Assembly (NCBI GenBank): GCA_007695295.1
Contig: REEB01000214.1
Span: 1-61,507 of the forward strand
Source: Puniceicoccaceae bacterium
GTDB taxonomy: Bacteria > Verrucomicrobiota > Verrucomicrobiia > Opitutales > Opitutaceae
Length of the DNA: 61,507 nucleotides
Direction of reading: 5' to 3'
Under the pieces are notes generated by a model that was not told where the DNA came from, searched no databases, and saw only the letters and a list, made by a program, of their open reading frames with translations. Of this stretch, positions 1 to 61,507 are shown one piece after another; position 1 is the stretch's first letter; every line of letters begins with the position of its first letter. The position numbers and the translations under genes are program-made.

Positions 1-177
1 GTTCATGACCCCGTCGACCGGCGCGAGGCAGGCCAGGGTTTGGCCGTCGGGGGAGATGCTGAATTCCGTGAGATCGGGATTGCGGAAGAGATCTTCCACG
101 GTGAGCCGCGGCTGAGCCGCAACCGTCAGAAAGCTGCCGGCCAGTAAAAGGGCCAGGGAGAGGGTGCGCTGGAGCAT
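1..177 (-). CDS. S9 family (prolyl oligopeptidase-type) peptidase, 5' part only
   Basis: The minus strand reads an ATG at 177 followed by a signal peptide (MLQRTLSLALLLAGSF, cleavage near VAA-Q) and then LTVEDLFRNPDLTEFSISPDG. The motif of a feeding 'DLF(R)NP' followed by 'SPDG' is the usual start of the N-terminal beta-propeller of secreted S9 peptidases (dipeptidyl or acylaminoacyl peptidase-like), where SPDG-type motifs mark propeller blades. The catalytic domain lies outside the window, so the activity cannot be verified. It follows the ANKH-like gene by about 50 nt on the same strand and could be co-transcribed with it. No Shine-Dalgarno element precedes the ATG. Confidence 0.7.
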   Translation of the reverse strand, partial: MLQRTLSLALLLAGSFLTVAAQPRLTVEDLFRNPDLTEFSISPDGQTLACLAPVDGVMN

Positions 178-226
178 GGTTCCGACCAAAAGCCGGAATC
201 GGACCGCTTCAAGGCGAATCCTGACT

Positions 227-1540
227 TTATCCCCCGGTTTCGGGAGGCGGGGCACCGGCGGTGGTTTTGCCCGTGAGCCGGAAAGCCCCCACCATCACGA
301 GCGCTTCCATGAGAAAACCCAGCGCCAGGAGGGCGGCGGCCGCCCGGTGGTCGAGCAGGCCGGCCCCTTCGAGCAGCCAGGAGCCGAGGCCGATCGCACC
401 GATCCGGCCAAGGCTGCCCACGCCCATCCTGCGGGTGGTTTTCCGGATCATGGAGAGACCGTGGTAGTAGTTGCGGAAGCCCATCGCCAGCGGCACCAGG
501 CAGAGCACCAGAAAGGCCTCCCCGGCCCGCGCCAGGACTGCCCCTTCCACCCCGAGCAGGCCGGAAAACACCCAGCGGTGCAATGGAGTCAACGCCACCA
601 GGAGCATGACCAAGACGACCAGAACGAGCATCGCCACCATGAAGCGCCTCACCCCAGGTAGGTCACCGTCGCCAAAGGTCACCATAACATTGCGAAACTG
701 GTTCACGGGGTTGAAAAAGAGCATGCTGAAGTCGAAGGCGACCCGCAGGGCGGCGATGATGATGAGGGCATCCTCGGTCCGGCTGATGAAAAAGAAAATC
801 ACCGGCCGACTGAGGGCAAAAAAGGTGCTGGTGATCGCCACCGGCCAGAAAAACTGCCAGAGACCGGCCCAGTCCGGCTCGCGCACCACGCCGGTTTTAT
901 GGCGGTCCGGCAGCCGCGTGGCCAGCAGCCAGGTCATGGTGAGCGAAACCACCCCCGCCCCGAGCTGGCCCGCCCCCACTGTCCAAGGGGCGGAAAGTCC
1001 CATTTGAAACCCAGTCCACAGCCAGATCGACAGCAACGTCAGGTAAAGCACGTTGAGCGCGGTGACCGCCTTGGTGCGCTCGGCCCGGATCAAGCGGCCC
1101 ATGTGAAAGGCCTTCATCGCATCCAGCACCACCAGCGGCAGGAGCAGGCGGAGAAAAAGCACCACCCCCGGCAGGGCCTCCGGCTCGATCTGGAAAACCC
1201 CCGCGGCAAAATCCGCCCCGGACGAGGTCCAGGCCAGCCAGGCCAGCGGCAGAGTGAGCAGGCCGGAAATCACGAGCACAAAGCGGAAGACTTTCGCGAG
1301 GCTGGCCGCATCTTTGGCAAAAACCACCGTGAGTTGGGGCACGAAGATCAGCGCCGCATGCAACAACCCGTAAAAACTGGTCGCATACGTGAAGTGGGCC
1401 AGCTCGGCGGCCGCATCCGGGTAACGGGCCAAGGTGGCGTTCTGGAGCTGGCCGGCGATCAGGCCGGCGGCACCCATGAGGGTCAGCGGCCAGTAAAACC
1501 GCCAATAGCGGTCCCACCCAATCGGTTCCGATGCTGCCAT
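227..1540 (-). CDS. ANKH-like (progressive ankylosis family) multipass membrane transporter
   Basis: The protein has 437 aa and about 12 hydrophobic segments, so it is an inner-membrane transporter. From memory of vertebrate ANKH, several blocks match in the same order: an N-terminal aromatic RYW..YWPL block (ANKH HYWPL), DAMKAFHMG followed by a basic loop (ANKH DAMAWTHAG), FFWPVAITSTFFALSRP near the middle (ANKH FWWPLALILATQRISRP), and LVPLAMGFRNYYHGL near the C-terminus. Human ANKH exports ATP, pyrophosphate precursors or citrate and belongs to the MOP/MATE-like superfamily. The bacterial substrate is unknown. I chose ATG 1540 over upstream non-ATG starts because the preceding arginine-rich stretch looks non-coding. 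A lipid or polysaccharide flippase of the same superfamily is the alternative. Confidence 0.6.
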   Translation of the reverse strand: MAASEPIGWDRYWRFYWPLTLMGAAGLIAGQLQNATLARYPDAAAELAHFTYATSFYGLLHAALIFVPQLTVVFAKDAASLAKVFRFVLVISGLLTLPLAWLAWTSSGADFAAGVFQIEPEALPGVVLFLRLLLPLVVLDAMKAFHMGRLIRAERTKAVTALNVLYLTLLSIWLWTGFQMGLSAPWTVGAGQLGAGVVSLTMTWLLATRLPDRHKTGVVREPDWAGLWQFFWPVAITSTFFALSRPVIFFFISRTEDALIIIAALRVAFDFSMLFFNPVNQFRNVMVTFGDGDLPGVRRFMVAMLVLVVLVMLLVALTPLHRWVFSGLLGVEGAVLARAGEAFLVLCLVPLAMGFRNYYHGLSMIRKTTRRMGVGSLGRIGAIGLGSWLLEGAGLLDHRAAAALLALGFLMEALVMVGAFRLTGKTTAGAPPPETGG

Positions 1541-1654
1541 GAAAAACGACCACCCTGCCGACCCGCCCCATGCCCGGCAAGCCCGCCGCGCCGTCGCCAC
1601 GGCCCGGCGGACGCCCGTCTGACCAAACATCGAGGACGCGGCCTGACGTTTTGG

Positions 1655-1681
1655 TTAACCTAAATTGAAATCGCGTTAACA
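1655..1681. promoter_or_regulatory. Paired GTTAAC palindromes between divergent genes
   Basis: Two copies of the palindrome GTTAAC start at 1655 and 1676, 21 bp apart (two helical turns), in the short region between the minus-strand ANKH-like gene and the plus-strand TonB receptor. Paired palindromes spaced by whole turns often bind a dimeric regulator. This is inference from spacing only, and the intervening AT-rich bases could equally be promoter elements. Confidence 0.25.
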
Positions 1682-1715
1682 CTTTGGGGTTGCGGGCGCG
1701 GCGATCGGTTCGACG

Positions 1716-3590
1716 ATGCCCGCCATGTTGTCTCGTTTCCCGTTTTCATCCACCGTTGCCCTGCTGGGCGGACTCCTTCCGGCCGCGGCGGCCGTCGCGG
1801 ACTTGGAGGGCGACCCCCATGAGCTGCCGGCCTTCATCGCCACCGGCCAGCGCGTGGCCAACGAAGAGCCCGCCGGCACCTTCGCCATGCCGGTCAGCGC
1901 GCTGCGCTTTGAGCCGCTGGTCGACCTGCAGGCCCGCAATCTGGCCGAAGCCCAGGGCGATGTGACCATCCGGGGCGGTATTTTTGAGAATACCGGCTTC
2001 GCCGTCGGGGCGCTCAATCTCTTCGATCCGCAGACCGGGCACTACTTTGCGGAAATACCGATTTCTCCCGCCATGCTCTCTGGGCCGGAGATTCGCACGG
2101 GGCTGGACAACGCCTTTTCCGGCTTCAACAGCGCGGTCGGAACCGTGGGCTACCGTTTCCTGCCGATCGCCAGCCGGGGTGAGGTGTCCTTCGGGATCGG
2201 CGAGGGAGGGCTGCGGCGCGGCCGGCTGCTGGCGGCCCGGGCGCCGCGCGAGAGCGAGTCCTCGGCCCTGCCCGCCATCGACCTGGAAATCTCCCGCTCG
2301 ACCGCGGACGGGCTCATTGAGGGCGGCGACCACCGCTTCCACCGCTATGCCGTACGGGCCCAGTGGGACGGCCCGGCCGGGCGCACCGATGCCATCGCGG
2401 CCTACCAGTCGAAGTTCTTCGGCTGGCCCAACCTCTACACGCCCTTCGGCTTTCAGGAGACGGAAAACCTCCAGACCCGGCTATTCCTCCTCCACCACCA
2501 AGGGCGCCTCGACTCCGGTGGCACCTTCAGGCTCGGCGGCTATTTCCGCCGCCACAGCGATGATTATGAATTCGACCGCACCCGGCCCGGGCTGATCAAC
2601 CCCTTCGAGCATGAGACGGAGGTCTGGGCGGGAGCGGCGGAAGCGGAGCTGCCGGTCGGCGGGGACCGATGGCTGCGCATGCGCGGCGAGGCCTTGGCCG
2701 ATACGATCGAGTCCACCGCCCTCATCTTTGGCCGCTTCAACAGCCGGACCTACGGCCGGGGGGCGATGGTGCTGGAGAACCGTCCCGAGATTACCCCGGA
2801 GGGAGTGCACGGCTGGTCGGCCGGCGCTAGCGTCGACACCACCAACCGCGACGGGACCGCTTTTTCGCCGCTCGCGGGCTGGTGGTACGGCTGGCGGGAC
2901 CGGGAGGACGGGCTCTGGCAAGTGTCGCTTTCCGCCGCGCAGACCACCCAGGTGCCGGGCTATACGGCGCTCAACTCGGATCCAGCCTCAGGTCTCTTCC
3001 GCGGCAACCCCGGCCTCGGCCGGGAGCGAAGCCGCAACCTTGAAGCCGGCCTGGTGCGGGAGGCGGGCCCCTTCCGCTTGGAGACGGCCGCTTTTGTCCG
3101 GCGGGATTCTCCGCTGGTCGACTGGACCTTTGCGGAAGGCCAAACCGCCCGCTCCGCCAACCCGGTCCGGATCACCACCCACGGCCTCGAAGCCGTGGCC
3201 TGGAAGCAATGGGAGTGGGTCGACCTCGCCGCGGGTTACATGCTCCTCTCCAAAAGCGAGGACTACGGCGATGCCGAGGTCGATGCCAGCTACTACGCCC
3301 TCAACTATGCGCGCCACCGCGCCACCCTCGCGTTGATCGCCCGCCCCGCCGCGGGCTGGGAAGTCCGCATCGACAACAGCGTCCGCCTCCAGCAGCCGAA
3401 CAGCCTCCGGACCGAAGGCGGGCGCCGCTCCTGGCTGACGGCCGTCGGCGTACTCTACCGGCCGCCGGAGCATCCACAGTGGGAGTTTTCCGCCCGGGTT
3501 TCCAACCTCTGGAACGACAGCTTCCAAGACATCCCGGCCGTCCCCGCCGCCCCCCGGCAAGTCTCCGGCGGCATCGCGTGGCGGTGGTAG
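1716..3590 (+). CDS. TonB-dependent outer-membrane receptor
   Basis: The protein has 624 aa. A signal peptide (about residues 1-28, ending in AAAAVA) is followed by a plug-like domain: LVDLQARNLAEAQGDVTIRGG fits the plug pattern in which a short list of loci precedes D(V)TIRG. The remainder alternates polar and aromatic residues as expected for beta-barrel strands, with the paired phrases FRGNPGLGRERSRNLEAGL and the final SGGIAWRW at the C-terminus. It ends in Trp rather than the more usual Phe. Such receptors take up siderophores, vitamins or glycans across the outer membrane using TonB energy. The ligand is not readable here. Length and architecture resemble the shorter BtuB/CirA class. A second in-frame ATG at 1725 is possible. 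Confidence 0.8.
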   Translation: MPAMLSRFPFSSTVALLGGLLPAAAAVADLEGDPHELPAFIATGQRVANEEPAGTFAMPVSALRFEPLVDLQARNLAEAQGDVTIRGGIFENTGFAVGALNLFDPQTGHYFAEIPISPAMLSGPEIRTGLDNAFSGFNSAVGTVGYRFLPIASRGEVSFGIGEGGLRRGRLLAARAPRESESSALPAIDLEISRSTADGLIEGGDHRFHRYAVRAQWDGPAGRTDAIAAYQSKFFGWPNLYTPFGFQETENLQTRLFLLHHQGRLDSGGTFRLGGYFRRHSDDYEFDRTRPGLINPFEHETEVWAGAAEAELPVGGDRWLRMRGEALADTIESTALIFGRFNSRTYGRGAMVLENRPEITPEGVHGWSAGASVDTTNRDGTAFSPLAGWWYGWRDREDGLWQVSLSAAQTTQVPGYTALNSDPASGLFRGNPGLGRERSRNLEAGLVREAGPFRLETAAFVRRDSPLVDWTFAEGQTARSANPVRITTHGLEAVAWKQWEWVDLAAGYMLLSKSEDYGDAEVDASYYALNYARHRATLALIARPAAGWEVRIDNSVRLQQPNSLRTEGGRRSWLTAVGVLYRPPEHPQWEFSARVSNLWNDSFQDIPAVPAAPRQVSGGIAWRW

Positions 3591-3675
3591 GCATGAAGCG
3601 GCGCGCGGGCCGGGATCGGCTTGCGGCAGGCGATTTCGGTTTCCATGACCGGTGGGTCCGCTATGGGTCGGAGGG

Positions 3676-4680
3676 ATGAAATCCCGCAGTCTGCTTTTCA
3701 CCGGCGTCGGCCAAGTTGAGTTGGCCGAAATCGAGCTTCCGGATCCGGCTCCGGACGAAGTGGTGGTGGAATCGGTCTTCACCTGCATCAGCCCGGGCAC
3801 GGAGCTGCGCTGCCTGGCGGGAAAACAAAACGGCAACCCGGAGTTTCCCTTCATCCCCGGCTATGCCTTGTCCGGAAGGGTGGTTGGAAAAGGCGCGGCG
3901 GTGAAATTGGCCGAAGGGACGCGGGTCTTTGCCTCCGGCACCCGGCGGGTGAACCGCAACCGTTGCTGGGGCGGCCACGTCGCCCATGCGGTCCTGCCCG
4001 CGGCCGAGGTGGTTCCGCTGCCGGAAAACATCGGCTGGCGGGAAGCCGCGAGCGCGAAGCTCGCCGCCATCGCCTACCATGGCGTGCGCCTGAGCCACCC
4101 CTACCCCCATGAGCGGGTCGCGGTGATCGGTCTCGGCTGCATCGGCCGGTTTTCCGCCCACCTCCACGCCCTCACCGGGGCGCGCACCCTGGCCACCGAC
4201 CTGAGCCCCCGGCGGCGCGCCTCCGCGGAAGCCGCCGGTTTGGAAGTTCGGGCCCCGGCCGATCCCCTCGCAACGACCTTCGCCTCCGAATGGCCGGAAG
4301 GCGCCGAGGTCGTCGTCGACGCCACCGGCTCCGGCCGGGCCTTGGAGCAGACCGCGGCCATGGCCCGAACCCGGCCTTGGGACAACCAGCTGCACCCCCA
4401 GGCGCGGCTCGTGCTGCAGGGCAGCTACGCCGCCGATCCGGTCCTTCCCTTTTACCAACTCTTCGGCCGCGAACTCCAAGCCCTCGTGCCGCGGGACTGC
4501 CAGCGCCGCGACATCGAGGCGGTGCTGGACCTGATGGCCCGCGGCCTGCTCCGGCCGGAAACCTTCATCGATGAGATCGATTCTCCGGAGAAAGCACCCG
4601 AAGTTTATGCCCAGCTCCGGGACCGCCCGGACGAACGGATCGGCGCGGCCTTCCGTTGGCGGGGCGACCCCGGCGCGTAA
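3676..4680 (+). CDS. Medium-chain dehydrogenase/reductase (zinc-type alcohol dehydrogenase superfamily)
   Basis: The protein has 334 aa. The N-terminal GroES-like domain carries CISPGTELRCLAG and FIPGYALSGRVVGKG, and the Rossmann fold follows with VIGLGCIGR (a GxGxxG nucleotide site). The family oxidises or reduces alcohols and polyols with NAD(P). The structural-zinc cysteine cluster of classical alcohol dehydrogenases is not visible, so it belongs to a shorter, atypical subgroup similar to proteins annotated as zinc-binding dehydrogenases in sugar-catabolism loci. I chose ATG 3676 because it follows GGAGG, although the spacing is very tight. It lies just upstream of the TPR gene and near the PhyH/UroD-like genes, so a role in degrading a sugar-like or cyclitol-like compound is plausible but unproven. 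Confidence 0.75.
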   Translation: MKSRSLLFTGVGQVELAEIELPDPAPDEVVVESVFTCISPGTELRCLAGKQNGNPEFPFIPGYALSGRVVGKGAAVKLAEGTRVFASGTRRVNRNRCWGGHVAHAVLPAAEVVPLPENIGWREAASAKLAAIAYHGVRLSHPYPHERVAVIGLGCIGRFSAHLHALTGARTLATDLSPRRRASAEAAGLEVRAPADPLATTFASEWPEGAEVVVDATGSGRALEQTAAMARTRPWDNQLHPQARLVLQGSYAADPVLPFYQLFGRELQALVPRDCQRRDIEAVLDLMARGLLRPETFIDEIDSPEKAPEVYAQLRDRPDERIGAAFRWRGDPGA

Positions 4681-4714
4681 TCATGCTTGGAGACCGCAGA
4701 CCCAGGCTCGCTGC

Positions 4715-5221
4715 ATGAGCGAATCCACCCCTCCCCCCGCCGGTTTCAACCTCCCCTGGCATCTCCGCCATGCCGAAGGCTGGCTGATGCTCGGCCGCTG
4801 CCGGGAAGCCCGCGAAGTGCTCGATGCCATCCCCTCCTCCCTCGCGGTCCGTCCGGAGGTGGCGATGCTGCGCCTCCAGCTCCACCAGGAGGAAAAGGAC
4901 TGGCCGGCGGCGGCCGTCCTCGCGGAGGCGGGGGCCCGGCGCGAACCGGGGCGGGTCGATTGGTGGGTGGCGTGGGCCTATGCGGTCCGCCGCAGCCGAT
5001 CCCTGCCGGAGGCCCGGGACATCCTCCTGGAAGCGGAGATCCGTCATGGCGGTGAGGCCATCATCCAGTTCAACCTCGGCTGCTATGCCTGCCAACTCGG
5101 CGACGCCGGGGAGGCGCGGCGGCGGGTCGAAGCCGCCATCGCCCTGCAGTCCGACTACCGGTCGCTGGCCCGGAATGATCCCGACCTCGAGCCGCTCCGT
5201 GCCTCGGGCTGGTCGCCCTGA
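4715..5221 (+). CDS. TPR-repeat protein
   Basis: The 168 aa protein consists of helical hairpins with the TPR signature: HAEGWLMLGRCREAREVLD near residue 19, LAEAGARREPGRVDWWVAWAY mid-protein, and FNLGCYACQLGDAGEARRRVEAAIAL near residue 120. TPR proteins are adaptors and no catalytic residue is present. There is no signal peptide, so it is likely cytoplasmic. It follows the dehydrogenase gene by 34 nt on the same strand. Its 3' end overlaps the convergent AraC-type gene by 67 bp, an unusually long overlap. ATG 4715 is preferred because the upstream in-frame stretch duplicates the end of the dehydrogenase gene in another frame. Confidence 0.75.
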   Translation: MSESTPPPAGFNLPWHLRHAEGWLMLGRCREAREVLDAIPSSLAVRPEVAMLRLQLHQEEKDWPAAAVLAEAGARREPGRVDWWVAWAYAVRRSRSLPEARDILLEAEIRHGGEAIIQFNLGCYACQLGDAGEARRRVEAAIALQSDYRSLARNDPDLEPLRASGWSP

Positions 5222-6039
5222 AATCCACCCGCCAGCCGGCGGCGGAACCGGCTCGGGCTCTCCTTCATGCGCCGCCGGAAGCGACGGGAGAAATAGAGCG
5301 GATCCCCGTAGCCGCACTGGTCCGCGACTTGGGCGATCGTGAGGGTGGTGTCGCGCAGCAGCAGTCCGGCCTGGGCCATTCTCATTTGCTCGGCAAAACG
5401 TTGGGGAGACTGCCCGACCTGCTCGCGGAATAGATGGCTCAAGCGTGGAGCGGAGAGGCCGCCGGCCCGGGCCAGCTCGGCCAAGGAAAAGGGACGGGAG
5501 AGATTTTGGGCCAGGTGGTCAATGACCCGCCGGACCCGCGGGTCCAGCCGCAGGGAGCGATCCCCGCGGGCCACCAAGTCGACCCGCAGGAGGCATTCTT
5601 CGAGCCGATTGAGGGCAAAGGACCGGGCGCTCGCCCACGGTCGCCGCGCCTCCGCCACCATTTCAAGCGCAGCCTGGCGCACCTGCCGGCGGAGGTCCGT
5701 CGCGGGCAGCGCGACCAGACCGATCCCGGGCTGCCACTGCGGCCAATGCAGGAGGGCACTCCAGTGCGGCCGCGGCTGGAAGTGCGCCCAGACCAGCTCC
5801 CAATGACCGGCACCGGGGGCGGTGCGGTAGGACTGACGGGCGCCGGGAGCATAGAGCAGCACTTCTCCTTCGCTGATATCCCGGGCCTGCCCGCGGAACT
5901 CGATCCGCCCCGTCCCCCGGAGCGTGAGGATGAAAAGGTAATCCCCGCTGCCCCGGGGACGCTCGGTGTGGTAGCGCGCCTCCTGGCGGAAGTGCCCGAA
6001 ACGAAACGAGTCGAAAGGCGGATCGGGTTCGTTCTCCAC
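5155..6039 (-). CDS. AraC family transcriptional regulator
   Basis: The 294 aa protein has an N-terminal cupin-like sensory domain (RGTGRIEFRGQ then GEVLLYAPGARQSY, typical of AraC arabinose-binding domains) and a C-terminal double helix-turn-helix: FSLAELARAGGLSAPRLSHLF followed by LTIAQVADQCGYGDPLYFSR and FRRRMKESPSRFR. The start codon is GTG. It is divergent from the PhyH/UroD-like genes, with about 100 bp between them, so it probably activates that pair in response to a sugar-like ligand (inference). Its C-terminal codons overlap the TPR gene on the other strand. Confidence 0.9.
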   Translation of the reverse strand: MENEPDPPFDSFRFGHFRQEARYHTERPRGSGDYLFILTLRGTGRIEFRGQARDISEGEVLLYAPGARQSYRTAPGAGHWELVWAHFQPRPHWSALLHWPQWQPGIGLVALPATDLRRQVRQAALEMVAEARRPWASARSFALNRLEECLLRVDLVARGDRSLRLDPRVRRVIDHLAQNLSRPFSLAELARAGGLSAPRLSHLFREQVGQSPQRFAEQMRMAQAGLLLRDTTLTIAQVADQCGYGDPLYFSRRFRRRMKESPSRFRRRLAGGFQGDQPEARSGSRSGSFRASDR

Positions 6040-6141
6040 AACCCCCCACGGGAGCAGACGGCATCGGGAGTGACAAGTTAATCCATGTTTTTGGCAGACC
6101 GTGCCATGGAAACTGAGGTCACTTTGGGCTAAACTTTGTCC
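6040..6141. promoter_or_regulatory. Divergent control region between araC-type gene and phyH
   Basis: This 102-bp spacer separates the divergent regulator and PhyH genes. It contains CCATG at about 6083 and CCATGG at about 6105, and several short T-rich stretches. AraC-type regulators usually bind imperfect direct repeats in such spacers. I cannot define the repeats with confidence. Confidence 0.3.
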
Positions 6142-6963
6142 ATGACCCCCGGCCCATCCTCTTCACTCACCAACCTGACCAAAGATCAGGTCAACGCCTT
6201 TCATGAAGTCGGCTACTGCATCGTGGACAACCTTTATTCGCGGGAAGAACTCGACGCCATCGAGGCGTTTTTCGAGGAGTTCAAATCCTGCGGGGAGTGC
6301 GTCTTCGATGCCGGCACGCGGTACGAGGAGCTGGACAAAACCAAGCAGCAGGTCCGCGCCATGCATCCGCACCGCCACAGCGCGCAGGCGAAGGACTGGG
6401 CGCTCAACCCCAAAGTCCTCGATGTGCTCGAAACCCTCTTTGCAAAGCCGCCCCTGCTCGCCCAAACGATGTATTATTTCAAGCCCCCCGGCAGCAAAGG
6501 GCAGGGCATGCACCAGGACAATTTTTACCTCGTGGTGAAGCCGGCCACCTGCATTGCGGCCTGGACGCCCCTCGACGATGCCGAGTTGGAAAACGGCTGC
6601 CTCTACGTCGCTCCCGGCTCCCACCGCTGCGACATTTTCTGCCCGGAGACCGGCACCGGGGCGTGGATGGAGTATGGCGACACCCACATCCGGCCCTTTC
6701 CGCGCGACTTCAAACCGGTGCCCGTGCCCGTGAGGCGCGGCCAGACGATGTTTTTCGGCGGTCAGCTCATCCACGGCTCCGGCCCCAACCGCCACCCCAC
6801 CCGCAGCCGCCGCACTTTCATCGGCCATTACATCGACGAGGCCTCCGACCAGGTGGCCCGCTTTTACCACCCGGTGCTCAACCGCCGCGGCGAACCCGTC
6901 AGCCACGTCGCGGTCGCCCAAGGAGGCGGTCCCTGCGGCGACGGCGCCGGCGCGCTGCACTGA
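6142..6963 (+). CDS. Phytanoyl-CoA dioxygenase (PhyH) family Fe(II)/2-oxoglutarate oxygenase
   Basis: The 273 aa protein shows the complete PhyH iron site: H124-x-D126 (GMHQDNFY), the distal H211 (LIHGSGPNRH) and a 2-oxoglutarate-binding arginine at about 223-224 (RSRRTFIGHY). The phrase NGCLYVAPGSH precedes the second half, as in most family members. These enzymes hydroxylate unactivated carbons with O2 and 2-oxoglutarate, and in bacteria they act on many small metabolites besides phytanoyl-CoA. It is followed 29 nt later by the UroD-like gene and is divergent from an AraC-type regulator, an arrangement seen in planctomycete and verrucomicrobial genomes. The start is ATG 6142. The TTG six bases upstream is less likely. 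Confidence 0.88.
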   Translation: MTPGPSSSLTNLTKDQVNAFHEVGYCIVDNLYSREELDAIEAFFEEFKSCGECVFDAGTRYEELDKTKQQVRAMHPHRHSAQAKDWALNPKVLDVLETLFAKPPLLAQTMYYFKPPGSKGQGMHQDNFYLVVKPATCIAAWTPLDDAELENGCLYVAPGSHRCDIFCPETGTGAWMEYGDTHIRPFPRDFKPVPVPVRRGQTMFFGGQLIHGSGPNRHPTRSRRTFIGHYIDEASDQVARFYHPVLNRRGEPVSHVAVAQGGGPCGDGAGALH

Positions 6964-6992
6964 GTGAACGGGGCCGGCGGCGTTTTACTTTT

Positions 6993-8147
6993 ATGACCAT
7001 TGCCCCACTGCAACCCCCCTGGCCGGGCACCCTGACCCCCCGGGAACGCTTCCGTCGCCAACTCCACCGCCAGCCCGTCGACCGCTGCTTCAACATGGAG
7101 TTCGGCTACTGGAACGACAACTTCGTCCGCTGGCCAATCTTCCGAGAGCACGGCATCCGCAGCAACGAGGAGGCGGATCGATTTTTCAACTTCGACCCCG
7201 TGGCCACGGTCGGCTCTCCGTGGATCTGCCCGGCCTTTCCCGAAGAGGAAATCTCCCGCACCGACGCCACCCGCATCCTCCGCAATTCCGACGGCCTGCT
7301 CGCGGAAGTGCCGCTGGACGGCCACGACACCATCCCCCACTTCATCGAATCCTCCATCCAGTGCCCGGCCGACTGGGAAAGGATCAAACACGAGCGTTTC
7401 GATCCGGACCATCCCGGCCGCCGGCCCGACCTCGCGGGCTGGAGTGTGCGCCATCCTCCCGACCGCACCTATCCCCTCGGCGTCAACTGCGGTTCGATGA
7501 TCGGCAAAGTGCGGGATCTTCTCACCGTCGAAGGACTTGCCTATGCCATCGCCGACTACCCGGAGATGGTCGAGGACATGGTCGAAACCTCCTGCGTGCT
7601 CGTGGAGCGGTTTCTCGATGCCGTGCTCCCGGCGCTCGCATGCGACTTCGCCTCCGGGTGGGAGGACATCTGCTGCAACTCCGGCCCGCTCGTGCCGGTG
7701 GACTTTTTCCGCTCCGTCGTCGTGCCGCGGTATCAGAGGATAAACGAAAAGCTGCACCGGCACGGCATCGACCTGTGGTGGGTGGACTGCGACGGGGATG
7801 TCCGGCCGCTCATCCCCCATTTTTTGGCCGGCGGGGTCAACATCCTCTTCCCTTGGGAAGTCAACGGCTCCGGCCATCCCGGCGAGGCCCTCGACCGGTG
7901 GGGGCCGGACCTGAAAATAATGGGCGGAGTGGACAAGATGGCGCTCCTGAAGGGTCGCGATGCCATCCGCCGCTGGCTCGACTCGCTGGCGCCGTGGGTG
8001 GAACAAGGCGGCTTCATCCCCTTCTGCGACCACCGCTGCCCGCCGGATGTCGATCCGGATGACTATCTTTTCTACCTCGAGCTGAAGAAGGATCTCTTCG
8101 GGCGGATCCGCACCCATCCATCCGGAGCCGGTTCGCCCGCGGGATGA
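6993..8147 (+). CDS. Uroporphyrinogen decarboxylase-like (UroD superfamily) protein
   Basis: The 384 aa protein begins LTPRERFRRQLHRQPVDR, the usual start of UroD-like proteins (RERv..al.hqepDRvP). Later it has YPEMVEDMVE, a DCDGD motif, FLAGGVNILFPWEV and GGVDKMAL, which match the beta strands of the UroD TIM barrel. Classical UroD residues for porphyrin binding are not evident, so this is one of the many UroD-superfamily proteins outside heme synthesis, some of which are corrinoid or methyl transferases. It is co-directional with the PhyH gene (29 nt gap), so the two probably act on one pathway. It has no signal peptide and is cytoplasmic. Confidence 0.82.
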   Translation: MTIAPLQPPWPGTLTPRERFRRQLHRQPVDRCFNMEFGYWNDNFVRWPIFREHGIRSNEEADRFFNFDPVATVGSPWICPAFPEEEISRTDATRILRNSDGLLAEVPLDGHDTIPHFIESSIQCPADWERIKHERFDPDHPGRRPDLAGWSVRHPPDRTYPLGVNCGSMIGKVRDLLTVEGLAYAIADYPEMVEDMVETSCVLVERFLDAVLPALACDFASGWEDICCNSGPLVPVDFFRSVVVPRYQRINEKLHRHGIDLWWVDCDGDVRPLIPHFLAGGVNILFPWEVNGSGHPGEALDRWGPDLKIMGGVDKMALLKGRDAIRRWLDSLAPWVEQGGFIPFCDHRCPPDVDPDDYLFYLELKKDLFGRIRTHPSGAGSPAG

Positions 8148-8291
8148 CGTTGGAGACCCGTGTCCCTCCGGAGGTCCACGGCGACGATCCGGGGGGTGGG
8201 TCACCTTTTTGAGGGAGCAAAGTGCGACCCTGCAGCCGGCCATCCCGGCCAATGGCGGCATTTCGGCTCAGCGCCTGTCCCTGACCTCAGT

Positions 8292-8370
8292 TGTAGCGAA
8301 CGGGTTTATGCCACGGCTTCCGGGGGCCGGATTACAAAGCGGGGATCGCGGGGTAAACCCGCTCGCTACA
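8292..8370. repeat. REP-like imperfect inverted repeat
   Basis: The left arm TGTAGCGAACGGGTTTA (8292-8308) and right arm TAAACCCGCTCGCTACA (8354-8370) are reverse complements over 17 bases with one mismatch, and weaker pairing continues inward (GCC.CGG against CCG.GGG). The 79-bp unit sits in a 254-bp spacer with no gene. The form is that of a REP/BIME or small MITE. I see no second copy in the window. No transposase is nearby. Confidence 0.6.
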
Positions 8371-8401
8371 GCCCGCCCCACGGGCAAGGCAAGCGGACGG
8401 T

Positions 8402-9601
8402 TTAGGGATGGCGGGGGCGAAAATCGGTTTCGTGGGCGCGGAGCAGGCTGTGCAGTTCACGGGCCGGGTCGTGGGTGGAGAGGGCGGGATGCCCGGCGGC
8501 GACGGCGGCGGCTTCGACCAAGCCCCAGGCCACGTGGCGGCGGTCGGTCACGTGGGCCAGCCGGTCCAGCGCTTCGCGGAAAACCCGCAGGGCGGCCCGG
8601 GAATGACCGGACTCTCCAAGGTGGCGGGCCAGGGCGAGGAGGGTCTCCACCGCCACCGGGGGGTGGATGTCTTCCGCGGCCAGGAGTGCATCGGTGGCCA
8701 GCCGACCCGCCTGCTCCTCCTGCCCGCGGCGGTGAAAGACCCGGGCCCCCACGGCCAGGGCCGGCGCCCGCAGCGGCGTGGCTTCGAGCCGGCGCAAGTC
8801 GTCGAGGACGGCGGCGGCCTCATCCAGCTCGGCCCGGGCTTTCAGCCGCAGTAGCAGCACCTCCGGCGGGGCGTCGACGGGGATGACCGCCAGCAGTTCT
8901 TCAGCTGTATCGGTTTCTTCACTACGGGCAAGCAAGAGGGCAAAGGCGGCCGAAGCCTGGGCGCGGCTTTCCGGGGAGAGGCCCCGGAGATTGGCGAAGT
9001 CGCGGGCGAGGGCGGCGCGGTCCTCCATGGAAACGCCGCCGTGGCGCCGACGGCCCTCGACGAGGGCGATGCGCGCCAAGAAGTGTTCGCCGGGGTCGGC
9101 GATGGTGGCGGCAAGGTCGACTGCGGCGGCTTCATCTCCGAGGGCGGCGCGGACGGCGACCTCTTCGCGCCGAGCCGCAGCGTCGGTCGCATCCGCTGCA
9201 TCGGTATCGATAAAAAAGGCGGCGGCGGGGAGGAGGCCGGTTTCGGCCCGGGCGCGGGCGCGGGCGCGTTCGAGCAAGGACTCGTCCCAGGCCGGCCAGG
9301 GATGTCCGAGAAAGCCAAACTCACCGGACCGCAGGCCGGCGGCGGCGGATGAATGGGGGAAGTCCCGCAGGACGGCCTCCACTCGTTCCCGGCCGCGCTG
9401 GTAGTGCCGATCGGCCTCGCGGAAGCTGAGCGCCTCCATGAGGAAGGCTTCCTCGAAGGCGCGGCGGGCCTGGAGGAGCAGGGTGGCGGCCTCGATCTCG
9501 GGATCGGGCGCGCATCCCGGACCGGCGAGCAGGCCGGCCAGGAAAAGCGCCGGCAGCAAGGGCCGGAAGAAGCGCGGCGAAGAGGCGGCAAACACCCGCA
9601 A
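8402..9601 (-). CDS. Probable lipoprotein with TPR-like helical repeats
   Basis: The product has about 399 aa. A hydrophobic signal segment (FRPLLPALFLAGLLAGPGC) ends in a cysteine near residue 30, giving a relaxed lipobox, so an outer-membrane or periplasmic lipoprotein is likely. The rest is alanine-rich helical pairs (ERARARARAETG, TAEELLAVIPVDAPPEVL, FREALDRL) resembling degenerate TPRs. I do not recognise a named family. It lies 48 nt downstream of phoU on the same strand, so it may be the last gene of the phosphate operon. The start is uncertain: TTG 9601 or GTG 9595. Confidence 0.65.
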   Translation of the reverse strand: MRVFAASSPRFFRPLLPALFLAGLLAGPGCAPDPEIEAATLLLQARRAFEEAFLMEALSFREADRHYQRGRERVEAVLRDFPHSSAAAGLRSGEFGFLGHPWPAWDESLLERARARARAETGLLPAAAFFIDTDAADATDAAARREEVAVRAALGDEAAAVDLAATIADPGEHFLARIALVEGRRRHGGVSMEDRAALARDFANLRGLSPESRAQASAAFALLLARSEETDTAEELLAVIPVDAPPEVLLLRLKARAELDEAAAVLDDLRRLEATPLRAPALAVGARVFHRRGQEEQAGRLATDALLAAEDIHPPVAVETLLALARHLGESGHSRAALRVFREALDRLAHVTDRRHVAWGLVEAAAVAAGHPALSTHDPARELHSLLRAHETDFRPRHP

Positions 9602-9649
9602 AGCCTAGGCAACAGACGGCAATCGAAGCAACTCCGCGAGGCGGACAGG

Positions 9650-10342
9650 TCAGTCTCCGCTGCCGTGGTCCAGCTTGGCCTGCTTGATTTCGGGATCGTG
9701 GCTGATGTTCTCCCCCTTGACGAGGAAGACGACCTCTTCAGCGAGATTGGTGGCGTGGTCGCCGATGCGTTCGAGGGATTTGGAGACGAACATCAGCTCG
9801 AGGGCGGTGGTGGTGTGGGAGGGTTGGTCGGCAATGGTGCCGGCAAGGTGGCGGTAAATTTCCTTGTTAAGCCGGTCCGCCTCGGCGTCGCGCGTGCAAA
9901 TCGCAATCGCCTTCTGCTCATCGCCGGTGAAAAAGCACTGGAGGGCGTCCCCGAGCATTTCGAGGACGGTGTCGGCGAGTTTGCGCAGCTGCTCCTCGAT
10001 GCCGAGGCCGGAGAATTCGCCGATGGCGAGGCTGCGCTTGGCGATGTTGGTGGCTTCGTCGCCGACGCGTTCGAGGTCATGGCTGGCTTTCATCGCGACC
10101 ATGATGAGGCGGAGGTCGGAGGCTACCGGCGACCGCAGGTTGAGAAAACGGATGCCCTCGGTGTCGATCTCGGTTTCGAGGCGGTCGAGGGCGTCGTCCT
10201 CCGCGATGACCTTTTCGGCGGTTGCGCGGTCGTTCTGGAGGAGGGCGCGGATGGCGAGGCGGACGGCCTCGTTGGCGAGGCGCCCCATGGTGGTGAGATG
10301 CTCGCGGAGCAGGTCGAGTTCTTCGTCGAAGAAGCGTTTCAT
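9650..10342 (-). CDS. phoU: Phosphate signalling complex protein PhoU
   Basis: The 230 aa protein is a two-fold repeat of three-helix bundles with the PhoU metal-site motifs: HDLERVGDEATNIAKRS in the first half and KSLERIGDHATNLAEEVVF in the second (E/DxxxD). PhoU links the phosphate state of the Pst transporter to PhoR and represses the Pho regulon when phosphate is abundant. Its place directly after pstB (22 nt) is the standard order. The length is typical. ATG 10342 is the only sensible start. Confidence 0.97.
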   Translation of the reverse strand: MKRFFDEELDLLREHLTTMGRLANEAVRLAIRALLQNDRATAEKVIAEDDALDRLETEIDTEGIRFLNLRSPVASDLRLIMVAMKASHDLERVGDEATNIAKRSLAIGEFSGLGIEEQLRKLADTVLEMLGDALQCFFTGDEQKAIAICTRDAEADRLNKEIYRHLAGTIADQPSHTTTALELMFVSKSLERIGDHATNLAEEVVFLVKGENISHDPEIKQAKLDHGSGD

Positions 10343-10364
10343 GGATGGTGGTGGCGGACGGCGT

Positions 10365-11186
10365 TCAGCCGAAGCGGCCGGAGACGTAGGCCTCGGTCTG
10401 TTTGTTGGTGGGGTTCATGAAGACCTGCTCGGTTTCGCCGTATTCGATGAGCTTGCCGAGGTAGAAGAAAGCGGTGCGGTCGGAGACGCGGGCGGCCTGC
10501 TGCATGTTATGGGTCACGATGACAATGGTGAACTCCTCCTTAAGCTGGTGGATGAGTTCCTCGATCTTGCCGGTGGCGATGGGATCGAGGGCGGAGCAGG
10601 GCTCGTCCATGAGGAGGATTTCGGGCCGGTTGGCGATGGCGCGGGCGATGCAGAGGCGCTGCATCTGGCCGCCGGAGAGGCCGAAGGCGCTCTCCTGGAG
10701 GCGGTCCTTGACCTCTTCCCAGAGGGCGGCGCTTTTGAGGCTGCGCTCGACGGTTTCATCAAGCTCGGACTTCTTGCTGCGGCCTGCCACGCGCAGGCTG
10801 TAGACGATGTTTTCGTAGATCGACTTTGGAAAGGGGTTGGACTTCTGGAATACCATCCCGATGCGTTTGCGCAGGGAAATGACCTCCAGGTACGGGTCGT
10901 AGATGGAGTGGCCGTCGATGGTGATGTCGCCTTCGTGGCGGATGCCGTCGATGAGGTCGTTCATCCGGTTGAGGTTGCGCAGGAGGGTGGACTTGCCGCA
11001 ACCGGAGGGGCCGATGAAGGCGGTGACCTCTTGGTGAGGGATGTCGAGGTTGAGGTCGAAGAGGACCTGGGCTTCGCCGTAGTAGAAATTGTAGTCGAGG
11101 ATCCGGATGAAGTCAGGCTGGGAACTGCTGGCTTCGGCGCCGGCGGCCTTCGGTTTGAAAAGGGACTGCTGAAACGGGTTGCTCAT
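10365..11186 (-). CDS. pstB: Phosphate ABC transporter ATP-binding protein PstB
   Basis: The 273 aa protein has Walker [10 protein letters not shown] at 59-67, a Q loop in [16 protein letters not shown], the ABC signature LSGGQ at 170-174, Walker B LLMDEP at 191-196 and a switch His at 226 ([13 protein letters not shown]). The FPKSIYENI stretch is characteristic of PstB. It energises phosphate uptake through PstC/PstA. An N-terminal extension of about 20 residues is longer than in E. coli. It lies between pstA and phoU. Confidence 0.97.
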
Positions 11187-11202
11187 GGTGGACGACGCTG
11201 GT

Positions 11203-12924
11203 TCAGAACGCGGAGGAGGTGAGTTTGCGGCGCAGGTGGTTGCGGATCATAATAGCTCCGAGGTTGAGCACGATGACAAGGAGGATGAGCATGAGGGTGG
11301 AGGCGAAGACGAGCGGTTTGGTCGCCTCGGTGTCTGGCGACTGAAGGGCTACGATGTAAATGTGGAAACCCAAATGCATGAATTTGCGGTCGAGGTGGAC
11401 GAAAGGGAACATACCGTCAACGGGCAGGCTGGGGGCGAGCGCCATGACCCCGACGAGCAGCAACGGCGCGACCTCGCCGGCGCCGCGGGCCATGGCGAGG
11501 ATGAGGCCGGTGAGGATGCCGGGGCTGGATGCGGGCAAGACGAGGCGCTGGATCGTCTGCCACTTGGAAGCACCGCAGGCGAGCGAGCCCTCGCGCACCC
11601 CGCGCGGCACGGCGGCGAGCGCCTCCTCGGTGGCCACGATAACAACCGGTACTGTCATAAGGGCGAGCGTGAGCGATGCCCAGAGGATGCCACCCGTGCC
11701 GAAGACGGGGGTGTTGATGGCCACCATGCGCGGGTAGAAAACCATGTCGATGACCGCGCCTACTTCGTGGATGAAGAACCCGAGCCCGAAAACGCCGAAG
11801 ACGATCGACGGCACTCCGGCGAGATTGTTGATCGAAATGCGGACCGCGCTTACGAGCGGCCCCTGTTTGGCGTATTCGCGCAGATAAACGGCCGCGAGCA
11901 CCCCGAACGGCGTCACCGCCAAGCTCATGAGGACAGTCATGACAAACGTGCCGAAGAGTGCGGGGAAAATGCCGCCCTCGGTGTTGGCCTCACGCGGATA
12001 ATCGGTGATGAACTCCCAGATTTTGAAGAGAAACCAGCCAATGCGCTGGAAGAGTCCCTTCTTGTTGGGGAAGTAGAAATTGATGACGTCGCCAAGGGGC
12101 TGGACGCGCTCGGTGCCGTCGATGAGCGTGAACGCGAGGCTGTGTTCGCGCTGCATGCCGCGCAAGAGCGCGCTCTGCTCCATGAGGGGACGAATCAGGC
12201 TCTCGATCTCGTCGATACGCTCCACGCGGCTGGCACGCTCGGCCTGCTGGGCGGGGGTGGGATCCTCCAGTGAGTCGAGGTAACGGACCTCGAGGCGTTC
12301 GCGGCTCATGCGCGCGTTGAGCCGGCCGATCTGCGACCTCTCGATGCGGGTGATGGTGGCGCGTCGCTCGCGCACCTCGTTGACCAAGGTGCGGAGTTGG
12401 CGGGAAAAGGAGGGATCATCCGCGGCGATGATCATGCCGTCGCCGAGGCGAAGCTCTTGCGGGCGCACGATAGCGTTGCCCCACTCGGTGCGTTCGAGGA
12501 CGAGCATGTCGTCGGGGTAGGTGATGCCGACAATGTCGCCCATGTTGAGGAAGGCGAAATTGCGGTTGGCGAAGACATCGCGGTTGCCGGTATAAACTTG
12601 CATTTCCCGCATGTAGTCCGGGTCTTCGATGGCGAGGTCGATGAGATCGGCATTGCCGGGAGAGAGGTTTTCCGGAGTGAGGGCCAGCCGCGCCATGATC
12701 ACGCCGGCAACGAGCTTTTGGTCACGAAATTCCGTCCGTCCGACGGGGTCGAGCTCGATCAGGGCGACGCGTTTGGGCCAGAAGAAGTTAAGTCCGTTCC
12801 AGAGGATGACGGCGAGGAGAAAGCCGATCATGAACAGACCGATGGCCAGGCCAACGCCGGAGACCCAGACCCAGACTTCGCCCACGGGGCGTATGTTTTG
12901 TCCGAAAGGGTTTGCTGTTTTCAT
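11203..12924 (-). CDS. pstA: Phosphate ABC transporter permease PstA, extended form
   Basis: The 573 aa protein is about twice the length of E. coli PstA. A first membrane helix ([24 protein letters not shown], about residues 15-45) is followed by roughly 240 residues of mostly charged, partly coiled-coil sequence (for example [21 protein letters not shown]), then the canonical permease core with [26 protein letters not shown] and the EAA loop [30 protein letters not shown]. The insert probably faces the periplasm, given that it follows one helix. ATG 12924 is preferred over upstream codons because the preceding arginine-rich region is outside the homologous part. Confidence 0.93.
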
Positions 12925-12962
12925 GCTCCGGTTATTCCGGGAGAAATGTATCCGTGGCGAAA

Positions 12963-15299
12963 TTACTCGACGGCGCGGTAGCGGCGCCGCAGCCACTGCC
13001 GGAGGATCTCGGCGATGGTGTTAAGGGTGAAAGTGAAGACGAATAGGATGAAGGCGCAGAGGAAGAGCGTGCGGTAGAGGGTGCCGTTTTGCTCGGCCTC
13101 GGAAATCTCGACCGCAATGTTGGCCGAGAGCGTGCGCATGCCGGTGAAGGGGTTGAAGTCCTGCACGACCGAGTTTCCGGTCGCCATGACCATGATCATA
13201 GTTTCGCCGATGGCGCGACCGAAGCCGATCATGAGGGCGGAGAAGATGCCAGCGGCGGCGGTGGGGAGGACGATGCGGATGGCGGTCTGCCAACGGCTGG
13301 CCCCGAGGGCGAGAGAGCCCGAGCGGAATGCGTTGGGCACGTTGCTCATCGAGTCCTCGGAAATGGTGAAGATGATCGGGATGACGGCGAAGCCCATGGC
13401 GAAGCCGACGACGAGGGCGTTGCGGGTCTCGAAGTCCCACCCGAGTACGTTCACCACCCACATCCGGAAGGAGCCCACCTCGCGTTCGAGCAGTTCGTCG
13501 TATTGGAGGAACATCCAGTTTTCCACCACTTGGCCTAAATGCCAACCGAGCCAAGCCACGAACATGGCTGGCACGAAGACGAAGACGAACTCCATGCCGC
13601 TCGGCACGCTGAGACGTATGCGGTTGGGGAGCCGGCTCCAGACCAACCCCATCAGGATGGCGCCGAGAAAGACCCCGAAGGTGCTCATCATGACCGAGGG
13701 CACGGCGTTGCTGATGAGAGGAGAGAGCCACATACCAGCGAAAAACCCGAGAATGACCGACGGAAGCGAAGCCATGATCTCCATAGTCGGCTTGACCACT
13801 TTCTTAAGTGAAGGCCGAAGAAACTGAGAAACGTAGATGGCCGAGAGCAGGGCGACGGGCACGGCGATGAACATCGCGTAGACGGTGCCTTTGAGGGTGC
13901 CGATAATGAGCGGGACCATGGAGAGCTTGCGCTCGAAGTCTGCCCCGCCGTCGGATTGCCAATCGTAGATCCGTCCGGGCCGGCCCTCGTATTGGATGCG
14001 CGTGAAGTAGGTCCTGAAGCCGGCGATGGGGTGCTCGTCCTTCATCGGCTTTAGATGGAGATTGCCTGTGCTGTCGAGGAAGAGCAAGGCGTTGAAGCGG
14101 GGAGCAATGAGGGCTTGGCGGACCGGGAAACCGAGGGCGGCCTCCCAGCGCACCGCCTCGGTGGTCATAAGGGTGAGGCGGGCGTGGTCGCCGGCGGTGG
14201 TGAGAAAGGTTTTGTTGCGACGGCTGACCGAAAAAGTGTCGGGTGGCCCGGGTAAAGGCCGAAATTCTTTGCTGGGAATGTAGCGGCGGCGGGCCTCTTC
14301 TTCAAGGTAGGCCAGATTCCAGCCGACGTGGCGGCCGGCGGCGTCGAAAAAGATCACGGTCTGGTCGCCGAGGACGAACTCCATGCGCTTGATCGGCGTT
14401 GCGGAGCCGGGTTTGTCGTGGTCGGCTGGTTCGGGGAAAGGGACGAAGGTCTGGATGTGGTTGAGGGTGCCGCCGGCATCGATTTCGAAGTAATCGACTT
14501 GGCCGCTGGGGTAGGCTACGAGGACGGAGTCGGCGGCATCCGGGACAAGCAGATCGCTGGGGCGGTCTCTTAGTTCCTCGCGCAGGGTGTAGCGCTGGCC
14601 GATTTGCAGCGGTCCTAGGCCGAAGGGAGTTCTCCGCTGCGTGAGGGTGGCGATGCGCACGACCGGACCGGTTTCCGTTTCTTCGACGGCGGCAAGCAGC
14701 CGCCGGGCTTGGGCACGCGCATATGAGACGTGATCAAGAGGCCGGCCGTCTTCGCCCAGTTCGATAACCGGGAGGGATTCGATGGAGGGCTGGATCATCC
14801 GCACGCCGCGGCCACCGGGAAAGGTGGGTTCGTAATGGATTTCGTGGACGAGGACCCGGCCGTCGATGGACGCGAAGATCACCCGGTCGCGCAAGGCGTC
14901 GTGCGTGAAGGAGGCAATCTCGAAATCAGGGGGTGTGTCGTACGGAAGGGTGAACACTCCACGGCTTTCGTGGTGCTTGTCGGGGCTTTCCAGATCGACG
15001 AAGACAAGGCCACCGTCCTCGTCCAGAAAATACGGTACCTCCTTCCACTCATCGATACCGAAGCCGACGAACGGTTTGTCGGGCACCTCCAAGACGAGTG
15101 CCTCGCCCACTTCGGCACCCTTGAAGAGCGGGGCCACCTTGAACCCGATGAAGACAAAAATGAAGAAGACCGCGATGATGATCGAGATGCCCCCGACCAT
15201 GATCAGGCCGGTCATCAACCGGTCGGCGAACAAGGTCGCCGGAGAAACGCGGAAACGCTCGGCAATGGGCGGCTGCTGGCGGCGCGGCTTCGGTTTCAT
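12963..15299 (-). CDS. pstC: Phosphate ABC transporter permease PstC, extended form with large insert domain
   Basis: The 778 aa protein has a TM helix near residues 28-55 (LIMVGGISIIIAVFFIFVF), then a soluble region of about 380 residues with beta-rich, propeller-like sequence (DGRVLVHEI, DQTVIFFDAAGRHVGW, GNLHLKP), then the permease core starting LSMVPLIIGTLKGTVYAMFIAVPVALLSAIYVSQF. The core has the EAA loop FRSGSLALGASRWQTAIRIVLPTAAAGI and GETMIMVMATGN, which are PstC hallmarks. Long PstC proteins of this type occur in several Gram-negative groups, and the role of the extra domain is unknown to me. It partners PstA, PstB and PstS. ATG 15299 lies just after the pstS-pstC hairpin. Confidence 0.93.
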   Translation of the reverse strand: MKPKPRRQQPPIAERFRVSPATLFADRLMTGLIMVGGISIIIAVFFIFVFIGFKVAPLFKGAEVGEALVLEVPDKPFVGFGIDEWKEVPYFLDEDGGLVFVDLESPDKHHESRGVFTLPYDTPPDFEIASFTHDALRDRVIFASIDGRVLVHEIHYEPTFPGGRGVRMIQPSIESLPVIELGEDGRPLDHVSYARAQARRLLAAVEETETGPVVRIATLTQRRTPFGLGPLQIGQRYTLREELRDRPSDLLVPDAADSVLVAYPSGQVDYFEIDAGGTLNHIQTFVPFPEPADHDKPGSATPIKRMEFVLGDQTVIFFDAAGRHVGWNLAYLEEEARRRYIPSKEFRPLPGPPDTFSVSRRNKTFLTTAGDHARLTLMTTEAVRWEAALGFPVRQALIAPRFNALLFLDSTGNLHLKPMKDEHPIAGFRTYFTRIQYEGRPGRIYDWQSDGGADFERKLSMVPLIIGTLKGTVYAMFIAVPVALLSAIYVSQFLRPSLKKVVKPTMEIMASLPSVILGFFAGMWLSPLISNAVPSVMMSTFGVFLGAILMGLVWSRLPNRIRLSVPSGMEFVFVFVPAMFVAWLGWHLGQVVENWMFLQYDELLEREVGSFRMWVVNVLGWDFETRNALVVGFAMGFAVIPIIFTISEDSMSNVPNAFRSGSLALGASRWQTAIRIVLPTAAAGIFSALMIGFGRAIGETMIMVMATGNSVVQDFNPFTGMRTLSANIAVEISEAEQNGTLYRTLFLCAFILFVFTFTLNTIAEILRQWLRRRYRAVE

Positions 15300-15309
15300 C
15301 GGTGAAGAA

Positions 15310-15342
15310 ACAAAGAGGGATGCCGGTGGTGGCCGGCATCCC
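15310..15342 (-). terminator. Intercistronic hairpin between pstS and pstC (attenuator or stabiliser)
   Basis: On the minus strand a perfect 10-bp stem (GGGATGCCGG paired with CCGGCATCCC, 15317-15326 and 15333-15342, loop of 6) is followed by TCTTTGTTTCTTC. This has the form of a leaky intrinsic terminator. It would protect the pstS message and lower pstC read-through, matching the need for excess binding protein. Confidence 0.65.
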
Positions 15343-15363
15343 GAAACAGCATGGAGAATCGGG

Positions 15364-16326
15364 TCAATTAATTGCTTGCCGCTGCTGGCCGGCAAAGGAT
15401 GCGGGAAGGGAGAAGAAGCCCGCGCGCTCAACGATGGCTTGACCTTGGCGGGAGAGCGCAAAGCGCAGGAACTCGCCGGTGAGGGCGTCGAGAGACTGGT
15501 TGGGCGCCTTGTTCACATAGATGAAGAGCAGGCGGGAAAGCGGATAGTCACCGGCAGCGGCGTTTTCCAGACTCGGCTCAAAGAGGCTGCCGCCGGTTTG
15601 GCTGCCTACCTTGATCGCCCTGGTGCCGGGGGTGAGGTAGCCAACGCCCGAGTAACCGATGGCGTTGCGGTCCTCCCCGATGGCTTGGACGACCGCGGAG
15701 GAGCCGGGCATTTCCTGGTAGCGGGCGCCGTCAAAGTCGCCGCCACCAAGGGAGATGGCGCGGAAAACACCGTAGGTGCCACTGACGCTGTTGCGGCCGT
15801 AGATGGAAACGCGCTGATTGGCCCACTCGCCGCGAAGACCGGCCTCGCCCCAAGTGCGGATGGGGGAGTGGCCGAGGCGGTTGGTGCTGGAGAAGATGGC
15901 ATCGATCTGCGGCAGGGAGAGACCTTCAATGGGGTTGTCCCGGTGGACAAAAACGGCGAGGGCGTCGATCCCGATTGCAACTTGGGTGGGCTTGTGACCG
16001 TACCGGGCCTCGAACGCATCGACCTCGGCAGGCCGGATCTCACGGCTCATGGGGCCAAGCTGGGCGGTGCCGTCGATGAGCGCGGCGGGAGCGGTGCCGG
16101 AGCCGGCGCCCTGAATCTGGATGTTTACATTAGGATACAGATTCTGAAAGCCCTCGCCGAGGAGCTGGAGAACGACGGTGAGGGTGTTTGAACCGACGGA
16201 GTTGAGGGTACCGGAAATCCCGGAAACCGGGGTATACTCGGGCAGTTCGGTATTGGCCTGCGAGGAGACGGCCAGAGGAGCGGCCGCCAGTCCGGCGATG
16301 CCGAGAACTTTAAGATGCATTTTCAT
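15364..16326 (-). CDS. pstS: Periplasmic phosphate-binding protein PstS
   Basis: The 320 aa protein has a signal peptide (MKMHLKVLGIAGLAAAPLAVSSQA). The phosphate-site phrases are readable: SGISGTLNSVGSNTL at the N-terminus (the Ser/Thr phosphate loop), IQGAGSGTAPAALIDGTAQLGPMSREI, and NSVSGTYGVFR in the second lobe. It captures phosphate in the periplasm for PstCAB. It is preceded by a Pho-box-like array at 16428-16456 and is the first gene of the pstSCAB-phoU operon. ATG 16326 and ATG 16320 are both possible. Confidence 0.96.
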   Translation of the reverse strand: MKMHLKVLGIAGLAAAPLAVSSQANTELPEYTPVSGISGTLNSVGSNTLTVVLQLLGEGFQNLYPNVNIQIQGAGSGTAPAALIDGTAQLGPMSREIRPAEVDAFEARYGHKPTQVAIGIDALAVFVHRDNPIEGLSLPQIDAIFSSTNRLGHSPIRTWGEAGLRGEWANQRVSIYGRNSVSGTYGVFRAISLGGGDFDGARYQEMPGSSAVVQAIGEDRNAIGYSGVGYLTPGTRAIKVGSQTGGSLFEPSLENAAAGDYPLSRLLFIYVNKAPNQSLDALTGEFLRFALSRQGQAIVERAGFFSLPASFAGQQRQAIN

Positions 16327-16412
16327 AGTAGAGATGACGATTGATCGTTGAGAGGTGGGTGAAACCCATGGCGATTGCCCGAGGGCAGCCTGCCCTCTTG
16401 GATTACGCCCCC

Positions 16413-16456
16413 ACTCTAGCAGGCAGATGTGACGCAGGTATGGCTGGAGTGTTACA
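16413..16456 (-). promoter_or_regulatory. Pho-box-like array and -10 element upstream of pstS
   Basis: On the minus strand, heptamers TGTAACA (16450-16456), AGCCATA (16439-16445) and CGTCACA (16428-16434) follow each other at exactly 11-bp intervals, like the E. coli Pho box (TGTCATA repeats with 4-bp linkers). A -10-like TAGAGT (16413-16418, preceded by TGC) lies 9 nt further on. PhoB-phosphate is expected to bind here and activate pstS. Confidence 0.7.
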
Positions 16457-16525
16457 AAACCGAAAAACAACCCCTTTGATCGGCGGATCCGACCCGGGCA
16501 GAGCAGTCTTGCGTCCTGACTGGGC

Positions 16526-17260
16526 TCAATCCCGGACCAGCCGGTAGCCGACGCCGTGGACGGTCTGCACGAGGCGGCTGTGGTCACCGAGTTTGGCGCG
16601 CAGGCGGCGCACATGGGTGTCCACGGTGCGCGTTTCCACCTCCGCGGACATGCCCCAGACGGAATTGAGGAGCTGGTCGCGGCTCTGGACCCGGCCTTTG
16701 CGCTCGATGAGGGTATGGAGGAGGCGGAACTCCATCGCGGTCAGGTCCAGGCGGCGGCCATCCACGGTCACTTCGTGGTGCTGGACATCGAGGCGGAGCG
16801 GGCCGGACTCGAAAACATCGCCCGGGATCGCGGGGGCGGGACGGGACGCGGGGGCGCGGGCGAGGATTTTGTTCACCCGCAGCATCAGCTCCCGCGGGCT
16901 GAAGGGCTTGCAGAGGTAATCTTCCGCTCCGGACTCGAGGCCGAGGCAGCGGTCGTTTTCTTCGCTGCGGGCACTGAGGAACAGGATCGGCACCGCGCCG
17001 AGACCGGCATCCGCCTTCAGCCGGCGGCACAGCTCGATCCCGCCGAGGCTGGGCATCATGATGTCGAGGATGATTAAATCGGGGCGGAAAATCCGGGCCA
17101 TCTCCATGACCTTGGCGGGGTCGCCGAGGCAGAGCGGCTCGATCCCCTTGGCGATCAACTGGTAGGCGATGAGGTCGAGCACGTCCGGCTCGTCGTCCAC
17201 CACCAGCACCCGGGCGGGCGGCGGAGGGGAGCTGGCGTTGGAGTCGGGTGTGGCGGACAT
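16526..17260 (-). CDS. PhoB-type (OmpR/PhoB family) response regulator without adjacent kinase
   Basis: The 244 aa protein has an N-terminal receiver with acidic pair D22-D23, phosphoacceptor D66 (LIILDIMMP) and conserved Lys in CKPFSPRELMLRV. The C-terminal winged helix has LTAMEFRLLHTLIERKGRVQSRDQLL and VDTHVRRLRAKLGDH, as in PhoB. It lies about 200 bp upstream of pstS on the same strand, but no sensor kinase is next to it. A second, closely similar regulator sits beside PhoR at 45552-46268. It may share PhoR or tune the pst promoter. A proline-rich N-terminal extension of about 15 residues precedes the receiver. Confidence 0.93.
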   Translation of the reverse strand: MSATPDSNASSPPPPARVLVVDDEPDVLDLIAYQLIAKGIEPLCLGDPAKVMEMARIFRPDLIILDIMMPSLGGIELCRRLKADAGLGAVPILFLSARSEENDRCLGLESGAEDYLCKPFSPRELMLRVNKILARAPASRPAPAIPGDVFESGPLRLDVQHHEVTVDGRRLDLTAMEFRLLHTLIERKGRVQSRDQLLNSVWGMSAEVETRTVDTHVRRLRAKLGDHSRLVQTVHGVGYRLVRD

Positions 17261-17733
17261 GGCAGCCGGGACAGCGGCAGGTATGGCGAAACCCCCTCTC
17301 CTATAGACAAGGCCCCGGAGAGAAAATAAAAAACCGGTGGCCGGATCGGGCCGATGTCGTAACCAGCCCGAACCTGAAATCTCGAACGCCAAAGCTCTGG
17401 TACGAAAAACAGCCCGAGCGCTGAAGGTGCGGCCCTCCCTGCAGCTCGGAACCAGGCCCACGGCGATACGGCGGCTGGTCCGGTTCGTTCCGCGACCGGT
17501 CGTGTTGTCGCTCTTCTCCTCGGTTCGGCGAAACCGCCTTACCCATCCTCCTTCCGTGCCGGCGACTCCTCCGACGGACAGCCCGCCCTCCAGGCCCCGC
17601 TAATGCTTGGCTTGTTTGATGTAAGAATTCCTTATAATGAAGTCGCGTCGCGTTTTTTTTTTTTGCCAAAACAGCCTTAGAATCAATGATTGCGGCGATA
17701 TCCCCTACGGGAAAATACAACCAATGAAGCACC
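17261..17733. other. Intergenic region, GC-rich half then AT-rich half
   Basis: No convincing gene is seen. Near 17322-17346 the minus strand has a small CCGG-CCA-CCGG hairpin followed by TTTTTTATTTT, a possible weak terminator upstream of the PhoB-type gene. From about 17600 the composition shifts to AT-rich, with a run of T at about 17647-17664 and a promoter-like TATAAT at 17633-17638 ahead of the orphan gene at 17734. Confidence 0.5.
17612..17638 (+). promoter_or_regulatory. Putative promoter of the orphan secreted protein gene
   Basis: A perfect -10 hexamer TATAAT (17633-17638) is preceded by TTGTTT at 17612-17617. The 15-bp spacer is short for sigma-70, so the -35 assignment is weak. 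The predicted transcript would start about 90 nt upstream of ATG 17734. Confidence 0.4.
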
Positions 17734-18093
17734 ATGAATATAATTAAACTTATCGTTGTGATTGCATTGATTCCTGCATTTTTCCATATCAGTCATGGAA
17801 GCGGCAGTGATACCAAAGTTCTAACAGGAGGCAAACGCAGCGGAGCCTACGTCACTGAATATTGGTATATAACCGGCGACCCAGAGATCGGCTTTCCGAC
17901 AAGCACGCCTTTGTATGAAGGGGAGAGGATGGTAGAAAGCTATCCCCCACAGTTTTACCATATCTATTATTCACGCTGGGGCAGTACTGACCATGCTATC
18001 AACACATGGGCCAGTGTGCAGATTTATTATTGCTTGGCCCACTATTTCCCAGAGCCATTCTACACCGATTTCGCACCACTTTCTCCTCCCTGA
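17734..18093 (+). CDS. Orphan small secreted protein of unknown function
   Basis: The 119 aa protein has a signal peptide (MNIIKLIVVIALIPAFFHISHG) followed by a short, Tyr-rich domain (VTEYWYITGDPEIG, QFYHIYYSRWGSTD, YYCLAHYFPEPFY). I do not recognise the family. Codon usage is clearly AT-richer than in neighbouring genes, with A/T-ending codons and ATA/AAT, suggesting recent acquisition. The gene has its own TATAAT element and a strong terminator (18125-18161), so it looks like a self-contained unit. The mature N-terminus contains GSDTK, which also appears at the same place in the next gene's product. Confidence 0.65.
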   Translation: MNIIKLIVVIALIPAFFHISHGSGSDTKVLTGGKRSGAYVTEYWYITGDPEIGFPTSTPLYEGERMVESYPPQFYHIYYSRWGSTDHAINTWASVQIYYCLAHYFPEPFYTDFAPLSPP

Positions 18094-18124
18094 ATGTGCC
18101 GCAGTGTATTCGGAACGTTATAGC

Positions 18125-18161
18125 GCCGTGCGCCTCATTTGGCGTACGGCGGTTTTCTTTT
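18125..18161 (+). terminator. Intrinsic terminator after the orphan gene
   Basis: GCCGTGCGCC (18125-18134) pairs with GGCGTACGGC (18141-18150) over 10 bp with one G-T pair and a 6-nt loop, followed by GGTTTTCTTTT. The form is typical for rho-independent termination on the plus strand. Confidence 0.85.
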
Positions 18162-18184
18162 AATCAACCCATGCCTCAACTGTT

Positions 18185-18985
18185 ATGAAACTTTTTCTCC
18201 AACACTTAATAACAGGCCTGCTGCTTTGCCTTGGCGGGTATTCTTTTCTCAATGGCTCCGACACCAAACCGGTGTTCAGCAGCCTGGTCACCTTCGGGGA
18301 CACTGCCGTGGTCTCGATCGAGTTGAAGCAACCCGGCGGAGAGCTTGAGAGGAAGTGGCTCGAGGTTGGTGAACGCATCGGGGATTGGACCCTGGAGGCC
18401 ATTGAACTGGAGGCAAGTCCGTCTGTTCGGATGCTCAAGGAAGACGGAAGTGTCCTCGTGCTCCACCCCCGGCAGGGGACGATCGCTCCTTCGCATCCTG
18501 ACGCATTTGACCCTGATTGGATCAACTCGGATGCCAATCCCATGCTCAACAATGCCATCGCCCTTCCGGACGACGTGCGGAACAACTGGTTGAGCCTTTC
18601 CGAAGAGGAGCGGGCCGGGATCATCCAAATGTATCGAAACCATGGATATGATGCGTCTTTCGAACCGCCATCGGCTCCCCATGAGCCCTTTCGTGAACGC
18701 TACCGTCCCCTCTTCCCGGAGGAACGACGGCAAAGACTGATTGCCATCCGTGAGGCATTCGAGGACTCGCTTTCATTGGATCAGTTGGCGGCCTACCGGG
18801 AAATCCAGAACACCCGGCCGCCGGGAACGGAATCGCCTGCACCCGGCATCGTTGCGATGCAGCAAACGGCGGGTGATGAGGAGTTTCGTGCGCAGGTGAG
18901 GCGGGATTTCCGGGAGTGGCTGCTCTCACTTTCGGAGGAGCAGATGCGACTCTACTATCGGATGGCTCGCGATCCCAATCCGTGA
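18185..18985 (+). CDS. Secreted protein of unknown function, GspC-like N-terminal region
   Basis: The 266 aa protein has a signal peptide or membrane anchor (LITGLLLCLGGYSFLNG). Residues about 30-90 (VTFGDTAVVSIELKQ, WLEVGERIGDWTLEAIEL, VRMLKEDGSVLVLHPRQGT) resemble the small beta domain of type II secretion GspC/PulC-type proteins (property-setting 'G..i.dw.l..I....v.l...g....l'). The rest is helical and charged, with no catalytic motif. No other secretion gene is nearby, so I do not assign secretion function. Codon use is closer to the genome average than the preceding orphan. GSDTK follows the signal segment in both proteins. Confidence 0.6.
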   Translation: MKLFLQHLITGLLLCLGGYSFLNGSDTKPVFSSLVTFGDTAVVSIELKQPGGELERKWLEVGERIGDWTLEAIELEASPSVRMLKEDGSVLVLHPRQGTIAPSHPDAFDPDWINSDANPMLNNAIALPDDVRNNWLSLSEEERAGIIQMYRNHGYDASFEPPSAPHEPFRERYRPLFPEERRQRLIAIREAFEDSLSLDQLAAYREIQNTRPPGTESPAPGIVAMQQTAGDEEFRAQVRRDFREWLLSLSEEQMRLYYRMARDPNP

Positions 18986-19123
18986 ACCGGCCCAGGTCGC
19001 CGGCGCTTGGCTTGAGCGGTGCCAGGAGTGTTCCGCCTGTGTACGCATTCGGTCGTCCAAGGCCTCAGGCGGGAATTGCCGAGAATCCCAGACGACGAGC
19101 GTCGGGAGCGCCTTTGAAGATGT

Positions 19124-19157
19124 AATAAAAAAGCGGGAGGCCGGATCGGCCTCCCGC
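19124..19157 (-). terminator. Intrinsic terminator downstream of the porin gene
   Basis: A perfect 10-bp stem (GCGGGAGGCC with GGCCTCCCGC, 19133-19142 and 19148-19157, loop of 5) is followed on the minus strand by TTTTTTATTA. It ends the porin transcript. Confidence 0.9.
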
Positions 19158-19191
19158 AAAGGGAAAACAGCAAACGGATTCGGAGGCAGCC

Positions 19192-20364
19192 TTAGTACTG
19201 CATCCGGATGCCGGAGTAGAAGGTGAGGGCTTCGCTCTTGGGGTTGATGCCGTCCCCCGAGCCCCGCAGTTCGGCGAGGTCCAGGCCCATCATGTATTTG
19301 AAGTTGTCGCCCCGGATGTAGTAGTTGAGTCCGAAGTAGTAGGACTTGTAGTCATCCCCGGCATTGAAAATGCCGGAAGCGCGGCGGGCGTAGCGGCTTT
19401 GGTGCTGGAGATTGTTGCGATCGGACCTTACGCTCTCGAAGCGGAAGACGCCTTCGAGATGCGGGGTGAAGCGATAGGAAGGCATGAAGTACCAGCCCTT
19501 GGTGACGGGATCGCCGCCAATGCGGGTCTGCTTGCCCCAGATATACTCCATCCGGAGGTCGAAGTCGCCGAACTTGCCGTGGGTGCTGAAAGCGACCGCG
19601 TGGTCGAAGGCGTAACCGGACTGCTTGTTCGGGTTGTGGAGGGCATCGAGGCGGAAGCGAATGTTGGGGCCGTTTTCCATCAGCTTGGCGAGGTCGAGGC
19701 CGACGCTGCCATTCCAGTAGTAGCGGCTGATGCCGTTGGCGTTGACCGTGCCGCTGGTGCTGGTGGAGTTGAAGAAGCCCGCGTAGTAGTCGAAGGCATC
19801 CATCCGGCCGGTCACCCGGACGCCGACCGGCTTGCCGCCCTGGAAGATGTTGGTGAGGTTGCTCCGTTCCATCGTGAGGATGCTGGCCGAGGAGGTGTTT
19901 TCCTCATGGCCGAAGCGGGGCTTGGCTTTGCCAATGATGATGTTGGCTTCGGGCACGCCGTGCCAGCTGATGAAGGCCGAGTTGAGATCCACCCCGCTGG
20001 GCAGGGTGTTCATCTCGATCTGGAAGCGGTAGTCATCGAAAAGCCGCCCTTGGACACCGAGTCGGGCGCGGCGGATCTCCAAGGTGCTGTAGTTGCTCGG
20101 ACTGCCGGAGAAGTTGCTGTTGCTGCCGTCGACATAGGCGAACTGACCCTGGATACGGCCGCGGATCTTGAGCTCGCTCACGGTGGGCCGGTTGGGCGTC
20201 ACGATCACGGTCGAGCCGAGGAGGCGGTCGGCCTGTTCCTGGGTGAGGACTCCGTTTTCGCGGAGGGTGTTGATGAGCGCCTTGGTGTCGGCCTGCGCGG
20301 TCGGCAGGGCCGCCAGCCCGAGGGCGGCGAGAAGACTGAGGGTTTTCAATCGTTTGGTGTTCAT
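19192..20364 (-). CDS. Phosphate-selective porin (OprP/OprO family)
   Basis: The 390 aa protein has a signal peptide (KRLKTLSLLAALGLAALPTAQA), then a short helical segment (ALINTLRENGVLTQEQADRLL) that often precedes such porins, then beta-barrel sequence. RIQGQFAYVDG, LEIRRARLGVQGRLFDDYRFQIEM and IIIGKAKPRFGHEE match the OprP/OprO pattern in which the first strands are followed by LRRARLG...DWDFKL and GQFK.PFG. The protein ends SGIRMQY with a terminal aromatic residue. The family forms anion channels used for phosphate entry under limitation. Its Pho-box-like promoter and nearness to pst genes support that role. Confidence 0.85.
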   Translation of the reverse strand: MNTKRLKTLSLLAALGLAALPTAQADTKALINTLRENGVLTQEQADRLLGSTVIVTPNRPTVSELKIRGRIQGQFAYVDGSNSNFSGSPSNYSTLEIRRARLGVQGRLFDDYRFQIEMNTLPSGVDLNSAFISWHGVPEANIIIGKAKPRFGHEENTSSASILTMERSNLTNIFQGGKPVGVRVTGRMDAFDYYAGFFNSTSTSGTVNANGISRYYWNGSVGLDLAKLMENGPNIRFRLDALHNPNKQSGYAFDHAVAFSTHGKFGDFDLRMEYIWGKQTRIGGDPVTKGWYFMPSYRFTPHLEGVFRFESVRSDRNNLQHQSRYARRASGIFNAGDDYKSYYFGLNYYIRGDNFKYMMGLDLAELRGSGDGINPKSEALTFYSGIRMQY

Positions 20365-20452
20365 GTGTGGATTCGTTGGATAGCTGGGCAGGCTGGCAGC
20401 GGGGGGTGGCCGGTCCGGCCGGGAGCCCCGCAGCAACCCGAAACGGCGGCGG

Positions 20453-20507
20453 ATTCTAGACTGACCTTGTGGCGAAGGTGTGGCCGCTCGGTGACAAATC
20501 GGTGAAA
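20453..20507 (-). promoter_or_regulatory. Four-heptamer Pho-box-like array and -10 upstream of the porin gene
   Basis: On the minus strand TTTCACC (20501-20507), TGTCACC (20490-20496), GGCCACA (20479-20485) and CGCCACA (20468-20474) are spaced at exactly 11 bp. A -10-like TAGAAT (20453-20458) follows after 9 nt, the same distance as at pstS. This predicts PhoB-dependent porin expression. Confidence 0.72.
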
Positions 20508-20633
20508 TGCACGGTCGGGCGCTGGACAGGGTGGACCGGCCGCCGGCTTGGCGGAGCATGGGCAGCGCAGCGGGTTTTCGCGAAGAGGAAAATCCATTGG
20601 CAATCGGCCTCACCCGCGTTAACCTGCCGAGCC

Positions 20634-21014
20634 ATGATCAAATTTCTTCATACCCGCATCCGCGTCTCCGACCTCGAAGGCTCCATCGACTGGTACTGCC
20701 GCCACTGCGGCTTCAAGGTGAAAAAGCGCAGCGACAAGTCCCCCGCCGGCAACCAGATCGTCCACCTCGAGCTGCCCGGCAACGACCACATGCTGGAGCT
20801 GACCTACTCGCCCGATTTCAAAGTGGAGTTTCCCGAGGACCTCATGCACACCTGCATCGGCGTGGACGACATCGTGGCGTACTGCCAAAAGCTGGCCGAT
20901 GCCGGGGTCGAGGTCTGGCCGGGCGACTGGAAAACCAAGTTCACCTCCGGCGGCATGAAGATGGCTTTCATCACCGACCCGGACGGCTACGAGGTCGAAA
21001 TCCTCGAAAACTGA
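20634..21014 (+). CDS. Glyoxalase I-like protein (VOC family)
   Basis: The 126 aa protein aligns from memory with E. coli GloA throughout: FLHTRIRVSDLEGSIDWY at the start, HMLELTY, LMHTCIGVDDI, and ITDPDGYEVEILEN at the end. The four metal ligands are in place: H6, E55, H72 and E122 (GloA H5, E56, H74, E122). GloA isomerises the methylglyoxal-glutathione hemithioacetal. The C-rich middle (YCRHCGFKVKKRS) is unusual, so a different thiol or substrate cannot be excluded. It is convergent with the PL10 gene, with a 20-nt gap. Confidence 0.85.
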   Translation: MIKFLHTRIRVSDLEGSIDWYCRHCGFKVKKRSDKSPAGNQIVHLELPGNDHMLELTYSPDFKVEFPEDLMHTCIGVDDIVAYCQKLADAGVEVWPGDWKTKFTSGGMKMAFITDPDGYEVEILEN

Positions 21015-21034
21015 GCGACGCGGCGGGCGGCGTT

Positions 21035-22210
21035 TCAACGCCCCGAAATCACGCAGGGCCGGCCGTGGCGGTCGCGCCAAGCCGGGTAGTCGTGCTCCAG
21101 CAAGGATGCGGGCCACGTCCCATACCAAGCGTAACCGGTCTGGCGCTCGAGACCGACTTCCTCCAGCGCATAGACCTTGACCCCGTCGCGATCGGCGAAA
21201 AACGGCCGGCCGGTATCGATTTCGTAATAGCGGGCCCAGACGGGATCGGCCTGCGGATCCTCGATCACGACGGGCTGGGACCGGGCAGTGTGCCAGCGAA
21301 ACCGCACCGGCTCGATCGGAACCCAGTCGATCCGGATGCCCTCGAGCCGGGCGTCGTGCAGCCAGTGCACGGCCGCCTCGATCGACGCAATGATCGCATC
21401 GCCGGGATCCTCCAGCCGCATCAGATAGCGGACCACCCCGACCGACTCGTTGGCGGTCAGCCCCGGCAACTCGTAGCTACGCGCCTCGACGGGTTCGAAA
21501 GTCTCGTGGCTGTGCTGCTGGCCCCAGGCGGTGAGGCGGCCCTCGATCTCGACTTGCGACCGGAGCACGCAGGCGAGGGCCCGGGTGAGGGCGGCGGAAG
21601 CCCGGCCGCGCCGAGTGCCGTCAAGCCAGGCCAGGTAGTCGGCGGATTGCTCGATGTCGTGGAGCAGGTGCATGACATGGGCCATGAGGTCGTCGTTGAA
21701 GGTGATTGCATCGACATCCGCACCCCGCCAGCCCCCGCTCTCACGCTGGGTTAGGAAGATCCAGTCCAGCCCGCGCTCGGCGGCGCGGCGATAGCGGGTG
21801 TCGCCGGTACGTTGGTAGAGGGCGGCGAGGTAGGCCAGGTGCGTGGTGGTGGCATCATTGTCGAGGGTGCTGGGGCCGGCTCCGACGCGGCGGAGCGCTT
21901 CCCGCTCGTGCGGGAAGAGGATGCGGAGATAGTCGAGATCCTTGGGCCAGCCGCCGTCGGCATTCTGGAAAGCGAGCAGATTTTCGGCGATGGCCGCGGG
22001 TTCGGCGAGGGAGTGGCGGGGATAGTCACGACCCGCGTAGCGGCGCTCCCAGTTGCGGATCTGGCGATCATACGTCGGGACCACGACCGGTTCGTCCATC
22101 ACCGCCGGTGGAACGGAGACTCCCGGCAGGGAGGCGCAGCCGGCGGCGGCGATGGCGCCGAGACTGCCGAAGATCCAAGGAAGAAGACGGCGGAGCAAAG
22201 TGGTATTCAT
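21035..22210 (-). CDS. Pectate lyase family PL10 lipoprotein
   Basis: The 391 aa protein has a lipobox (GAIAAAGCASLP) giving a membrane-attached lipoprotein. The PL10 hallmarks are in order: NADGGWPKDLD, STLDNDATTTHLAYLAALY, GLDWIF..QRESGGW, ITFNDDLMAHVMHLL, AWGQQHSHETFEP, ARSYELPGLTANESVGVVRYLM, YYEIDTGRPFFADRDG, and Y.WYGTWP near the end. PL10 enzymes cleave polygalacturonan by beta-elimination using an arginine base and calcium. ATG 22210 gives a good signal peptide. It lies 11 nt downstream of gpsA on the same strand but is probably functionally unrelated to it. Confidence 0.9.
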   Translation of the reverse strand: MNTTLLRRLLPWIFGSLGAIAAAGCASLPGVSVPPAVMDEPVVVPTYDRQIRNWERRYAGRDYPRHSLAEPAAIAENLLAFQNADGGWPKDLDYLRILFPHEREALRRVGAGPSTLDNDATTTHLAYLAALYQRTGDTRYRRAAERGLDWIFLTQRESGGWRGADVDAITFNDDLMAHVMHLLHDIEQSADYLAWLDGTRRGRASAALTRALACVLRSQVEIEGRLTAWGQQHSHETFEPVEARSYELPGLTANESVGVVRYLMRLEDPGDAIIASIEAAVHWLHDARLEGIRIDWVPIEPVRFRWHTARSQPVVIEDPQADPVWARYYEIDTGRPFFADRDGVKVYALEEVGLERQTGYAWYGTWPASLLEHDYPAWRDRHGRPCVISGR

Positions 22211-22221
22211 GGCGGCGGCTC

Positions 22222-23220
22222 TCATTCCTCGCGAAGACGGCGGTTCATCAGCTCCGCCAAGGCTTCGCGGGGTGAACGATCCTCGTAGAGGATGGCATGG
22301 ACCTGCTCGAGGACCGGAGCGGCGAGGTCTCTCTGCCGGCAGAGCCGGTGGAAAGCGAGGGTGGTGCGGTAACCTTCGACCACGGTCTTGCGGCCTTCGA
22401 TGAGGTTTTTAACCGGCTCGCCGGCGCCGATCCGTTGGCCGAACCCGTGGTTGCGGCTCCAGTCTCCATAGCAGGTAGCGACCAAGTCCCCCACCCCGCT
22501 GAGACCGTGGAACGTGTCCGGCGAAGCCCCCAGGGCCTCACCGAGCCGGACCATCTCAGCGAGCATGCGGGTGACGAGGGCGGCGCGGGCGTTGTCTCCG
22601 AGCTTGAGCCCGTCGCAGCAACCGGCGGCGATGGCGTAAATGTTTTTCAGGCAACCCCCCAGCTCGACCCCGGCCAGATCCGGACTGCGGTAAATCCGGA
22701 GTGAGGGTGAGCTGAAGGCCTCTTGCAGGGAGCGCCAGAGCTCCTCCCCACCCGATCCGGCCAAGACCATGGCGGTCGGCGCACCGCGGGCGACTTCGGT
22801 GGCAAAGGTGGGGCCGGCGAGCGCCCCCCGGGGCAGGTCGGGGAGCGCGGCGGCCAGGATTTCCGAAGGGCGCAGCAGGGTCTCCACTTCCAGGCCCTTG
22901 CTCAGACTGACCACCGCCTTGAGCTGCCGGGCCGAATCCAACCCCGCCCGCACGGCGTCGGCCCAATCGCGGATCCCATGAGAAGGACTGGCCAGCAACA
23001 CCACCGCCGCCTCCATCAAGACCGGCTTGACCTCATGACCGATCTGGAGATCGGCGGGCAGTGTGAATCCGGGCAGGTAATCACGGTTCTCCTTTTCATA
23101 CGCCAGATCGAGGGCCTGCTCGATGCGGCGGGTCACCAGGCTGACGGAGTGCCCGCCGCGGAGCAGGTGCAACGCCATCGCGGTGCCCCAGGCCCCGGCG
23201 CCAAGGATGCAGATATTCAC
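22222..23220 (-). CDS. gpsA: Glycerol-3-phosphate dehydrogenase [NAD(P)+]
   Basis: The 332 aa protein has the NAD fold ICILGAGAWGTAMALHL at the N-terminus, SLSKGLE, LAGPTFATEVARGAPTA, LGGCLKNIYAIAAG (the catalytic Lys motif), and LSGVGDLVATCYGDWSRNHGFGQ. It reduces dihydroxyacetone phosphate to sn-glycerol-3-phosphate for phospholipid synthesis. The length is normal. The start codon is GTG, overlapping the stop of panB by 4 bp (GTGA), so the two are translationally coupled. Confidence 0.96.
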   Translation of the reverse strand: MNICILGAGAWGTAMALHLLRGGHSVSLVTRRIEQALDLAYEKENRDYLPGFTLPADLQIGHEVKPVLMEAAVVLLASPSHGIRDWADAVRAGLDSARQLKAVVSLSKGLEVETLLRPSEILAAALPDLPRGALAGPTFATEVARGAPTAMVLAGSGGEELWRSLQEAFSSPSLRIYRSPDLAGVELGGCLKNIYAIAAGCCDGLKLGDNARAALVTRMLAEMVRLGEALGASPDTFHGLSGVGDLVATCYGDWSRNHGFGQRIGAGEPVKNLIEGRKTVVEGYRTTLAFHRLCRQRDLAAPVLEQVHAILYEDRSPREALAELMNRRLREE

Positions 23221-24020
23221 AAGGGCTCCTCCGTAGATCCGGTGGAGGAGGAAGGAAAGCGGCGCTCACGGACATCTTCCCCATAAGCACGCAGCGCTTG
23301 CTCCACGGCGGTGCCGAGATCGGCATAGGTGCGGACAAACGAGGGCGGCGAGGGGGTGAGGCCGAGCAGATCGTTGAGGACGAGAATCTGCCCATCACAA
23401 CCGGGGCCGCAGCCGATCCCGATGAACGGCACCTTGAGCGCGGCGGTGAGGGCCTCGGCCGCCGTCGGCTCGATCATTTCGCCGATGAGGGCAAAGCAGC
23501 CGGCCTCCTCCAAGGCGGTGGCGTCCGCCAGCAAGCGCTGGCGGCCGGCTTCGGTGCGGCCATAACGACGGTAGCCGCCCAGCTCGTGGACCCGTTGGGG
23601 CAACAGCCCGATGTGGCCGAGGACCGGGATGCCGGCCGCCACCAGGACGGCGATGTCGGGAGCAAGGTCGGCGCCACCTTCAATTTTCACCGCCTCGGCC
23701 CCGCCTTCCTGGATCAGCCGGCGGCAGGAGCGCAGGAGCGTTTCCCTACCGAGCCAGGCTTCGGCAAAAGGCAGGTCTGCCACGACCAGCGCTTCCGGGC
23801 GGGCCCGTGCCACCGCGGCGGAGTGGTGAACCATCATGTCCAGCGTAACCGGAACGGTGGAATCAAAACCGAGTTGGGTCGTGCCGACGGAGTCGCCGAC
23901 AAGGATGAGATCGACTCCGGCCCGGCCCGCCAGCCGGGCCATGGGGCAGTCATAGGCTGTAACCGCAACCAGGATACGCTCGCCTTTTGCCCGGCGAATG
24001 GAACGCGTGGTAATTTTCAA
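23217..24020 (-). CDS. panB: 3-methyl-2-oxobutanoate hydroxymethyltransferase
   Basis: The 267 aa protein shows PanB motifs: VAVTAYDCPMARLAGRAGVDLILVGDSVG, MMVHHSAAVARARP, VKIEGGADLAP, GHIGLLPQ, ALIGEMIEPTAAEALTAALKVPFIGIGCGPGCDGQILVLNDLLG. It makes ketopantoate, the first committed step to pantothenate and CoA. The start appears to be TTG 24020, since no in-frame ATG occurs before the conserved core. It overlaps gpsA by 4 bp. panC and panD are not in the window. Confidence 0.96.
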   Translation of the reverse strand: MKITTRSIRRAKGERILVAVTAYDCPMARLAGRAGVDLILVGDSVGTTQLGFDSTVPVTLDMMVHHSAAVARARPEALVVADLPFAEAWLGRETLLRSCRRLIQEGGAEAVKIEGGADLAPDIAVLVAAGIPVLGHIGLLPQRVHELGGYRRYGRTEAGRQRLLADATALEEAGCFALIGEMIEPTAAEALTAALKVPFIGIGCGPGCDGQILVLNDLLGLTPSPPSFVRTYADLGTAVEQALRAYGEDVRERRFPSSSTGSTEEPL

Positions 24021-24095
24021 AGCGCGTTAGTTGAAACAAATCTGTTAAATGGGGCCAAATCGAAAAAGTCGCTTGCTTCCCCCTGCGGATGGCCG

Positions 24096-24374
24096 ATGAC
24101 TGAAGACGGTATGACACGCTGGTGGTTAAACAAGCTCCGCAAGCCCCAAGTCGGGCAAAGCTCCCTGGTGGGATGCACGCGCGGCGTTTCCCCGACCAGC
24201 AATGTCCAGTTTGTAAGCTTTCTGGCCGAAAGCGGCTTCCGCCAGACCAATCCGGATCGCTACGAACGCAGCCTGCGCCGCCGCAAACTCGCCGCCTACG
24301 GCTTTCTCGGGCTGGTTTTGCTCGGTTTCGCCTGGGTGGCGATGGAAAGCGCCCACGCCCTCTCGCTGTTCTGA
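24096..24374 (+). CDS. Small single-pass membrane protein of unknown function
   Basis: The product has 92 aa from ATG 24096, or 87 aa from ATG 24111. A basic stretch (RYERSLRRRKLAAYG) precedes one hydrophobic helix (FLGLVLLGFAWVAM) close to the C-terminus, so the N-terminus is probably cytoplasmic. I recognise no family. The strong terminator right after it (24406-24429) supports real transcription on this strand. It is divergent from panB. Confidence 0.5.
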   Translation: MTEDGMTRWWLNKLRKPQVGQSSLVGCTRGVSPTSNVQFVSFLAESGFRQTNPDRYERSLRRRKLAAYGFLGLVLLGFAWVAMESAHALSLF

Positions 24375-24405
24375 TCCGCGCACGCCTTCCGACCGGCTGA
24401 AATCG

Positions 24406-24429
24406 CCCGCGATCGCCGCGGGTTTTTTT
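24406..24429 (+). terminator. Intrinsic terminator after the small membrane protein gene
   Basis: CCCGCG (24406-24411) pairs with CGCGGG (24417-24422) around a 5-nt loop, followed by seven T. Confidence 0.85.
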
Positions 24430-24433
24430 GTGT

Positions 24434-27400
24434 CTACTGCGTTGATGGATCCGGCAGGGCGTAAATTTCGACCAGGCCGATGCCTTCCTGGCCGTCGACG
24501 TCCCGGAGCTGAAGGGTGAACGCCCCCGGCTCCAGCGCCATCAGCAGAGAGGCCTCTTCATCCAGCTTGGGCGCAAAAGGGGAGGTCGCGGCGAGATCGG
24601 CATCTTCGCCTTCCTTCCAAGCAGCGTTGGTGGCCAGCGCCGTGCTGCCGGAAAAGAGAGTGATCCGGGGATCGGCAAGAGCCCCGGAGCCAAAAAACTG
24701 CGCCAGGGAGGGACCGATCCCATTGAGTTGAAAGTAGCCGGTGCCGGTGCCGCCGATGACAAGGCCGCCGATGAGTTGCCGGGCGCCGGTGGCGACACGG
24801 GCCCGGGCGGAGAGATTGGTCAGGCGCGAACTTTCGGAGCCGCTGCCCTCGATGGCATCCCGATCAAAAATCTCCATCAGCCCGATGCCCTCGCCGCCAT
24901 CGACCCCGGAGAGGTGCACGGTGTAGACACCGGGGTCGAGGGTGACGACCAGAGCAGCCTCGCCGGGATGGTCGTTGCTGAAGCCGAAGTCCTCCAGACC
25001 TTCGGAAGACTCGCCGAGGTTGAGCCAAGAGGTGTTTGCGGTGATGAGTCCGTCCGAGCCGAAAAGCTGCAGGCGGGGGTCGGCAAGCACCGGCGACCCG
25101 AGCGCTCCCTCGGGAAGCGAAGGGCCTTTGCCGGTCAGGATGAGCGTGCGCGGCCCCTGCCCCTCGATGACAAAACCACCGATCAACACCCCCGCCCCGG
25201 AACCAACTTGGGCGCGGGCGGAAAGGTTCAACAACTGGGCGGAAGAAACCGAGCCTTGGCCCGGCGGCGGGAAGGACGGGGTGGATCCGCCGGTCGTGAT
25301 CTGGAGCGTTTTACCCAAAAACACACTCCAGCCCGCGCCGGAAATTTCCAGGGTGATGCCGGCAGATCCGGGTTCGGAGAAAATGGCCGTGAATTCCTGG
25401 CCGGCGGCCCCCGAGGTCACGGCGGGCGGAGAGCCGGGAGCGAGCGACCAGCGGTAGGTGATTTCAGGCGGAGGAGACCCGTCAAAACCGACCGCGAGGC
25501 GGAGTTCGCTGCCAGGCATGGGTTCACCGGCCTTGAGTTCGAGGTCGAGGCCGGTCGTGACTCCGCTGCGCCGGAGCGGCTGCAGGAGGAGGAGCGCGAT
25601 TTCGGTGGGAGTCAGCTCCCGATCGTAAATGCGCACTTCATCAAGGGTGCCATGCCAGGCGCGGGTGCCTTCGCCGTTTTCGCCGAGATAGCCGGTGCCG
25701 GCGCTACTGCGCTGCACGCCGGTGGGATTGACCTGCACCCCCACCACCTGGGGCTCCCCATCGAGGTAGAGCCGGGGGAAGCCGCCCGGCACGGTGCTGT
25801 CGTAGGTGGCCGCGGTATGCGTCCAGGCATGTCGCCGGACGCCTTTGGGCGGGGAATACCAGACGCCGTCCTGGTTGGTTTTTTCAGCAAAGAATTTCAA
25901 GGTGTCGTCATTGGCGTCTTCCCCGCCGAACTGCTGCCCGTAGTAGAGCAGGTAATTGGGGAGGTTGATGATGCGGGGAAAGATGCTGTTGCCGGCGGAC
26001 TCGGCCCGGGCCCATGCGGCCAAGGTCATCCGGGTGAGCTGGGGGGCGCTGAAGGAGATTTTGGAGGAGACGCCGTCGAAATAAGCGGCCCGGCCGACCA
26101 GGCCCTGATCGACGCGGCTCGCTCCCTGGAGCTGCCCATGACGGCCGCTTCCGCTCTGGTCGAGGGCATTGCCGCCCGCTTCGTCGAAGGTCCAGTGGGC
26201 GACGAGGCCGTTTTCCACCGCGGGGATCGGCCCGACCACCACGACCCGGTCGGCGGAACCGGAGGCATCTCCCGCCTTCGCCTCGACCCGCAGGCGGTAA
26301 ACCCCGTCACCGGTGAAGGTGGCCTGGGTGGAAGCGGCGTCGACCGGGTCGAATCCGACTGATCCACCCTCGATCACCGACCAGGCGTAGCTGACACTTC
26401 CGGCGGCGGCACCACCCACTTGGACGTCGAGAGGCAGGGGGTGGCCGGAGTCCGGCAGGTGCACGATCCGGCCGGCGGGACGGACGACCTCAACCTCCAG
26501 CTTGGCCGGATCCATGCCCAGCAGGCGCCGGACGTTGAGGCGGCCGCCCGAGGAGACCCGGTTGATCAGCAACGGCTGCGGATCGACCGACTCGAGAAGC
26601 CGGGTGCGGGCTTGTTGCCAGCTGAGGGTGGGCTCGGCGGCGGCGAGCAAAGCGAGGGCTCCGGCGACCATTGGCGTGGCCATGGAGGTGCCGCTCTTGT
26701 AGTCGTACCCGCCGCCGGGGATGGTTGAGTAGATGGCGGTCCCGGGCGCGGCGAGGTGCACGGAGGATTGGCCGTAGTTGGAAAAGCTCGACAACCGGTC
26801 GGCGGTGTTGGACGAGGCCACCGCGATGATGTTGGCGACATTGTAGCTGGAGGGGTAGTGCGGGGTGGAGTCGTTGTTGGTGCTTTCATTGCCCGCCGCG
26901 GCCACGAAAAGGATGCCGGCATCGCGGGAGCGGGCGATGGCGGAGCGGCTCAAGCTGCTGAAACTCTCCGACCCGTAGGAATTGTTTGTCGCCACCACCC
27001 GGATACCGCGGTTGCGCAGGTCGGTGGTGTAGTCGAGGGCCTGGATGGTGAGTGAATTGGGGAACCGGCGGTCGCCGACCCGCAGGGCAATCAGCCGCAC
27101 CGTCCAGTTCATCCCCACAATGCCGCGATTGTTGTTGCCGACGGCGCCGATGGTTCCGGCCACGTGGGTGCCGTGGCCTTCGAGATCGCGGGGGTCGTTG
27201 TTCTTGTCCACGAAGTCCCAGCCGTTGATGTCGTCGACAAAGCCATTGCCGTCATCATCGATCCCGTTGGCGGGGGTTTCGCCGGGGTTGATCCAGCGAT
27301 TGGGGCGCAGGTCCGGGTGCTGGAGGTCAATGCCGGAGTCGATGACCGCGACGGCGACCTGGGCGCTGCCGGTGGTGGTGCGCCAAGCGGCGGGAGCCTC

Positions 27401-28138
27401 GACCCGGGTGAGCCCCCAGAGCTCGGCGGGCCGCCAGTCGTTGGGCAGGTTTCCGGGAAAATGAACGAAATCCGGCTCGGCTTCGAGACCAGGAAAGGCC
27501 TCGGCCAGGACGGCGAGGGCTTCCGGCACGGCATCGAGCGTGACTTTTGGCAGACGGAGTTGGACCACGGGCGAGGTGGGGGTGAGCCGCTCCGCCGGGT
27601 AGCCGAGGCCGGCGAGGGCTTGGAGCACGTCCTCCCGGCTGACTCCTTCGGGAATGCCGACGGCCAGGCGATCCGCCAGCATGGCCTGGCTGGAAACGGG
27701 CCGCAGGTCGCGCCCGTTTTCTGCAAGGGTGAAACGCTCTTCGAGCCGGTAATAGCGGAAGGGATCGTCCTCGTCCTCGAAGAGGCGAAGGCGCAGCAAT
27801 AGTCCATCGGGCAAGACCTCGAAACGCTCCGCGAGCAGGGTCGCTCCGGCGAAGTTTTGATCGAATCGGGTCGGCGGCAGGCCGCCGAAATCACCGAGGC
27901 CGTCCTCACCCGCGGTCGCTGCGGTCAAATCCGGCGGGGACGCTCCCGCCGCTTCACGATCAACGCCTTGGGAAACAGGCGCAAGGATGGGTTCCGCCCC
28001 GAAGGAAGACTCCGGCAAAGCCCTCGGGGCGACCCACTGCAGGCCGACGGCCGCCAGAACGGCGAGGGCAAATCCTATAAAGAGGCGACGCACCATTTCA
28101 AAATGTCGTCCTAATTTGAGCTGAATTGAGTCCGGCAT
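24434..28138 (-). CDS. Secreted multidomain subtilisin-like (S8) protease with LamG and tandem C-terminal repeats
   Basis: The 1234 aa protein has an N-terminal membrane or signal segment (residues 17-35) and a pro-region up to about 240. The peptidase S8 domain has D267 (VAVIDSGID), H322 (EGHGTHVAGT), oxyanion N417 (AAAGNES) and S485 (SGTSMATPMVAGA). An insertion with NGIDDDGNGFVDDINGWDF looks calcium-binding. Downstream are a PKD/Ig-like domain (about 555-635), a LamG-like domain starting VAHWTFDEAGGNALDQSG, another Ig-like segment, and two tandem copies of a repeat (LSARAQVGSGAGVLIGGFVIEG... and LSARARVATGARQLIGGLVIGG...), each ending GEGIGLMEIF or QEGIGLVEIY. I know this repeat from large verrucomicrobial secreted proteins, and its function is unknown. 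ATG 28096 is an alternative start. Confidence 0.92.
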   Translation of the reverse strand: MPDSIQLKLGRHFEMVRRLFIGFALAVLAAVGLQWVAPRALPESSFGAEPILAPVSQGVDREAAGASPPDLTAATAGEDGLGDFGGLPPTRFDQNFAGATLLAERFEVLPDGLLLRLRLFEDEDDPFRYYRLEERFTLAENGRDLRPVSSQAMLADRLAVGIPEGVSREDVLQALAGLGYPAERLTPTSPVVQLRLPKVTLDAVPEALAVLAEAFPGLEAEPDFVHFPGNLPNDWRPAELWGLTRVEAPAAWRTTTGSAQVAVAVIDSGIDLQHPDLRPNRWINPGETPANGIDDDGNGFVDDINGWDFVDKNNDPRDLEGHGTHVAGTIGAVGNNNRGIVGMNWTVRLIALRVGDRRFPNSLTIQALDYTTDLRNRGIRVVATNNSYGSESFSSLSRSAIARSRDAGILFVAAAGNESTNNDSTPHYPSSYNVANIIAVASSNTADRLSSFSNYGQSSVHLAAPGTAIYSTIPGGGYDYKSGTSMATPMVAGALALLAAAEPTLSWQQARTRLLESVDPQPLLINRVSSGGRLNVRRLLGMDPAKLEVEVVRPAGRIVHLPDSGHPLPLDVQVGGAAAGSVSYAWSVIEGGSVGFDPVDAASTQATFTGDGVYRLRVEAKAGDASGSADRVVVVGPIPAVENGLVAHWTFDEAGGNALDQSGSGRHGQLQGASRVDQGLVGRAAYFDGVSSKISFSAPQLTRMTLAAWARAESAGNSIFPRIINLPNYLLYYGQQFGGEDANDDTLKFFAEKTNQDGVWYSPPKGVRRHAWTHTAATYDSTVPGGFPRLYLDGEPQVVGVQVNPTGVQRSSAGTGYLGENGEGTRAWHGTLDEVRIYDRELTPTEIALLLLQPLRRSGVTTGLDLELKAGEPMPGSELRLAVGFDGSPPPEITYRWSLAPGSPPAVTSGAAGQEFTAIFSEPGSAGITLEISGAGWSVFLGKTLQITTGGSTPSFPPPGQGSVSSAQLLNLSARAQVGSGAGVLIGGFVIEGQGPRTLILTGKGPSLPEGALGSPVLADPRLQLFGSDGLITANTSWLNLGESSEGLEDFGFSNDHPGEAALVVTLDPGVYTVHLSGVDGGEGIGLMEIFDRDAIEGSGSESSRLTNLSARARVATGARQLIGGLVIGGTGTGYFQLNGIGPSLAQFFGSGALADPRITLFSGSTALATNAAWKEGEDADLAATSPFAPKLDEEASLLMALEPGAFTLQLRDVDGQEGIGLVEIYALPDPSTQ

Positions 28139-28316
28139 GTTCCCGCCGGCTCAGACGAATGAAATCCGGTTTGCGTCCCGGGTCAAATTGCCGGAAGGGC
28201 GGCGGCGGAAAACGGTTTTGGCCAAATTCTGCAACTGCGGGCCGTTCGGCGGGGTAATGAGGATAGAAAACGCGTTCAACCGCACACCGCACCATCCAAC
28301 TCAACCCCCTCCAACG

Positions 28317-28874
28317 ATGCCAAACTCCACGCCACTCACCATCCTGCTCGCCGCCGCCATGCTCGCGGCCGTCCCTCTCGGAATCGCCGGGACCGACCCC
28401 GGTCGAATCGATCTGCCCAAGCTTTACCCCGCGGCCAAAGGCGGCACCTGTGTGCAGATCAATCTGCCGCCGAGCGTCCTCCGGATTTCCGCGGCCATCG
28501 TCGGGCGGTCCGATCCCCATCTCGCGGATATCATTCGCGGCCTCCACCACGTGCAGGTCCACGTGACCGAGCTGGACAACGCCGGCCGCGAATCCGCGCT
28601 CGACCAAATCGCCTCGCTCCAGGACCGGCTCGAAGCCGAGGGCTGGGTCCGTACGGTGGAGGTACGGGAAGGCGACGGAACCCACGTCGGCATCCATCTC
28701 CGCCTGGGAGAGGAGGACCGCATTTACGGCCTTGTGGTCACAGTGGTGGACGCGGTCCGGGAAGTGATCGTGGTTAATATTGCGGGCTCCATCCATCCCG
28801 AACAACTCGCGGCTGTCGCCGAACGACTGCCCATCGAGCCGTTGCGGCGTGCGGCGGCCGCTGTCGGCGGCTGA
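28317..28874 (+). CDS. DUF4252-like secreted protein
   Basis: The 185 aa protein has a signal peptide (LTILLAAAMLAAVPLGIAG), then a domain with LDQIASLQDRLEAEGWVRTVEVREGDGTHVGIHLR and VVDAVREVIVVNIAGSIHPEQLAAVAERL, which fits the DUF4252 pattern ending in 'vvnv.G.id...l..l'. DUF4252 proteins are small exported proteins often found with ECF sigma factors. None is seen here. ATG 28317 is chosen because it begins the signal peptide. It is divergent from the S8 protease and followed by a second similar gene. Confidence 0.72.
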   Translation: MPNSTPLTILLAAAMLAAVPLGIAGTDPGRIDLPKLYPAAKGGTCVQINLPPSVLRISAAIVGRSDPHLADIIRGLHHVQVHVTELDNAGRESALDQIASLQDRLEAEGWVRTVEVREGDGTHVGIHLRLGEEDRIYGLVVTVVDAVREVIVVNIAGSIHPEQLAAVAERLPIEPLRRAAAAVGG

Positions 28875-28906
28875 AGCCACACCGCCCCAAGGCCCCGCTA
28901 CCCGCC

Positions 28907-29554
28907 GTGTCCACTCAGCCCTACCCCCTTTCCCGCTCCCGTCCCGGGGCGCTCCTCGCCCTCGGCACCACCGCGCTGCTGTTGGCGGCCCTGGTTTATG
29001 GGGTTCGTCACTGGACGAAGCTGTATTCGCTGGCACCCGACACCCGGCTGATGAGCGAAACGCTCGCTGCGGAGCCGGAAGGGGGGCACGGCATTCGTCT
29101 CAGCGCGGGTCCGTTGGCCATCGCCCTGCTGCGGCATGGACTGGCGCGCACGGATCTTCCTCCTGAAGTCAGGAAAGTATCGGCGGCCCTGAGTGCCGCC
29201 CGGGTCAGCCTGCACCGATCAGCCGGCGGTATTTCACCGGTAGACCTGGGAGCGGAGGAACTGGCCGAACTCGACCGGGTGATGGCCGGGCGAGGCTGGC
29301 AGCGCCTGGTGACCATTTACCAAGGCGAGACGGCCGTGATCGGCTACTGGCGGGAACCGGAGGGCGCCGGCGGCGGCAGCATTTGCTTCGCGGTGAAAAA
29401 CCCGTCCATCCTGCTGGTGGCGGCGGCCCGACTGCGAGCGGATCAGTTCCTCATCCTGCCGCGTGACCGGGAGGTTTCCTGCTCGGGCAGCGGCGTAGGC
29501 CGGGTACAAATCGGCATCGTGGCCGCCGGGTCGCCCGGCTGGGGACGTTGGTAA
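28907..29554 (+). CDS. Membrane-anchored protein related to the preceding DUF4252-like gene
   Basis: The 215 aa protein has a hydrophobic N-terminal anchor (ALLALGTTALLLAALVYGV). Its middle resembles the preceding protein in arrangement: SAARVSLHRSAGG, then LDRVMAGRGWQRLVTIYQGETAVIGYWR, then a C-terminal ICFAVKNPSILLVAAARLRADQFL in place of the 'vvnvaG' strand. It therefore looks like a diverged DUF4252-type paralog. The start is GTG 28907, 32 nt after the upstream gene, so the two are probably co-transcribed. Function unknown. It is convergent with the heparinase-like gene, with a 21-nt gap. Confidence 0.62.
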   Translation: MSTQPYPLSRSRPGALLALGTTALLLAALVYGVRHWTKLYSLAPDTRLMSETLAAEPEGGHGIRLSAGPLAIALLRHGLARTDLPPEVRKVSAALSAARVSLHRSAGGISPVDLGAEELAELDRVMAGRGWQRLVTIYQGETAVIGYWREPEGAGGGSICFAVKNPSILLVAAARLRADQFLILPRDREVSCSGSGVGRVQIGIVAAGSPGWGRW

Positions 29555-29575
29555 GAGCCGGTGGCGGGGCTGGTA

Positions 29576-31423
29576 TCAGCTCCCACCCGCAGGCGCCAGG
29601 CTCGCCTGCCAGTCCTGCCAGACCGGATCGTCAGGGGCGGGAGCCTCGGCCTCCGGGAAAAGGCCCACCGTCCAGGACAGCTCTCCCGCCGCCGGGGCGC
29701 TGGCGGAAAAAGTCAGCAGCGACAGGCCGGGATTGTTGGAATCCCACTCGGCCGGGGGTTTTGAGGCATCGATCACCTCCCACGGACCAATCCCCTCGCC
29801 CCGGGCGACCAAACGCAACTCCCGGTCCTCCTGGCGCAGAACGGCCACCGCTCCTTCGATCTCGATGGAGGCGCGGGTTGCCATCGCCCAGCGGACGACG
29901 GCCCCTTTTCGAAGTCCCGCCAGTTCATCACGGCAGAGCATCCGGCGCCGCTCGGGGAGGGCGAAAACGCGGCGCACCCGGGCCGCATGGTCGGCATAGA
30001 GGGAGGTCAAATCCACGATCGTCCGTGGAAACGACCCGCCGCGGTGGTCCACGATCTCCGCCCGCCCCGCGGCCACCTGGAGGCCGCCGTCGATCGCCAG
30101 GGTGGAGTGGCTGAGGCTGTTGAGCCGGAAAACCCGCCAGCGGTCACTGTCCTGGTCCGAGGACCAGAGTTTCATCCCCCGGGCTTCAAGGCCGTGGTAG
30201 GGCTCCATGCCCAAATCCACCGCCCAGCGCACCCCGGCGGCTTCGAACACGAAGCCGCCCCCATCCATGTGGCCGTGCGGGCCGGCCGGCGAACCGGCTT
30301 TGATGCCCAAGTAGAGGGCTCCGCGGTCCTCCCAGTCCGACCGGTGCATCGCCACGGGCACGGCACCCTCGATCGTGCTCCAGTCGAGGCCGGGTGCGGA
30401 GGCCGGTTTATCTGCTTCGGGCAGCCAGAGCAGCGCAAAGGGGAAGTCATAGGAGCGCCAGTCCCCCGCCCCTTGGCCGCACATGAGCTCGGCCTCGGCG
30501 GACCAGGCCGGAAGGAGCGGCGTCCCGAAACGGCGGGCAAACCAGAGCAAACCCGGGCAGCGGCGGGAAGACTCCGCGCCGTCGGCGAAATTAAACACCT
30601 GCAAGGTCGGGCCGGTGGCGTGGAGCAGAAAATCGCCGGCGGCCCGGAAGCCCGGCAGCCGGTCGAGCCCGAAATCGGTCCCCAGAAATGCTTCCAGCAC
30701 CTCGATAAGGACGGCGTTGTAGGTGGTGCCGTAGGACCAGTACCCGGGTCCTTCGGGATAACCGCCGTCGGGCGCGTAGGCGGCCATGGAGAGGGGAACT
30801 TCCGCAACCGCCCGCCACAGGGTTTGCCGGGCCACTTCGGGGAAGCGATCCGCCACCGCCACGGCTGCCGCGGCCAGTCCTCCATGGCAGACTTGCCCCC
30901 AATTGTTGGACATCGTCTTCCAGGCCAGCCCCGGCACCAATGCCTTGTCCAGCAGGGCCTGGGCGATCCGGTTTCGGTTCTCCTCTCCGATCCGGTCATG
31001 ACACCAGTCCAGACCCACCGCCACCGCCAGGGCCAGTTCCGCGGTGTCGAGAAAGTGGGGCGGGTTCCAGTCGGGAAAATCCGCCAACGCGACCAACTCC
31101 CGCTCCACCCGCCGGGCAAATGCCTCCTCCCCGGTGATCCGCCCAGCCAGGGAAAGCGCCAACACCCGCCGGACCGCTTCCCGCGACACCGCCAGCAGGC
31201 GACGCCCCTCCAGTGTGCGTTTCAGCAAAGGTGCCTCCTCGAGCGCGCGAGCCTCGGTCAGAATGCGCTGAAAGACCACCCGGGGCCCGGGCTCGGAGGC
31301 AGTCCGCCGGGCCAGTGCCTCCAGGTCCGCCGCCCGCCGCAGGACCCGGGGCCGCTCCATCGCGGCATTGGCAAGGGCGGCTTCCATTACTTCCACAGTG
31401 GTGATGTTGGGCTGGGCGGACAT
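29576..31423 (-). CDS. Heparinase II/III-like (alginate-lyase-type) protein
   Basis: The 615 aa protein has an alpha-toroid N-terminal half (AVAVGLDWCHDRIGEENRNRIAQALLDKAL, NNWGQVCHGGLAAAAVAV, YAPDGGYPEGPGYWSYGTTY) and a beta-sandwich half (GSPAGPHGHMDGGGFVFEAAGVRWAVDLG, LSHSTLAIDG). The NNW, PEG.GYW.Y and H.H.D/GGF motifs are those of heparinase II/III and alginate lyase PL15/17 families, with catalytic Asn, Tyr and His. There is no obvious signal peptide from ATG 31423, which is odd for a polysaccharide lyase. It may act on imported oligosaccharides, or its true start may lie upstream. The substrate is unknown. Confidence 0.83.
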   Translation of the reverse strand: MSAQPNITTVEVMEAALANAAMERPRVLRRAADLEALARRTASEPGPRVVFQRILTEARALEEAPLLKRTLEGRRLLAVSREAVRRVLALSLAGRITGEEAFARRVERELVALADFPDWNPPHFLDTAELALAVAVGLDWCHDRIGEENRNRIAQALLDKALVPGLAWKTMSNNWGQVCHGGLAAAAVAVADRFPEVARQTLWRAVAEVPLSMAAYAPDGGYPEGPGYWSYGTTYNAVLIEVLEAFLGTDFGLDRLPGFRAAGDFLLHATGPTLQVFNFADGAESSRRCPGLLWFARRFGTPLLPAWSAEAELMCGQGAGDWRSYDFPFALLWLPEADKPASAPGLDWSTIEGAVPVAMHRSDWEDRGALYLGIKAGSPAGPHGHMDGGGFVFEAAGVRWAVDLGMEPYHGLEARGMKLWSSDQDSDRWRVFRLNSLSHSTLAIDGGLQVAAGRAEIVDHRGGSFPRTIVDLTSLYADHAARVRRVFALPERRRMLCRDELAGLRKGAVVRWAMATRASIEIEGAVAVLRQEDRELRLVARGEGIGPWEVIDASKPPAEWDSNNPGLSLLTFSASAPAAGELSWTVGLFPEAEAPAPDDPVWQDWQASLAPAGGS

Positions 31424-31634
31424 GGCGATGGCTTGAAGTTGGGGGGCGGCCGTCGCCCTGGCAACCCGGGAGCCTGTCCTCGGCCCGGCATCACGCGGAA
31501 CCCCGCCGCGAAATAGGCCTTTCGGACTATTGCGCCCGGCATCGACTTTGCTTAAAACCAAGGCCGACAGGCTAGACGCTGCCGAACCCCGTCGGCAATC
31601 CACCCCAGCTGCCCCACGGCACTAAGCTGGTTCC

Positions 31635-34397
31635 ATGACCGAAACCCACGCCATCCAACGAACGATGTTAACGACCCGATTCCAAAAAGATCAAACCACG
31701 ACTGCCTTCTTGAGCCGGCTCGCGGCCCTTTTCTCGGCCCTGATGCTTGCGCTCCTCCCGGTTTCAACCGGTTTTTCCCAAACCCCCGCCATCCCCGCCC
31801 AGGACGAGGTGGAAAACGCCCTCGAGGAAACCGACGCCGACACCGTCGAGCTCGACCGCGTCCGCGTGACCGGCTCCCGCCTCCGCCCCATCGACATCGA
31901 GGGCCCCAGCCCGGTGATGACGTTCGACCGTGAATACATTGACCGATCCGGATTCCCCACCCTGGAGCAGTTCATCCGCAACCTGCCGATGAACTTTTCC
32001 GGCGCGGGAGCAGGACGCCAGGCCGTACCCAACGACGAAAACCCCGCTTTTGGCATCCGCCAACCCGCCCAGTCCGGCGCAGGTCTCCGCGGCCTTGGCA
32101 CCAACGCCACGCTCGTGCTTATCAACGGCCGGCGCTATTCGGAGTCGGGCATCGGCAACACCGGGACACCCACTCAACAAAGTTTTGTCGATCTCAACAC
32201 CATTCCACTTGGCATGATCGAGCGCATCGAAGTCCTGGCTGACGGTGCTTCCGCCATTTATGGCTCCGACGCGGTTGCCGGCGTTATCAATATCGTGCTC
32301 AAGCGCGATTACGTCGGCTCGGAGTTGCTCGTCTCCCTCGGCGGCACCCACCGGGGTGGTGCTTCCGAGCGCAGGTATGGTCTCACCACTGGTTTCGTCC
32401 AAGGTCGCTTACAGGGCTTTCTAAATGTGGATTACTACGACCGCAAGGCACTCTTCGCCAGTGATCGTGAATTCTCCGCCGGCGGTGGGCTTTCCCCAAT
32501 CGGCTACCCCTTGCGCATCACTTCCCTGGGCGGGGTGCCGTTGGAAGGCGTCTTCAACCCCAACGGTACTCCAGCCAACGCAGCCTTGGTTCCTCCCGGG
32601 CAAGACGGCACCACTCTGACGCGTGACGATTTCAACGCCACCGCCGGTCAAACCTCCCCCTACGCGACCGCGGATCTCTATTCGCTGATCACGCCCACCG
32701 AACGCTATGGCGCCAGCACCCGCCTGGTCTTCGACGCCCACAGCGATCTTGATATTATCGCGGAGTTCTCCGCCACCCGCACCCGCGGATCCATGCTCGC
32801 GAATCCCCCCGTCACCAGTGCGCCCACTGGATTCAGAGGCACCATCATTCCCGCAGAGAATCCCTTCAATCCGTTCAATCAGGACCTCGGCATGGTGATG
32901 GTCCACCTCGAACTCGGCTCGCGCGAGTTCAGTCCCAAAACGGTCAACTACCGTGCTTTTCTCGGTCTGGAAGGTCGCATTGATGGCCGCTGGGACTGGG
33001 AGGTCGGTCTCCTCCACAATATTCAACGTCTGACTCTCGATGCGCAGCCGAACGTGGACAACCAACGGCTGGTGGAAATTCTCCGTAACACCGATCCCGC
33101 TCAGACATTGAACCTCTTTGCGGACGTGCGAGCCGTTGGCCCGGTCAATGATCCGGCTCTCTACCGCTCGATAATCAACGAGCGTGAAGACTACTCCACG
33201 GTGAAGCTGACGACCTTTGACGCCACCATCAGCGGAGATATTTTCGACCTGCCCGGCGGGCCGGTGACCGTCTTGGTCGGATTTGAGCACCGCAACCAAG
33301 ACCGCCTCCGCACCACCGATATTCCTTCGATCATTTTGGATGAAGTCAGCAAGCAAAGCCGTGATAATACTGCTATTTTTGCTGAAGCGATGGTCCCGAT
33401 TATCGGAGCGGAAAATCGCACCCCTGGGTTCTATGGCCTCTCTTTCCACCCAGCGGGCCGCTATGAGCGAGACAACCGCGGTTCCAGCACCACCGATCCA
33501 AAGCTGGCTCTTCGCTACTTGCCGGTACGCTCGCTGCTGCTGAGAGGTTCCTACAGCACCAGCTTCCGGGCACCCGCCCTTTCTGAATTGGAACGCCCCG
33601 AACAGCAGCGCGTGGCCAATGTTTTTGATCCCGCCCGCGGCGAGAACTATCCCATGGAGCTAATCACCGGCTCTTTTCCCGATCTGGAACCGGAAACCTC
33701 CGAGACTTGGAACTTCGGCTTCGTTTTCAGCCCTGACTTTCTGCAAGGCTTTTCCATCGGCGCCAGCTACAACCGCATCGAGCAGGAAAACCTTACCGGG
33801 AATTTCAACCAAAACCTGGTGCTGCAAAACGAAAGCCTCTTCCCCGACCGCGTCATCCGCGAACCGCAGACTCCCGAGGACATCGAGCAGGGACTGCCCG
33901 GACGGGTCCAAACCCTCGACATCCGTTTCGCCAACTTCGGACTCACCATTACCGAGAACATCGATGTTAACATGTCTTATCTGCTCCCGTGGCAGGACTA
34001 CGGCCGCTGGCGCTTGAATGCCTTCGGAACCTACGTGAAAAGCTATCGTATCGCGCTCAATCCGGGCGACCCACTTGAGGACCGCCGTGGCTCTTTCGGT
34101 TTTCCCCAGAAGTACAAAGCAATCGGCTCCCTCTTCTATGATTATGAAGATTTCGGCGCCTCTCTCTTTGTAAACTTCCAGGGATCGCTGATGCGGCCCA
34201 CCGAGCGTGTATCCTCCTGGACCACCGTGGACGTCAGCATGTCCTACCGGTTCACGGATTGGATGCGAGTCAGCCTCGCGGTGCAGAACTTTCTCGACCG
34301 CGATCCACCGCCCGCCACCACCACTTGGAATTACGACGGCGGATTTCACAGCCCACGCGGCCGGACCTATAATCTAACCGTACGAACCGAATTTTAA
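31635..34397 (+). CDS. TonB-dependent receptor, Caulobacter-type large family
   Basis: The 920 aa protein has a signal peptide around residues 25-50 (LAALFSALMLALLPVSTGFSQ) after a longer n-region, then a TonB-box-like VELDRVRVTGSRLRPIDIEGP and a full plug: PTLEQFIRNLPMNFSG, AGLRGLGTNATLVLINGRRYS, FVDLNTIPLGMIERIEVLADGASAIYGSDAVAGVINIVLK. The barrel ends RGRTYNLTVRTEF with terminal Phe. This plug type is typical of oligosaccharide- or peptide-uptake receptors of the proteobacterial/verrucomicrobial OMR class. It is followed by a terminator and then a thioredoxin-like gene. An internal ATG at 31665 is an alternative start. Confidence 0.92.
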   Translation: MTETHAIQRTMLTTRFQKDQTTTAFLSRLAALFSALMLALLPVSTGFSQTPAIPAQDEVENALEETDADTVELDRVRVTGSRLRPIDIEGPSPVMTFDREYIDRSGFPTLEQFIRNLPMNFSGAGAGRQAVPNDENPAFGIRQPAQSGAGLRGLGTNATLVLINGRRYSESGIGNTGTPTQQSFVDLNTIPLGMIERIEVLADGASAIYGSDAVAGVINIVLKRDYVGSELLVSLGGTHRGGASERRYGLTTGFVQGRLQGFLNVDYYDRKALFASDREFSAGGGLSPIGYPLRITSLGGVPLEGVFNPNGTPANAALVPPGQDGTTLTRDDFNATAGQTSPYATADLYSLITPTERYGASTRLVFDAHSDLDIIAEFSATRTRGSMLANPPVTSAPTGFRGTIIPAENPFNPFNQDLGMVMVHLELGSREFSPKTVNYRAFLGLEGRIDGRWDWEVGLLHNIQRLTLDAQPNVDNQRLVEILRNTDPAQTLNLFADVRAVGPVNDPALYRSIINEREDYSTVKLTTFDATISGDIFDLPGGPVTVLVGFEHRNQDRLRTTDIPSIILDEVSKQSRDNTAIFAEAMVPIIGAENRTPGFYGLSFHPAGRYERDNRGSSTTDPKLALRYLPVRSLLLRGSYSTSFRAPALSELERPEQQRVANVFDPARGENYPMELITGSFPDLEPETSETWNFGFVFSPDFLQGFSIGASYNRIEQENLTGNFNQNLVLQNESLFPDRVIREPQTPEDIEQGLPGRVQTLDIRFANFGLTITENIDVNMSYLLPWQDYGRWRLNAFGTYVKSYRIALNPGDPLEDRRGSFGFPQKYKAIGSLFYDYEDFGASLFVNFQGSLMRPTERVSSWTTVDVSMSYRFTDWMRVSLAVQNFLDRDPPPATTTWNYDGGFHSPRGRTYNLTVRTEF

Positions 34398-34411
34398 TAA
34401 ACGCCTTTTCG

Positions 34412-34450
34412 GGGCCGGCCGGGAACCTTCCCGAGCCGGCCCTTTCTTTG
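34412..34450 (+). terminator. Intrinsic terminator after the TonB receptor gene
   Basis: An 8-bp stem GGGCCGGC/GCCGGCCC (34412-34419 and 34436-34443) extends inward with CGGGAA/TTCCCG, followed by TTTCTTTG. Confidence 0.85.
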
Positions 34451-34517
34451 TTCATCTTGCTCTAGCTCACACCGACCACACCCGGTCGAATCCCAGCCCA
34501 ATCCAACCAACGTTTCT

Positions 34518-35840
34518 ATGCATCGAAAACCCATCCTCATCACCGCCGCGGCCGCTTTTCTTGGCCTCGGCCTGCACGCCGAAGAAATCCGGCTTTCCCT
34601 CACCCCCGAGCACACCGAATGGATCGAAGGCGGCCACTTCTGGGGCAACATGCGCTTTTACAACACCGACTTGGCGTTGTCCACCGAGCGCCCCGCCCAC
34701 ATCCATACCGAGCCCGCCTATGACGGCAAGGTCCACTACGGGCAGATCACCCTCGGTGACGCCGAAGACGCATCCTTCACCTTTGCCTTGGTCACGCCCG
34801 ACGCGGTCTCAGGTGATTTCCAGCTCTTCCTCGACTCCAAGCGCGACGGCAACCTCGCCAACGAGGGCGATGGCAAATTCGCCATGGTCCGCCGGATGGA
34901 ACGCGACGGCATCCAAGCCGCCCGCCTCAGCACGGTGGTGAAGAGCGAGGCGCGTTATGCCGACGGCTCGAAACAGCCCTACCAGCTCCTCTTCTTCGGC
35001 CTGCTCAACCAAGGTGAGCTCACCTTCGGCTACCGCCGCGCCACCTCCATGACCGGCAGTCTCGAACTCGACGGCACCACCTACAAGGTCTGGCTGGTCG
35101 ACAACGACAACGACGCTGTCTTCAACAAAGCCCTCGACGACGACAACAACCCCGTCGGCGGCGGTGAAGCCGGCGATCCGCTCTGGCTGATCACTGAAGT
35201 CGACGGCGATCAGCGCACCGTGCGCGACGCCCGCCGCGCATTCACCATCGGCGAGCGCCGCCTCGTGGCCGAGATCGCTCCCAACGGCACCAGCCTCGTG
35301 CTCAAGCCCACGACCCGGCCGATTCCCGCGATTCGCATGACCGCCGGTGGAGCGCCCCCCGCTGGTGAGCGCCCGCCCCGCCCGCCCCTGCTCGAAGCCG
35401 GCGTGGAGGCCCCTGACTTCGTCGCCGTCACCGCTGACGGTCGCGAACTCCGACTATCCGACTTCCGCGGCCAAGTGGTGGTGATTGATTTCTGGGCCAC
35501 CTGGTGCGGCCCCTGCCTCCGGGCGCTGCCCAAGGTCGACGAAGTCGCCCGCACCCACACCGAGGGCGTGACTGTACTCGCTCTCAACGTCTGGGACAAC
35601 CGCGCCGCCTTTGATCGCTTCATCGAGACCCGGGGTGATGACTTTGCCGTCCTCTTTGCCCACGACCCCGCCGGCCGTGGCGCCGAGACCGACATCCCGC
35701 GCACCCTCTACAACGTCTCCGGCATTCCCACCATGTACGTCATCGACGCAGATGGGAAAGTCGTCGAAGGCATGGTCGGCGCCGGGGGGGCAGACCGGCT
35801 CGATGAGCTGATCCGCCAAGCCCTCGCCGCCCGAAGCTGA
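34518..35840 (+). CDS. Secreted TlpA-like thioredoxin with acidic N-terminal domain
   Basis: The 440 aa protein has a signal peptide (LITAAAAFLGLGLHA). A domain of about 260 residues of unknown type contains two Asp/Asn-rich loops (DSKRDGNLANEGDG at about 106 and DNDNDAVFNKALDDD at about 196) that resemble calcium-binding EF-hand-like loops. After a proline-rich linker (about 278-292) comes a TlpA/ResA-type thioredoxin domain with APDFVAVTADGRELRLSDFRGQ, the active site C330-G-P-C333 (FWATWCGPC), and cis-Pro GIPTMYVID. Such proteins reduce or isomerise disulfides outside the cytoplasm. It follows the TonB receptor but behind a terminator, so it has its own promoter. Confidence 0.88.
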   Translation: MHRKPILITAAAAFLGLGLHAEEIRLSLTPEHTEWIEGGHFWGNMRFYNTDLALSTERPAHIHTEPAYDGKVHYGQITLGDAEDASFTFALVTPDAVSGDFQLFLDSKRDGNLANEGDGKFAMVRRMERDGIQAARLSTVVKSEARYADGSKQPYQLLFFGLLNQGELTFGYRRATSMTGSLELDGTTYKVWLVDNDNDAVFNKALDDDNNPVGGGEAGDPLWLITEVDGDQRTVRDARRAFTIGERRLVAEIAPNGTSLVLKPTTRPIPAIRMTAGGAPPAGERPPRPPLLEAGVEAPDFVAVTADGRELRLSDFRGQVVVIDFWATWCGPCLRALPKVDEVARTHTEGVTVLALNVWDNRAAFDRFIETRGDDFAVLFAHDPAGRGAETDIPRTLYNVSGIPTMYVIDADGKVVEGMVGAGGADRLDELIRQALAARS

Positions 35841-35865
35841 TCCGGCTTTTTTCGCCTTTTGCTCA

Positions 35866-35897
35866 GGCCGTGGATCGCCCGATCCACGGCCTTTTTC
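35866..35897 (+). terminator. Intrinsic terminator after the thioredoxin-like gene
   Basis: A perfect 11-bp stem (GGCCGTGGATC with GATCCACGGCC, 35866-35876 and 35881-35891), loop GCCC, then TTTTTC. Confidence 0.92.
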
Positions 35898-35941
35898 TTG
35901 AGCGCAAGGTACCGTTTGATTCGGTATGCAATCAAGGGACT

Positions 35942-36457
35942 CTATGATTTCGAGCCCTTGGTCTCTTTGTCTGGTTTTCGTCCAAGGAACACGGTCGTAA
36001 GGAACGGTACGACCGCAGCAACCAGCGACACCAGTCCCATGATTTCGTGACCACCCGTTATGAGTTTGTAGCCGATCCAAACCAAGAAGGCTGTAATGCC
36101 GACCGCCCCACCCATTCCTGCTAGAACCCGCAAAAAATCAAAGAAATCTCGGCGCTTGATTGCCTGCCATCGATTGCTCTGCTCAGCTTCGGCAATGGCC
36201 ATGGTTCTCGCCATAAAGCCGGGCAGCAACTTTTCGTACCGTTCCGCAAACTCAGGAGGAGGAGCTGGTCCAGCAAAGAACTCCTCCCGGGAGACGCTCA
36301 GCCCTGCAACCTGTTTTTCAATGGCTGAGCGAACTTTTTCCTCAACGACTTGGTCAATGGTCGTTGAAGAAGGTGAGTTGCTCGGGTTGGCCTTCTCTTT
36401 GTTCTTCTGCATTCGCTTGTTCTGCTTCCAAAGAAGCTTTTGCCTTCGCGAAGCCAT
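35942..36457 (-). CDS. DUF2335 membrane protein
   Basis: The 171 aa protein has a very basic N-terminus (RRQKLLWKQNKRMQKNKEK), then PPPEFAERYEKLLPGFMARTMAIAEAEQSNR, which is the DUF2335 core (Pp.e.l..ye.i.PG.adril.maE.q..hR), followed by two hydrophobic helices (VLAGMGGAVGITAFLVWIG and IMGLVSLVAAVVPFLTTVFLG). DUF2335 proteins are small bacterial membrane proteins of unknown function, often in accessory regions. The stretch is AT-richer than its surroundings and lies between a terminator and the ATP synthase operon. Start 36457 overlaps the preceding small ORF by about 100 bp. Starting at ATG 36412 would halve the overlap. Confidence 0.75.
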   Translation of the reverse strand: MASRRQKLLWKQNKRMQKNKEKANPSNSPSSTTIDQVVEEKVRSAIEKQVAGLSVSREEFFAGPAPPPEFAERYEKLLPGFMARTMAIAEAEQSNRWQAIKRRDFFDFLRVLAGMGGAVGITAFLVWIGYKLITGGHEIMGLVSLVAAVVPFLTTVFLGRKPDKETKGSKS

Positions 36458-36578
36458 GGCTTATGTAACCAAAGGAGGCCGCCAGATAGTCTTCCGGTTT
36501 CTTTTCATACACAGGTCGCCATGGTGATGCCGACCACTTGGTGAGCTCATCGTAACCTTCTTTGAGTATTGAAACCAT
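36354..36578 (-). CDS. Possible small protein overlapping the start of the DUF2335 gene
   Basis: From ATG 36578 the frame encodes 74 aa (MVSILKEGYDELTKWSASP... ending EQLTFFNDH). The composition is that of a real, acidic helical protein rather than a GC-skewed shadow: the second part (FAKAKASLEAEQANAEEQ) would form an amphipathic helix. A promoter-like TTGATT...TATATT lies just upstream on the same strand, with a 19-bp spacer. The 104-bp overlap with the DUF2335 frame is odd. Either DUF2335 starts later or the two genes overlap genuinely. Function unknown. Confidence 0.42.
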   Translation of the reverse strand: MVSILKEGYDELTKWSASPWRPVYEKKPEDYLAASFGYISHGFAKAKASLEAEQANAEEQREGQPEQLTFFNDH

Positions 36579-36663
36579 GGCAGGAGGAGAGAAGTGACCG
36601 ATGCAGGATCTAGAATATAGTCGCCAATTGTCTGGAGAAATCAACCCTTTCTTCTCCCGTTCC

Positions 36664-37074
36664 TCAGCCCTTCTTTCTTTTCTTGAGCAGGAGCTGGGCG
36701 GAGGCGAAGCGGACGAGGGCTTCGAGGCGTTCGATCTCGGCCGGGTCGAGGTCGGTGGCATCTTGGAGGGCCTTGGCGGCGCGCTCCATGGCCTGCTCGA
36801 CGGCGTTTTCGTCGATCGCCTCTTCGGTGATGGCGGACTCGGCGAGGACGGAAACCCGGTCGCCTTCAATCTGGGCGAAGCCGTGTCCCACCGCCAGCAG
36901 TTCGACCCCGCCGGATTTCTGCACCTGCAGCTCGCCCGCCTCCAGCTCGGTGACGAGCGGGATGTGGCCGGGAAGGATACCGATCTCACCGGTGGTGGTC
37001 GGCAGGACCACCGAGTCGATGGTGGCCTCGTAAACCCGGGCCTCGGGGGTGACGATTTCGAGCTGTAGTGGCAT
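36664..37074 (-). CDS. atpC: ATP synthase F1 subunit epsilon
   Basis: The 136 aa protein opens MPLQLEIVTPEARVYEATIDSVVLPTTTGEIGILPGHIPLVTEL, the standard epsilon beta-sandwich, and ends in the two-helix domain (ERLEALVRFASAQLLLKKRKKG). It connects the rotor to the c ring and inhibits ATP hydrolysis. It is the last gene of the atp operon, 26 nt after atpD. Confidence 0.95.
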   Translation of the reverse strand: MPLQLEIVTPEARVYEATIDSVVLPTTTGEIGILPGHIPLVTELEAGELQVQKSGGVELLAVGHGFAQIEGDRVSVLAESAITEEAIDENAVEQAMERAAKALQDATDLDPAEIERLEALVRFASAQLLLKKRKKG

Positions 37075-37100
37075 GATCAGGACAGGCCGTGAAGGGGGCC

Positions 37101-38558
<1,458 letters not shown>

Positions 38559-39437
38559 TCAGGCATTGGAGGCGGTGGCCGCGGCAATTTCGAGAATTTC
38601 CTGGGTGATGGCGGCCTGGCGGGCCTTGTTGTATTCGAGGGTGAGGTCGTCGAGGAGGTTGGAGGCGTTGTCCTTGGCGGTTTTCATCGCAACCATCCGG
38701 GCGCTGTGCTCGGAGGCCTTGGCGTCGAGCACGCACTGGTGAATTTCCTGCTTGATGAAAAGCGGCAGCAGCTGGTCGAGAACCGTCATCATGTTCGGCT
38801 CGAAGAGCATCTGGCGGTCGTCGCGGAGGGTGGCCTCGGGGCGGCCGGCGGCGGCGCGGAGCTTGGCAACGACGGCCTCGAGGCTTTCGAGCGGGAGCAG
38901 TTGGAGGAGGGTCGGCTCCTGTACGAGGGTGTTGACGAAGCGCGGGTAGAGGATCTCGACGGTGTCGACGTGGCCTTCGAGGTACTGCTGGATGAGAAAC
39001 TCGGCGATCTGCCGGATGACGGCGAAGGGCACGGTGTCATCGACGCTGAAGTCCGCCAGGAGGGAGCGGCGGGTGCGGCCGAGAAACTGGGTGCCCTTGC
39101 GGCCGATGCTGACGAAGGAGGCCTCGTCCTGCAGTTCGGTGAGGACGCGGAACATGTTTGAGTTGAGCGGACCGCAGAGACCTTTGTCTGTGGTGACAAC
39201 AAGGATACCGCGGCGCTTGACCTCGCGCTGGATGAGAAACGGATGGGGCACCTCCTCGACGCGGGTGGAGATGGAGGCGAGGATGTCCGCGAGCAGGAGC
39301 GCATAGGGCCGGCCGGCGAGGGCGGCCTGCTGGGCCTTCTTCATCTTCGAGGCCGCGACCAACTCCATCGCCTTGGTGATCTGGCGGGTGTTTTTAACCG
39401 ACTTGATGCGGCGGCGGATATCGCGGGTGCTGGGCAT
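38559..39437 (-). CDS. atpG: ATP synthase F1 subunit gamma
   Basis: The 292 aa protein starts [36 protein letters not shown] and ends [41 protein letters not shown] (with HSARM), the two long helices of the rotor shaft. DKGLCGPLN in the middle is the usual gamma motif. Confidence 0.97.
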   Translation of the reverse strand: [292 protein letters not shown]

Positions 39438-39480
39438 GGGTGCGGACGGTGGGCGTCAGACGAAAGGCAGGGGTGGCGGC

Positions 39481-41019
39481 TCAGGACTCCGTCCAAGTGG
39501 TCTTCCACTCGTCGAGGGCCTTTTTCAGGCCGGCCTCGATTTCCTCAGTCAGCTTGGCTTCGGAAAGGATTTTGCCGAGCAGCTCGCCTTTGCGGGCGAG
39601 GAGGAACTCCTGGAGGGATTGGGAGGCTTCCAGGACCTTGGGCACGGAGACTGAATCGAAGTATTTGTTCTGCATCGCCCAGAGGATGGCGGCCTGGACT
39701 TCGATCGGGATGGGATTGAAGGCGGGCTGCTTGAAGAGCTCCACGATGCGGGAGCCACGGTCGAGCTGGGCCTTGGTGCGGGCGTCGAGATCGGAGCCGA
39801 ACTGGGCGAAGGCGGCCAGCTCGCGGAACTGGGCGAGCTCGAGCTTGAGCTTGCCGGCGACTTGCTTGGTGACCTTGAGCTGGGCGGCGGAGCCGACGCG
39901 GGAGACGGAGATGCCGACCGAGATGGCGGGACGGATGCCTTGGTTGAAGAGGTCGGTTTCGAGGAAGATCTGCCCGTCGGTGATGGAGATGACGTTGGTG
40001 GGGATGTAGGCGGAGACGTCGCCGGCCTGGGTCTCGATGATGGGGAGAGCGGTGAGGGAGCCGTTGCCGTTGTCCTTGTCCAGGCGGGCGGAACGCTCGA
40101 GAAGCCGGGAGTGGAGGTAGAACACGTCGCCGGGATAGGCTTCGCGGCCGGAGGGGCGCTTGAGCACAAGAGAGAGCTGGCGGTAGGCGGCGGCGTGCTT
40201 GGAAAGATCGTCGTAGACGATGAGGGCGTCCATGCCGTTGGCCATGAACCACTCGCCCATGGCGGCGCCGGCATAGGGGGCGAGGTACTGGTTGGAGGCG
40301 TTGTCGGCGGCGGGTGCGGAGACGACGATGGTGTCATCGAGGGCGCCGGCTTTTTCGAGGACCGCGATGGTGCGGGCGACGTTGGCGTTCTTTTGGCCCA
40401 CGGCCACGTAGATGGAATAGACGGGGCGGAAATTGGGGTCGCCGGACTCCCGGCCCCCGCGGTTGATGCGGGCCTGGTTGATGATGGTGTCGATCGCAAT
40501 CGTGGTCTTGCCGGTGCTGCGGTCGCCGATGATGAGCTCGCGCTGGCCGCGGCCGATCGGGATCATGGCGTCGATCGGCATGATGCCGGTGAGCAGCGGC
40601 TGATCGACGGATTTGCGGGCGATGATGCCGGGGGCGATTTTCTCCACCGGGTAGGCTTCGTCGGAATTGATCGGGCCTTTGCCGTCGATGGGGTTGCCGA
40701 TCGCGTCGACGACCCGGCCGAGCAGGCCCTTGCCAACGGGCACGGAGAGCAGGCGGCCGGTGGTTTTGCCTTCGTCGCCTTCGCGCAGGTGAGTGGATTC
40801 GCCGAGGAGAACGCAGCCGACTTCGTCTTCCTCGAGGTTGAGCGCGATGCCGGTGACTCCGCCGGGAAACTCGATCATCTCATTGTACATGACCTCGGAG
40901 AGGCCGTCGACGCGGGCCACCCCGTCGGCGACAGACCGAATCCGGCCGGTGTTTCGCTGGACCGCTCGGGTCTGCAGATTGGCGATCTGTTGTTCGATTT
41001 GTTCGATAACCGTGCTCAT
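39481..41019 (-). CDS. atpA: ATP synthase F1 subunit alpha
   Basis: The 512 aa protein has the non-catalytic nucleotide site [50 protein letters not shown], and [37 protein letters not shown]. The P-loop has STGKTT where many alpha subunits have QTGKTA. It assembles with beta as the alpha3beta3 hexamer. The gap to atpH is 15 nt. Confidence 0.98.
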
Positions 41020-41034
41020 GGAGGGCGGGGAAAA

Positions 41035-41439
41035 TCAGTGGGTGGAGGCGGTGGCGGCCGCAAGAGACTCGAGGCGGCCGCTGAGGGAGGCGTCGATCAA
41101 ATCGCAGTCCACGCGGATGCGGAGGCCGGCGATGAGGTCGGAATTGGGGCGCGCCTCGATGGAGATGGGGCGGCCGTAGCGCTGGGAAAGGGTTTGTACG
41201 AGGGTTTTCTCGGTTTCGGGGGAGAAGGCGCCGGCGTGTTCGACGACGGCGTGGTGGCGGGCGGCCTCGGCACGGACGAGGCGGAGGTAATGGCGCAGGG
41301 TGGCCTCGTAGCGCGGCGGGGGATCGCCATCAAGGGCCTTGAGGATGGCGGCGACGCGGCTCTCGGAGAGCCGGCCGTCCACCAGACTGGCGCGGAAAAG
41401 GCGCTTGGCGTTGGACTTGACGGTGCGGTCGGCGGACAT
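41035..41439 (-). CDS. atpH: ATP synthase F1 subunit delta (short)
   Basis: The 134 aa protein is shorter than the roughly 175 aa norm. The position between atpF and atpA and the C-terminal SIEARPNSDLIAGLRIRVDCDLIDASLSGRLESL (the delta motif '..d..liGG..v..gd.viD.Sv...L..l') identify it. The N-terminal helical bundle is reduced, with KRLFRASLVDGRLSESRVAAILKAL. It forms the peripheral stalk cap with subunit b. Confidence 0.88.
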   Translation of the reverse strand: MSADRTVKSNAKRLFRASLVDGRLSESRVAAILKALDGDPPPRYEATLRHYLRLVRAEAARHHAVVEHAGAFSPETEKTLVQTLSQRYGRPISIEARPNSDLIAGLRIRVDCDLIDASLSGRLESLAAATASTH

Positions 41440-41454
41440 GCGCGGGCAAAGGCC

Positions 41455-42006
41455 TCAGTTGCGGCCGCCGTCGATCTCGCGGGAGGCGGACTCGAGGTAG
41501 CGGGAACGTTCCTGATCGGAGAGGTCGCGACTGAGAACCCGCGAGGTGGTGGCGACGACGAGGCGGGCGATTTCCGCACGGACCTCGGCGAGCATTTTCT
41601 TGCGCTCCATCTCAATGGTCTCGCGGGCCTTGGCGAGCATCTGCTCGGTGCGCTCGGCGGTTTCTCGGGCCTGCCGCTCGGCGAAATCCTTGGCGGTCTG
41701 CCGGGCCTCCTGGATGATGGTCCCGGCCTCTTGGGAGGCTTTGCGGATGATCTCGTCGTGCTTCTGCTCGGCCTCGGCGAGCTTGACCTTCATCTCCTCA
41801 GTGTAACGGAGACCGTCGGCGATCGTTTTTTGGCGCTCATCGATGGTGGCCACGATGGGCTTGAAGGCGAATTTCCAGAGCAGGAAGATAACGATCAGGA
41901 AATTGACGCCCTGGGCGAAGAGGACCTGCCACTTGATGCCGAAACGGCCGGCGAGATCCGACATGGCCTCGGAGATATCGGCCAGGAAGAAGAGCGGTTC
42001 GATCAT
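41455..42006 (-). CDS. atpF: ATP synthase Fo subunit b
   Basis: The 183 aa protein has one membrane helix (FAQGVNFLIVIFLLWKFAFKPI), then a long charged coiled coil (ERQKTIADGLRYTEEMKVKLAEAEQKHDEI and onward), as in all b subunits. ATG 42006 gives an N-terminus of MIEPLFFLADISEAM. It forms the stator stalk. It follows atpE after a spacer that carries a strong hairpin. Confidence 0.95.
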   Translation of the reverse strand: MIEPLFFLADISEAMSDLAGRFGIKWQVLFAQGVNFLIVIFLLWKFAFKPIVATIDERQKTIADGLRYTEEMKVKLAEAEQKHDEIIRKASQEAGTIIQEARQTAKDFAERQARETAERTEQMLAKARETIEMERKKMLAEVRAEIARLVVATTSRVLSRDLSDQERSRYLESASREIDGGRN

Positions 42007-42019
42007 GGAGAGCGCGGGC

Positions 42020-42057
42020 AGAAAAGGGCCGGGCACGGCCAGAAAGGCCGCACCCGG
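42020..42057 (-). terminator. Intercistronic hairpin between atpE and atpF
   Basis: On the minus-strand RNA, CCGGGTGCGGCC (42057-42046) pairs with GGCCGTGCCCGG (42040-42029) as a 12-bp stem with two adjacent G-U pairs and a 5-nt loop, then CCCTTTTC follows. The two G-U positions would be C-A mismatches in the opposite-strand RNA, so the structure suits the atp transcript. It could stabilise atpE mRNA or partly terminate transcription. Confidence 0.6.
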
Positions 42058-42068
42058 AGAAGACTGGA

Positions 42069-42281
42069 TCAGCTTCCGAGGAAGATGACGAAGAAGATAA
42101 TGGCCTCGGCAAAGGCCATTCCGATGATGGACTGGACGAGGATCTTGGTCGAAGCGCCGGGGTTGCGGCCGACGGACTCGACCGCCTTGTAGCCGATGAT
42201 GCCGATCCCGAGCGGGATGGCGACCGCGGCGAGGGCGATCTGAAGATTACCGGAGATCTCAGCGAGGAGTGGAAACAGCAT
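42069..42281 (-). CDS. atpE: ATP synthase Fo subunit c
   Basis: The 70 aa protein has two hydrophobic helices joined by the polar loop VESVGRNPGAS (family RxP) and the ion-binding E59 in helix 2 (GMAFAEAIIFF). The ligand set typical of Na+-binding c rings (Gln in helix 1, Ser after the Glu) is not apparent, so proton coupling is expected. It is followed by a hairpin that may raise its expression. Confidence 0.96.
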   Translation of the reverse strand: MLFPLLAEISGNLQIALAAVAIPLGIGIIGYKAVESVGRNPGASTKILVQSIIGMAFAEAIIFFVIFLGS

Positions 42282-42390
42282 GATGGTGTGTGGTTGAGGT
42301 TTGGTGGTTCAGTGGTTTTCCGGGACGCCCACGTTGGTTGTGCTCCTCAAGGGAGCCATGGTCGCGGCCCGGGAAAGTATTTGCGACGGA

Positions 42391-43257
42391 TCAGTGAGCG
42401 TGATCGCCCTCCCCTCCTTCATGGTTGCAGACCAGACCGATGTAGATGGCCACGAGCATGGTGAAGATGGAGGCTTGAATGAGGCCGACCAAGGTTTCGA
42501 AAAGGTAGAAGGGAATCGGCATCACCCAAGCGAAGAAGTTCGTCATGCTGACGAGCAGGTTTTCGCCGCCGAACATGTTGCCATAAAGGCGGAGCGAGAG
42601 CGACACCGGGCGAAAAGCGATCGAGATCATCTCGATCAGACCGACCATGAGGAAAATCGGGATCAGCAGGTAATAGATGATGGCCGGCGTCTCCCGCTTG
42701 TCGGCTTTGTTTCCGAAGATGTCGAAAAACAGCACCCCCCAGCCGGCGTAGCGGACACAGAAATACAGCCATGCCACCAAGGAGATCAGGGCCATGGCGA
42801 GGGTTGTATTCAGGTCGGTGTTACCGGGGCGGAACCAATAGCGGAGCGTACCCTGGTCGTCGTAGAAACCGAAGGCCCCCACCCCGGGCAGCAGGCCCGA
42901 CCAGTTGATGATGAGGATGAAGGTGAAAAGGCCGACTAAAAACGGGAAGACGGGCCCGATGGTGTGCTTGCCGACGATCGGTTCAAGGAGCCCGCGCATG
43001 CCCTCGACGATGCCTTCGAGGACGGCTTGGCCGCGGGAAGGCACGAGGGTGGGCCGGCCGCCGACGACCTTCACCACGATGATCAGGAGCAGCGAAATCA
43101 CCCAAGTGGTGACCATGCTGTTGGTGATCGGGAGGCCGAAAACGGTGGTCAGCTCATAGGACCGCGGGGAGACGGCCGAGGCAAACGCCGGAGTGGCCAG
43201 GCAGGAGCCGGCCAGAAGGGCGGAAAGTGCGGTCAGAGCGCCTCGGAATGGGATCAT
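42391..43257 (-). CDS. atpB: ATP synthase Fo subunit a
   Basis: The product is 288 aa from ATG 43257. The essential arginine lies in [14 protein letters not shown], and the final helices contain [24 protein letters not shown]. The N-terminus looks like a cleavable signal peptide ([23 protein letters not shown]), an addition I have seen noted in some non-proteobacterial a subunits. ATG 43314 is a possible earlier start, but it would fall within the promoter-like element. It is the first gene of the operon, and no atpI is recognised upstream. Confidence 0.95.
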
Positions 43258-43325
43258 TTGTGGGTTGAAAATGAGCGGGCTGTGAGGTGGAAAAAGGATG
43301 AGTTGTTGAAGCATCCTTTCCGGTG

Positions 43326-43331
43326 CGTCAA
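43326..43331 (-). promoter_or_regulatory. Possible -35 element of the atp operon
   Basis: The minus strand reads GGGTTGACG here, and TTGACG is close to the sigma-70 -35 consensus. No good -10 hexamer is found 16-18 bp downstream, so this is tentative. It lies about 70 bp ahead of ATG 43257. Confidence 0.3.
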
Positions 43332-43365
43332 CCCTTGAAATCGCTTCCACGAAAGGCTTTCAGCC

Positions 43366-43560
43366 ATGGCCAGAGACTCGCTCACCGAACACCTCCACCA
43401 AGTATACCGATCCGGGTCACCGCGGACCGCGCCACTTCCGGCAGGTCGGCCAAGCCGGGCGATGGATGGGTTTGGGTTGTTCTGCCGCATTCTCTTCGGT
43501 CTGGCGCTGGCGACCCAGGTCATCATAGTGGCGGGATTGGGCCGGATCGCCGGGTTCTGA
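43366..43560 (+). CDS. Possible small membrane protein divergent from atpB
   Basis: The 64 aa product has a polar N-terminal half (HLHQVYRSGSPRTAPL) and one hydrophobic helix (FGLFCRILFGLALATQVIIVAGL). It occupies the slot where atpI might be expected but is on the opposite strand, and it overlaps the end of trmB by 38 bp. No family is recognised. It may be a chance frame. Confidence 0.3.
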   Translation: MARDSLTEHLHQVYRSGSPRTAPLPAGRPSRAMDGFGLFCRILFGLALATQVIIVAGLGRIAGF

Positions 43561-44158
43561 GGCTGTGGAAACGCCGGGCCCGCTGCTGGAAGATTGTGGC
43601 CTGATCCAGCGGCCAGGGAGGATCGATTTCCGTAGCACCCCAATCGGAGTGCTGGTCAAGGGTCTCGGCCACGGCGGCAAAGTAATCGGCATGGTCGGTG
43701 CGGAGGTACAGCGGTGCGCCGGGCCGGGCGCGGCGGGCGAGCAAACTGAGAAAGTCAGGCCCGAGGAGCCGGTTTTTGTGATGGCGCTTTTTCGGCCAGG
43801 GGTCGGGAAAGAGGACCCAGACCGCGCCGAGCGCGGTGCTTTCGGGCCACTCCAGCAGGCATTCGCGCGCCTCCGCGCGGAGGAAGGCGAGATTGGGGAG
43901 GCCGGAGGCGGCCCTTTTGCGCTCCGCGCGTGCCAGCCGCCCTCCCTGCAGATCGATGCCGAGGCAGAACTCGGCGGGATGGGCCTTGGCATAGGCGGCG
44001 AGAAAGTGGCCGTGGCCGCAACCGATCTCCCACGTGACCACAGACACCTTCTCCAGCAGGTGGGCCAGTTCCTCCCGCAACCGAACGCGCCGATCCGCCA
44101 CCGCCTGCTGCAACTCAGGCGGCAGCCGCTCCAGTGGACTGGGATAAAAGGTGCTCAT
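43523..44158 (-). CDS. trmB: tRNA (guanine-N7-)-methyltransferase
   Basis: The 211 aa protein has the SAM-binding motif WEIGCGHGHFLAAYA, then CLGIDLQ, and the TrmB signature VWVLFPDPWPKKRHHKNRLL. It methylates G46 in the tRNA variable loop. ATG 44158 gives the normal length. It lies downstream of phoR on the same strand (44 nt), perhaps co-transcribed with it. Confidence 0.94.
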   Translation of the reverse strand: MSTFYPSPLERLPPELQQAVADRRVRLREELAHLLEKVSVVTWEIGCGHGHFLAAYAKAHPAEFCLGIDLQGGRLARAERKRAASGLPNLAFLRAEARECLLEWPESTALGAVWVLFPDPWPKKRHHKNRLLGPDFLSLLARRARPGAPLYLRTDHADYFAAVAETLDQHSDWGATEIDPPWPLDQATIFQQRARRFHSLRTRRSGPIPPL

Positions 44159-44202
44159 GCCGAATCCATTCCGGAAGTGGCGCCCACGGTGGCAAGGCCG
44201 AA

Positions 44203-45558
44203 TCAGCTCTCGCCCGCACCCGGGCCCGCCGGCGCAGAACCCGCAGCAGCCGCAGGTGCGGCCGCGCCGGCCGCCGCCGCTTCCTTGGCCAGGGGAAGCG
44301 CAAAGGCGATCCGGCACCCCTCCCCGGGCCGGCTTTCCGCCCAGACCCGGCCATGATGCAGTTGGACAATGTGTTTGACGATGCTGAGGCCGAGCCCGGT
44401 CCCGCCGGTTTCGCGTGAACGCCCTTTGTCCACCCGGTAGAACCGCTCGAAAATGTGGGGCAGATCGGCTTCGGGGATCCCCGGGCCGGAATCCCGGACC
44501 CAGGAGTGCACTTCTCCGTCGGCTCGGCGGAGGCCGATCTCAATCGACGCCGAAGCCGGGGTGTACTTGAGCGCATTATCAAGCAAATTGCTGTAGACCT
44601 GCGAGATACGCAACGGATCGATCAGCACAGGGAAGGGTTCGCCGGGGACGTCCAACTGAATCCTGCGGTGCGGTTCCATGATCTGAAGGGCATGTTCCTC
44701 CGCGAGGGAACGGACAAAGGCCCCCAAGTCCTCGGGCTGAAGGGTGACCCGCGGATCACGGGACTCGAGGCGGGAGAGGGTGAGCAAATCCTCAAGGAGC
44801 GAGGTCAGGCGGTTGGTGTGGCGTTGCAGGATGCCGAGAAACTTTTCGCGGTCGGCCGGGCGCATGGTGGCGTGGTCGTCGACCAGCGTCTCGACATAGC
44901 CCTTGATCACGCTGAGCGGTGTCTTCAACTCGTGGGACACATTGGCCACGAACTCTTTGCGCACACTCTCAAGGCGTTTGAGGCGGGAAATGTCGTGGAG
45001 AACGAGCAGGACCCAGGGGCCGTTGTCAGCCTGCGGCTCGGACAATTTGGTGCCGGTGATTTCCATCCAGACGGGCGGGCGGGCATGACGTAATTCGATC
45101 TCCCGCTGGGGCAGCCCACCCCGCTGACGCACCTCCTCGAGGGCTTCGAGAATCTCCGTGCCCTGCAAAACGCCTTCGACACGCTGGCCTAGGATGGTGC
45201 GAACGCCGGGGATGATGCGGCGCAAAGCCTTGTTAACCAACAGGATATAATTGAAGCGATCCACGATGAGGACCGCTTCTTGAAGATTGCCCAGAGTAGC
45301 TTCAAGCTGGGATAGCTGGCCGGCCTGGCGCGTATGGAGCTGGCCATAATCATCGATCAACCGATTGACCTCCCCGGTCAGGCTGGTCCAAGGGCTCGCG
45401 GCCCGGCCCGGCCGTGGCGGCGGTTCTTCCGAGAGGTAGGGCACCCGGCGCTCGATCGCACGGGCGAGGTCGGTGAGCGTCTGGCGGTGGCGACGCCGCT
45501 GCCGCAGCAGAAGACCGCCGAGCAGGAGCACCACCAGCCCCAAAATCCAACTCAACAT
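44203..45558 (-). CDS. phoR: Phosphate regulon sensor kinase PhoR-like
   Basis: The 451 aa protein has one N-terminal membrane helix (WILGLVVLLLGGLLL), a PAS-like domain (about 90-190; ILLVNKALRRIIPG), then HisKA with H209 (FVANVSHELKTPLSVIKGYVETL) and HATPase with DNALKYTP, VRDSGPGIPEADLPHIFERFYRVD and GTGLGLSIVKHIV. The short membrane part plus PAS is the PhoR architecture, in which the signal comes through Pst and PhoU rather than a periplasmic sensor. The last 35 residues are an Ala/Pro/Gly tail of low complexity. The start overlaps phoB by 7 bp. Identity as PhoR rests on architecture and the Pho-box-like site upstream. Confidence 0.85.
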   Translation of the reverse strand: MLSWILGLVVLLLGGLLLRQRRRHRQTLTDLARAIERRVPYLSEEPPPRPGRAASPWTSLTGEVNRLIDDYGQLHTRQAGQLSQLEATLGNLQEAVLIVDRFNYILLVNKALRRIIPGVRTILGQRVEGVLQGTEILEALEEVRQRGGLPQREIELRHARPPVWMEITGTKLSEPQADNGPWVLLVLHDISRLKRLESVRKEFVANVSHELKTPLSVIKGYVETLVDDHATMRPADREKFLGILQRHTNRLTSLLEDLLTLSRLESRDPRVTLQPEDLGAFVRSLAEEHALQIMEPHRRIQLDVPGEPFPVLIDPLRISQVYSNLLDNALKYTPASASIEIGLRRADGEVHSWVRDSGPGIPEADLPHIFERFYRVDKGRSRETGGTGLGLSIVKHIVQLHHGRVWAESRPGEGCRIAFALPLAKEAAAAGAAAPAAAAGSAPAGPGAGES

Positions 45559-46268
45559 GGCTGAGGCGGCCGATCCACCATGCGATACCCCACCCCGCGC
45601 ACGGTTTCGATTAACTCCGCCTCATCGCCCATTTTTTCACGAAGTCGGCGAATATGGGTATCGACGGTGCGTGTTTCAATCTTGGAATCATAATTCCAAA
45701 CCCGAGTCAGAAGGTGATCGCGGGCTTGGACGCGCCCTTTTCGCTCCATGAGGAGACGAAGGAGCTTGAACTCCGTGGCCGTTAATTCGACGGGGGTGCC
45801 GCGCACGGAGACCGCGTGCACCTCGGCGTCGAGCAGCACGCCTCCGACGCGCAGCTTGGCCACGGGGGTGTCCCCGGCGCCACCCCGGCGCCGCAAAACC
45901 GACTCCACGCGAAGGATTAACTCTCTGGGACTGAACGGTTTGCAGACATAATCATCCGCTCCGGTCTCCAGTCCCTGGACCCGGTCGTTTTCCTCGGTGC
46001 GGGCGCTGAGGAAGATGACCGGGATTTCCTTGAGACGCGGATCCGCCCGCATCATCCGGCAGATCTGAATCCCGCTGAAGCCCGGCATCATGATATCGAG
46101 CAGGACAAGGTCCGGCTGCCAGGAGCGGATGCGTCCCATCACTTTGGACGGGTCCTGGACCAGATCGACCGCATAACCTTTGGCGGAAAGATGGTAGCCG
46201 ACCAATTCGGTCACGTCGATTTCGTCATCGACGACGAGGATTTTCTTGCTGCCGGTGGCTTGGGTCAT
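45552..46268 (-). CDS. phoB: PhoB-like response regulator, partner of PhoR
   Basis: The 238 aa protein has a receiver with D14-D15, D58 (LVLLDIMMPGFSG) and CKPFSPREL, and a winged helix with LTATEFKLLRLLMERKGRVQARDHLL and VDTHIRRLREKMGD. It closely resembles the regulator beside pstS. Here it is paired with PhoR and preceded by a two-heptamer Pho-box-like site, so autoregulation is likely. The start is ATG 46268. Confidence 0.9.
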   Translation of the reverse strand: MTQATGSKKILVVDDEIDVTELVGYHLSAKGYAVDLVQDPSKVMGRIRSWQPDLVLLDIMMPGFSGIQICRMMRADPRLKEIPVIFLSARTEENDRVQGLETGADDYVCKPFSPRELILRVESVLRRRGGAGDTPVAKLRVGGVLLDAEVHAVSVRGTPVELTATEFKLLRLLMERKGRVQARDHLLTRVWNYDSKIETRTVDTHIRRLREKMGDEAELIETVRGVGYRMVDRPPQPC

Positions 46269-46351
46269 GGGAAGAGCGTCAGGTGAAAAATGCAGAGCCG
46301 GATCAATCCGCCAAAGATGCTCCCGGATCGACTTCTTTTCAAACCGTGAAA

Positions 46352-46369
46352 TGTGACGCAGGCGTAACA
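46352..46369 (-). promoter_or_regulatory. Pho-box-like pair upstream of phoB-phoR
   Basis: The minus strand has TGTTACG (46363-46369) and CGTCACA (46352-46358), 11 bp apart. The plus-strand 12-mer ATGTGACGCAGG starting at 46351 is identical to the one at the pstS site (starting at 16427). No convincing -10 is seen at the 9-nt distance, so the promoter position is uncertain. Confidence 0.6.
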
Positions 46370-46391
46370 AAATACCTTCGTAATGTGGCAC

Positions 46392-46709
46392 TTATGTGGC
46401 GGAAGACGAACCGCCGGCCGCGGGATGGAGCCGAACCCGGGTGGCCCCCCACCCTCCGCTGCCGCCTCCGCAGAGTTCGAAGCCCTCGACCCCCGGATCG
46501 CGGCGCAACAGTGCGTGGACCGTTTCCCGCAGGGTGCCGGTCCCCTTGCCATGGATAATCCGGACGGTGCGCCATCCGCGACGGCGGGCTTCAGCCAAGT
46601 ATTCGGGAACCAGTGAGCTTACCTCGGAGGGGCGAAAGGTATGGAGGTCCAGTTCGTCGGTGAGGGGGACCTCGACCGGTTCGTCGGCATCGAAGGGATC
46701 CAGAGCCAT
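46392..46709 (-). CDS. Small MutS-related (Smr) domain protein
   Basis: The 105 aa protein has ELDLHTFRPSEV at about 19-30 and IIHGKGTGTLRETV at about 51-64, the LDLHG and HGKG motifs of Smr domains, with the C-terminal strand GGGSGGWGATRVRL in the usual G.G.T.V form. Smr domains act as nucleases on DNA or ribosome-stalled mRNA. Here the LDLHG glycine is replaced (LDLHT). It is a stand-alone Smr protein between phoB and mnmG. The start is ATG 46709. Confidence 0.85.
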   Translation of the reverse strand: MALDPFDADEPVEVPLTDELDLHTFRPSEVSSLVPEYLAEARRRGWRTVRIIHGKGTGTLRETVHALLRRDPGVEGFELCGGGSGGWGATRVRLHPAAGGSSSAT

Positions 46710-46754
46710 GGATGGAGGGTAGTGCTCGGGACCGGGATGGCAAGCCTCGGCCAC

Positions 46755-46771
46755 GGGAGTAATTAACTCCC
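46755..46771. promoter_or_regulatory. Small inverted repeat upstream of smr
   Basis: GGGAGT-AATTA-ACTCCC forms a 6-bp inverted repeat in the 80-bp gap between mnmG and smr. On the minus strand it overlaps a candidate promoter (TTGATG, 17 bp, TTAATT). It may be an operator. Confidence 0.3.
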
Positions 46772-46789
46772 TATATTACTGTCCATCAA

Positions 46790-48652
46790 CTATTTATGAT
46801 TCTGAACGGTCCGGGCCTTGAGGGCCACGGCGAGGATGGAGAGATCGGCGGGATTGACGCCGCTGATGCGGCTGGCCTGGGCGAGGGTGGCCGGCCGCAG
46901 GGCGGCAAGCTTTTGGGCGCTCTCCCGGCGGAGGCCGGGCAGGGCAAGGTAATCCACATCGGGCGGAAGCAGCCAGGATTCCAGCTCTTTGAGGCGGTCG
47001 ATTTGCTTCAACTCCCGGTCGAGGTAGCCGCGGTAATAAATCCGGTAGAGAATTTCTTCCCGGGCGGCGGCGGGCAGAGAAAGAAAGGCTTCCGGAAGAC
47101 CGTCGCTCGAGCGGGTCCGCCGGTAGCGATCGGCGAATCCACCCTCCCGCTCCAGCCGGGTCGTCCAGGTGTCGACATCCGCCGCCTTGGCCCGGATGCG
47201 CTCGAGGCGCCGGGCCGGCAGCAGCCCCAACCCGGCCGCCACGTCGAGCAGGCGCAGCTCGGCACTGCCGTGGTTGAGGAGGAGGCGAAACTCCGCCCGG
47301 CTGGTGAACATGCGGTAGGGTTCGTCGGTACCCTTGGTCACGAGGTCATCGATCAGCACCCCCAGGTAGGCCTGGTGGCGCCCGAGCACCACCGGCGGCT
47401 CTCCCCTGCCCTTGCGGACGGCGTTGACCCCGGCGACGAGCCCCTGCCCGGCCGCTTCCTCGTAGCCCGAAGTCCCGTTGATCTGTCCGGCGAAAAAGAG
47501 ATTCTCCACCTTGCGGGACTCCAGGGACGGGAAAAGCTGGGTTGGCGGAGCGAAGTCGTACTCGACGGCGTAGGCGGGGCGCAGGAGAACGGCCTGCTCA
47601 AGTCCGGGAATCGAGCGGACCAGCCGAAGCTGGACCTCAAACGGCAGGCTGGTGGAGAGGCCGTTGATGTAAAATTCGTTGGTGCCGCGCCCTTCGGGCT
47701 CCAGGAAAACCATATGCCGGGGCTTGTCCGCGAAACGAACAAACTTGTCCTCGATGCTGGGGCAGTACCGCGGCCCCACCCCCTCGATCTCCCCCGAGTA
47801 CATCGCCGATCGGTGCAGGTTTTCGCGCACGATGGCGGCGCTTTCCGGCGTGGTGTGGCTGATCCAGCAGCTGACCGGGTCGGTGCCCGGGATCCATCCG
47901 GGCCTCACCTCACCGGTTTGTTCCACGTGGAACAGATCTTCCTCGCCGCGGGTGTCGTAAAAGGCGAAGAGGGTCGGGCGGGCGTCACCGGGCTGTTCTT
48001 CCAAGGCCCGGAAATCGATGCTGCGGCCGAGCAGGCGGGGCGGGGTCCCGGTCTTGAGCCGGCGCAGCTCGATGCCGTGGCGGACGAGGCTGCCGCTGAG
48101 GGTCTTGGCGCTGGCGTCGCCCATGCGCCCGCCCTCGGTCTTGGCGTCTCCGACATGCATGAGTCCCCGGAGAAAGGTGCCGGTGGTGAGGATGATGGTC
48201 CGAGCCCGGAAGGCGACCCCGAGGTTGGTCCGGCAGCCCGCGGCGCGCCCTTTCTCAATCACCAGTTCGGTGGCGGTGGCCTGGAAGAGGGTCAGGTTCT
48301 CCTGCAGTTCCAAGGTATGCTTCATCCGGAGCTGGTAGGCTTTTTTGTCGCACTGGACCCGGGGGGCCTGCACGGCGGGTCCCTTGGAGGCGTTGAGCAG
48401 GCGATACTGAATGCCGGTAACATCCGCGCAAACCGCCATTTCGCCACCGAGGGCATCGATTTCCCGCACCATGTGGCCTTTGGCAATGCCCCCAATGGCC
48501 GGGTTGCAGCTCATCTGGCCGACGGTGTCGAGATTGCCGGTGAGCAGCAGGACCGATGCACCCATCCGGGCCGCCGCGAGTGCGGCTTCAATGCCGGCAT
48601 GCCCGGCACCACAGACGAGAACGTCAAACTCCGTTTCGAGGGGGTGGGTCAT
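46790..48652 (-). CDS. mnmG: tRNA uridine-5-carboxymethylaminomethyl modification enzyme MnmG
   Basis: The 620 aa protein has the FAD-binding start VLVCGAGHAGIEAALAAARMGA, then SCNPAIGGIAKGHMVREIDALGG, TGTFLRGLMHVGD, ETGEVRPGWIPG-like text, YCPSIEDKFVRFADK, FFAGQINGTSGYEEAAGQGLVAG and a C-terminal helical domain ending ISGVNPADLSILAVALK. With MnmE it installs the cmnm5 group on U34 of several tRNAs. It overlaps mnmE by 4 bp (ATGA). Confidence 0.98.
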   Translation of the reverse strand: MTHPLETEFDVLVCGAGHAGIEAALAAARMGASVLLLTGNLDTVGQMSCNPAIGGIAKGHMVREIDALGGEMAVCADVTGIQYRLLNASKGPAVQAPRVQCDKKAYQLRMKHTLELQENLTLFQATATELVIEKGRAAGCRTNLGVAFRARTIILTTGTFLRGLMHVGDAKTEGGRMGDASAKTLSGSLVRHGIELRRLKTGTPPRLLGRSIDFRALEEQPGDARPTLFAFYDTRGEEDLFHVEQTGEVRPGWIPGTDPVSCWISHTTPESAAIVRENLHRSAMYSGEIEGVGPRYCPSIEDKFVRFADKPRHMVFLEPEGRGTNEFYINGLSTSLPFEVQLRLVRSIPGLEQAVLLRPAYAVEYDFAPPTQLFPSLESRKVENLFFAGQINGTSGYEEAAGQGLVAGVNAVRKGRGEPPVVLGRHQAYLGVLIDDLVTKGTDEPYRMFTSRAEFRLLLNHGSAELRLLDVAAGLGLLPARRLERIRAKAADVDTWTTRLEREGGFADRYRRTRSSDGLPEAFLSLPAAAREEILYRIYYRGYLDRELKQIDRLKELESWLLPPDVDYLALPGLRRESAQKLAALRPATLAQASRISGVNPADLSILAVALKARTVQNHK

Positions 48653-50001
48653 TTTCCGATGCAGAAGCGGGAGAAAAGGACGTCGAGAATTTCCTCTTGG
48701 TCAACCCTGCCGACAATCTCGCCGAATTGGTGCAGGGCCTCGCGCAGTTCGCTGGCCGCCAGTTCGGCGGGTTCGCCTTCATCCAGGCAGCGGGCGGCTC
48801 GGTCGAGCGCGGCCATGGCGGCCTCCAGGGCCTGCGCGTGCCGCTGGGAAACGGCCACCCCTTCCTCGCCGGCGCCCGCCGTTAACAGGGCGATGCGCCG
48901 GCCAAGCGCAGTTTCGAGCGCGTCGAGGCCGGCGCCCGTGAGGGCGGAGACCCGAAGGCGCTCGTATCCCTCGAAGCCGCGCTCGGCGGCAGGGTGGGGC
49001 GGAAGGTCGGTTTTGTTGACGGCCACGAGGGTCTTTTCGGGCCGGGCCAGCGCGGTCAGCTCCGCGGGCAGGGTGGGGGAGGGCAGGCTGCCATCGAGCA
49101 CGAGGAGGAAGAGGTCGGCCTCCGCCGCCTTGGCCAGGGTACGCTCCATCCCGCTGCGCTCGAGCCCGTCCCGGGCGGGTCCGAGACCCGCTGTATCGAT
49201 AATTCGGATACAATTGCGTCCGAGGGGAAGTGGCTCCTCCAGGAAATCGCGGGTGGTCCCGGGCTCGGGCGAAACCAGTGCGCGCTCGAAACCGAGGAGG
49301 CGGTTGAGCAGGCTGCTTTTGCCGGCGTTGGGGACGCCGGCGAGCAGCACGGGCACGCCGTCGCGCAGGAGCCGGCCGGCTTCGCCGGTGCGGGCGAGCC
49401 GCCCCGCTTCCGCGCGCACCGCCCGGATGACTTCGAGGTGGTGCGTCACCGACTCCTCCGGAAGATCCTCTTCGGGAAAATCGATGTAGGCTTCGACCGA
49501 GGCCACCAGGCCGGTCAGCCGCGCGGTCAGGGCGGAGATGCGGTGGCCGAGTTCGCCGCGCAGCAGCCGCCGGGCGTTGTCGAGGGCGCGGTCGCTGCGG
49601 GCCCGGATCAGGTCCATCACCGCCTCGGCTTGGCTGAGATCCATTTTGCCGGCGAGGAAGGCCCGCCGGGTGAATTCACCGGGCTCGGCGGAGCGGGCGC
49701 CGCGCTCGGCGAGGTCGTCGAGAATTCGGTGGATCAGAAAGGGATTTCCGTGGCACGAGATCTCGAGCACGTCCTCACCGGTGTAGGATGCTGGACCCGC
49801 GAAGTAGGTGAAGAGCACATCATCCACCGCCCGGCCGGAGCGGTCGCGGTAGCTGCCGCGGACCACCCGCCGGGCCGGCGGCGGCACCCCGGGCTGCCAA
49901 GGGCCAAAGCGGGCCGCGAGCGGGCCGCTGATCCGGATGACCGCGAGGGCCGACTCGCCCGGGGGCGTCCCGACGGCCGCGATGGTATCGGAGTTACGCA
50001 T
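48649..50001 (-). CDS. mnmE: tRNA modification GTPase MnmE
   Basis: The 450 aa protein has an N-terminal tetrahydrofolate-binding domain (IAAVGTPPGESALAVIRISGP, FTRRAFLAGKMDLSQAEAVMDLI), a G domain with GVPNAGKSS (222-230), GTTRDF, DTAG and NKTD, and the C-terminal CIGK motif with catalytic C447. It is the GTPase partner of MnmG. Confidence 0.98.
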   Translation of the reverse strand: MRNSDTIAAVGTPPGESALAVIRISGPLAARFGPWQPGVPPPARRVVRGSYRDRSGRAVDDVLFTYFAGPASYTGEDVLEISCHGNPFLIHRILDDLAERGARSAEPGEFTRRAFLAGKMDLSQAEAVMDLIRARSDRALDNARRLLRGELGHRISALTARLTGLVASVEAYIDFPEEDLPEESVTHHLEVIRAVRAEAGRLARTGEAGRLLRDGVPVLLAGVPNAGKSSLLNRLLGFERALVSPEPGTTRDFLEEPLPLGRNCIRIIDTAGLGPARDGLERSGMERTLAKAAEADLFLLVLDGSLPSPTLPAELTALARPEKTLVAVNKTDLPPHPAAERGFEGYERLRVSALTGAGLDALETALGRRIALLTAGAGEEGVAVSQRHAQALEAAMAALDRAARCLDEGEPAELAASELREALHQFGEIVGRVDQEEILDVLFSRFCIGK

Positions 50002-50040
50002 ACGAAGCCCGGAGCCGGCCGGGGCGGGGTGGGGGAGGGG

Positions 50041-51108
50041 TCAGTCCCCGTTTTCCTCCGAGGAGCTGTTGATGATGGTGCCGCCGGCCACCTTGACCCG
50101 CTCCATCACCGCCGTGGCGATTTTTTTCGCCACCTCCGGGTTTTCGGCGAGGAATTGCTTGGCGGCCTCGCGCCCCTGGCCGACAAGCGAACCATCAAAC
50201 GAGAACCAGGCCCCCTTTTTCTCGATCACCTTGTGCTCCACGCCGAGATCGAGGACCGAACCGGTGCGTGAAATGCCCTCGCTGTACATGATGTCGAACT
50301 CGCACTCGGTGAAGGGTGGCGCGACTTTGTTTTTGACCACCTTGACCCGGGTGCGGTTGCCGATGACCTTGCCCGAGGGCTCCTTGATCTGACCGATGCG
50401 GCGGATATCCAGCCGCATGGAGGAGAAAAACTTCAGCGCCCGGCCTCCGGGGGTGGTCTCCGGGCTGCCGAACATGACGCCAATTTTTTCGCGTATCTGA
50501 TTGGTGAACAAGCAGATGCACTTTGTCTTGCTCACGATGGCGGTCAGCCGGCGCATGGCCTGGCTCATCAGCCGGGCTTGGGCGCCGACGGTGGCATCAC
50601 CCATCTGGCCGTCCAGCTCGGCACGGGAGACGAGGGCGGCGACCGAGTCGACCACGATGACGTCGATCGCGTTGGAGCGAATGAGAGCCTCGGCAATGTT
50701 GAGCGCGTCCTCCCCCGAGTCCGGCTGGGAAACGAGCAGTTCGTCGAGATTGACGCCGATAAGGCGGGCGTAGCGGGGATCGAGGGCGTGCTCAACATCG
50801 ACAAAGGCCGCCAAGCCCCCCAATCGCTGGGCTTCGGATATCAAGGTCAGGGCGAGGGTCGTCTTTCCGGAGGATTCCGGACCGTAGACTTCGATGATCC
50901 GGCCTCTCGGGATGCCGCCGACACCGAGGGCGAGATCAAGGGCGAGCGACCCGGTCGGGATGACGGCCACATCCATGGTGTGGCCTTCCCCAAGGCGCAT
51001 GATCGAACCTTCCCCGAACTGTTTGGTGATGCCGGAGATCGCGAGGTCGAGATTCTTGTTGCGGGCCGAGTCGGTCTCGGGCTTCGGGGGAGTGGACGAT
51101 TTTGCCAT
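50041..51108 (-). CDS. recA: Recombinase RecA
   Basis: The 355 aa protein has Walker [60 protein letters not shown] (the NQIR..G....pE.T.GG.ALkfy motif), and a normal C-terminus. It drives homologous recombination and the SOS response. I could not see a clear LexA-type palindrome upstream. It is 40 nt from mnmE on the same strand. Confidence 0.98.
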
Positions 51109-51480
51109 GATCAGAGGCGCTACACGGCCGCCGATGCGGATTCAAACTTAAACCTCGCCGGCCTCAGGGAGATGCTGGCGGAGGGTGGAAATCGACCGCA
51201 AAGACTACCGCCAGGAGGTTACCGGGGCGGCGGAGGTTTTTGCAGGTGTCTCAGAGGGCTCTGGGTGGCCCAGGATTATGGAAAGGTCGGTGCCGATGAG
51301 GAGCTGGATTATTTTCCCGGCGGGTGGAATCGAAGCCCGGACCGCGATCCGATCCCGGCTCTTGCCGGCAAGCCCTTTTTCGGCCGCCGAAAAAAATCCT
51401 TGCCAGATGCGGTCACCGCCATTGAAAAACCCCGCTTCAGGCCTAGACTGCGCCATTCCCTCACCAACACCGTCGCCTCA
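51109..51480. other. Divergent intergenic region between recA and the glutaredoxin gene
   Basis: This 372-bp stretch has no gene I can support. Its right end holds a sigma-70-like promoter (51422-51449) for the glutaredoxin gene. Upstream of recA the minus strand is AT-richer for about 20 bp (GGTTTAAGTTTGAATCC), probably the recA promoter region. No obvious repeat or RNA gene. Confidence 0.5.
51422..51449 (+). promoter_or_regulatory. Sigma-70-like promoter of the glutaredoxin gene
   Basis: TTGAAA (51422-51427), a 16-bp spacer and TAGACT (51444-51449) precede ATG 51481 by about 30 nt. Confidence 0.55.
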
Positions 51481-51816
51481 ATGAAAATCAAAGCATATCT
51501 CAAACCTTACTGCGGCTGGAGCAACGGCGTCCGGGCCATCCTGGCCAAGTACAATCTGGAGTACTCCGACATCGATATCATCAACCATCCGGAAAATTAT
51601 GCCGAGATGGTGCGCAAGTCGGGCCAGCCGCTCTCGCCCTGCGTGGAAATCGACGGTGTCATGCTTGCCGACGTGAGCGGGGAAGAAGTGGAGAACTACC
51701 TGCTGAGCAACGAGTTGGTGAAGCCCAACGACGTCGAGCCGGAAGCGCCGACGAACCAGGCTTGCTCCGACGAGGAACACCGCAAGGCTTCCTCCCAACC
51801 CATGCGTTTCTTTTGA
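51481..51816 (+). CDS. Monothiol glutaredoxin-like protein
   Basis: The 111 aa protein is a thioredoxin-fold glutaredoxin: MKIKAYLKPYCGWSNGVRAILAKYNLEYSDIDI, with active site C11-G-W-S14, only one cysteine, and SPCVEIDGVMLADVSGEEVENYL carrying the cis-Pro loop and glutathione-site region. Typical dithiol glutaredoxins have CPYC, and the CGFS class binds iron-sulfur clusters. CGWS is a variant close to the latter. A C-terminal tail of about 30 residues (PNDVEPEAPTNQACSDEEHRK) is not part of the fold. Confidence 0.82.
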   Translation: MKIKAYLKPYCGWSNGVRAILAKYNLEYSDIDIINHPENYAEMVRKSGQPLSPCVEIDGVMLADVSGEEVENYLLSNELVKPNDVEPEAPTNQACSDEEHRKASSQPMRFF

Positions 51817-51847
51817 CCAGCCCCGCCCAACTGGTTCGAATCTCGCC

Positions 51848-51875
51848 GGGCCGGTCTTCGTACCGGCCCTTTTTG
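51848..51875 (+). terminator. Intrinsic terminator after the glutaredoxin gene
   Basis: A perfect 8-bp stem (GGGCCGGT with ACCGGCCC, 51848-51855 and 51862-51869), 6-nt loop, then TTTTT. Confidence 0.88.
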
Positions 51876-51918
51876 CGCCAAGCGCCCATCGCCCGCCAAA
51901 GCCCTTTCCCTTTCGCTC

Positions 51919-54900
51919 ATGACCCGTCCCGCCACCGTCCTTCCTTCGCCCCTGCACCGCTGGGAGTTCGAGCATGATGCCTGTGGCATCGGCCTGATCG
52001 CCAACCTTCACGGCAAGGCCTCCCACGACCTCCTCGCCAGGGCCATCACCGCCCTCAAACGCCTGGCCCACCGCGGCGCGATCGATGCGGACGCCATCAC
52101 CGGCGACGGCGCCGGGGTTCTCACCCAGCTTCCCATCGCCTTGCTCCGCGAGCACCTCGAAGGCCGCAAAAAGGCCCTCTTTGCCGATCGCGATCTCGGC
52201 GTCGGCATGGTTTTTCTGCCCCGGGACGACGACTATGCCCAGGCCCACGGCAAACGCATCATCGAGGAGGCGGTCCGCGCCGAAGGTCTCGCTTTTTTGG
52301 ACTGGCGGACCGTTCCAGTGGACTCGAGCTGTCTCGGGCGCAAGGCCGAGGAAACGCAGCCGCTCATTCTCCAAGCCCTCGTTGCCCGCAAGGACGATAT
52401 CGAGGACGATGCCTTCGAACGGAAACTCTACCTTGCCCAGAAGGTGAGCGAGCGCCGGGCCACCGAGGCCGGCATCGAAGGCTTTTACATCTGCAGCTTC
52501 TCCAGCCGGACCATCGTTTACAAAGGCCTGCTCAACTCCCCGCAGATCCGGCGCTACTTCCTCGACCTGCGCTCCCCTCTCTACACGACCGCCTTCGTCA
52601 TCTTTCACCAGCGGTACTCCACCAACACCTTCCCCACCTGGCACCTCGCCCAGCCCTTCCGGATGATGGCCCACAACGGTGAGATCAACACCATCCGGGG
52701 CAACCGCAACCTCATGCGCGCCCGCGAACGCTCCACCGCCTACGGCGTCTGGGGCGAACGCTTCGCCGATCTCCGGCCGCTCGTCCAGCCCGACATGTCG
52801 GACTCGGCCAGCTTCGACAACGCCCTCCAGGCCATCACCCTCGGCGGTCGCAGCCCGCTCAACGCCTGCGCCATGATGATGCCACCCGCCTGGGAAAAGG
52901 ATGAGTTGATGGATCCCGGGCTGCGGGCCTTCTACCGTTACCACGCCTGCCTGCTGGAACCGTGGGACGGTCCCGCCGCCATCGCCTTCTCGGACGGCCG
53001 CTACGTCGCCGCCGCACTCGACCGCAACGGGCTGCGCCCCGCCCGTTACAAGCTCTATGACGACGGTACCTTCGTGCTCGCCTCCGAAGCGGGCCTCATA
53101 CCCGAAGACGGCCTGAAAATTCTCTCCAGCGGCCGCCTCGGCCCGGGCCGGATGGTTGCCATCGACCTTGTGGAGCACCGCTTTCTCTCCGACGAGGACA
53201 TCAAGTCCGGCTTCGCCGCCGAGTCCCGCTTTCGCCAGTGGTGCGACGATCACCTGACTTGTCTCCATGCCATTTCCGTCGGCGGCACCCGGCAGGAGTC
53301 CTCTTCAACCGGAGATATCGCCCGGCCCCGGGATCTTCAGCGCCCACAGGTCGCCTTTGGCTTCGAAGAAGACGAGTTCGAAGCCGTCCTGCGTCCGATG
53401 GCTGAAAACGCCGGGGAGCCCACGGCTTCGATGGGTGACGACACTCCGCTGGCCGTTCTCTCCCGCCGTCCGCGCCTGCTCTATACCTACTTCAAGCAGC
53501 TCTTCGCCCAGGTCACCAATCCCGCCATCGACTCCATCCGGGAGCGCTCGGTCATGTCACTGAACATGATCCTCGGCGGAAGGCTTGGACTCTTTGAGGA
53601 CCTGCCCGCTTCCACCGGCCTGGTGGAAATCGAATCCCCCCTGCTCTTCGATGAGGAGCTGGCCGATCTCTTCAGCATCAAGGCCCTCGGCGGCCGGGTG
53701 CAGCGCTTGAGCGTCTGCTTCGACCAAAAAGCCGGCCCCGAGGGCTTGGAAGCCGCTGTCAAGGCGCTCGCCAAGCGCTCCGCCGAGGTGGTCGAGTCCG
53801 GCGCCGCCAAGATCATCGTCCTGTCCGACCTGCAGGTCGGTCCCGACCAAGCCGCCATTCCCATGCTGCTCGCCACCGGCGCGGTCCACCAGCAGCTCGT
53901 GCGCTCCGGGCTCCGGCTCCGCTGCGACATCGTCTGCGAGACCGGTGAGGCCCGCGATGTGCACCAAATCGCGACTCTCCTCGGCTATGGCGCCAATGCC
54001 GTCAACCCCTGGCTGGCCCTGGCGCTGATCCGCGAGAAGGCAGGTGAAGAGGCCTTTGGGCCGGAGATCACCCCCGAAAAAGCCCGGGCGAACTACCGGA
54101 AGGCGATCGAAAACGGCCTCCTCAAGATCATGGCCAAGATGGGCATCAGCACTCTCTTCAGCTACCGGGCGGCCCAGATTTTCGAGGCCATCGGGCTCGG
54201 TCACAAACTGGTTGAAGAGTGTTTTTATGGCACGCCGACTCCCGTCGGCGGCATTTCCTACGAGCACTTGGGGGAAGAGCTCTTTCGACGCCACGGTCTC
54301 GCCTATGGCACCGAAGGGCCGGCCGAGTTGTCCCGGGAGGGCTACCTGCGCATCTTCCGGCGCGGTGGCGAGTTCCATGCCTGGAATCCCCAGTTGGTGG
54401 CCGGTCTGCACCGTTTCGTCCACAGCGGAACACCCGGTGATTACGACCACTACCTCAATTTCGGCAACCAGCACCCGCCCGCGGGGATCAAGGACCTGCT
54501 CCGCTTCCGCTTCACCCGCCCGGAGGTGAATCTCGAAGAAGTCGAGCCGATCGAGGACATCCGGCGGCGCTTCACCACCGCGGGCATGTCCCTGGGGGCG
54601 CTTTCGCCGGAGGTGCATGAGGTCTTGGCCATCGCCATGAACCGCATCGGCGGCAAATCCAACTCCGGGGAAGGCGGCGAGGATCCTCGGCGCTACTCCT
54701 TGCTTGAAAACGGTGACAACGCCAATTCCGCCATCAAGCAGGTCGCCTCCGGCCGCTTCGGCGTCACCGCCGAGTATCTCGCCTCCGCCAAGGAAATCGA
54801 GATCAAGGTCGCCCAGGGGGCCAAACCCGGCGAGGGAGGCCAGCTCCCCGGACACAAGGTTTCACCCCTTATCGCCCGCCTCCGCTATAGCGTGCCCGGC

Positions 54901-56481
54901 GTCACCCTCATTTCTCCTCCGCCGCACCACGACATTTACTCCATTGAGGATCTCGCCCAGCTCATCTTCGACCTCAAGGAGGTCAACCCGCGGGCCAAGG
55001 TCTGCGTCAAACTGGTCTCCTGCTCCGGCGTCGGCACCGTCGCCGCCGGCGTCGCCAAGGCCTACGCCGATGTCATTCTCATCTCCGGCCATGAAGGCGG
55101 CACCGGCGCCTCGCCGCTCTCCTCCATCAAGCACGCCGGGTCCGCCTGGGAGATCGGCGTCGCCGAGGCCCACCAGGTCCTGATGATGAACGGCCTCCGC
55201 AACCGAGTCGTCCTGCGCACCGACGGCGGCATGAAAACCGGCCGCGACATAGTCATCGCCGCCATCCTCGGGGCCGAAGAATTCAATTTCGGCACCGCCG
55301 CCCTCATCGCGGCCGGCTGCGCCATGTTCCGGGTCTGCCACCTCAACACTTGCCCGGTCGGCGTGGCCACCCAGCGCGACGACCTCCGGGCCAAGTTCTC
55401 CGGCAAGCCCGAATACGTGATCAACTTCTTCAACGCCGTCGCCGAGGACGTGCGCCGGCTTGTGGCCAAGCTCGGGTATCGGGAAATCAATGACATCATC
55501 GGCCGCACCGAGTTGCTCGAGCAGGTCGACGATCCCACCAACCCAAAAACCCGCCACCTCAACCTCTCCGGCCTCCTCCACAATCCGGATCCCTCCGGTG
55601 AACTCGACCGCTACCACACCCGCGAGCGCAACGAGCGCTTCGGATTCGAGGGCGGGCTCGACGAGGCCATTCTTCAGGAAGCCAAGGACGTCATCAACGG
55701 CAAGTCCGCCCGGCTGGTCGCACGCTACAAGGTGGGCAATGCCGACCGCTGCATCGGCACCCAGCTTTCCGGCGAAATCGCTTACCTCCGCGGCGACCAC
55801 GCCCTCCCTCCCGGCACCATCGACCTCACTTTCACCGGCAGCGCCGGCCAGAGCTTCGGCACCTTCCTAGTCGACGGCATCCGTCTCAAACTCATCGGCG
55901 AGGCCAATGATTATGTCGGCAAAGGCATGGCGGGCGGGGAAATCATCATCCGGCCCAAGCCGTCGGTGACGTACGCCTGGCACGAAAACACCATCATCGG
56001 CAACACCTGCCTCTACGGCGCCACCGGCGGTCTGCTTCTCGCCGCCGGACGGGCGGGAGAGCGCTTCTGCGTCCGCAACTCCGGCGCCATCGCGGTGGTC
56101 GAAGGTGTCGGTGACCACGGCTGCGAGTACATGACCCGCGGCACCGCCGTCATCCTCGGCCGCACCGGCCGCAACTTCGGCGCGGGCATGAGCGGCGGAC
56201 TCGCCTTTGTCTATGATCAGGACGAAGCCTTCGAGCAGCGCGTCAACCCCGCCATGGTCGGACTCCACCGCCTCAACGACGAGGAGGAGATCGATGCCCT
56301 GCGCCGCCTCATCGAGGCCCATGCCCGGCTCACCGAAAGCCCGCACGCCGCCCGGCTACTCGAAGACTGGGCCGCCTCCATCAGCCGGTTCTGGAAGGTT
56401 CTGCCGTATCCGCCGACCAAGGACACACCGGAGGTCGTGCTTCGCACCACCGACGTCCCCGCCGTTCTCGCTCCTGCCTGA
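51919..56481 (+). CDS. gltB: Glutamate synthase large subunit
   Basis: The 1520 aa protein has a 21-residue propeptide followed by C22 (FEHDACGIGLI), the N-terminal nucleophile of the class II amidotransferase domain. Then come QRYSTNTFPTWHLAQPFRMMAHNGEINT, the central domain, the FMN-binding synthase domain (SGEGGEDPRRYSLLENGD, LISGHEGGTGASPLSSIKHAG) with the 3Fe-4S cysteines in GCAMFRVCHLNTCPVGVATQ, and the C-terminal GXGXG beta-helix (GGEIIIRP, GNTCLYGATGG). It transfers the amide of glutamine to 2-oxoglutarate. The small subunit gltD is not adjacent. The start is ATG 51919. Confidence 0.97.
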   Translation: MTRPATVLPSPLHRWEFEHDACGIGLIANLHGKASHDLLARAITALKRLAHRGAIDADAITGDGAGVLTQLPIALLREHLEGRKKALFADRDLGVGMVFLPRDDDYAQAHGKRIIEEAVRAEGLAFLDWRTVPVDSSCLGRKAEETQPLILQALVARKDDIEDDAFERKLYLAQKVSERRATEAGIEGFYICSFSSRTIVYKGLLNSPQIRRYFLDLRSPLYTTAFVIFHQRYSTNTFPTWHLAQPFRMMAHNGEINTIRGNRNLMRARERSTAYGVWGERFADLRPLVQPDMSDSASFDNALQAITLGGRSPLNACAMMMPPAWEKDELMDPGLRAFYRYHACLLEPWDGPAAIAFSDGRYVAAALDRNGLRPARYKLYDDGTFVLASEAGLIPEDGLKILSSGRLGPGRMVAIDLVEHRFLSDEDIKSGFAAESRFRQWCDDHLTCLHAISVGGTRQESSSTGDIARPRDLQRPQVAFGFEEDEFEAVLRPMAENAGEPTASMGDDTPLAVLSRRPRLLYTYFKQLFAQVTNPAIDSIRERSVMSLNMILGGRLGLFEDLPASTGLVEIESPLLFDEELADLFSIKALGGRVQRLSVCFDQKAGPEGLEAAVKALAKRSAEVVESGAAKIIVLSDLQVGPDQAAIPMLLATGAVHQQLVRSGLRLRCDIVCETGEARDVHQIATLLGYGANAVNPWLALALIREKAGEEAFGPEITPEKARANYRKAIENGLLKIMAKMGISTLFSYRAAQIFEAIGLGHKLVEECFYGTPTPVGGISYEHLGEELFRRHGLAYGTEGPAELSREGYLRIFRRGGEFHAWNPQLVAGLHRFVHSGTPGDYDHYLNFGNQHPPAGIKDLLRFRFTRPEVNLEEVEPIEDIRRRFTTAGMSLGALSPEVHEVLAIAMNRIGGKSNSGEGGEDPRRYSLLENGDNANSAIKQVASGRFGVTAEYLASAKEIEIKVAQGAKPGEGGQLPGHKVSPLIARLRYSVPGVTLISPPPHHDIYSIEDLAQLIFDLKEVNPRAKVCVKLVSCSGVGTVAAGVAKAYADVILISGHEGGTGASPLSSIKHAGSAWEIGVAEAHQVLMMNGLRNRVVLRTDGGMKTGRDIVIAAILGAEEFNFGTAALIAAGCAMFRVCHLNTCPVGVATQRDDLRAKFSGKPEYVINFFNAVAEDVRRLVAKLGYREINDIIGRTELLEQVDDPTNPKTRHLNLSGLLHNPDPSGELDRYHTRERNERFGFEGGLDEAILQEAKDVINGKSARLVARYKVGNADRCIGTQLSGEIAYLRGDHALPPGTIDLTFTGSAGQSFGTFLVDGIRLKLIGEANDYVGKGMAGGEIIIRPKPSVTYAWHENTIIGNTCLYGATGGLLLAAGRAGERFCVRNSGAIAVVEGVGDHGCEYMTRGTAVILGRTGRNFGAGMSGGLAFVYDQDEAFEQRVNPAMVGLHRLNDEEEIDALRRLIEAHARLTESPHAARLLEDWAASISRFWKVLPYPPTKDTPEVVLRTTDVPAVLAPA

Positions 56482-56605
56482 GAGGGCGGCTCGCCGGCCT
56501 CAGCCCCTCATCCCGGCTGCGTCCGGTGGCAGGCGCGGCCGTCTGAGGTGGGTTGGGGTCCGGGCGCCGACCTCCGGTCAGCAAGCGCTCCGCCAGAACG
56601 AAACC

Positions 56606-57004
56606 TCACGCCACCTTGATCAGGCGAGGGGCGGAGTCTTTGCTGCGGGGAAGATGGACGAGCAGAATGCCATCGCACAACTCGGCGGTGATGCGATCGG
56701 CGGCAACACCCTCGCCGAGCCAAATGTGGAGGCGATAATCATGGCGTGCCTTCTCGATTTGGAAGGCCTGCCAATTCGCCCGCACGAACTGCGGCTTGCG
56801 GGCAGTTATAACCAGCTGATTGCCGCTCAGGACCAGCTCCACACCGGCTGGCTCCACCCCGGGAATGAACAACTCGAGCTTGAGGTCATCGCCGACATCA
56901 TGGAGGTCGCAGGGAGGGCGGATGAAGGTTCCGGGAGCCGCTTTCTCTGCAGATGCATCGTCGTCGGTCACCGGAGCTCGGTGGATCAGGGAAAGGGCAG
57001 TCAT
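56606..57004 (-). CDS. Hsp20/alpha-crystallin family small heat-shock protein
   Basis: The 132 aa protein has an alpha-crystallin domain: PPCDLHDVGDDLKLELFIPGVEPAGVELVLSGNQLVITARKP, RLHIWLGEGVAADRITAELCDGILLVHLPR (the A.l.nGvL.v.lPK motif). The N-terminal arm is short. It is an ATP-independent holdase chaperone. ATG 57004 is preferred. No CIRCE element is seen upstream. Confidence 0.88.
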   Translation of the reverse strand: MTALSLIHRAPVTDDDASAEKAAPGTFIRPPCDLHDVGDDLKLELFIPGVEPAGVELVLSGNQLVITARKPQFVRANWQAFQIEKARHDYRLHIWLGEGVAADRITAELCDGILLVHLPRSKDSAPRLIKVA

Positions 57005-57386
57005 GGCAAACAAAACAATGGGGGAGATGGAAAGCCTGGGGCGAAACCGGGGAGGAGGAAGAATCCTCAACGCCGCACAATGCGGACGGAGGAGGGCAAC
57101 AGGCGCGCTGTCATCAGCCCGACCGACTTGCGGACGGTTCGCCCGCTGAACATCCTCGGATGAGGATTCCGGAAAGCGGGGATACTGTGATCAAAGGCGG
57201 CCATGGGAAACTAAGCCATACAAAGCTTAAATCAGGCCGGAAATCAACCCAATCTCCATTTCCCGCCATAATTTCTGCCGGCTCACTCTCACTCCGGGTT
57301 CGATCGATACATTAAACGCTTCCAGCATCTTCACTCGGATGCAACGGGTCTTGCCACTGGCACGGGCACGCCTCAAGGTGGGGCAA
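57005..57386. other. Intergenic region between hsp20 and the LysM gene
   Basis: This 382-bp stretch holds no gene I can support. A small perfect hairpin, ATCCTC-GGAT-GAGGAT, lies near 57149-57165. The right part (about 57200-57320) is AT-richer and should hold the promoter of the LysM gene, but I see no clear hexamer pair. Confidence 0.45.
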
Positions 57387-58013
57387 ATGGTCCCATCAGA
57401 CGATTCCAATTCCAAAACCGGGCTCTACCTGTTGGTGGGAGCGTTATTGCTGGCGGCCCTCGGCTTGATCCTGGGGATTTATTCACTGTCAGTCGCCTCC
57501 TCCTTGCGTGGAGAGTTGGCCGACCTGCGCGAACATTCCGGATCTTTGGAAGAACTGCGCGAGCAGGCCACGAAAGCGGTGACGGACGCCGAACGCGCCC
57601 TCGGCCGCGTCGGTACCACACGCGAAGAAACCCAACGCGCATTTCAGGAAGTCGGCAATGAGCTGAGTTCGTTCCGCACCAGCCTCAACCGACTGACCAT
57701 CGACCTGCGCAACCTCACTGAAAAAGTCGGTGAGCTCGAGCAGCGCCCCGCCCGCTCCACGGTTGCAACCACCCCATCGCACGCTCCCGAGGCGGGCAAT
57801 GTCACCGCACCTGCGACCACCCGGCCGGCCCCGGAGCGCACCGAGGACCTCGGTCCGGACCGGGCGTATACCATTCGTCAGGGTGATACCTTTTCGCGTC
57901 TCTCGCTGCTCTTCGGTGTCACCATCGACGAGCTTATCGCGGCCAACCCCGGAGTGGACCCCCGGCGCCTGAGGATCGGCCAACGGGTAATCATCCCCGA
58001 GCCCGGCAACTGA
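57387..58013 (+). CDS. Membrane-anchored coiled-coil LysM protein
   Basis: The 208 aa protein has an N-terminal anchor (GLYLLVGALLLAALGLILGIYSL), a coiled-coil region (about 40-120; LREHSGSLEELREQATKAV, RTSLNRLTIDLRNLTEKVGELEQ), a Thr/Pro-rich linker, and one C-terminal LysM domain (YTIRQGDTFSRLSLLFGVTIDELIAANPGVDPRRLRIGQRVIIP), which binds peptidoglycan. It probably ties the inner membrane to the cell wall. The start ATG 57387 is one of the few with a purine-rich AAGGTGG upstream. The next gene begins 8 nt after its stop. Confidence 0.88.
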   Translation: MVPSDDSNSKTGLYLLVGALLLAALGLILGIYSLSVASSLRGELADLREHSGSLEELREQATKAVTDAERALGRVGTTREETQRAFQEVGNELSSFRTSLNRLTIDLRNLTEKVGELEQRPARSTVATTPSHAPEAGNVTAPATTRPAPERTEDLGPDRAYTIRQGDTFSRLSLLFGVTIDELIAANPGVDPRRLRIGQRVIIPEPGN

Positions 58014-58020
58014 AACAGCA

Positions 58021-58614
58021 ATGGCCGAAGGCGCGGGCGGCGGGGATCGTCGCGGGTTGAACGGCTGGAGCTTGGTGGGCGAGGCCGCCCACGCCGACTG
58101 CAAGGTTTTTCACGTCTACCGGGAGCGGTTCCGGCAGGACGGCGCCCGGGGCCGGGAAGGTGAATTCTATGTCTGCCGCACGCGGCCATTTGCGCTGGTT
58201 CTCGGGCTCACGCCGGAGCGCGAACTGGTCTTGGTGCGTCAATTCCGGTTCGGCAGCCGGGACTTCTCTCTGGAAGTGCCGGGGGGGCTGGTCGACGCAG
58301 GTGAATCTCCACTGGAAGCCGCCGTGAGGGAATTGCGCGAAGAAACGGGTTACGAAGGCCGCAGCCCGCGGGAGATCGGCCGGGTTCGCTCCAACCCCGC
58401 CATTCTCAACAACTGGTGCCACTTTGTCCTCATCGAAGAGGCGGTCGGCTCCGGCGCCCTGCAGTGGGATGAAAACGAAGAAATGGAGATCCTGACCGCA
58501 CCGGTCGGCCAGGTCCTGGCCTGGGCGCGGGAAGGTGCCATCACCCATGCCCTGGCGGTTGGCGCGCTTTTCTATCTCGAAGGCGAGCTGCGCGAGCGCG
58601 GGCGGCTGGGTTGA
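58021..58614 (+). CDS. Nudix hydrolase, ADP-ribose pyrophosphatase-like
   Basis: The 197 aa protein has a complete Nudix box at about 89-111 (GLVDAGESPLEAAVRELREETGY; G-x5-E-x7-RE-x2-EE-x-G), preceded by VLVRQFRFGSRDFSLEVPGG, a pattern of ADP-ribose/NUDT5-type enzymes. The metal-binding glutamates are E107 and E108 with E104. It is translationally close to the LysM gene (gap 7 nt), so they share a transcript. Confidence 0.9.
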   Translation: MAEGAGGGDRRGLNGWSLVGEAAHADCKVFHVYRERFRQDGARGREGEFYVCRTRPFALVLGLTPERELVLVRQFRFGSRDFSLEVPGGLVDAGESPLEAAVRELREETGYEGRSPREIGRVRSNPAILNNWCHFVLIEEAVGSGALQWDENEEMEILTAPVGQVLAWAREGAITHALAVGALFYLEGELRERGRLG

Positions 58615-58752
58615 GCCGCAGTCCGGGCGGGCGGGTTTCTGTGTATAAAGAACGTCCTGACGAACCGGATACGTGAGGACGGAGTTTCGGATGGGGCTTA
58701 CGGACCGGCCCACGCCCGCTGTCCAAGACCACACCCGGTCCCGGAAATGGAA

Positions 58753-58780
58753 ACGACGCGCGTGCCGGCACGCGCGTCGT
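58753..58780 (-). terminator. 28-bp perfect palindrome, probable terminator of the charged secreted protein gene
   Basis: ACGACGCGCGTGCC and its exact reverse complement abut at 58753-58780. On the minus strand the palindrome is followed by TTTCCATTTCC, and it lies 38 nt after the stop of the minus-strand gene. It can fold into a 12-bp hairpin with a 4-nt loop. The short T-tract makes termination moderately likely. Confidence 0.6.
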
Positions 58781-58818
58781 CAAGAATCACAGTAAGCGAT
58801 GAGCCGGGATCTTTCGGC

Positions 58819-59469
58819 TCAGCGTTCGGGGCGGTTTTCCGGGGGAGGCCGGCGGCCCTCACCACGCTCACCGCGCTCGCGGCTTTCGCGGGCTTCGCGG
58901 ACACGTTCGCGGGGCGGCTGCCCATCGCCGCGCTGCCAGCGGCGTTCCTGACCGTCCCGGGCGGCTCCAAGCGCGTCCCGCATGCGCTCGCGGACTTCCT
59001 CCTCCTCGGCTTCCGTCAAGGGACCTTCCCCCTCGAGTTCGAAGCGCTCGCGGAGCAAGGCGGGAAAATCGGGGTTCTCACCGGCACGGCGGTCCCGCAT
59101 ATAGCTCATCCAGGCCTGGCGTTCTTCCGGGGTGAGGGCCTGCTGGTCGCGCAGCCGCATCATGATGGCACGGCGCTGGGCGGGAGGCATCTCGGCGAGG
59201 CGCTCCCGAAACTGAGTCTGTAGCGCCTGCCGGGCCTCGCCGCGTTGTTCTGGTGTCATTTCACCCAGCTTCTCACGCAATTCGGCCTGGGCGGCACGAC
59301 GCTCCTCGACGAAGTTCCGGATGGCTTCACGTTGTTCTTGGGAAAGTTCCTGGGCGGCATCGGCCCGCGCGGGGCGGGGACGCTCCCGCTCGGGATTCTG
59401 GGCGGCCAAGGGCGATCCCAGGAATAACATTGCGGGGAGCAGGGAGATGAGTAGTGCTTTAAGTTTCAT
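58819..59469 (-). CDS. Secreted Arg/Glu-rich protein of unknown function
   Basis: The 216 aa protein has a signal peptide (MKLKALLISLLPAMLFLGSPLAAQ). The mature protein is almost entirely charged helical sequence with LTQ/SQEQREAIRNFVEERR, MTPEQRGEARQALQTQFRERL, MPPAQRRAIMMRLRDQ and LTPEERQAWMSYMRDR, a spaced L/MxPxxR pattern recalling Spy/CpxP-like periplasmic proteins (LTxxQ). The C-terminal 60 residues are low-complexity Arg/Glu/Gly. Function unknown. Confidence 0.7.
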   Translation of the reverse strand: MKLKALLISLLPAMLFLGSPLAAQNPERERPRPARADAAQELSQEQREAIRNFVEERRAAQAELREKLGEMTPEQRGEARQALQTQFRERLAEMPPAQRRAIMMRLRDQQALTPEERQAWMSYMRDRRAGENPDFPALLRERFELEGEGPLTEAEEEEVRERMRDALGAARDGQERRWQRGDGQPPRERVREARESRERGERGEGRRPPPENRPER

Positions 59470-59558
59470 GGCGGGATTTTGTTTCCGGAAAGCCTGACGC
59501 CCGCGGCGTCCGGCGGTTACACCGGGCCGCTATCTCCGCCGGCCCTCCACGGCCCCGC

Positions 59559-59912
59559 ATGTACCAAGTCACCTTCAGCGAACAGAGTATCCGCGAACTC
59601 AATCGGATCGACAAACTCATCCAGCTCGAACTGCTCGAACCTCTCGGCAACCTCACCGCCCGCGAGCTGGAGCACCCGCGTGAACCGCTCGGCAGTTTCA
59701 CCCGCGATGGCATCCGTTTCTTCCGCCTTCGCAGCGGCGATTACCGCTTTTACTTCGAGATCCGGCCCCCCGACAGTCTTTTTGTGCATTACATCCTGCA
59801 TTCCAATTCCTGGACGGATTTTGTTTTCCGGACCAAATTGCCCGTGAGTGAGGAGCAACTTTTGGAGCAGCACCAGTCGTTCTGGAAATACCTCGAAACA
59901 CTCGGCAAATAA
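59559..59912 (+). CDS. RelE/ParE-fold protein, no adjacent antitoxin
   Basis: The 117 aa protein has the RelE/ParE pattern: MYQVTFSEQSIRELNRIDKLIQLELLEPL, then FTRDGIRFFRLRSGDYRFYFEIRPPDSLFVHYILHS, matching 'g..R.RvGdYRviy.i....i.v..i.HR'. The last histidine/arginine pair typical of active toxins is partly altered (ILHSNSW). It has a C-terminal extension of about 30 residues. No antitoxin gene is seen on either side. Instead pssA follows 18 nt later. It may therefore be a domesticated RelE-fold protein rather than a toxin. Confidence 0.72.
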   Translation: MYQVTFSEQSIRELNRIDKLIQLELLEPLGNLTARELEHPREPLGSFTRDGIRFFRLRSGDYRFYFEIRPPDSLFVHYILHSNSWTDFVFRTKLPVSEEQLLEQHQSFWKYLETLGK

Positions 59913-59930
59913 CCCTGGCCCGCCCGCGAC

Positions 59931-60815
59931 ATGTCTTCCGGCTCACCCCCGACCCCAGAACCCGTCATCGGCAGCGCCCAGGCCAGCAGGATTTACCTGC
60001 TGCCGAACCTGATGACGGCGGGAAATCTCTTCTGCGGCTTTCTCGCCATCATCCGCTGCATCCAAGCCCGCTTCGCCACCTTGACCGGCGACGGCAATCC
60101 GACTGAGCTCTATGCCCAAGCGGTCTGGTTTCTCATCGCGGCGGTTATTTTCGACTCCCTCGATGGGCGGCTGGCGCGGCTCGGCGGCAAGGAGTCGCTT
60201 TTCGGCCGTGAGTTCGACTCCATCGCCGACATCGTTTCCTTCGGGGTCGCTCCGGCGCTGATGGTCTTTTTCCTCGTCCTCGCACCGGACCAATACGCAT
60301 GGTTCAAGCCGATCGGCTGGTTCATCGGCTTCATCTACCTGCTTTGCGCGGCCGTGCGGCTGGCCCGTTTCAATGTCATCACCCACCCCCTCATCTACAC
60401 CAACCAGCTCCAATACAGCACCAAGGACTTTGTCGGGCTGCCGGTGCCGGCGGCGGCCGGGACGATCGCCTCCCTGGTGCTTTTCCTCAACGCCAACGAG
60501 CTTGAGCGGCTCGCGATCTTCCTGCCGTTTTTGATGCTGCTGATCGGCTACCTCATGGTCAGCACCATCCGCTACCCGAGCTTCAAGGAGATCGATTGGC
60601 AGACCCGCCTGCGCTTCGGGACCTTCATCGTCCTGCTCATTCTCGTCGCCCTGGTCTGGACCCTGAGGGCGAACGCCCTCGTGCTCATTTTTCTCTCCTA
60701 CATCGGCTACGGCCTCATCCGCCATTTCAGGACGGTTCGCCGCCGCCTGAGCCGGCGGCGGACAAAGCCGGAACAACCTGTGGACAAGACCGGCAAAACT
60801 CCGGAAAACACGTGA
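59931..60815 (+). CDS. pssA: CDP-diacylglycerol-serine O-phosphatidyltransferase
   Basis: The 294 aa protein has the CDP-alcohol phosphotransferase motif D78-G-x2-A-R-x8-G-x3-D96-x3-D100 (LDGRLARLGG...GREFDSIAD), preceded by LPNLMTAGNLFCGFLAI, the PssA-type first helix. About six further membrane helices follow. It makes phosphatidylserine in the inner membrane, leading to phosphatidylethanolamine. The C-terminal tail is basic (RRRLSRRRTK). Confidence 0.92.
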   Translation: MSSGSPPTPEPVIGSAQASRIYLLPNLMTAGNLFCGFLAIIRCIQARFATLTGDGNPTELYAQAVWFLIAAVIFDSLDGRLARLGGKESLFGREFDSIADIVSFGVAPALMVFFLVLAPDQYAWFKPIGWFIGFIYLLCAAVRLARFNVITHPLIYTNQLQYSTKDFVGLPVPAAAGTIASLVLFLNANELERLAIFLPFLMLLIGYLMVSTIRYPSFKEIDWQTRLRFGTFIVLLILVALVWTLRANALVLIFLSYIGYGLIRHFRTVRRRLSRRRTKPEQPVDKTGKTPENT

Positions 60816-60912
60816 AGAGTTTCGCCTTGTTGGCCAAACCCCCGCTTCGCTTCCGAAGTTATTCCAAATTCCCGGGCTGCGCTGCTTCCCGTCCATCAAG
60901 GACTTGCCTCCC

Positions 60913-60942
60913 TTGTTGTGCTTCTTCACAAACCTTGATAAT
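60913..60942 (+). promoter_or_regulatory. Candidate promoter upstream of dnaN
   Basis: TTGTTG (60913-60918), an 18-bp spacer and GATAAT (60937-60942) lie about 75 nt upstream of ATG 61017, in the only AT-rich stretch of the pssA-dnaN gap. Confidence 0.4.
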
Positions 60943-61016
60943 AGAACTAATTTAAAGAGTACCTTCTTCAGTCTGTCCGCGCCCGGGGCGCGGATCGGCC
61001 GAACCGCACGCCATCC

Positions 61017-61507
61017 ATGAAATTCCGGATCAATCGAGATCACTTCAGCAACGGCCTCTCCCTGGTCATGAACGTGGTGGGCTCCAAAGCCACCATGCCC
61101 ATCCTCAGCAATGTTCTGATCGAGGCAGAGGGCGAGCACCTCCAGCTCACCACCACCAACCTCGATCTCGGGATCCGCTGCCGGATCAAGGCCACCGTGA
61201 TGGAATCCGGGGCCGTCACCCTCCCGGTGAAGAAGCTCGCCACCGTGGTGCGCGAGCTGCCCAACCTCGAAGTCGCGGTCGAATCTTCGCCCAGCCAGCA
61301 GGTCAAGATCACCTCCGGCGGGTCCAACTTCCGGATCAGCGGAATCTCCCGGGAGGAGTTTCCCCCGCCCACCGAGTTCAACCGCGACCGCACCTTCTCC
61401 CTCGACCAAGCCCAGCTTTCCTCGATGCTCAAAAGCGTCGCCTACGCCCAGTCCACGGACGAGGCCCGCTTCATCCTCAACGGCGTCTACTTCAACTTCA
61501 CCGAGGG
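61017..61507 (+). CDS. dnaN: DNA polymerase III beta sliding clamp, N-terminal part
   Basis: The frame reads [40 protein letters not shown], then [39 protein letters not shown] and [16 protein letters not shown], the standard first domain and the start of the second domain of DnaN. The clamp tethers DNA polymerase III to DNA. The gene runs off the window end after about 163 codons. It is near the replication origin in many bacteria. dnaA is not in the window. Confidence 0.96.

Follow-up and report, generated by a model that had tools for sequence, protein, structure and literature searches.

Among the described systems closest to the locus reported here are corrinoid-linked members of the UroD superfamily. 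According to Kountz and Balskus (2023; PMC10418091), type 1 mlp clusters hold Mlp2 and Mlp3, a corrinoid protein and Ram/RACE together; their Mlps have a His-Cys-Cys site and are interpreted as S/Se-methyltransferases, the genera are described as obligate anaerobes, and carboxylates are reported in O-methyltransferase sites. The coenzyme M methyltransferases MtaA and MtbA also have His-Cys-Cys, and OdmB/VdmB are phenolic O-demethylases of the same superfamily. On the regulatory side, the nearest system is E. coli AraC acting at araI1-I2 ahead of pBAD. In the literature on PhyH with AraC, PhyH with UroD and corrinoid-linked UroD, we noticed nothing on a PhyH-UroD pairing.

Such a pair lies in the DNA analysed here, a stretch of 61,507 nucleotides (the window). 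Two other genomes with relatives of its UroD-like gene (G066, G421) resemble type 1 mlp clusters in grouping UroD-superfamily genes with those for a corrinoid protein and for an activase. The window locus itself does not qualify as a type 1 mlp cluster; it differs in its predicted carboxylate site, its oxygenase partner and the lack of such a cluster at the pair. Its UroD-like protein shares with MtaA/MtbA the predicted fold, a probable corrinoid setting and equivalent metal-site positions, but would have Asp-Asp-His in place of His-Cys-Cys. By analogy, its chemistry may be that of OdmB/VdmB, in which an O-methyl compound methylates a corrinoid protein, although no aromatic context was seen around the gene.

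Organization of the locus

All five open reading frames that the initial annotation had grouped into one locus were found where it placed them, including a PhyH gene and a UroD-like gene 29 nt apart (gap 6964-6992) and divergent from the regulator. The conserved unit is the AraC regulator gene (5155..6039, minus strand, GTG start), the PhyH gene (6142..6963, plus strand), separated from it by 102 bp, and the UroD-like gene (6993..8147, plus strand); grouping goes beyond chance for these three only. The remaining two, a medium-chain dehydrogenase with an ADH_N domain (3676..4680, plus strand; best NCBIfam model BchC, far under its cut-off) and a TPR protein (4715..5221, plus strand), whose gene overlaps that of AraC by 67 nt at their 3' ends, were rejected as members, being conserved beside neither PhyH nor UroD. 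Among the loci of the best 80 UroD relatives, a dehydrogenase relative was found within 8 kb of UroD once and a relative of the TPR gene never, and neither was seen within 1.5 kb either side of PhyH in the 29 loci of the class besides the window.

PhyH was assigned as an Fe(II)/2-oxoglutarate oxygenase (PF05721, 116.3 bits against a cut-off of 22), and its metal triad, H124-x-D126 ... H211, is invariant in 8 sequences. Thus both family features, the HxD ... H triad and a score above the Pfam cut-off, are present. It shares this triad with the PHYHD1/phytanoyl-CoA dioxygenase family, and its best PDB matches are 2opw and 2a1x; unlike that family, it is bacterial, is predicted to be AraC-controlled and carries HPHR and GGGPCGDG motifs. 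The PhyH of one pair, in G139, is missing residues 46-158, including the metal motif.

Regulator, predicted operator and predicted promoter

The regulator has an arabinose-AraC-like sensor domain and an AraC HTH domain, with AraC domains above Pfam cut-offs. Its R27, Y71 and W84 align with R38, Y82 and W95 of E. coli AraC, residues with a role in arabinose binding. The NCBIfam arabinose-AraC model matched 13/13 PhyH-linked AraCs; the window protein scored 190.9 bits against the arabinose AraC model NF007860, under its curated cut-off of 208. A sensor resembling arabinose AraC agrees with the "sugar-like" compound that had been suggested for this locus. A divergent AraC gene accompanies related PhyH genes at 23/30 loci of the class, mostly without UroD.

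Gibbs sampling over 26 distinct loci returned an operator motif of 26.1 bits, versus 11.3-15.8 for shuffles. Its window instance (6073..6108, plus strand) is a predicted AraC operator of two direct half-sites, TCCAT ... GCCAT, 21 bp apart; as a member of the training set it scored 32.9, and the next best site across the 61.5 kb scored 12.7. Among the UroD loci scored with the matrix, only the three that also hold PhyH gave a strong site, the best of the others reaching 21.0, and none was strong near the other 29 pattern matches in the window's own genome (best 14.4). A TAnnnT box stands 20 to 22 nt past the operator at 19/25 loci (shuffles: mean 1.2, maximum 5, 1000 rounds), and the PhyH ATG follows at +32 to +36 at 22/25. 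In the window, the -10-like box TAAACT (6130..6135, plus strand) stands 21 nt past the operator and 6 nt ahead of the PhyH ATG, which coincides with the predicted transcription start, a predicted leaderless start.

Judged from sequence, this appears to be an AraC/pBAD-type layout, with direct half-sites 21 bp apart ahead of a -10 box. The TCCAT-type half-sites, their spacing and their register equal those of araI1-I2, past which the E. coli box, TACTGT, stands at +20. Unlike in E. coli, the GC of the half-site is kept only in part (G in 19/25 and C in 10/25 loci), the start of PhyH is 33 nt past the operator versus 61 nt for araB, and the predicted target is PhyH-UroD instead of araBAD; the matrix gave the araI place 0.3 bits, fifth best within 701 bp. 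The conserved operator and promoter geometry back the AraC control proposed in the initial annotation, which we treat as predicted.

As a separate observation, AraCs divergent from UroD in Bacillota/Clostridia (L138, L182, L185, L190) scored 31-54 bits with the sensor-domain profile, and every other AraC without a PhyH link scored at most 17.6 bits. These four scores may reflect general AraC_binding resemblance and were not counted as evidence.

Recurrence of the pair and proposed function

We put at about even the chance that an O-methyl:corrinoid methyltransferase has been joined here to an AraC-PhyH switch sensing a sugar-like compound. An AraC of the arabinose-sensor type would bind the 21-bp direct-repeat operator of the divergon and, given a sugar-like inducer, switch on a leaderless PhyH-UroD transcript. 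PhyH would act as an Fe(II)/2-oxoglutarate oxygenase and the UroD-like protein as a metal-dependent methyltransferase whose methyl donor would be an O-methyl compound and whose acceptor would be a corrinoid protein. The likely partners in the same genome would be the corrinoid protein, RACo and MtaB of contig C222. Should both enzymes share one substrate, oxygen-dependent and oxygen-independent routes would be available for it.

Failure of the pairing to recur would have counted against the original proposal, but gene-neighbourhood analysis found it in six genomes of four genera, and the two families also co-occur genome-wide. Related PhyH, adjacent or apart, was present in 6/8 class genomes with a close UroD (E ≤ 1e-150) versus 27/376 others (p 6e-6), in 9/20 with the wider UroD set (E ≤ 1e-40) versus 24/364 (p 7e-6) and, among RACo genomes of the class alone, in 9/19 with UroD versus 3/52 (p 2e-4), all p-values being too small because the genomes are related. 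Adjacency is rare: a close PhyH was near UroD in only 3/80 loci (best 80 UroD relatives). At the pair in G147, no AraC was found within 1.5 kb and no operator was found.

The initial annotation suggested that the enzymes could act in sequence, with hydroxylation of a methylated compound by PhyH followed by demethylation of the product by the UroD-like protein. The PhyH-UroD order with its 29-nt gap, the single AraC operator, the spread over four genera and the genome-level co-occurrence would all suit this order of events; we nevertheless consider it unlikely, as related PhyH is missing from 2/8 close-UroD and 11/20 wider-set class genomes, and is rarely near UroD, so PhyH is seemingly not required to make the UroD substrate.

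Also unlikely is that the UroD-like gene, encoding a corrinoid methyltransferase for an unrelated donor, merely came to lie behind an AraC-PhyH promoter, with PhyH having a different target. Consistent with this, the UroD family is missing from 24/33 class genomes with related PhyH, and PhyH tracks RACo only via UroD genomes: RACo was present in 12/33 class genomes with PhyH versus 59/351 (p 0.01), but in 3/24 versus 49/340 (p 1.0) once UroD genomes were left out, and in 3/12 with the closest PhyH. Against it, the PhyH proteins of the pairs fall into two lineages that are 44% identical and the UroD proteins into two that are 33% identical, MtaB is present in every pair genome, and the families co-occur even where the genes lie apart (G066, G380, G458).

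Candidate corrinoid partners

Under our preferred reading, a methyltransferase joined to a sugar-sensing switch, corrinoid machinery would be expected in the same genomes. RACo, the corrinoid-protein activator, was present in 8/8 class genomes with a close UroD versus 63/376 others and in 19/20 with the wider set versus 52/364. As a raw count, it was also present in 44/50 further UroD genomes and missing from 6. It was not found in G175 (93% complete), and in G015 (64% complete) both RACo and a corrinoid protein went unfound. Within 8 kb of UroD, among the best 80 relatives, corrinoid-protein relatives occurred at 16/80 loci and RACo at 14/80; no corrinoid-protein relative was found at 64/80 (within at most 8 kb per flank, and less on the many short contigs). 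The window's contig gave no corrinoid-protein or RACo match, and the pair has no corrinoid gene as a neighbour there. Elsewhere in the genome, contig C222 carries a corrinoid protein together with MtaB, RACo and DUF1638, and it holds the genome's sole RACo match and its sole short corrinoid-protein match.

MtaB (methanol methyltransferase) was present in 6/6 pair genomes versus 21/384 across the class, and RACo accompanies it in all 21/21 MtaB genomes of the class. In G421 the PhyH-UroD pair sits inside the MtaB gene cluster, a single stretch comprising RACo, DUF1638, UroD, PhyH / AraC, PocR/AraC, MtaC, UroD, MtaB and UroD. As a general partner of the UroD subfamily, MtaB finds no support, being present in only 10/50 further genomes with the subfamily; it was found in only 3/8 class genomes with a close UroD.

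The MtaB in every pair genome, along with a fold common to MtaA, the coenzyme M MT2, could also mean that the UroD-like protein is itself an MT2, taking the methyl group from MtaB-made methyl-corrinoid protein to folate or homocysteine. We find this quite improbable, as other UroD proteins in the same genome (C85) and in G421 carry the MtaA-type HICG ... GC motif and fit an MT2 role better, and MtaB is missing in 40 of the 50 further UroD genomes in which RACo is present in 44.

The AraC switch might serve two uses of a methylated sugar's methoxy group, which we regard as a long shot. With oxygen, PhyH would hydroxylate the methoxy-bearing carbon to give a hemiketal, which would yield a ketone and methanol for MtaB; without oxygen, the UroD-like protein would pass the methyl group directly to a corrinoid protein shared with MtaB.

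Predicted fold and metal site of the UroD-like protein

Against Pfam URO-D, the UroD-like protein scored 18.2 bits, below the cut-off of 23.9. Its AlphaFold model (pLDDT 90.2) aligned with HemE 1j93 (Z 23.1, rmsd 3.6, 306 aligned) and with MtaA 4ay8 (Z 20.0, rmsd 4.2, 306 aligned), the next family dropping to Z 12.7, and the predicted fold thus upholds the UroD label despite the sub-threshold score. PDB sequence searches with the protein and its profile gave no MtaA or HemE match; the only matches, weak ones to SLC12A2 (best E 0.09), were dismissed as chance.

The MtaA-type His-Cys-Cys site (H-x-C-G ... G-C) was not found in the protein, which has D265-C266-D267-G268 ... D346-H347 instead. In an alignment with intermediates, the metal positions fall on Asp-Asp-His (D265, D267, H347), from which we infer the metal site; a weak profile alignment by hhalign (3% probability) disagrees, matching the MtaA-type cysteine to C266 instead of D267. 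The HemE arginine motif, RQAGR(Y), the N-terminal porphyrin-site motif, is missing as well: the protein reads NMEFGYWNDNF where the genome's own HemE carries WIMRQAGRYLPEY. Retention of porphyrin-site residues together with hemE complementation would have spoken against a non-heme role; of these, retention of the arginine motif was not seen. Despite its fold similarity to HemE, the chance that this protein is an ordinary heme uroporphyrinogen decarboxylase is close to nil and a heme-synthesis role was rejected, since a full HemE with RQAGRY is on contig C16 (E 4.6e-110) and the UroD-like protein has neither the motif nor a score above the Pfam cut-off. The RACo co-occurrence, the corrinoid clusters and the missing HemE motif favour the initial view of a methyltransferase outside heme synthesis, predicted to be an O-methyltransferase linked to a corrinoid protein considering the fold, alignment and co-occurrence.

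If the pair does act on one methylated sugar, oxygen-dependent and corrinoid-dependent demethylation would be united in a single operon. The locus offers a concrete and testable way into both the AraC-PhyH switch and a branch of the UroD superfamily whose best 80 relatives, 60-74% identical, extend from Opitutae to Clostridia and Chloroflexi.

A putatively AraC-controlled PhyH gene and its occasional UroD-like partner

Our best reading of this locus is a pBAD-type AraC switch that responds to a sugar-like compound and, in genomes scattered across the class, drives expression of an oxygenase. All five gene positions of the initial annotation were borne out: a dehydrogenase (3676–4680, + strand), a TPR gene (4715–5221, +), AraC (5155–6039, −), PhyH (6142–6963, +) and a UroD-like gene (6993–8147, +), which follows PhyH after a 29-nt gap, with AraC divergent from the pair. 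Sequence alone gives the UroD label little backing (18.2 bits in Pfam, cut-off 23.9). The source genome (GCA_007695295.1) falls in the same family as one compared genome, G066.

The recurrence of the PhyH-UroD pair was examined from both sides. First, PhyH was searched in 384 genomes of the class (33 at E ≤ 1e-40; 30 loci retained); AraC was divergent from PhyH in 23/30 loci, and a UroD relative lay directly downstream in 3/30 (genomes G000, G021 and G421). Second, UroD was searched in 177 genomes of the order (match in 24; 30 loci retained), and 5/30 had a close PhyH directly upstream (G000, G021, G175, G147 and G139). The pairing proposed by the initial annotation thus recurs, in six genomes of four genera, with G021, G139 and G175 in a single genus. 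The G147 pair combines a close PhyH (66%) with a distant UroD (33%), and the G421 pair a distant PhyH (44%) with a close UroD (60%). In G139 (locus L036, 89–634), the PhyH before UroD has lost residues 46–158 in frame, including the metal motif; this gap may be decay or misassembly, the two being indistinguishable. A remote UroD (24%) is likewise immediately preceded by a remote PhyH (25%) in G055 (L020, 1504–3334), a genome that carries MtaB (methanol methyltransferase) and two matches to RACo (corrinoid-protein activator).

Among 84,980 species genomes, a pattern scan picked out 355 UroD relatives, and the best 80 (60–74% identical) were analysed; their records span Opitutae, Victivallis, Kiritimatiellae, Planctomycetes, Chloroflexi and Clostridia, among others. 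Among these 80, a close PhyH was near UroD only in G139, G021 and G175, all known from the order search. AraC stood immediately beside UroD in divergent orientation, without an intervening PhyH, in 12/80 loci (L137, L138, L140, L143, L151, L158, L169, L174, L182, L185, L186 and L190, from Victivallis, Clostridia and other records). Inclusion of the dehydrogenase and TPR genes in the group did not hold up, as their relatives were near UroD in 1/80 and 0/80 of these loci, respectively.

Sensor and operator

The AraC sensor domain aligns with the solved E. coli AraC, such that R27, Y71 and W84 correspond to R38, Y82 and W95; R27 and Y71 are invariant, and W84 nearly so, in 13 PhyH-linked AraCs. 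The arabinose-AraC model matches all 13, with the window's AraC scoring 190.9 bits, below the cut-off of 208.

A Gibbs sampler run on 26 distinct PhyH upstream regions yielded a motif 36 bp long that scored 26.1 bits, a value raised partly by shared descent of these regions, versus 11.3–12.1 bits (single base) and 12.1–15.8 bits (dinucleotide, approximate) for shuffled regions. This predicted operator consists of two direct half-sites 21 bp apart. Its window copy (6073–6108) has a matrix score of 32.9, being part of the training set, and the runner-up anywhere in the 61.5 kb scores 12.7. With at most one mismatch allowed, a pattern search of the source genome matched 30 places; the window site and a place on contig C199 were the only perfect matches, and around the 29 other than the window site the matrix score never exceeded 14.4. 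In 19/25 loci a TAnnnT box lies at +20 to +22 after the operator, compared with an average of 1.2 and at most 5 loci over 1000 rounds of shuffling; 22/25 have an ATG at +32 to +36, and the PhyH message is therefore predicted to be leaderless. The same layout is seen in the E. coli araC-araB region, where GC-N7-TCCATA is followed 21 bp later by GC-N7-ACCTGA and TACTGT lies at +20, although that site scores only 0.3 bits in this matrix, fifth in rank across 701 bp. The G147 pair has no AraC within 1.5 kb and no operator. At L059 (G291), an operator precedes PhyH, yet the surrounding 1.5 kb yielded no AraC.

The UroD-like protein and its corrinoid context

An AlphaFold model of the UroD-like protein (59-sequence alignment, pLDDT 90.2) has the UROD fold, with Z-scores of 23.1 to HemE (heme uroporphyrinogen decarboxylase), 20.0 to MtaA (coenzyme M methyltransferase) and then 12.7 to a MetE-type protein. 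The HemE motif RQAGRY is absent; a full HemE is encoded elsewhere in the genome. Alignment through intermediates (HTDG, HCDG, HSDG, DTDG) places the MtaA-type H-x-C-G / G-C on D265-C-D267-G / D-H347, and D265, D267 and H347 are invariant in the 59 sequences; a weak direct profile comparison (3% probability) set C266 on the MtaA-type cysteine instead. According to Kountz and Balskus (PMC10418091), a His-Cys-Cys site marks those members of the superfamily that are S-methyltransferases; its O-methyltransferases carry carboxylates or non-coordinating residues in place of one cysteine or both.

RACo was found in 71/384 class genomes, including 8/8 with a close UroD (E ≤ 1e-150) versus 63/376 others (p 1e-6), and 19/20 versus 52/364 with UroD at E ≤ 1e-40. 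It was also in 44 of another 50 genomes, taken from the lower-similarity loci among the best 80, the background rates given being those of the class. UroD genomes in which RACo was not found are G175, G015 and 6 of these 50. PhyH tracks RACo only by way of the UroD genomes (12/33 versus 59/351 overall; 3/24 versus 49/340 with UroD genomes removed). Within 8 kb of UroD, among the best 80 of 355, corrinoid-protein relatives were in 16 loci and RACo in 14; 13 of the 16 are from records titled Opitutae, Opitutaceae, Cephaloticoccus or Verrucomicrobia. Contig C222 of the source genome groups MtaB with RACo, DUF1638, a corrinoid protein and an AraC, and in G421 the UroD-PhyH|AraC unit sits between RACo/DUF1638 and MtaC/MtaB.

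Among 15 genomes tested, MtaB was in 6/6 pair genomes and in G157, and was not found in the remaining eight; its class rate is 21/384. It was in only 10 of the 50 further genomes with this UroD subfamily, and methanol is therefore not the subfamily's general theme. RACo is present in all 21 class genomes with MtaB.

At L091 (G421), a single stretch (5293–16799) holds RACo, DUF1638, UroD, PhyH, AraC, PocR/AraC, MtaC, MtaB and two more UroD genes. At 13 loci (L115, L117, L121, L123–L132), several UroD-superfamily genes, a corrinoid protein and RACo adjoin a close UroD, with DUF1638 in 8/13 and a homocysteine-methyltransferase-like gene in most.

A possible shared compound, with promoter capture as a rival

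PhyH of this kind was in 6/8 close-UroD class genomes versus 27/376 others (p 6e-6), in 9/20 versus 24/364 with UroD at E ≤ 1e-40 (p 7e-6) and, among RACo genomes alone, in 9/19 versus 3/52 (p 2e-4), these p-values being too small because kindred genomes were counted one by one. Shared control, repeated pairing and this co-occurrence lead us to infer that PhyH and the UroD-like enzyme serve one compound. Promoter capture is a real rival, favored by the weaker converse: 24/33 PhyH class genomes are without any UroD of this family. On our best reading, the AraC switch would respond to a sugar-like compound by expressing PhyH, and in a few lineages that possess a methanol methyltransferase its promoter would additionally drive a predicted UroD-superfamily O-methyl:corrinoid methyltransferase.

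Elsewhere in the window, our home-made gene caller also called a 465-aa shadow ORF antisense to UroD (6864–8261, −). A long ORF at 1716–3590, with no Pfam match at E ≤ 0.001, may by eye be outer-membrane receptor-like, and genes at 9650–15461 (−) may, also by eye, be phosphate-uptake-like, in the order PhoU, PstB, PstA, PstC.
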